IMG/VR virus record: IMGVR_UViG_3300031885_000127
Location: 1 to 22,445 of that record
Reading direction: 5' to 3' (one strand)
DNA from: a virus
Length of the DNA: 22,445 bases
In this document: positions 1-22,445 of the stretch, in pieces
Numbering within the stretch: the first letter of the stretch is position 1
Layout of the letters: the number at the start of each line of letters is the position of its first letter
Position numbers and translations under genes: made by a program
Notes under the pieces: generated by a model
The model's database searches: none
What the model saw: only the letters and a program-made list of their open reading frames with translations
What the model was told of the DNA's origin: nothing

Positions 1-1362
1 AGAGGGGTGAGCAACTGTGTTTGAATCAGCTGTACTTTGGTCCAATTTTCTATCGTCAGATAAAAATATTTTATCAAATGGTGTTGAAATAGTATTATAT
101 TTTGTAACATAACTTCTTGCATTTGCAACCCCTGTATTAAGTATAATTAATGAATCTAAAACAGATGACACCTCTACTGAGGACATCGTTGAAGATGCAG
201 CATATGTATTAACTCCGCCCGGTGGAACTTCAACCATTGCATCTGATTGCCAGACAACACTTGCACTCGTTATTCCGCTTAGTGCTGACCTGTAAATCCT
301 TGTTGTTGTTGCCCAATATAAAGATTTAATACCAGAACCTGGCCCATGAAAAAGAGTATCTACTCTACCATTGTTTAAAGAAGACATAGTACCAGTTGGA
401 GCCTGAACTCCTGTTGATAACAAAAATGCTGAGGTTGATTTTCCGCCAGCTAAGGTTAGAGGTGCTCTAAGATTATATTTAAAAACTCTATTTGCAGTAT
501 CTAAAATATAGGCGTCATGACTTGAAAAACTTGCCATCATATCTAATCCTAATCCTGCAGCAGATGTATTTGTAACAGTTGCAGCGTCAGCAAGCCAATA
601 AACTGCTCTAATATTATCTGTAGAAACAGCTGCTGGTATCGTAGTTCCGGCAGGAGAAAAAAGATTATATCTCAAACCTTTTGCAACCCATAGCCCACCA
701 TTGGCAACACCTGTGCCATTTGCGGTCGTCATAGCAACTCTTAATTCTTCAATTACATAAGTAGATGCTGATGTTATTGTTGGACCGGCTGATGTTATTG
801 TTATTGAAGTATTAGAACCAACATTTGATATTTCACTCCAACTAACTACAGCTGTTGGGTCAGTAGCATTAAAAGCTATTCTTGAACCCACGGCAACTCC
901 GTCTGTTGACCAAGTTGTTCCAGTTCCTGTAACTGCTGTTCCATTCACATTTACAGTTCCTCCTGTATGAAAATCTCTCGTAACTCTTAAACCCCTAACG
1001 GTATGAGTTCCTCCTGTAGGGAACGTTAATGTTATAAAACCCTTCCAATTAAATTCAGAAGTTTGTTTATTATAATCAAACAATACAACCCTTCTTGTTG
1101 CCGCGGCGGCAGAGTTATCAGCAAGAAAAACCCAATCTGTAGTATTATCATAAGATTGAACAGTTGGATAAAACCCAGGAATTGCAGTAGATGCTTCCAT
1201 AGGTCTTCCTAAACCAATTTCCATAGGTCCAACAAAATTATCCATTGCAGTAGCTCCGGTCATTTGTCTCATTAATGTTCCTAAATTTGTTTTAGTTGAA
1301 TCATATGTAGTGATTGCTGTAGTGCTACCTGTAAATACATATTCCACTGCTCTTTTGCTCAT
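1..1362 (-). CDS. Phage tail fibre/appendage protein, partial (3' end outside window)
   Basis: An uninterrupted reading frame of 454 codons runs from the ATG at 1360-1362 to the left edge with no stop, so the C-terminus is missing. I translated it by hand. It begins MSKRAVEYVFTGSTTAI and lies 4 bp after the stop of the large fibre gene, so it is co-transcribed with it. Residues roughly 120-200 carry a pattern common in phage appendage proteins: TVNVNGTAVTGTGTTW, then VGSRIAF, then SNVGSNTSITIT and a YVIEE strand. The rest is rich in Gly, Ser, Thr and Ala with regularly spaced aromatic and beta-prone segments (for example LYWATTTRIYRSALSG), which could be a beta-propeller or beta-helix. No enzyme motif was seen. 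Position at the distal end of the tail operon suggests a virion surface protein for host adsorption. Family assignment is inferred; that it is a real structural gene is fairly certain. Confidence 0.72.
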   Translation of the reverse strand, partial: MSKRAVEYVFTGSTTAITTYDSTKTNLGTLMRQMTGATAMDNFVGPMEIGLGRPMEASTAIPGFYPTVQSYDNTTDWVFLADNSAAAATRRVVLFDYNKQTSEFNWKGFITLTFPTGGTHTVRGLRVTRDFHTGGTVNVNGTAVTGTGTTWSTDGVAVGSRIAFNATDPTAVVSWSEISNVGSNTSITITSAGPTITSASTYVIEELRVAMTTANGTGVANGGLWVAKGLRYNLFSPAGTTIPAAVSTDNIRAVYWLADAATVTNTSAAGLGLDMMASFSSHDAYILDTANRVFKYNLRAPLTLAGGKSTSAFLLSTGVQAPTGTMSSLNNGRVDTLFHGPGSGIKSLYWATTTRIYRSALSGITSASVVWQSDAMVEVPPGGVNTYAASSTMSSVEVSSVLDSLIILNTGVANARSYVTKYNTISTPFDKIFLSDDRKLDQSTADSNTVAHPS

Positions 1363-1366
1363 AATA

Positions 1367-4300
1367 TTAATTTTTAATCGTTTTTATTGTTAGGTTAACT
1401 CTTGATAACGTTGATGCTGACAATACAGTGAATGCTAAAATGTCATTAGCATTTATTGATGTTGTCCATCCAGTAAGTGAATCATTTCTGTTTACCATTT
1501 GATTATTTAATGTAGGCTTTTGATTTCCTGTTATTGTATTTATTGATGTTGGTGGAAAAGAACTTAAAGTTGTTTTCCATAAATCTATCACACATGAACC
1601 TGAAATGTTTCCAATTAAATCCCATCCATAAATAGTCGCCGAATATGGTATTGTAACATATCCTTTTTGTCCTGTTGTTATTGGCAATCCTGACCCATCT
1701 ATAGTTAACCCAAAAGCGCCATAATGAGAAACATCAAGAATACTATTAACACCTTCATCAATAACTTCATGATAAGATTTCCACTCAAAAGAATCAGTTG
1801 CTCCAGTTACAATTATATCTATTGTTCCAGCTGTTGTTGGATTGTAAGAAACAGAAATAGGACTTAAGCCATCATTTTGTTTGTCAAAATCAGCTTTTTC
1901 ATAAGTTATAATTGGGGTTCCACCAGAATGATAAACTCCCAATATTCTTTTCCACATCCCATATTCACTAACACCATTATAAGCAGTAATATATGACTCT
2001 ACCATATAAGAGCCTCCTGTAAAACCTGTTATAGTATTAATTATTTTTGATGTGGTTCCTGAAGTTGTTGTTGAAGCTCCTTCTCTTAATGTTCCTGAAA
2101 CTTCGAAATCATTATTTATAATTAATGTATCACCGCTACTAAATATAGTTATTCCACTTCCAGGGCTTATAGTTTTTAAGTTTACATTTTGACCTGAAAC
2201 TGAGCTAAGGACAGAATATCCGCCACCAACACTTGTGGCTCCGGTTAAATAACCGCTAAGCGTCAATCCTGAGCCATTACCATAAAATGTTCCACCAGAT
2301 ATTGTGGAAGCGCTTAATGTTGAAAAAATAGAATTTCCAGATACTGTAATATTGTTAATTGTAAGAGCAGAAACATTAACAGTTGGTAATGCAGCTGTTC
2401 CACCAGTATAAGTATTTAATCCATTTTGAACGTGTGTGTTAACTAAATTAGAAGTAATCCCAGTAATTTGAGAATTAATAATTAAAGATAATTCTGTAGC
2501 GCCAGAATAAATTGTTCCACCACTTAAAGTTGTTGAACTAAATGCATTAGAAATTCCTGTACCTGATAATGTTAAATTATTAAATGAAGGAGATGTAACT
2601 ACAGAAATTATTGGATTAGTTATTGTTCCAGCTGTTATAATATTTGAACCAGCAACAACAGATTGAACACCTGAGCCTAATGGGTCAAATATTGAATATA
2701 AATTAGTTCCTCCTGATTGTAAGCTTCCTCCATAAACATTAAGTCCATTAGTGGCAATTATTTGAGTGTTAGCAGACCAATTACCATTTGCGTCAGTTTC
2801 CCAAACAGATGCAACACCAGAAGGTTGTCCAGACAACACTGTAATACCTCCACCTATTGCTGAAATGTGGTTTCCGCTATAATTTAATAAAATATTATTG
2901 TCTAACGATTGTATTATTTGGGTATTAATAGTTGTTGCAGTACCTAATATATCAACATTCCCCAATATGTTTACACTACCATTAACCGTAATTCCTGAAT
3001 TACTTTGTGTTATTATTGAATTTCCAAGTACCTTAGAAGAAGTCCAAATAGGAAGTGTATTTATTGTTCCTGACCCTTGCGTAAAAATATTATACAAATC
3101 AGTAGAACCAGAAAATAAAGTACTAGCACTTAATGTGTTTGCTGTTACATTTTGTAAAGTAGTATTTCCGCTTACTAATAAATTATTAATAGTTAAAGCC
3201 GAAACATTAACTGTTGGTAAATCAGGAGTTCCACCTGTATACGTATTTAATCCCGGTTGTACTCTTGTAGAAGTTAAATTTGAAGTTACTCCAGTGATTT
3301 GAGAATTAATAATTAAAGATAATTCTGTAGCACCAGAATATATCGTACCACCACTTAATGTATTTGCAGATAAACCACCATTAAATACACTTGTTCCGGA
3401 TGCTATTATTGAATTAAATGAGCCACCAGAAATATTTACAGTTGGTAAATCAGGGGTTCCACCAGTATAAGTATTTAATCCATTTTGTACTCTTGTAGAA
3501 GTTAAATTTGAAGTTACTCCGGTAATCTGTGAATTAATAATTAAAGATAATTCTGTCGCGCCAGAATATATTGTGCCACCACTTAATGTGTTTGCAGAAA
3601 GACCATTAGAAAATACACTTGTTCCAGATGCGGTTAATGTATTTATTGTAAGAGCTGAAACGTTAACTGTTGGATTATTTATTGTTCCACCTGTATACGT
3701 ATTTAATCCATTTTGTACATATGTTGGTATTAAAGAGCCAGAAGTTACGAATATAGAATATAAATTTGTTGACCCGGACAATATTGTTCCACCACTTAAT
3801 GTGTTTGCGGAAAGACCATTAGAAAACACACTTGTTCCGGATGCAGTTAATGTATTTATTGTAAGCGCTGAAATATTAACAGTAGGCAAGTCTGCAGTCC
3901 CACCAGTGTAAGTATTTAATCCGTTTTGAACGTGTGTATTAATCAAACCTGAAGTAATTCCAGTAATCTGTGAATTAATAATTAAAGATAATTCTGTAGC
4001 GCCGGAATAAATTGTTCCACCACTTAATGTTGTAGCACTTAAACTAGGAGAAATTATTCCACCTATAAATGTTGCCCCAGACAAATTTGCTTTAGTTGTA
4101 AGTTGTGAATTTATTAAAGAAATGTTTTGAGGCGTAGCAAATAATAAACTTACATCTGTATTTCCAGAATATATTGTTCCGCCACTTAATGTGTTTGCAG
4201 ATAATCCTCCAGTAAATACACTTGTTCCACTTACATTTATATTATCAATCGTAAGTGCTGAAACATTTATTGTTGGCAAAAAACCGGTACCACCAGTATA

Positions 4301-4906
4301 GGTATTTAAACCATTTTGAATAGTTGAAGTTATACCAGTTGTTACGCCGGTAATCATATTTTGAATTACGTTCTGTAAATTCGTTGACCCAGAGTAAAAA
4401 GTTGTAGCAGACACATTTGTTGAAATAGAATTTCCTCCAACAGATGTTCCTGAATAATTTATATTATTAAACGAAGGAGATTCTACAACATTAACAATAG
4501 GAGAAATTGATGTTCCACTTATTGAAACGTTTGACCCTGCATTTACTTTGTTTACAAAAATATCATAAACATCAGTGCTTGCAGAGAATATTGTTCCACC
4601 ACTTAAAGTTGTTGCACTAGCTTGGAAAAATTGTGTTATTCCGCTTGTAAATAAATTATTAAAACTTCCTCCGGTTATGTTTATTGAGGTGTTTATTATT
4701 GTTCCAGAAGTAAATGTGTTTATACCACTACTTACTTTTGTTCCACCAGAAACTACAGAATTTAATAAGTCTCCAAGATTTGTGCTTCCTGAAAATATTG
4801 TTGTAGCGGATAAATTAGCAGTAAACAGAGTATCCCCAGTAACGGTTCCGCCACTGAGGTTTAAAAATTCTCTATTTAGAGGGTAAAAATAATTTCCGCT
4901 TCCCAT
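1367..4906 (-). CDS. Large repetitive tail fibre protein
   Basis: A 1179-residue Ser/Thr/Gly-rich protein starting MGSGNYFYPLNREFLNLSGG. Most of its length is built of degenerate modules containing LSANTLSGGTIYSGATELS and GLNTYTGGT, each module about 70-80 residues; six copies of the GLNTYTGGT element are visible. Near the middle (roughly residues 620-740) a different module with NTLPIWTSSKVLGNSIITQ interrupts the repeats. The C-terminal ~120 residues, from YGAFGLTIDGSGLPITTGQKG through DLWK, LTGWTT and the final SRVNLTIKT, resemble a receptor-proximal/terminal beta domain that recurs at the ends of phage tail proteins. The repeats probably form an extended trimeric shaft whose length can vary by recombination. 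It sits 3 bp downstream of the BppU-like gene and just upstream of another appendage gene. The role as fibre is inferred from composition, repeats and context; no chaperone or enzymatic motif is visible. Confidence 0.82.
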   Translation of the reverse strand: MGSGNYFYPLNREFLNLSGGTVTGDTLFTANLSATTIFSGSTNLGDLLNSVVSGGTKVSSGINTFTSGTIINTSINITGGSFNNLFTSGITQFFQASATTLSGGTIFSASTDVYDIFVNKVNAGSNVSISGTSISPIVNVVESPSFNNINYSGTSVGGNSISTNVSATTFYSGSTNLQNVIQNMITGVTTGITSTIQNGLNTYTGGTGFLPTINVSALTIDNINVSGTSVFTGGLSANTLSGGTIYSGNTDVSLLFATPQNISLINSQLTTKANLSGATFIGGIISPSLSATTLSGGTIYSGATELSLIINSQITGITSGLINTHVQNGLNTYTGGTADLPTVNISALTINTLTASGTSVFSNGLSANTLSGGTILSGSTNLYSIFVTSGSLIPTYVQNGLNTYTGGTINNPTVNVSALTINTLTASGTSVFSNGLSANTLSGGTIYSGATELSLIINSQITGVTSNLTSTRVQNGLNTYTGGTPDLPTVNISGGSFNSIIASGTSVFNGGLSANTLSGGTIYSGATELSLIINSQITGVTSNLTSTRVQPGLNTYTGGTPDLPTVNVSALTINNLLVSGNTTLQNVTANTLSASTLFSGSTDLYNIFTQGSGTINTLPIWTSSKVLGNSIITQSNSGITVNGSVNILGNVDILGTATTINTQIIQSLDNNILLNYSGNHISAIGGGITVLSGQPSGVASVWETDANGNWSANTQIIATNGLNVYGGSLQSGGTNLYSIFDPLGSGVQSVVAGSNIITAGTITNPIISVVTSPSFNNLTLSGTGISNAFSSTTLSGGTIYSGATELSLIINSQITGITSNLVNTHVQNGLNTYTGGTAALPTVNVSALTINNITVSGNSIFSTLSASTISGGTFYGNGSGLTLSGYLTGATSVGGGYSVLSSVSGQNVNLKTISPGSGITIFSSGDTLIINNDFEVSGTLREGASTTTSGTTSKIINTITGFTGGSYMVESYITAYNGVSEYGMWKRILGVYHSGGTPIITYEKADFDKQNDGLSPISVSYNPTTAGTIDIIVTGATDSFEWKSYHEVIDEGVNSILDVSHYGAFGLTIDGSGLPITTGQKGYVTIPYSATIYGWDLIGNISGSCVIDLWKTTLSSFPPTSINTITGNQKPTLNNQMVNRNDSLTGWTTSINANDILAFTVLSASTLSRVNLTIKTIKN
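2395..4320 (-). repeat. In-gene tandem and dispersed repeats of the fibre gene
   Basis: Near-identical DNA modules lie inside the fibre gene. A 26-bp tract (beginning gaattaataattaaag on the plus strand) is identical at 2472, 3303, 3531 and 3972, and each copy is embedded in a longer similar block coding for the SLIINSQITG segment. Copies at 3303 and 3531 are 228 bp (76 codons) apart and stay alike over most of that distance. Similarity at the DNA level, not only at the protein level, points to recent duplication or gene conversion between modules. Confidence 0.85.
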
Positions 4907-4909
4907 TTA

Positions 4910-5269
4910 TTATACGTCATTTACATCTTTCAAAATATTTACCTCTATTACTCCAAGTGTTGGTATGGTCATTTTTTTACCATCAGAAAAAAATAATTCA
5001 AATTCTGCTTTATACTTACCAGCAGCATCAGTATCTCCATTAATCCAATTATATTGAACACTTCCACCAGAATAACAAGAAATAAACGCAGGCATTGAAG
5101 ATATTTTTAAGTTTCCACAATCATCTGCCATAGAAAACGTACAAGCTGTTACACCGCTTAAATCAAAAGGAATAATAGAATCCAAACACCCTCTTGCTTT
5201 TACATTAATCTGAAGTGTTGGAAGCGTATCATTTTGCTTCATTTGAAATGTTTTTACGTTTTGTTGCAT
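4910..5269 (-). CDS. BppU-like baseplate/fibre-anchoring protein
   Basis: A 119-residue protein with the pattern of the N-terminal immunoglobulin-like domain of phage baseplate upper proteins (BppU): FQMKQNDTLPTL near the start, a DLSGVTACTFSM strand, then YNWINGDTDAAGKYKAEFEL and a closing TIPTLGVIEVNIL. In known phages this domain links receptor-binding fibres to the baseplate. Here it is a stand-alone domain encoded immediately before the big fibre gene (3 bp gap), which fits a fibre-attachment role. The start codon at 5267-5269 is preceded on the coding strand by AATTAATAAAA, the usual A-rich leader of this window. Domain recognition is by pattern only; the partner proteins are inferred from gene order. 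Confidence 0.68.
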   Translation of the reverse strand: MQQNVKTFQMKQNDTLPTLQINVKARGCLDSIIPFDLSGVTACTFSMADDCGNLKISSMPAFISCYSGGSVQYNWINGDTDAAGKYKAEFELFFSDGKKMTIPTLGVIEVNILKDVNDV

Positions 5270-5281
5270 TTTTATTAATTT

Positions 5282-5683
5282 TTATATTCTTCCTAAAATC
5301 TCTATATCAATTCCATATGTTGGAGAATCAACCTCTATATCAATAGATGTAGAAATAATCTCAACATCAACAGAAGAATTGATATTATACGGGTTTAATC
5401 TAAACCTTGTTATTACTTTTTTTACCGGCGAATTTACAGCATAAACAACACTCCATATTAATTCATATATATTATCAAATGAATATAAAATAGGGCTTAA
5501 ATTAACATAATATCTCCCTGTTGACTCATTATAAACAACAAGATTTTCTGTTAAAGCTGTAGAATTATTTATATATGTATTAGCCGAAAGCTCTAATGGC
5601 GTAATTAATGTATAAGTATCAGCACTGCTAAAAACAGAGTGATTTATACAATAAAAATCTCTATAAAGTGTTAAGTTGGCCAT
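5282..5683 (-). CDS. Uncharacterised small tail structural protein
   Basis: A 133-residue protein beginning MANLTLYRDFYCINHSVF. I prefer the ATG at 5681-5683 over the in-frame ATG at 5740, because the longer form would have to be read through the terminator hairpin (5723-5761) and the TATTTAT leader motif (5709-5717). It is predicted to be all-beta: alternating segments such as YTLITPLELSANTYINN, GRYYVNLSPIL, YELIWSVVYAV and KKVITRFRL. It has no membrane segment and no catalytic motif. Its place between tail tube and the BppU-like gene suggests a baseplate or tail-fibre connector. I do not recognise the family. Confidence 0.6.
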   Translation of the reverse strand: MANLTLYRDFYCINHSVFSSADTYTLITPLELSANTYINNSTALTENLVVYNESTGRYYVNLSPILYSFDNIYELIWSVVYAVNSPVKKVITRFRLNPYNINSSVDVEIISTSIDIEVDSPTYGIDIEILGRI

Positions 5684-5708
5684 AGAATATAACAATAAAT
5701 TGCTTTGC

Positions 5709-5717
5709 AATAAATAG
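5709..5717 (-). promoter_or_regulatory. Candidate late promoter motif CTATTTATT
   Basis: Coding-strand CACTATTTATTG lies between the tail-tube terminator and the start codon at 5683, and is identical over 12 nt to the leader motif at 10467-10475. It is one of six TATTTAT-type sites, each in the leader of a leftward late gene. It resembles the reverse complement of the T4 late element TATAAATA, so its direction and function are inferred. Confidence 0.45.
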
Positions 5718-5722
5718 TGTTT

Positions 5723-5761
5723 AAAAAAATGAGAGGCCAATTTTCTTGACCTCTCATTTTT
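5723..5761 (-). terminator. Intrinsic terminator after the tail tube gene
   Basis: Arms at 5723-5736 and 5750-5761 form a stem of 8 bp (ATGAGAGG against CCTCTCAT) that extends to about 12 bp through flanking A/T pairs, with a 13-nt loop. On the minus strand the stem is followed by seven T. It lies 27 bp past the tail tube stop codon. The A-run and T-run on opposite sides could let it act on both strands. Confidence 0.85.
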
Positions 5762-5787
5762 GCTATATTCTCTATGAAAATTTTAAT

Positions 5788-6276
5788 TTATGCTAATAAA
5801 CATCTGTCTGGTTGTATAGTGATTTTACACTTAATAACATCATCAGAACCGTAATCAAACGAATCAAAATCTGCAGATGTAATCATACAACCTACCATTG
5901 TCCATTTTTCAACATCAACACCTACCGGGTCAAGAGCTTTAAGAACAAGATTTTTCTTGTATCCTACAGCGTATCCCATTTTTCCAGTTGCTGATTCAGC
6001 GTGTAAACGAACCCACTCCATAACTTTTTGAGTAGTAGATGGTCCTATTACGTCGATAAATTCGATGTCAATAGTTTCCCATTTGTATCTACCAGCAACG
6101 AAAGTTGAGGTGTTCATATACTGAATTTCAGTAGAATTGATTGTGATTTTAGGTTTTCCTGAAGTTTGTACCAGGTAAGACTCAAATCCAAGCTCAGTTG
6201 GAAATTCAAGATAAAATCTATTTTTTCTTTTTGGTTCCTGTTCGATTGGAACAGGACGAAACATTACTACTCCCAT
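5788..6276 (-). CDS. Tail tube protein (T4 gp19-like)
   Basis: A 162-residue protein of normal size for T4-like tail tube subunits (T4 gp19 is 163 residues). It contains the family pattern in order: PKRKNRFYLEFP near the N-terminus, GKPKITINSTEIQYMNTSTFVAGRYKW, an IDIEFIDVIGPSTTQKVMEW segment, LVLKALDPVGVDVEKW and the closing TSADFDSFDYGSDDVIKCKITIQ. Subunits stack as hexameric rings inside the sheath to form the DNA conduit. It lies downstream of the sheath gene, separated from it by two non-structural genes, and has its own TATTTAT leader motif and its own terminator, as expected for a protein needed in many copies. The start ATG at 6274-6276 leaves a normal-length N-terminus. Confidence 0.92.
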   Translation of the reverse strand: MGVVMFRPVPIEQEPKRKNRFYLEFPTELGFESYLVQTSGKPKITINSTEIQYMNTSTFVAGRYKWETIDIEFIDVIGPSTTQKVMEWVRLHAESATGKMGYAVGYKKNLVLKALDPVGVDVEKWTMVGCMITSADFDSFDYGSDDVIKCKITIQPDRCLLA

Positions 6277-6295
6277 GTTATATTGTTTTATTTAT

Positions 6296-6306
6296 TTATA
6301 AATACA
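6296..6306 (-). promoter_or_regulatory. Candidate late promoter motif GTATTTATA
   Basis: The coding strand reads TGTATTTATAA about 20 nt before the tail tube start. The site is part of a near-palindrome TATTTATAAATA, so TATAAATA (the T4 late consensus) is present on both strands here. It belongs to the six-member set of leader motifs. Confidence 0.42.
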
Positions 6307-6344
6307 GGAGAAAAAAAAATATGGATAATATGTAAAAAAAAATT

Positions 6345-6701
6345 TTAAACGAAGGGATTTCCTGATTTCTTCAGGTTTTCTATAAGTCCTTCTATTTTAA
6401 CACAGTTTTGTTTAAAAGATAAAATATCACCGGCAGACAAATCAAACCACTCACCTTTTAATTTTTCAAAATCATATTTGTAATTTTCAGTAACTTTTTT
6501 TGATGATAATGAATTGTGTAATATTTTTTCTACTTTAAAAGGAAATTTACTTTCATGAACATAAACCACAGAAAGCTCATATGGAGTGCCAGTTTGAAGC
6601 TGTTTAAGTCTTTTTTGAGGATTGACAGAAATTCCTATTTTGTAAAAATTAATGATTTTACAATGAATAAGATAAATTTTATATTCCCTCTTTTTTTGCA
6701 T
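6345..6701 (-). CDS. GIY-YIG superfamily protein (T5orf172/MUG113-like)
   Basis: A 118-residue protein with the start of a GIY-YIG-type nuclease fold: IYLIHCKIINFYKIGIS at residues 9-25, then PQKRLKQLQTGTPYEL, the signature of the T5 Orf172/MUG113-like branch. A helical region follows (VEKILHNSLSSKKV and GEWFDLSAGDIL), including a conserved-looking Glu in the GEWF motif that could be the metal ligand. Family members are DNA-binding or DNA-cleaving and often behave as mobile or free-standing homing-type genes in phages. It lies between two structural genes that adjoin in T4 (18 and 19), fitting a later insertion. Nuclease activity is inferred. No hairpin terminator follows it, so transcripts may read into the tail tube gene. 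Confidence 0.68.
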   Translation of the reverse strand: MQKKREYKIYLIHCKIINFYKIGISVNPQKRLKQLQTGTPYELSVVYVHESKFPFKVEKILHNSLSSKKVTENYKYDFEKLKGEWFDLSAGDILSFKQNCVKIEGLIENLKKSGNPFV

Positions 6702-6730
6702 TAATTTAAAATTAAAGAATATAAATTTAA

Positions 6731-7426
6731 TTATAAAGTGCTATTATAATATTTAATCAATGCTTCATAAGTAGAGGCCCAAGGATGACTAAATGCTTTT
6801 GCTCCTAATGGTGGCCTTTGTGTTAAAACATCTTCAAGTGATATGTCCATATATTTAAGCATATAAGCCCCGGTAACCGCACCAGTTCTATCATGTCCAT
6901 GTTCGCAATGATAATATATTACAGTATTTTTTTCTGTTTTCATCATTGAATAAATATAATCTATAAGTCCCGAAAAATTAAATTGAGAAGGTTCAACTAT
7001 ACTACAATTACTCATATCTGTACAACCTTGTACTGGATACCAAATTACGCTCCCACTATAACTATTAACACTATTTCCATATTGTTTTCTTACATTAACA
7101 CCGTTCCAAAATGGCGGCCAAGTTGTTTGAAAAGGAAATGTGGTATCAAATTCTTCTTGAGACATTCCATAAGCAAGAAATTCATCATTAAGGTCTCCTC
7201 TTTCACTGTTTGGATTATTATCAATAATAGATATTGTAATAAGTTTATTTTTTGTTAAATCAAAATCAGTAATTAAAGTTTGCAATTTTTCATTAATAGA
7301 ATTATAAGCAAATGTACCATCTTCATTTAATGGCTCGTTTCCGCGAACAAGATAATTATTGTTTTCTGTATTTGCAGTAACTAAATAAGTACGTTTTGGG
7401 CTGTAAGTTGCGTTTGGTGTTTTCAT
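6731..7426 (-). CDS. Cysteine-based dual-specificity/tyrosine phosphatase-like protein
   Basis: A 231-residue protein starting MKTPNATYSPKRTYLV. The active-site loop HCEHGHDRTG (residues 173-182) matches the HCx5R(S/T) signature of protein tyrosine and dual-specificity phosphatases, with Cys174 as nucleophile and Arg180 binding phosphate; it is followed by the usual helix GAVTGAYMLKYM. The general-acid Asp cannot be placed with confidence. I prefer the ATG at 7424-7426 to the one at 7462, since the extension would lie in the sheath terminator. It may act on phosphoproteins, phosphoinositols or RNA 5' ends; the substrate cannot be told from sequence. It sits between tail sheath and tail tube with its own TATTTAT motif, so it is expressed with virion genes, raising the possibility that it is packaged or acts late on the host. 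Confidence 0.72.
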   Translation of the reverse strand: MKTPNATYSPKRTYLVTANTENNNYLVRGNEPLNEDGTFAYNSINEKLQTLITDFDLTKNKLITISIIDNNPNSERGDLNDEFLAYGMSQEEFDTTFPFQTTWPPFWNGVNVRKQYGNSVNSYSGSVIWYPVQGCTDMSNCSIVEPSQFNFSGLIDYIYSMMKTEKNTVIYYHCEHGHDRTGAVTGAYMLKYMDISLEDVLTQRPPLGAKAFSHPWASTYEALIKYYNSTL

Positions 7427-7433
7427 TTTTTTA

Positions 7434-7444
7434 TTATAAATAAC
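7434..7444 (-). promoter_or_regulatory. Candidate late promoter motif TTATTTATAA
   Basis: The coding strand reads GTTATTTATAA, ending 7 nt before the phosphatase ATG at 7426 and directly after the sheath terminator. It is one of the six TATTTAT-type leader motifs. Confidence 0.4.
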
Positions 7445-7479
7445 AAAAAAAAAGGGATACATTTTATTGTATCCCTTTT
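7445..7479 (-). terminator. Intrinsic terminator after the tail sheath gene
   Basis: The arms AAAGGGATACA (7451-7461) and TGTATCCCTTT (7468-7478) form a perfect 11-bp stem with a 6-nt loop, followed on the minus strand by a T-run opposite the A-run from 7445. It lies 22 bp past the sheath stop codon and closes that transcription unit. Confidence 0.88.
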
Positions 7480-7500
7480 ATTATTTAATTTACGTTTTTA

Positions 7501-10152
7501 TTAGAAATCTTGGAAGTTAGCTCCTTGAGGTAAAACTTGGAATGTCAAGTCAATAAACTCTAAAGCTGGTGTAGGCTTAAGCTGAATTTTACCTGTTAAA
7601 GTATTTGGGTCAGCTTGTGGACTACTATCAAGAACAACTCTGAAAGCTTCTAAACCTCTTTGATTTTGAATCTGAAGAAGGATTGGTTCTACTTTTTGTA
7701 AGAATTGGTCTCTAACAGTTGCATCGTTTTGTTCAAACAATAACGTTTGAGATGCTGCCGCGATTAATCTTCTTACTTGTAATAATAATCTTCTAACATT
7801 AACTCTATCAAGAGTAGATTGTCTAACTTGTAAAGTTTTTTGTCCAAAAATCACAACACCTTGTTGTACAAATGTCGCGATAGGGTTAATTCTATCTTGA
7901 TATAAAGTATCTCTATCATTCTGGTCAAGTCTGATATCAGCTCTTTGAACCATGTTTGACACAACACCTCTATTGTAACCTGCAGGTGCAAACCAAGGAT
8001 AAGCTACATTGTCAGTTAATGCTATTGCTCTTACTACTTCCATAGTAGGGGCTACATAAACGTATTTATTGTAGTTTTGGTCATTAATTTGAATCCAAGG
8101 CCAGTATGTTGCAGCGTAGTTAGAGTCAATTCCTGTATCTTGAAGATTTGAAACTGCTTCTGAAGATGTTCCTTTTGCGTTAGCATCAGAAATTCTTGGA
8201 GCATCAACAATATAAAGTGAGTCAGCTCTATTCTCAACCATAGTTAAAGCGTATTTTACAACTGCTTCGTGATTATAATAATCTACACCCGGAACAGCAA
8301 CTAAGTTAATATCAACTTTTTCAGGATTTGACATTGCATCAATACCTTCTTTAATTGCAACAACGTTGTTTGCATCTATTGCAGAAGCTGTAAAGTCTGG
8401 GTTTCTAAATTTATTCCATCCATCAAAACCGCCGGCAGGTACTAAAGTGAACTTACGTTCTGCTTTTGTGTATCCACTAAGAGCAGTTTGATTTCCAACT
8501 TCATAAGTTGCAGTAGGAGCAGTACTTTCTAAGTGAAATCCTTTCACAACACTAGTTCCACTAGGTGTTGCACCAAGATAACTCCATAAATCATGCTCAA
8601 GAGTTTTAATAGATTGACTAACTGAAACTTGTGATGTAGTATAACCAGTATAAGCCAATTCTGATACACCAAGATAAGTTTTAAACACTGAATCTCCTGA
8701 GAAATATTGAGTTTTGTAATAAAGGTGTGGTGTTGTACCAGTACCATTTAAATCTCTAAATGTATAACCTCCAAAACCTGCAGGAACCGTATTTACCGGA
8801 GCATTTTCTGCCAAATCAAGAGTTACATAATTTGAGCGTCTTGGATATTCTTCATCTGTTGTACCAATTGCTTTTGCAATATAATTAGGTTGAGAAGGGT
8901 CAAGAGTTAATGCTCTGAATCTTTCTAAAGTAACGATAGCATTATCAGTATCACTATAAGACCTAATTAAAACATCAAAAGTTTTTGTAATATCATCAAT
9001 ATTTGCAATAGTAATTTTAATTTCTTCATTTGCACTATCACCATCAGAAATTGAAGTGAATTTAAATAAATCTCTCACAATTCCACCTGCAACCTTAGAA
9101 ACAATATAAGGAGTTTCTGGAGTTTTGTATTCTGTAATATAATCAGTATAAATTGAATTAGTAGAATAAGTAATAGCACTGCTAAGACCTAAAATATCAC
9201 CTCTCTTAGTAGCTTCTCTTACGAAGTGAGGGTAAATACTTTCAACATATAATCCAAAATCATTATTAAATTTCTTTGGATTTTTTCCAAGAACCTTAAC
9301 AATATAATCATCTCTTGTCTCATCTAATGAAACAGTAAGTCCGCTTTGAGTTTGCGCTGTTAAAGGACCTGTTGTTCCACTTATGAAAAAAGGAAGTAAT
9401 GTTCCAGTAACGTTTCCTAATACAATAGCACTTGAAAGGTTTGCATAGAATTGTGCACCAGAAGGGTCTCCTTCATTAGAAGATTTACTTCTAATTATAC
9501 AAATAGGCGCTCCTGAGTATGCTCCTGAGCTTTGTAATGAATTCGCATTTAAAGTAAAAGTCTCAGTTCCTGCAGAATTAATATAAGTCGATGGACTAGC
9601 TCCTGCTACAGAAATACCAAAACCACTAAATGGAGTTGAATTAACTGTATTTAACCAAGTAGTTGTAGTAATAGCGCTACCACTAAAACTTACGAAAACA
9701 TCATTTGCAATTGTTGTAGCAGTTATGGTTCCATTAGCCATTGAGGTGTTAGCAGAAGTTACAAAATTCCAAGCTGTAATATTTGCTACATTTGAAATAG
9801 AAAAAGTCATACCAGAAGACGTTGTTGTTCCTGAAAAGAAATCTTCATCACTAGCTTTTATAATCCAAGCAGCTGAATTCGTAAATCCTTCTTTACCAAG
9901 AACTCTTGTTATTGTAAGTTCTTGTGATTGTTGTAAAAACGAATTTGCAACATATGGCAATTGAATTCTCGGGTCTGTTGTACCGAATCTAGCCACATAT
10001 TCATCTGTGCTTCCTATTTTTATAGGTTCAAAAGCCGGTCCTTTAGTAGTTTCACCTACTAATCCTAGTCTTGTTATTCCTATTTGAGATGCGAATACTG
10101 AAAAATCTTGTTCTCTAGTGTAAACGCCTGGTGATACGAAAACTGTTGCCAT
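7501..10152 (-). CDS. Tail sheath protein (T4 gp18-like)
   Basis: An 883-residue contractile sheath subunit. The N-terminus MATVFVSPGVYTREQDFSVF and the following GLVGETTKGPAFEPIKIGS with YVARFGT match T4-like sheath proteins. The C-terminal third holds the core domain that interlocks subunits: ATYWPWIQIND, PWFAPAGYNRGV, NPIATFVQQGVVIFGQKT and RVNVRRLLLQVRRLI, ending in a beta strand IDLTFQVLPQG. T4 gp18 has 659 residues; the extra ~220 here lie in the middle (roughly residues 95-480), which is Ser/Thr/Gly-rich and probably forms added surface domains. It polymerises around the tail tube and contracts to drive infection. It is the largest gene before the fibre, preceded by a 26-bp gap after an 88-residue gene and followed by a strong terminator. 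Confidence 0.94.
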   Translation of the reverse strand: MATVFVSPGVYTREQDFSVFASQIGITRLGLVGETTKGPAFEPIKIGSTDEYVARFGTTDPRIQLPYVANSFLQQSQELTITRVLGKEGFTNSAAWIIKASDEDFFSGTTTSSGMTFSISNVANITAWNFVTSANTSMANGTITATTIANDVFVSFSGSAITTTTWLNTVNSTPFSGFGISVAGASPSTYINSAGTETFTLNANSLQSSGAYSGAPICIIRSKSSNEGDPSGAQFYANLSSAIVLGNVTGTLLPFFISGTTGPLTAQTQSGLTVSLDETRDDYIVKVLGKNPKKFNNDFGLYVESIYPHFVREATKRGDILGLSSAITYSTNSIYTDYITEYKTPETPYIVSKVAGGIVRDLFKFTSISDGDSANEEIKITIANIDDITKTFDVLIRSYSDTDNAIVTLERFRALTLDPSQPNYIAKAIGTTDEEYPRRSNYVTLDLAENAPVNTVPAGFGGYTFRDLNGTGTTPHLYYKTQYFSGDSVFKTYLGVSELAYTGYTTSQVSVSQSIKTLEHDLWSYLGATPSGTSVVKGFHLESTAPTATYEVGNQTALSGYTKAERKFTLVPAGGFDGWNKFRNPDFTASAIDANNVVAIKEGIDAMSNPEKVDINLVAVPGVDYYNHEAVVKYALTMVENRADSLYIVDAPRISDANAKGTSSEAVSNLQDTGIDSNYAATYWPWIQINDQNYNKYVYVAPTMEVVRAIALTDNVAYPWFAPAGYNRGVVSNMVQRADIRLDQNDRDTLYQDRINPIATFVQQGVVIFGQKTLQVRQSTLDRVNVRRLLLQVRRLIAAASQTLLFEQNDATVRDQFLQKVEPILLQIQNQRGLEAFRVVLDSSPQADPNTLTGKIQLKPTPALEFIDLTFQVLPQGANFQDF

Positions 10153-10178
10153 TATTTTATTTGTTTTTTTTTACTGTT

Positions 10179-10445
10179 TTATTTTTTCTTTGAGCTTTTT
10201 TTCTCTCCACTTTCAGACATATAGCTCTCTACGTCTTTTGTTGCTTTTGCTAATTTTTCACTATCAGAAATCTTTTCGTCTACAATACTTACCCAAGCAT
10301 TTTCGATTTCAATTTTATTTAAGATTTCAGAACAATCATTAATTTCAATAATTCCATTAGATTCTAACTCAACTGATTTACGAGCACCTTCATTATTAAT
10401 ATAATAAATCATTTTAGGACCTACGCTATTATTTTTAAGTTTCAT
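10179..10445 (-). CDS. Small lysine-tailed protein of unknown function
   Basis: An 88-residue protein starting MKLKNNSVGPKMIYYINNEG. Its first ~55 residues look like a small beta domain (KMIYYINNEGARKSVELESNGIIEI, AWVSIV); the end is a charged helix finishing in the basic run KKSSKKK. There is no membrane segment or catalytic motif. It lies directly before the sheath gene and carries a leader motif CACTATTTATTG identical to that of the gene at 5683. It may be a minor virion or tail assembly protein. I do not recognise the family. Confidence 0.6.
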   Translation of the reverse strand: MKLKNNSVGPKMIYYINNEGARKSVELESNGIIEINDCSEILNKIEIENAWVSIVDEKISDSEKLAKATKDVESYMSESGEKKSSKKK

Positions 10446-10466
10446 TATCTCTTAATTTTTATTTCC

Positions 10467-10475
10467 AATAAATAG
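10467..10475 (-). promoter_or_regulatory. Candidate late promoter motif CTATTTATT (sheath transcription unit)
   Basis: The coding strand reads CACTATTTATTG, 21 nt before the ATG of the 88-residue gene that leads into the sheath gene. It is identical over 12 nt to the site at 5709-5717. A sheath unit with its own promoter and terminator would suit a highly abundant protein. Confidence 0.48.
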
Positions 10476-10492
10476 TGGGAAATTCTCAAAAC

Positions 10493-11203
10493 TCACAGCT
10501 CTTTTATGTCTATTTTAATTTTAGTTATCGTTGGCACTCTTTCAAAGTTTGTTGGGTCCACCAATTTGCCATAAACCGATAATGGAAACACAATTTGAAA
10601 TTTTCTATCAGCAGTTATTTCATCAACAGTATTATCTTCACTTGGGTCACTAAGCATTAATGGAATATGGTAGCCATTTACGTTCATATAGCCTTGTCCA
10701 TCAGAAAACCCATCCATTATCATTCTTTCATAAGAAGTGTTAGTATCCTGTATATAATGCGTTAAAAAACGTAATTCATATTGAGCGTCAACTCGTGGAG
10801 GTTGTGGGATTTTATATAAATCATAACCTTTAAGTGTTCCGTCAAAAATAGGAACTTTTACAAAAACAAATTTTTTCTTTTTTGGAATAGTTCTTTTTAG
10901 AGGATTTTGGCCCGGCTTTACACCAGTTCTTCTAATTGTCATAAAAGGCATATTTATTTCTTCTCCACTTTCATCCTTTAGAAATTTCCAATTCATCTTA
11001 AATTCAGCCCATCTTTCTTGGTTTAGAAAAATAAGAGGAACTCTAGCTAATCTATCTTCAGCATTAACAACAGAGATATTTAAAGAATTAATATAATCAA
11101 CTACTCCTTGGTCAATATCTTCTAAAAGAAGCTTTTTTGGCAAATAATCATTGTTTTCAAAACTTTGATTAAGCAGGTTGTTTATGTTTTTTTGAATAGA
11201 CAT
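10493..11203 (-). CDS. Tail sheath stabiliser/tail terminator (T4 gp15-like)
   Basis: A 236-residue protein starting MSIQKNINNLLNQSFE. It shares the layout of T4 gp15: ARVPLIFLNQERWAEFKMNW (compare the RVPITYASKEHF region of gp15), a middle INMPFMTIRRTGVKPG, a PRVDAQYELRFLTHY strand followed by a helix, and a late KFQIVFPLSVYGKLVDP. gp15 caps the tail and joins it to the neck. Gene order supports this: gp13-like, gp14-like, gp15-like, then sheath and tube, with the terminase genes found between 15 and 18 in T4 absent here. I chose the ATG at 11201-11203 because the longer form starting at 11266 would run through the TATTTAT motif and the plus-strand promoter. The identification rests on pattern and synteny. 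Confidence 0.7.
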   Translation of the reverse strand: MSIQKNINNLLNQSFENNDYLPKKLLLEDIDQGVVDYINSLNISVVNAEDRLARVPLIFLNQERWAEFKMNWKFLKDESGEEINMPFMTIRRTGVKPGQNPLKRTIPKKKKFVFVKVPIFDGTLKGYDLYKIPQPPRVDAQYELRFLTHYIQDTNTSYERMIMDGFSDGQGYMNVNGYHIPLMLSDPSEDNTVDEITADRKFQIVFPLSVYGKLVDPTNFERVPTITKIKIDIKEL

Positions 11204-11221
11204 TTTATTAACAATTCTTTT

Positions 11222-11230
11222 AATAAATAG
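11222..11230 (-). promoter_or_regulatory. Candidate late promoter motif CTATTTATT (gp15-like gene)
   Basis: The coding strand reads CTATTTATT, 18 nt before the ATG at 11203. It is another member of the six-site set. It lies only 21-50 bp from the opposing plus-strand promoter, so the two starts form a compact divergent regulatory region. Confidence 0.42.
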
Positions 11231-11247
11231 ATTCCTTTTATTATAAA

Positions 11248-11279
11248 TTTGCTTTTCTTGAAACAAGATTATATATTTG
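11248..11279 (+). promoter_or_regulatory. Bacteroidota-type promoter (TTTG, 20 nt, TATATTTG)
   Basis: TTTG at 11248-11251 is followed after 20 nt by TATATTTG at 11272-11279, an excellent match to the Bacteroidota -33/-7 arrangement (TTTG and TAnnTTTG). A second -7-like TAAATTTG overlaps the upstream element (11244-11251). The promoter points rightward, against the late operon, into a region with no reading frame. Confidence 0.65.
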
Positions 11280-11283
11280 CGAT

Positions 11284-11536
11284 AGGTTTTTTACCCGTCA
11301 AGCAGTTTTTTTCGAAAACTTGTATCTGCTCCGGGGAGTTTACACTGACTGAAGTAGTGCTTTTTAGCGCTCTTTTAAAGAGTTAAATTTTGTTTGTACG
11401 ATGAAACTAAAGTCGTAACATTCTGGCATGTCAAATCAAAAATGACTACTATGTCCTTGAATTATCGTTTTTAAATTTAAATAAAATATAGATAAGCAAG
11501 TTGTTTTTTTGTAGGGTTTTTTGACAACTTGTTTTT
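11284..11536 (+). ncRNA. Candidate structured non-coding RNA, about 250 nt
   Basis: This stretch has a strong rightward promoter at its left end, a terminator-like hairpin at its right end, and no open frame longer than about 10 codons on the plus strand. It is more GC-rich than other gaps and offers several local hairpins: AGTTTT/AAAACT around TTTCG (near 11305-11325), AGTGCT/AGCGCT with a UUUU loop (near 11357-11372), CTCTT/AAGAG just after it, and TACGA/TCGTA (near 11397-11417). I recognise no family: it does not look like tRNA, tmRNA, RNase P or a group I/II intron core. Start and end are estimated from the -7 element and the T-run. It could be a regulatory RNA, an RNA mimic of a host regulator, or an antisense to leader transcripts of the late operon. 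Confidence 0.5.
11494..11536 (+). terminator. Terminator-like hairpin of the candidate ncRNA
   Basis: CAAGTTGT (11497-11504) and ACAACTTG (11524-11531) form a perfect 8-bp stem, extendable by three pairs including one G-U, with a 19-nt U-rich loop and TTTTT at 11532-11536 on the plus strand. The minus strand has no T-run after the stem, so the element works in the plus direction only. Confidence 0.6.
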
Positions 11537-11639
11537 GTTGGGTTTTCCTATCAAAAGTAATAATATAATATAGATTATACTATAATAAGAAGATAGTATT
11601 GCCAACTCCCACCTGCTCAAAATATAATTTTAAGGAAAA
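11537..11639. other. Remainder of the non-coding gap
   Basis: This AT-rich stretch lies between the ncRNA terminator and the gp14-like stop. It contains one perfect 7-bp inverted repeat, ATACTAT (11577-11583) and ATAGTAT (11593-11599), with a 9-nt loop and no T-run, so it is more likely an RNA-stability or processing structure than a terminator. No reading frame, promoter or tRNA was seen. Confidence 0.5.
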
Positions 11640-12179
11640 TTACTTCGCGTTAAAAACATCGTCTTTTACTCTTATTCCTACTATTTTTATTGAAAAAACA
11701 ATATCTCCCGCATAAGATTGTTCGTTGCCAATATTTGAAGAACCGTCATCAATAACTTCATAATAATGTCCTTTAAAATATAAGAAATCACCAATTCTGA
11801 TATTTACATTAAGTTCACTTAAGTGAGACCTAAAGATGTCCGCAGTTATTTTACCATAACCCTTTTTGATAATTCCGCCCGCAGTCATATATTCTGGAGC
11901 TTCTACTTCAACATTTATTCTACCAAAGATTTCAACTGGTGTGTGGTAAACTTTTTTCTTAGCTTCGCCATAAAGTGAATGTGTTTTTGTTCTTGCATAA
12001 TCAATTTTATAGAAAATAAAGCTTTCTTTAAGAATATCATTAACAATCTCTCTCCCTACGCCATCAAAAAAAGCTCGCTCTTTTTCGCCAAAAAATAAAT
12101 CAATACCTTTTTTTGAGATATCTTGATTCTTTGCCTCTTCTGGCTTTTCTTCATTGTTATTATAAGGGGGATTTGCCAT
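11640..12179 (-). CDS. Neck protein (T4 gp14-like)
   Basis: A 179-residue protein starting MANPPYNNNEEKPEEAKNQ with an acidic, disordered N-terminus (about 30 residues). The folded part contains VNDILKESFIFYKIDYARTK, HSLYGEAKKKVYHTPVEIFG, and later RIGDFLYFKGHYYEVIDDG. These parallel T4 gp14 segments (LVAESIQ.., LIFGEDLKNKFTKAW, GDLIYF) in order and spacing, although this protein is shorter (T4 gp14 is 256 residues). gp14 forms the neck/connector that seals the filled head with gp13. It lies 6 bp downstream of the gp13-like gene, as in T4. Assignment is by pattern and synteny. Confidence 0.68.
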   Translation of the reverse strand: MANPPYNNNEEKPEEAKNQDISKKGIDLFFGEKERAFFDGVGREIVNDILKESFIFYKIDYARTKTHSLYGEAKKKVYHTPVEIFGRINVEVEAPEYMTAGGIIKKGYGKITADIFRSHLSELNVNIRIGDFLYFKGHYYEVIDDGSSNIGNEQSYAGDIVFSIKIVGIRVKDDVFNAK

Positions 12180-12185
12180 AATTTA

Positions 12186-13370
12186 TTATCCTCTCCATAC
12201 ACCCATAGGGCTGTACATAAATGTTTTATTTATACTTTCTTGAATTGCAGCATTATTTTCTAATATTGCTTTGTAATTTAATTTTTCTAAAGTAGCTTTT
12301 ATTTCTTCTCTAAGAGCATCCATATCAGCTCTACCGTTGGTTATTAAAGATTCTGCATTAAGAGTAACTTCTCCGCCAGGAATAGGGAGAACACCACTAA
12401 ATTTACCTCTAACACCTAAACCTAAAAGCTCTTTTGCGTTAGCTTGAGCGAATCTTTTTACCCATCTTTTTGCTGGGTCATTAAGTTCGTCATAAGTTAA
12501 GTTGTATAATTTTGCGTCAGAAGGTCCTGAAACAAGTCCATTTCCTTGACTTACATTTCCAAAAGCATCTGTAGTTCCAGTAAAACCAGGGTTTGAACTA
12601 TATCCAGAAAAAGCCATATTTCCACCAACACTAGAATCATCATAATAATAATAAAATAAAGTTCCGGGGTTACTATACATAGGAATCGCAGTTGTGCCAG
12701 CCGCAGCAGGAACTCTTGGAACCGGATATACAGAAAGTCTTTTTGTGCCATTAGGACCACCAATTAATCTATATGAATATTCAGAACCTCTTACTTTATT
12801 TCTAACAGTAGCAGCTTGAGCTGTCATCATTGTATCATAAATAGGCATTACACTATAAAGTGAATTTCCGGCAAAGCTGGCCCCAAACTCAGTAAAAGCA
12901 ATGTTTGCATTAGAAAAAGGGTCTAAACCAAATAAGTTAATAAAGCTTGGTGTATACCATAAAACTTCATTTACTTCTCTTCCGGCTGGAATAAAATAAT
13001 GTTGAGTTCCAGCTGTTAAAGTGATACCAGTTAATTTAAGCTCTCTAATAGAAGTTGAAGATGTACCAACAATTTCTCCATATGCTCGAGCATATGTTCT
13101 TTCAAATCCAAAATTATTTGAAACAAATTTTAAAGTAAAATCGATATTACTTGGTAATCCAAGCATTTGAGACATCTTGTTTTCAAGAGCCCAATTGTTA
13201 ATAAAAGCAGAATATTCTTCAATAGCTTCACAAACACACTCTTCAAGTTGTTCGTCGCGTAGTTCAACTCCCATAACCGGCTCTCCAAGCTTTCTTCGTA
13301 TTCTACGATAGAGTCTTGAAACATCCGATTGAGTCATACCGGTTAAGCAATTATCAGCACAAATATCCAT
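12186..13370 (-). CDS. Neck protein (T4 gp13-like)
   Basis: A 394-residue protein starting MDICADNCLTGMTQSDV. The N-terminal helical region (SRLYRRIRRKLGEPVMGVEL, EECVCEAIEEYSAFINNW) and the C-terminal block (DELNDPAKRWVKRFAQANAK, LLGLGVRGKFSGVLPIPGGE, LNAESLITNGRADMDALREE) match the T4 gp13-type head-completion protein, including the RGKFSG..PIPGG element. The centre (about residues 200-275) has a Gly/Ser/Tyr-rich insertion that makes it longer than T4 gp13 (309 residues). It closes the portal after packaging and provides the docking site for the tail. It lies 2 bp after a small beta-protein gene and 6 bp before the gp14-like gene. Confidence 0.8.
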   Translation of the reverse strand: MDICADNCLTGMTQSDVSRLYRRIRRKLGEPVMGVELRDEQLEECVCEAIEEYSAFINNWALENKMSQMLGLPSNIDFTLKFVSNNFGFERTYARAYGEIVGTSSTSIRELKLTGITLTAGTQHYFIPAGREVNEVLWYTPSFINLFGLDPFSNANIAFTEFGASFAGNSLYSVMPIYDTMMTAQAATVRNKVRGSEYSYRLIGGPNGTKRLSVYPVPRVPAAAGTTAIPMYSNPGTLFYYYYDDSSVGGNMAFSGYSSNPGFTGTTDAFGNVSQGNGLVSGPSDAKLYNLTYDELNDPAKRWVKRFAQANAKELLGLGVRGKFSGVLPIPGGEVTLNAESLITNGRADMDALREEIKATLEKLNYKAILENNAAIQESINKTFMYSPMGVWRG

Positions 13371-13372
13371 AA

Positions 13373-13666
13373 TTATCCGTTAATTACATTAGGGGTATAT
13401 GAAATACCTTGATTTTTTGTTTTAAAAGCAACATAAGTTCCAGAGTTAACTACTAATTTTGAAGGTACTACATCAATGGTTGTATTTGTAACTGTTGGAG
13501 TCCAAGTAAATGTTCCACCACCCATTGCAGTAATTGTAATACTACCTGTTGTTAAACAATAAATTTGATGAACTGAATTTCCAGTTATTCCGTTACCTAA
13601 CACATCTAAATTATAAGTACCAGCTACTAAACTTAAAGCTTCGTAATTTTTTGATTCTAATCCCAT
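13373..13666 (-). CDS. Small beta-rich protein of unknown function
   Basis: A 97-residue protein, MGLESKNYEALSLVAGTYN to the end. It is rich in Gly, Thr, Val and Ile with alternating strands (SITITAMGGGTFTWTP, TIDVVPSKLVVNSGTYVAF), suggesting a single compact beta-sandwich. There is no signal peptide, membrane segment or catalytic motif. It is the first gene of the leftward operon in the window and abuts the gp13-like gene, so a capsid decoration, head-vertex or neck-accessory role is reasonable but unproved. Confidence 0.6.
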   Translation of the reverse strand: MGLESKNYEALSLVAGTYNLDVLGNGITGNSVHQIYCLTTGSITITAMGGGTFTWTPTVTNTTIDVVPSKLVVNSGTYVAFKTKNQGISYTPNVING

Positions 13667-13677
13667 GACTTTTTATT

Positions 13678-13685
13678 GTAAATAG
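13678..13685 (-). promoter_or_regulatory. Candidate late promoter motif CTATTTAC
   Basis: The coding strand reads GACTATTTACAAT, ending 11 nt before the ATG at 13666. It is the weakest member of the TATTTAT set, differing at the last base. It lies in the 73-bp divergent gap between the leftward structural operon and the rightward accessory operon. Confidence 0.35.
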
Positions 13686-13728
13686 TCTCTAAAAACTAAT
13701 ATTTTTCATTATATTACATAAAAAAGAC

Positions 13729-13736
13729 TACATTTG
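13729..13736 (+). promoter_or_regulatory. Bacteroidota -7 element TACATTTG, nearly leaderless
   Basis: TACATTTG matches TAnnTTTG exactly and ends only 3 nt before the ATG at 13740. No good TTG is seen at the -33 position (the region is TTTTTCA). If the usual start distance applies, the mRNA would begin at or next to the start codon. Confidence 0.5.
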
Positions 13737-13739
13737 CAT

Positions 13740-13973
13740 ATGAATTTTGAAGAAAAAAAGCTCCATCAGACCTTAATAAATTTAACAAGGAACTTTACTC
13801 GCAAGGATTTTCAAGAATATCGCAAAAATAGAAATTGGCAAAAATATGATGCTATGCATCCAATCGAGAGGTTACAATTAATTTTAAGAGAAATAAGTGA
13901 ATATCAAAAAGGGTATTTTGAAGAAGATAATTACTATGGAGATGAAGAAAATAACACTGATGAATATTACTAG
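13740..13973 (+). CDS. Small acidic-tailed protein of unknown function
   Basis: A 77-residue protein starting MNFEEKKLHQTLINLTR. I use the ATG at 13740; an upstream in-frame TTG at 13734 lies inside the -7 promoter element and is unlikely. The first ~55 residues are basic and helical (RNFTRKDFQEYRKNRNWQKY, MHPIERLQLILREISEY), while the last ~20 are strongly acidic (EEDNYYGDEENNTDEYY). There is no known motif. It is the first gene of the rightward operon and has its own promoter, which fits a small early phage protein that modifies or inhibits a host factor, but this is speculation. Confidence 0.6.
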   Translation: MNFEEKKLHQTLINLTRNFTRKDFQEYRKNRNWQKYDAMHPIERLQLILREISEYQKGYFEEDNYYGDEENNTDEYY

Positions 13974-14000
13974 ATTGAAATTCAATAACTTACATTTTTT

Positions 14001-14027
14001 GTAGTTTAAAAAAAAATCGTACATTTG
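14001..14027 (+). promoter_or_regulatory. Bacteroidota-type promoter upstream of the HD hydrolase
   Basis: A TTG ending at 14001 (TTTTTTG) is followed by 18 nt and TACATTTG at 14020-14027. The ATG follows 4 nt later at 14032, so the transcript would have almost no leader. It probably drives the whole packed accessory operon. Confidence 0.6.
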
Positions 14028-14031
14028 TACT

Positions 14032-14586
14032 ATGGAAACTCCCGAATGGATTAGAACGTATAGTGGTAAAAAGTTTTACGTTTTTCAACCAAAACAAAAA
14101 GATATCGTAATTGAAGATATCGCTCATTCATTAAGTTTAATTTGTAGATTTACTGGTCATACAGAGGATTTATATTCTGTAGGTCAACATTCTCTTTTAG
14201 TTATGGAGTTATGTCCAGATGAATTAAAACTAGAAGGATTGACACATGATTTTCCGGAAGCCTATGTCACAGACTTAGCAACTCCAATAAAAAGACAAAT
14301 GCCAAATTATAGAGTAATTGAAGATAATCTTCATGTGGCAATTGCTAAAAAATTTCATTTACAATTTCCAATGCCGAAAATAATAAAAGAAATAGATACT
14401 GAAGTATTTCATATGGAATGGGCATATCTTATGGAAAGAGATAAGAAAGTAAAATCCGGCCGATTCCGTATGGAAAGGGAGGAATTCAGGATTTTACCGC
14501 CAAAAGAAGTTGAAAAAAGAATAATCTATAACTTCAATAAATTACTTAAAGAAAGAATTCAAAAATTATCTTTACAAAATAAGTAA
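14032..14586 (+). CDS. HD-domain phosphohydrolase (YfbR/5'-deoxynucleotidase-like)
   Basis: A 184-residue protein starting METPEWIRTYSGKKFYV. The HD metal-site residues are in order: His53 (GQHSLLV), His72-Asp73 in THDFPEAYVTDLATPIK, and Asp122 (EIDTEVF). The HDxxEA.vTDL.TP.K block closely resembles YfbR-type nucleotidases, which remove phosphate from deoxynucleoside monophosphates; Glu76 matches their conserved Glu. The usual family length is about 200 residues. In a phage this may adjust dNMP pools during DNA synthesis or prune modified nucleotides. Other HD enzymes with (p)ppGpp or cyclic-nucleotide substrates cannot be excluded. The gene lies 58 bp after the small acidic gene and 40 bp before the nicotinamidase-like gene, so nucleotide and NAD metabolism sit together. 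Confidence 0.8.
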   Translation: METPEWIRTYSGKKFYVFQPKQKDIVIEDIAHSLSLICRFTGHTEDLYSVGQHSLLVMELCPDELKLEGLTHDFPEAYVTDLATPIKRQMPNYRVIEDNLHVAIAKKFHLQFPMPKIIKEIDTEVFHMEWAYLMERDKKVKSGRFRMEREEFRILPPKEVEKRIIYNFNKLLKERIQKLSLQNK

Positions 14587-14599
14587 CATTTTTTAAAAT

Positions 14600-14612
14600 A
14601 ATACGTTTAAAC
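14600..14612 (+). promoter_or_regulatory. Shared 13-nt leader element aatacgtttaaac (copy 1)
   Basis: The 13-nt sequence aatacgtttaaac lies 14 nt before the nicotinamidase-like start. An identical copy occurs at 16862-16874, 18 nt before the coiled-coil gene start. The part TACGTTTA resembles a -7 element with the last base changed. Function is unknown; an internal promoter or an mRNA-level site is possible. Confidence 0.35.
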
Positions 14613-14626
14613 AGTTCAAGAACCTT

Positions 14627-15421
14627 ATGAAAAAAACTTTATTAATTATTGACCCACAAGTAGATTTTTGTATGCCAGGCGGAGCGCTTTTTGTTAATAA
14701 CGCAGATGTTGATATGCAAAAACTTTCAAATTTTATTATAGAAAATGCAGAACAAATAGAATCAATAATTGTTTCACTTGATATGCATATGCTAGAAGAT
14801 ATAGCACATTCAATTTATTGGATTAATTCAGAAGGTAAACATCCGGAACCATTTACTAACATTACTTTTAATGATGTAAAGTCTGGTGTTTGGAAAACAA
14901 AAAATCCGATAATGCAAAGTCATGTATTATATTATCTTGAACAATTAGAATCAGGTGGAAAATTTGTTCATACAATATGGCCAAACCATTGTATTGCCGG
15001 CACACAAGGTTCAAATATTTTTCCAACTCTTTTGGTTGCTATTAAGAATTGGATGGAAATATCTAAGAAACCATTTACTACATACATAAAAGGGATGAAT
15101 CCAACATCTGAACAATTCGGTATTTTTCAAGAAGAAGTACAAACAAGTGATATTGAAGGAGATTTTAATCATAATCTTTTTAAACAAATTTTTAAATATA
15201 ACCAAGAAGTATTAGTTGCTGGACAAGCAAAATCACATTGCGTAGCAACTTCTTTGAAACAAATTTATGAAATGTTTCCAAATACTATTAAAAACATAAC
15301 TCTTTTAACTGACACAACATCAAATGTAACCGGATGTGAACATATTGCAGATAAAATTTATGAAGATTTACGTACTGCAGGAATGAAAGAATTAACAACA
15401 TCAGAAATTTTTAAAAAATAA
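14627..15421 (+). CDS. Nicotinamidase/isochorismatase-like hydrolase
   Basis: A 264-residue cysteine hydrolase of the nicotinamidase branch. Visible motifs: LLIIDPQVDFCMPGGAL with catalytic Asp9; SLDMHMLEDIAHS with metal ligands Asp52, His54 and His61; WPNHCIAGTQGS at 118-129; catalytic Lys155 in YIKGMNP; and AGQAKSHCVATS with nucleophile Cys205. All triad and metal residues are present, so activity is likely. It converts nicotinamide to nicotinate, feeding the NAD salvage pathway of the host. In phages this could restore NAD consumed by the infection or by NAD-depleting defence systems; other amide substrates are possible. It is followed after 3 bp by a small membrane protein gene. Confidence 0.85.
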   Translation: MKKTLLIIDPQVDFCMPGGALFVNNADVDMQKLSNFIIENAEQIESIIVSLDMHMLEDIAHSIYWINSEGKHPEPFTNITFNDVKSGVWKTKNPIMQSHVLYYLEQLESGGKFVHTIWPNHCIAGTQGSNIFPTLLVAIKNWMEISKKPFTTYIKGMNPTSEQFGIFQEEVQTSDIEGDFNHNLFKQIFKYNQEVLVAGQAKSHCVATSLKQIYEMFPNTIKNITLLTDTTSNVTGCEHIADKIYEDLRTAGMKELTTSEIFKK

Positions 15422-15424
15422 AAT

Positions 15425-15643
15425 ATGAAAACAGTAATTATCGTTTATAGCATTTATGTATTATTAGCAATCTTTGGATTGATTGGCTGGATAAAAAATA
15501 TATCCAAATTAATTGATTGTGATTTTGAATCAAGTTACAAAACTGAAGTTTTAAGAACTGTAGGTATTGTGGTAGCTCCAATGGGTGCTATAATTGGATA
15601 TATGGATTTAATTGACGTAAAAAACCCGAAACAAATAATATAA
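15425..15643 (+). CDS. Small two-helix membrane protein
   Basis: A 72-residue protein, MKTVIIVYSIYVLLAIFGL at the start. Two hydrophobic segments are clear: about residues 3-22 and 44-61 (TVGIVVAPMGAIIGYMDLI), joined by a short loop with a Cys (LIDCDFESSYKTEV). The end NPKQII is polar. It is probably an inner-membrane hairpin protein. It is packed between the nicotinamidase-like gene (3 bp) and the outer-membrane barrel gene (3 bp). Small phage membrane proteins of this type can act in superinfection exclusion or lysis control, but nothing here decides that. Confidence 0.65.
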   Translation: MKTVIIVYSIYVLLAIFGLIGWIKNISKLIDCDFESSYKTEVLRTVGIVVAPMGAIIGYMDLIDVKNPKQII

Positions 15644-15646
15644 ATT

Positions 15647-16120
15647 ATGAAAAAAATCATCACCTTAGCTTTAATCGTGCTTTCATTTGGCGCGTTTTCA
15701 CAAACAGATTCAACAAAAACAAAAACCAGTTATTACACCTCGGTCGGATTATCAATTGGACACGTTGACCCTAATGACCAAAATATTGATAATTTTAACA
15801 AAGCATCATATCCTTCTGTTGAAGTTGGTTTTATGCGTAAAAACGTAAGTCTTGGCGCTGTATTTGGAGTTGAGAATATTTTTGTTTCATCTAACACGAG
15901 AGGATTTTACGAACTTAAAACATCAATTTCTAAACCAATAGGTGATTTTAGTGGATATGCCTTATTTGGAGTTGGAGCTTATATGGAAAGTGGATTTAAT
16001 AATTTCATTGAATATGGTGCTGGGTTTTCTTATGCCCCGGGTAAAGTTGGATATTTTGTACAATACAGTAATTGGGCCAGAACGAATTACGTTTCAACCG
16101 GTTTAATATTTAATTTTTAA
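15647..16120 (+). CDS. Outer-membrane beta-barrel protein with signal peptide
   Basis: A 157-residue precursor. Residues 1-18 are a typical signal peptide (MKKIITLALIVLSFGAFS, cleavage likely before Gln19). The mature part consists of alternating amphipathic strands (TSYYTSVGLSIGHV, YPSVEVGFMRKNVSLGAVFGV, YALFGVGAYMES, IEYGAGFSYAP) and ends NYVSTGLIFNF, with the C-terminal Phe used by the BAM machinery to recognise outer-membrane proteins. About 8 strands would fit. It resembles small Bacteroidota outer-membrane barrels rather than virion proteins. In a phage it may block or replace a receptor or change envelope permeability. It is tightly linked to the envelope genes downstream. The barrel call is from composition and ends; function is inferred. 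Confidence 0.72.
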   Translation: MKKIITLALIVLSFGAFSQTDSTKTKTSYYTSVGLSIGHVDPNDQNIDNFNKASYPSVEVGFMRKNVSLGAVFGVENIFVSSNTRGFYELKTSISKPIGDFSGYALFGVGAYMESGFNNFIEYGAGFSYAPGKVGYFVQYSNWARTNYVSTGLIFNF

Positions 16121-16121
16121 A

Positions 16122-16859
16122 ATGAATCCAACTTCTTTAATATTAAGAAATAATAATTTTTTGGGCAGAGGTATCGTTACTATTGCATCTAAAAGTGGTG
16201 AAGGTAAAACTTTATTATGTAATTCAATGTTATATCATTTTTTAGAATCAGGAATTAACGTAATAATGTTTTCTGAGGGTGTAATTAGAAAAATACGTCC
16301 AACAAAAAAAGGATTTAAGGCCATAGCTATTTTATCTGAAAACTTTGGAACATACGACAATACTGTTGACAGATTTAATAAAGTTTTAAATCATAATATT
16401 CCATTTCTTAAAGGACAAACTGTTGTGATTTTGGATTCACCTTTGTTTTTAACCCATAATTCAGAATCTATGGTTTATGATAAAATAAAATGTGAAAATA
16501 CAAGACGCGTTCTTTTTGAAAAAATAAATTCAAACAAAATAATTTCTTATACTAAATCATATAATTCGTATGAATCTGCTAGAAGAAATATTGAATCTTT
16601 ACAAGAATTATCTCGAAAATTCAATATGTCAATCATAACCACAACTCAATTAAACAGAACATCTAGTAGACATTCTGTTGAAAATGTTAACACACATCTA
16701 GCAATGCATAGTAATTTAATAATAACATCAGAAAAAAACAGAGATACTATTGAAAGTGGTTATAATTTAAAAATTATAAAATCAAGATATTCTAGTGTAA
16801 ATCAACATATTGAGTGCATTTATGATATTAATTCACATTCTTTTGTAACAAAAAGATAA
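16122..16859 (+). CDS. DnaB/RecA-like ATPase core protein
   Basis: A 245-residue RecA-fold ATPase without an N-terminal domain. Walker A is SKSGEGKT (residues 23-30, Ser in place of the usual Ala/Gly at the first position), preceded by strand GIVTIA. Walker B is QTVVILDSP (99-107). Then come SIITTTQLNR (170-179) and YNLKIIKSRY (214-223), which match the sensor and arginine-containing regions of DnaB-type helicases and related phage ATPases. It is far shorter than DnaB (about 450-470 residues), so it may be a loader-like, regulatory or partitioning ATPase rather than the replicative helicase. The start ATG follows the barrel gene stop by one base, implying translational coupling. Its position at the head of the envelope cluster is odd and unexplained. 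Confidence 0.68.
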   Translation: MNPTSLILRNNNFLGRGIVTIASKSGEGKTLLCNSMLYHFLESGINVIMFSEGVIRKIRPTKKGFKAIAILSENFGTYDNTVDRFNKVLNHNIPFLKGQTVVILDSPLFLTHNSESMVYDKIKCENTRRVLFEKINSNKIISYTKSYNSYESARRNIESLQELSRKFNMSIITTTQLNRTSSRHSVENVNTHLAMHSNLIITSEKNRDTIESGYNLKIIKSRYSSVNQHIECIYDINSHSFVTKR

Positions 16860-16861
16860 AA

Positions 16862-16874
16862 AATACGTTTAAAC
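16862..16874 (+). promoter_or_regulatory. Shared 13-nt leader element aatacgtttaaac (copy 2)
   Basis: Identical to the element at 14600-14612 and found in the only gap of this part of the operon, 18 nt before the start of the coiled-coil gene. It may mark an internal start for the transporter cluster. Confidence 0.35.
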
Positions 16875-16892
16875 TAAAAAACAATATATACA

Positions 16893-17579
16893 ATGGGCTT
16901 TAAAAGTTTATTTCTTACAAATACTGACGAACCTCAAAAGGAGGAAGTAAAATCAGAAGTTAAAACGGAAATTAAAAAAGAATCTTCCGTGAAGTTTCCT
17001 TCATCTAAAAATGAATTTGAAACACCGGTTAAACAAAATCAATCTCAAGGAAACCCAGATATTCAAAAACATTTGGAAAAATTCGCAGAGATTTATCATA
17101 CAACCTTTGAGAATTTAAATCAACCAGGGTATGATTTTTTTGAATATTATACTACGGTACTTAGTGGCGATATAGCAGACCCTAAAACTTACGCTATGGC
17201 TTTCAATATGGGTAAAGCTATGGATAAAACAATTACAAAAGAAAAATTGTTAGAGTATTCACAGTATTATATTGCTGAAACAGATAAAATTTATAACAAA
17301 TTTATTACTGATGGTAATGCGAAAAAACAAGATTTAGAAAGTCAAAAGCATACCGAAAACGAAAATCTTTCCAGCGAATTAAGTTCACTTAAACAGCAAT
17401 TAGAAAGTATTAAAGTCCAAATTCAGGATAAAGAAAATAAATTATCTCTTATTGATAATAAATATCAACCTCTAATTGTAGAAGTTGAAAATAAACTTAC
17501 AGCAAATGACTCGGCTAAAAATAAAATGATGTCAACAATAGAAACAGTAAAACAAGGAATAATTAATAATTTAAAATAA
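16893..17579 (+). CDS. Coiled-coil protein of the transporter cluster, unknown function
   Basis: A 228-residue soluble protein starting MGFKSLFLTNTDEPQKEEV. Three parts are visible: a charged, disordered N-terminus (about 1-55); a helical domain about 55-130 (IQKHLEKFAEIYHTTFENL, YDFFEYYTTVLSGDIADP, AMAFNMGKAMD); and a long coiled coil from about 140 to the end (SSELSSLKQQLESIKVQIQD). There is no membrane segment. It starts the block of six closely spaced genes that ends with the ABC ATPase, 4 bp before a membrane-anchored coiled-coil gene. The pair may form a cytoplasmic scaffold or stalk, perhaps sensing or gating the transporter. I do not recognise the family; a relation to tellurite-resistance/TelA-type coiled-coil proteins was considered but no motif supports it. 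Confidence 0.6.
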   Translation: MGFKSLFLTNTDEPQKEEVKSEVKTEIKKESSVKFPSSKNEFETPVKQNQSQGNPDIQKHLEKFAEIYHTTFENLNQPGYDFFEYYTTVLSGDIADPKTYAMAFNMGKAMDKTITKEKLLEYSQYYIAETDKIYNKFITDGNAKKQDLESQKHTENENLSSELSSLKQQLESIKVQIQDKENKLSLIDNKYQPLIVEVENKLTANDSAKNKMMSTIETVKQGIINNLK

Positions 17580-17583
17580 AATT

Positions 17584-18732
17584 ATGGAAACCAAAACAAA
17601 AACAATTAGTATAAATGGCACCAGCTCGCTTGGTTCAAGTAAGATGATGGAGTTGCCAATTTTTAAACATTTTAGTGAAGGCGAAATTACTAAACAAATA
17701 GATTCTTTCAGAAAAGGAGAGAAAGGGCTTTTTAGTATTTTAAAATTATTATTCTTTGGAGGTTTAGCAGTTGCATTTTTTATGTTTGCTTTACCTAAAA
17801 TTATGGTTATGGTTGGCGCAACATTAGGAGCAATCGCTTCGGTTGCTGCAGTTGTGGCGGCTATAATTTTCGCTCCGGTGGGTATTAAATGGATGCGTAA
17901 ACTTGCAAGAACAATGCATAAAAATCTTATTAAAAGTGACCCATTTGGTCAATTAGAACAAGAGAGGGTTAAAATGCTTGAAAATCAACAGCAATTTCGA
18001 GTTGCCACCAGTAAGGTTGCTCAACTTAGAAGTGATATGGAAACAGAGTCTGTAAAATCCGAAAAAGATGCTCTTAAATTACAAACTGACATTTTGGTAA
18101 TACAAGGTCAAGTTGAAAAAATGAAGAACGCTTTAGAAGAAATGGTTAAAACTCAAGGTGTTGAAGCACGCGAATCAGATGAATACGTGAACTTAAATTC
18201 TGAATACATAAAAGCATTATCAAAATCTGATGTTGTTCGTAATAAGTTAATACAAGCAAAAGATTTTGTTACAAAATATGGTACTCGTGCGGCTATTATG
18301 AAAAAGTTTACTCAAAAACTTAAGATGGTTGAAACTGGTATGGAAATAAAACTTTCTGACTTTGATGCGACCATTGAGATTCTTAAGAAAGATTATGAAT
18401 TCGCTTCAAAATCTCGATTAGCAACAGAAAGCGCAAAATCAGCAATGTTATTTACAAAGAGCTGGGAATTAGAATATGCTTTAGATGTTGTAACCACAAC
18501 TATTGCTGAAGATATCGCAATTACATCTGGTAACTTAAGAGATATTGACTCAATTTCAAGTGGTAAATACAATGTAAACAGCGACGAATTATATATCAAC
18601 TTAAATCAATTAGCTGATGGTATAAAAGTTGGAGAAAGTTTTGTTCCTAAAGCAAAAGCTTATGCGAACCCTGATTATGTATTAACACAAAACGACAGAG
18701 CTAGTTCTGGTGGTTTAGATAACGTATTTTAG
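17584..18732 (+). CDS. Membrane-anchored coiled-coil protein, unknown function
   Basis: A 382-residue protein starting METKTKTISINGTSSLG. An amphipathic/charged region (24-48) leads into two membrane segments, about 50-70 (LFSILKLLFFGGLAVAFFMF) and 74-98 (an Ala/Val-rich stretch ending AAIIFAPVG), followed by the basic IKWMRKLARTMHKNLIK, which should stay in the cytoplasm. Residues about 120-310 are long heptad-like helices (EQERVKMLENQQQF, LRSDMETESVKSEKDALKL), giving a cytoplasmic coiled coil. The C-terminal ~70 residues are mixed. The layout recalls PspA- or TelA-associated envelope stress proteins, without a diagnostic motif. It is followed after 2 bp by a 55-residue gene and then the binding-protein gene, so it probably works with the ABC system. 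Confidence 0.62.
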   Translation: METKTKTISINGTSSLGSSKMMELPIFKHFSEGEITKQIDSFRKGEKGLFSILKLLFFGGLAVAFFMFALPKIMVMVGATLGAIASVAAVVAAIIFAPVGIKWMRKLARTMHKNLIKSDPFGQLEQERVKMLENQQQFRVATSKVAQLRSDMETESVKSEKDALKLQTDILVIQGQVEKMKNALEEMVKTQGVEARESDEYVNLNSEYIKALSKSDVVRNKLIQAKDFVTKYGTRAAIMKKFTQKLKMVETGMEIKLSDFDATIEILKKDYEFASKSRLATESAKSAMLFTKSWELEYALDVVTTTIAEDIAITSGNLRDIDSISSGKYNVNSDELYINLNQLADGIKVGESFVPKAKAYANPDYVLTQNDRASSGGLDNVF

Positions 18733-18734
18733 TG

Positions 18735-18902
18735 ATGGCAGTGCACAAAGAAATAATCGGCAAAGAGCTTTATGTTTATATGAATGGAAAGCTTTTATAT
18801 AAAAGATGGCTCGACACCGGACAATCATTAACTTTTGATGTGAGACCTTATGATAAACACACATTAGTTAGTATTACAGAAAATGCAACAATAAAAAAAT
18901 AA
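18735..18902 (+). CDS. 55-residue protein of unknown function
   Basis: A short frame MAVHKEIIGKELYVYMNGK through TLVSITENATIKK, starting 2 bp after the preceding stop. It has a regular beta pattern (ELYVYMNGKLLYKRWLD, SLTFDVRPYDKHTLVSI) and no membrane segment, so a small beta-barrel or Sm/SH3-like fold is possible. Evidence that it is real: exact packing in the operon, normal codon use and a compact folded-looking composition. A GTG one codon upstream (18732) overlaps the previous stop and could be the start instead. Function unknown. Confidence 0.6.
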   Translation: MAVHKEIIGKELYVYMNGKLLYKRWLDTGQSLTFDVRPYDKHTLVSITENATIKK

Positions 18903-18966
18903 AACAACAAATAAGTAACAAAAAAACAAACAATTAACAATTAAGTATAAACGAAAAAAAAATCAA

Positions 18967-20781
18967 ATGGGAAAAATCTTAAAAATTCAAAAATTCACAA
19001 CATTATTAGAATTTGTGATATTAATTTTCGGACTTGGAATAGTCGGAACTGGTGTATATTATTTAGCTCCAGGACTTCATGTGGGCGAATCAAAACAATT
19101 AAAAGCATTAGATATTAGTAAAGAAAATATCGACAATGCAGCTAAAGGAAGTTTGATGTCGCTTCCATCTTTTGAAGTATCTACTGCTGTTTCAAATAAA
19201 CCTTTAACCAGAATTGCAGAATATGCATGGAATGGTAACACTGGTATGATTGGAGCTAATGGTGGCCCAAGAACAACAAAAGGTTCAATTATGGAATCTT
19301 TAGAAATTAACTTGGAAATTGTTAGACAAGATATGGTTGGTGGATTACGCGATATGATGATTAAATTCGTTGAAGAATTTGCAAACGGAAGTAATTTCCC
19401 GGTATCAGATAAATCAGCTCCTCTTGTTAGTATTATGGGTGACGGTGGGCCATTTTTTATAGCAACACTTCAAAGTGCTTTAGATGAAAAATTTGGTGCC
19501 GGTAAATTCCATGTTCAAGTTGTGGGTGCTATTGGATTATCATATGGTGAAGATAAATTAATTGGGCCAAAAGAATGGAAAGAAAATCCACAATTAATGA
19601 AAGGCGCTTTAATTTCTTCTGTTGTTGGAGATGGTGATTGGGTTTTAAATGTAAATCACGCTTTTGCTTGTGGATTACGTGTTAACCCAGACGCAACAAC
19701 TTATGATGAAGATGCAGTAAATTTCACTCCATCAAAAGATGATGATTATATTCAATCTGTAAAAGAATTAATCCAATCTCAAAAAACTGGATATACAGTA
19801 CCTTTAAAAGAAGTTAAAAACGGAAAGTTGACCGGCAAAACTATTAATAAGAAAATTGACGGTGCTACAACTTGGACTCCTGGTGATAAAATGGCATTTG
19901 AAGCATTATCTGGATTTACAGACATCGTTTCAACTAAAGACTATAACAACCAAATGGCCACAACAATTATTACAATTAAAGAGTGGGCTGTAAAAAATGA
20001 TAAATTAGTTAGTAATTTACTTAAAGGAACTTATATTGCTAATAACCAAATTAAACAATATGATGAATGGTGTGTTAAAGCTGCAGAAGCTGTAGCAAAA
20101 ACATACAATTTAGAAGATGGTAAATATTGGTATGATTTATTTAAAGGTCAAAAAGGAACTAAAGATGGTGTAGAATTTCACGTTGGTGGAACTAAAGTTT
20201 TAAACTACGCTGATGCAATGCAATATTATGGTATTACTGATGGAAATAATCGTTACAAATCAGTTTACAACCAAGTATCAAGCTACTTAACTGAATTAAA
20301 TCCTTGTGGTTTCAATCAATCAGTAAAGAGTGGAGTTGTTCCTTATGATGAAGCTGTAAATTTATATTTCTTAAAAAACATTAATGATATCGACGCTGGT
20401 AAAACTGAAAAAGTTGATTACACTGCAACAAAAACAGAAGTAATGGCAACCGGTGAGTGGCATATTAATTTTGCAACAGGAAGTAACGCAATCAGTGGTT
20501 CAGATAAGGATTTACAAACAATTTATAATTTGTTAATCCAAGCTGAAAATACTAAATTGACAATAATTGGTCATACCGATAATACCGGTAACTCTCAAGC
20601 CAATATGACTCTTTCAAAAGGTCGTGCTAACTCAGTGGTTGAATATTTAGTTAATAAAGGAATATCAAGCGACCGTTTTCAATTGGTAGATGGTAAAGGT
20701 GATACTGACCCAACTTCTGAAAATAATACATCAGTTGGCAAAGCAAAAAACAGACGTGTAGTAATTACATTGTTAAAATAA
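18967..20781 (+). CDS. Membrane-anchored substrate-binding protein fused to an OmpA domain
   Basis: A 604-residue fusion. Residues 11-37 (TTLLEFVILIFGLGIVGTG) form one membrane helix with no clear signal-peptidase site, so it likely remains an inner-membrane anchor. Residues about 60-480 look like a periplasmic binding protein of the nitrate/sulfonate/phosphate type: SIMGDGGPFFIATLQSAL, WVLNVNHAFACGLRVN, WTPGDKMAFEALSGFTDIVS and IITIKEWAVKND. Residues about 498-604 are an OmpA-like peptidoglycan-binding domain: WHINFATGSNAI, IIGHTDNTG (533-541), LSKGRANSVVEYLVNKGIS, DGKGDTDP and NRRVVI, with the Asp and Arg used to bind diaminopimelate present (Asp538, Arg553). The protein would therefore link inner membrane, solute and cell wall. 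Permease and ATPase genes follow at once. Binding-protein/OmpA fusions exist in bacterial annotations; ligand here is unknown. Confidence 0.78.
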   Translation: MGKILKIQKFTTLLEFVILIFGLGIVGTGVYYLAPGLHVGESKQLKALDISKENIDNAAKGSLMSLPSFEVSTAVSNKPLTRIAEYAWNGNTGMIGANGGPRTTKGSIMESLEINLEIVRQDMVGGLRDMMIKFVEEFANGSNFPVSDKSAPLVSIMGDGGPFFIATLQSALDEKFGAGKFHVQVVGAIGLSYGEDKLIGPKEWKENPQLMKGALISSVVGDGDWVLNVNHAFACGLRVNPDATTYDEDAVNFTPSKDDDYIQSVKELIQSQKTGYTVPLKEVKNGKLTGKTINKKIDGATTWTPGDKMAFEALSGFTDIVSTKDYNNQMATTIITIKEWAVKNDKLVSNLLKGTYIANNQIKQYDEWCVKAAEAVAKTYNLEDGKYWYDLFKGQKGTKDGVEFHVGGTKVLNYADAMQYYGITDGNNRYKSVYNQVSSYLTELNPCGFNQSVKSGVVPYDEAVNLYFLKNINDIDAGKTEKVDYTATKTEVMATGEWHINFATGSNAISGSDKDLQTIYNLLIQAENTKLTIIGHTDNTGNSQANMTLSKGRANSVVEYLVNKGISSDRFQLVDGKGDTDPTSENNTSVGKAKNRRVVITLLK

Positions 20782-20785
20782 AAAT

Positions 20786-21553
20786 ATGAAACTTCTAAAA
20801 CCTTTTGAGGAAATTAAGAGTTCAACAAAACTAACCATCCAATTGGGGTGGTTAGTTTTTATAATCTTAATATGGATGCTTGCGAGTCTTGGAGACACGC
20901 ATTTATTTCCAACGCCAATGCAAGTGTTAATTGGATTTAAAGAATTATTCTTTGAAGGATTAACCGTGCATGTTTTCAGTTCTTTGTGGTTATGCGCCCA
21001 ATCAGTATTTATTGGAGCATTAATATCATTAGTTTTTTGTTATTTATCTCCTCTGCCAATTTTAAAACCGTTGGCCGAGTCTGTATCTAAACTTAGATTT
21101 TTGCCATTAACCGGAATTTCTTTTTATATAACAATTTTTATTAATGACGCTAGAGGAATTCAGGTTTGGGTATTAGTTATTTTTATGGCAACATTTTTAA
21201 TCACATCAATACTTGGTGTTATTAATGATATTCCAGAAGAAGAATTTGACCACGCAAAAACACAAGGTTGTACGCGATGGGAAATGCTTTGGGAAGTTGT
21301 TATTAAGGGTAGATTTGATTATGTTATTGAAGCTATCAGACAAAATTTAGCTATAGTTTGGATGATGCTAGTATCTGTTGAATCTATTTTAATAGCAGCT
21401 GGTGGTCTTGGAACATTAATAAAAAATTCAGACAGAGCAGGTAGTAACGGTAGAGTAATAGCTGTGCAAATTATTATTATTTTAATAGGTATTGGTTTAG
21501 ATTATTCTTTAACAAAAATAAGAAAATTATCATTTAGATATTCAAACTTTTAA
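20786..21553 (+). CDS. ABC transporter permease (binding-protein-dependent, SsuC/TauC-like)
   Basis: A 255-residue integral membrane protein starting MKLLKPFEEIKSSTKLT. Hydrophobic segments lie at about 17-37, 62-90, 103-125, 126-148, 187-209 and 223-242, giving about six helices as in SsuC/TauC/nitrate permeases. The cytoplasmic EAA-type loop that docks to the ATPase is clear: DIPEEEFDHAKTQGCTRWEM followed by LWEVVIKGRFDYV. The final helices carry VESILIAAGGLGTLI, typical of this family. It starts 4 bp after the OmpA-fusion gene and ends 2 bp before the ATPase gene. A terminator-like hairpin is embedded at codons 16-25. Length is normal for the family, so this seems to be an intact transporter subunit. 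Substrate (sulfonate, nitrate, phosphate or other anion-like) is not determined. Confidence 0.88.
   Translation: MKLLKPFEEIKSSTKLTIQLGWLVFIILIWMLASLGDTHLFPTPMQVLIGFKELFFEGLTVHVFSSLWLCAQSVFIGALISLVFCYLSPLPILKPLAESVSKLRFLPLTGISFYITIFINDARGIQVWVLVIFMATFLITSILGVINDIPEEEFDHAKTQGCTRWEMLWEVVIKGRFDYVIEAIRQNLAIVWMMLVSVESILIAAGGLGTLIKNSDRAGSNGRVIAVQIIIILIGIGLDYSLTKIRKLSFRYSNF
20831..20860 (+). terminator. Intragenic terminator-like hairpin in the permease gene
   Basis: CTAACCATCC (20831-20840) and GGGTGGTTAG (20846-20855) pair over 10 bp with one G-U and a 5-nt loop, followed by TTTTT at 20856-20860. It lies 50-75 bp after the binding-protein stop codon and inside the permease reading frame. It could partially terminate transcription when the leading ribosome lags, giving more binding protein than transporter. 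Confidence 0.55.
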
Positions 21554-21555
21554 TT

Positions 21556-22374
21556 ATGTATACTTCAAAAGAAACAATATTATATCTAGACAAAGTAAGT
21601 GGTGGGTATGATGGTAAGGTTATTATAAAAGACATCAGTCTTATTGAGAAAAACATTATTCGTGATGGGTACGAATCTACGGGCCAAGTGATTGCGTTCC
21701 TTGGAAGGTCTGGTCGCGGCAAATCAACATTGTTTAAATTACTTACCGGTCTTATAAAACCAATTCAAGGTAAAGTTTTAATTACTGATATGTCAACCCC
21801 ATCAAATGATGATGCAAAAGAAGTTGGTGAGGGAGATGTTGGCTTTGTTAATCAGAAGTATACATTATTCCGTCATAAAACAGTTTATCAAATCTGTAAA
21901 TATGCTTTACGTAAAAGCACTCTTACGGAAATTGAGAAAAAGGAATTAATAGACAAATATCTTATTGAATGGGGGTTAGTTGAACACGCTCAGAAGTATT
22001 CTAATGAATTATCTGGTGGTCAGCGTCAACGTACTGCAATTATAGAACAAATCCTTTCCTCAAAGCATTTTATGGTGTTTGACGAGCCTTTTTCTGGATT
22101 AGATGTTGGAAATATCGAAAAAGTTAAACAATCGTTTGATAAAATTCAAAATAATAATGAATTAAATACAATCATATTTTCAACACACGACATTAAATTG
22201 GCGATTGAATTGGCTGATAGTATTTATGTTATCGGTCACCCAGAGGGAGAGACTGAATATAGTACAATTCTTAAAAACTTTGATTTAAAAGCTATGGGAT
22301 TGGCTTGGCAGGAGTATGGTGACGGCCATAGAAAAGTTTATAACGACATAAAAGAATTAATGTTAAAGTCGTAA
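21556..22374 (+). CDS. ABC transporter ATP-binding subunit
   Basis: A 272-residue nucleotide-binding subunit with every functional motif intact: Walker A GRSGRGKST (50-58), Q-loop Gln100 (GFVNQKYTLF), signature LSGGQ (152-156, ELSGGQRQRT), Walker B MVFDE (173-177) with D-loop SGLD, and switch His211 (FSTHD). Length and motif order fit importer ATPases of the SsuB/TauB/nitrate type. A slight extension after the second strand (KNIIRDGYESTG, about 32-43) is unusual. It powers the adjacent permease, starting 2 bp after it. No terminator is seen after it; a new promoter-like element and gene follow within 50 bp. Intact motifs argue against a decaying host fragment. Confidence 0.93.
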   Translation: MYTSKETILYLDKVSGGYDGKVIIKDISLIEKNIIRDGYESTGQVIAFLGRSGRGKSTLFKLLTGLIKPIQGKVLITDMSTPSNDDAKEVGEGDVGFVNQKYTLFRHKTVYQICKYALRKSTLTEIEKKELIDKYLIEWGLVEHAQKYSNELSGGQRQRTAIIEQILSSKHFMVFDEPFSGLDVGNIEKVKQSFDKIQNNNELNTIIFSTHDIKLAIELADSIYVIGHPEGETEYSTILKNFDLKAMGLAWQEYGDGHRKVYNDIKELMLKS

Positions 22375-22391
22375 AATTAAAAAAAAATCAT

Positions 22392-22399
22392 TATATTTG
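22392..22399 (+). promoter_or_regulatory. Bacteroidota -7 element TATATTTG
   Basis: TATATTTG matches TAnnTTTG and lies 20 nt before the ATG at 22420. The -33 region has only a weak TTAAAG. It probably starts a separate transcript for the gene at the right edge. Confidence 0.45.
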
Positions 22400-22419
22400 A
22401 AATCTTAAACCTAAAATAA

Positions 22420-22445
22420 ATGAAAAAAATGAAAAAATCATCAAC
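22420..22445 (+). CDS. Start of a further gene, partial (3' end outside window)
   Basis: Only the first eight codons are visible (MKKMKKSS). The lysine-rich start is typical of a signal peptide in this window (compare the barrel protein). It follows a TAnnTTTG element by 20 nt, which supports a real start. Nothing can be said about function. Confidence 0.45.

Follow-up and report, generated by a model that had tools for sequence, protein, structure and literature searches.

A predicted wall-tethered, importer-type gene module shared by huge phages and Bacteroidota chromosomes

ABC importers of the NitT/TauT group (TauABC, SsuABC, NrtABCD and CmpABCD) share a common binding-domain fold and combine it with one importer permease and one ATPase. 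OmpA-like anchors, such as Pal, the C-terminal domain of OmpA and MotB/ZorB, have a peptidoglycan-binding fold with an Asp/Arg pair, and the mechanotransmission systems FtsEX-EnvC and MacB pair an ABC ATPase with coiled-coil partners. Single transport genes are known in phages, for example those for phosphate-binding proteins, and an OmpA-fused binding protein related to the one described below may occur in Proteobacteria. Our literature search yielded no description of the module reported in this study and no function for its chromosomal counterpart, an absence which is no proof of novelty. The main text of the huge-phage survey makes no mention of transporters (PMC7162821), and in the Lak survey the annotated Lak-specific core proteins that are named comprise only a magnesium transporter, a SEC20-like and a pyruvyltransferase-like protein (PMC8346664).

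We found such a module in a virus fragment of 22,445 bp (IMG/VR record IMGVR_UViG_3300031885_000127), the whole of which is referred to as the window. Its minus strand holds a contractile-tail region, with the sheath gene at 7501-10152 and the tube gene at 5788-6276, and a string of plus-strand genes runs from 13734 to the end. Within this string, six intact open reading frames without internal stops occupy 16893-22374, packed as the initial annotation had described them, with gaps of 4, -1, 64, 4 and 2 bp from g1 to g6. The same annotation had taken all six for one unit, which holds only in part: g1, g2, g4, g5 and g6 form a conserved five-gene module with a shared order, and g3 (56 residues, GTG start, 18732..18902, plus strand) lies outside it. 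Only in the window and its nearest relatives, L028 and L029, does g3 stand between g2 and g4; in several other phages it is located about 7-10 kb downstream of the module, and the six-gene unit was rejected because this slot is empty of g3 beyond these relatives. A chimeric contig, which had been considered as a possible objection, is contradicted by L028 and L029, since both carry the identical gene string through the cluster. The GC content of the cluster (0.319) is close to that of the window (0.318), so that by composition the cluster is no recent foreign patch. Its gene leaders are A-rich and lack an obvious Shine-Dalgarno sequence, a pattern which fits a Bacteroidota host. Upstream of g1, the window encodes a secreted, probably outer-membrane beta-barrel protein of 157 residues (15647..16120, plus strand), which is an optional companion of the module in phages: a homologue lies within a few kb of the module in 21 of 64 phage loci, and is inserted between g4 and g5 in three loci (L025, L033 and L037).

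The transport core consists of a 255-residue permease (g5, 20786..21553) and a 272-residue ABC ATPase (g6, 21556..22374), both encoded on the plus strand. The permease matches BPD_transp_1 (PF00528) with an E-value of 1e-5 and 25.4 bits, 1 bit under the Pfam cut-off of 26.4, and contains an EAA loop at about residues 152-178, the conserved end of which is G-x-x-D, not the usual L-P. Its best models are SaoP, TauC, NtrB and SsuC, and its identity to TauC is 26%. The ATPase matches PF00005 (E 5e-25) and has all catalytic motifs intact (GRSGRGKS, LSGGQ, FMVFDEP and STHD), which are strongly conserved across loci. It shares 24% identity with TauB and is distinguished by a family-specific insert of 9 residues before Walker A, within residues 31-43, which the main and second subfamilies have in common. 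These searches confirm the permease with an EAA loop and the fully equipped ATPase that had been read from the sequence at the outset. Family profile searches of the module gave importer-type permease matches only, and none of the FtsX/MacB type; the curated cut-offs of the named NCBIfam equivalogs TauABC, SsuABC, NtrABC and SaoABP were not reached (SaoP, 41 of 295 bits; TauC, 33 of 342 bits).

The binding protein g4 is a fusion of 604 residues (18967..20781, plus strand), in which a single N-terminal membrane helix (residues 12-33) is followed by a short disordered linker (34-60), a substrate-binding domain (61-480) and an OmpA-like domain (490-603). A membrane segment near the N-terminus was detected in 147 of 152 g4 sequences, and the g4 sequence of the window has no lipobox; with its helix and OmpA domain, g4 is not a free periplasmic or lipid-anchored binding protein of the NitT/TauT type. 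The OmpA domain matches PF00691 at residues 502-596 (E 7e-19), in agreement with the anchor-plus-OmpA architecture suggested initially, and Foldseek related it to a Bacteroidota OmpA (39% identity). It retains a predicted peptidoglycan-gripping Asp/Arg pair, D538 and R553, which is invariant in alignment A4 and has a spacing of 15, as does D271/R286 of A. baumannii OmpA. Structure prediction, proposed earlier as a check on the binding domain, gave an AlphaFold model of g4 (pLDDT 89.4, pTM 0.85) with a two-lobed, NMT1/TauA-like substrate-binding fold, for which Foldseek returned TauA (TMt 0.70), NrtA, CmpA and SsuA, plus thiamine, HMP and PQQ binders, contrary to the objection that such a fold might be absent. 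Profile alignment of this domain to TauA or SsuA is too weak to place pocket residues, and a PDB sequence search found no relative at E-values up to 10. No viral protein in BFVD matches the whole fusion, and relatives of the OmpA-fused binding protein were not found on plasmids. Within g4, it is the binding domain that differs least between phages and bacteria (62-65% identity, compared to 57% for the OmpA domain and 39% for the N-terminus), and ligand recognition thus appears to be its conserved task. Binding protein, permease and ATPase are all present by domain and motif, and the importer-type set is complete, as first claimed.

Two helical accessory proteins, also recognised in the initial annotation, complete the module. 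The 228-residue g1 (16893..17579, plus strand) is a cytosolic coiled-coil protein without a membrane segment, in which a short N-terminal motif, MGFKSLF, precedes a disordered linker and a helical C-terminal half (alignment A3). MGFKSLF-like N-terminal motifs occur in 118 of 132 g1 sequences, and g1 was found in the Lak, 735-kb phage and Bacteroidota copies. Some g1 sequences match EAD9 (E 4e-5), which may be a coiled-coil artefact. The 382-residue g2 (17584..18732, plus strand) has membrane helices at about residues 52-70 and 83-101, followed by a positively charged stretch (MRKLARTMHKNLIK), so that its long helical hairpin (122-288) is predicted to be cytoplasmic. The Pfam search assigned g2 to no family and gave no PspA match by sequence; fold matches of g2 to Vipp1/PspA had E-values of 0.16-0.46 and TM scores of 0.2-0.3, on a model of pLDDT 67. 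A kinship of g1 and g2 with TelA/XpaC, presumed from bacterial gene neighbourhoods, was rejected, as there was no TelA or XpaC match among the Pfam families listed. Both proteins represent new families which always accompany the module.

Searches by tblastn and pattern scans detected relatives first in 33 and subsequently in 58 viral contigs, and matched at least 108 genome loci, 80 of which were retained, nearly all from Bacteroidota. All five genes were recognised in 125 of the 152 g4-bearing loci, many of the others being truncated contigs, and in each of these 125 loci the genes are collinear. The phage location of the cluster and its conserved order are supported, contrary to the objection that homologous phages might lack it. 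The module is carried by about 65 viral contigs of up to 529 kb, by the huge-phage genomes LR756500 (462 kb) and LR756501 (735 kb), by Lak megaphages and, in a patchy manner, by Bacteroidota chromosomes. Gene order is identical in these huge phages, and the Lak and 735-kb copies keep it at about 18-30% identity. Phage sheath genes are present in five of the large contigs. Chromosomal copies with the five genes in order occur in Flavobacterium, Aquimarina, Cellulophaga, Pedobacter and Chitinophagaceae, and a second subfamily with unchanged layout was found in Niastella (L148) and also in viral contigs, some of 374-529 kb and others smaller. In L157 itself, ORF calling missed the genes of the module, and the module of the phage L149 contains two frame breaks. 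The main-type gene was uncommon in random samples of bacteria, being present in 3 of 148 genomes of the phylum and in 2 of 99 of the order. The block is thus common to some Bacteroidota chromosomes and to very large phages of several unrelated lineages, most of them with Bacteroidota hosts. A CbbX-like AAA+ ATPase (PF00004, PF17866) adjoins the module in 52 of the 80 genome loci, following g6 directly in 28 and preceding g1 in a further 19, and is the sole PF17866 (AAA_lid_6) gene in the tested Flavobacterium and Aquimarina genomes. No PF17866 gene was detected in 16 phage records, and the bacterial system may add a remodelling step that phages dispense with.

The module most likely derives from an operon on a Bacteroidota chromosome. 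On the g4 tree, the phage or bacterium label requires four changes, for the clade of the window, for Lak with the 735-kb phage, for L143 and for L046, a 6.6-kb bin contig that is probably phage. After removal of long branches and L046, the 32 phage rows fall on one side of a branch with an SH-aLRT of 86, and 31 of them on one side of a branch with 98. This separation from the bacterial copies by one branch suggests a single transfer, probably from bacterium to phage, for the window's clade, on a tree which is unrooted. The Lak/735-kb and L143 copies are separate, deep and divergent versions. An exchange is indicated within g4: L028 and L029 are 93-97% identical across this gene, whereas either is only 70-81% identical to the window from 19.15 kb on, and the genes flanking g4 are 88-100% identical between window and L028. 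Accordingly, dS between window and L028 is 0.83 for g4 and 0.54 for g5, compared to 0.20-0.23 for g2 and g6. The high dS and the drop in identity show that the window carries a swapped allele of g4 and of the start of g5, replaced by recombination. This allele is constrained: dN/dS against L028 is 0.03-0.21 over g1, g2, g4, g5 and g6, and the value for g4 (0.21) indicates purifying selection.

On balance, we favour the view that a huge phage places a complete, energised importer in the inner membrane of its host and that solute import is its main function, since permease and ATPase are of the importer type and their motifs are intact; the direction of transport is deduced from family knowledge. 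In this mechanism, the first helix of g4 would anchor in the inner membrane and its OmpA domain would grip the cell wall, so that the binding domain stays in the periplasm, next to the g5 permease. There, g4 could capture one specific small solute, which a g5 dimer would move inward, driven by a g6 ATPase dimer, as in importers of the TauABC/NrtABCD type. g2, together with g1, would build a helical regulator or scaffold facing the cytoplasm, with the probable role of placing or controlling the ATPase. The rarity of the bacterial operon in phylum genomes argues against an essential nutrient as the solute. Huge phages thus seem to reconstruct, within the infected cell, a machine that takes up nutrients. 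Since the five genes keep their order in the window's clade, in Lak, in the 735-kb phage and in other huge phages, uptake from the environment seems to be a need that recurs among very large genomes. The solute might be an NAD precursor or a pyrimidine-like molecule that feeds phage nucleotide and NAD synthesis, a special case of import that we regard as very improbable. A gene of the NAPRTase/Nampt family (PF04095) precedes the module by 1.7 kb in L154 and follows it at 3 kb in L133; most main-clade phages have it on the strand of the module, 13-32 kb downstream, and Prs often comes after it. The fold class of the binding domain includes HMP, thiamine and PQQ binders. Yet the closeness in the main clade may reflect shared ancestry only, and the gene is more remote elsewhere, with distances of 129 kb for LR756500, roughly 90 kb for Lak and roughly 219 kb for the 735-kb phage. 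The NAD-salvage linkage is real in part, but not general.

The conservation of g1 and g2, which ordinary importers do not need, suggests that the machine may do more than transport, and their presence in every complete locus could point to a device, assembled from importer components, that senses or stabilises the envelope. Its tethered binding protein would then detect a periplasmic ligand or the state of the wall, and the ABC unit would signal to, or remodel, the g1/g2 assembly. The anchor and OmpA layout, which resembles stator-type proteins (ZorB/MotB OmpA matches), and the AAA+ gene often found on one or the other side of bacterial operons are compatible with such a role, but this gene is missing from the phages examined, the PspA/Vipp1-like fold matches of g2 are not significant, and the permease is importer-type; we consider a sensor rather unlikely. 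Similarly doubtful is a broader version, in which several unrelated megaphage lineages and some Bacteroidota share a five-part machine whose wall-pinned binding protein, ABC unit and membrane-bound coiled-coil assembly sense or reshape the envelope during long infections, with transport as the input and not the purpose. A mechanical, FtsEX-like use of the ABC motor, proposed in the initial annotation, is disfavoured because the permease is of the BPD_transp_1, TauC-like type and not FtsX/MacB-like. A tethered complex that blocks superinfection or counters host defence is improbable. The outward-facing g4 allele was swapped in the window's lineage and the cytoplasmic genes were not, which is the pattern of specificity genes, and some phages have NAD-salvage genes close to the module; however, g4 is under purifying selection, the operon is also chromosomal in bacteria, PADLOC returned only generic ATPase and OmpA matches, and LR756500, Lak and the 735-kb phage lack the NAD-salvage linkage. 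Finally, a captured host operon without benefit, slowly decaying in phage genomes, is largely refuted: a bacterial origin of the main clade is likely and the L149 copy has its frame breaks, but several phage lineages keep the module whole and in order despite the low identity, and selection maintains it in the window.

Solute import thus remains our preferred explanation, and the module belongs to the importer kind without being a member of TauABC/NrtABCD. It differs from TauABC, SsuABC, NrtABCD and CmpABCD in its anchored, OmpA-fused binding protein, its two extra proteins and its ATPase insert, and falls below all curated cut-offs. The OmpA-like domain of g4 tethers a solute-binding domain, whereas anchors of the Pal, OmpA and MotB type belong to a porin, a lipoprotein or a stator. 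Compared to FtsEX-EnvC and MacB, the module has no FtsX-type permease, but a substrate-binding domain and an EAA-loop permease. Its closest counterpart is the chromosomal operon of Flavobacterium, Aquimarina, Cellulophaga, Pedobacter and Niastella, which has the same five genes in the order seen in phages, with 55-65% identity in g4, and often stands beside the CbbX-like AAA+ gene that phages lack. The phage module thereby defines a testable gene set for this uncharacterised Bacteroidota operon.

Between positions 18967 and 21250, a region that begins with the gene for the anchored SBP-OmpA fusion (g4), the window matches its nearest relatives L028 and L029 at 70-81%, whereas these two match each other at 93-97%. 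The region carries a recombinant g4 allele, for which no donor was found among the sampled phages. In the 374-kb phage (L149), both g1 (7322-7863) and the SBP-OmpA fusion (9007-10751) are divided between two overlapping frames, which could reflect sequencing error, decay or frameshifting.

The window encodes a 157-aa secreted barrel-like protein (15647-16120). Of 64 phage loci, 21 have a gene for this protein in the vicinity of the module, and in L025, L033 and L037 that gene lies inside it; the protein is a possible outer-membrane partner. A phage-only protein of 133-165 aa with a UVR motif is encoded a short distance downstream of g6 in L006 (12571-13056) and in 34 other phage loci. Genes for NAPRTase/Nampt-family proteins and Prs lie close to the module in many, not all, phages (G244, G252, G249, G247, G011 and others). 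The product of window 14627-15421 (+) looks by eye, from its DPQVDFC and SHCV motifs, like a nicotinamidase/isochorismatase-type hydrolase, and a Pfam search of it gave no match.

Elsewhere in the window, a dual-specificity phosphatase-like protein with an HCxxGxxRT-like motif (6731-7462, -) is encoded amid the tail genes, a MUG113/T5orf172 (GIY-YIG-like) domain protein (6345-6701, -) forms an insertion between tail genes, and a fibre-like, repetitive, Gly/Ser/Thr-rich protein of 1179 aa (1367-4906, -) contains many near-repeats such as NTYTGGT and TLSGGTIYSG.

The bacterial chromosomal operon is adjoined, on one side or the other, by a CbbX/SpoVK-like AAA+ ATPase gene in L055 (13479-14990), L043 (3239-4699) and 50 other genome loci; none was found in the phages tested. 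The ATPases of the Lak phages (L004:15174, L005:14330) carry an N-terminal extension beginning MSDFKTLFGQ, which closely resembles the MGFKSLF start of g1 and may represent a short docking motif common to both proteins.
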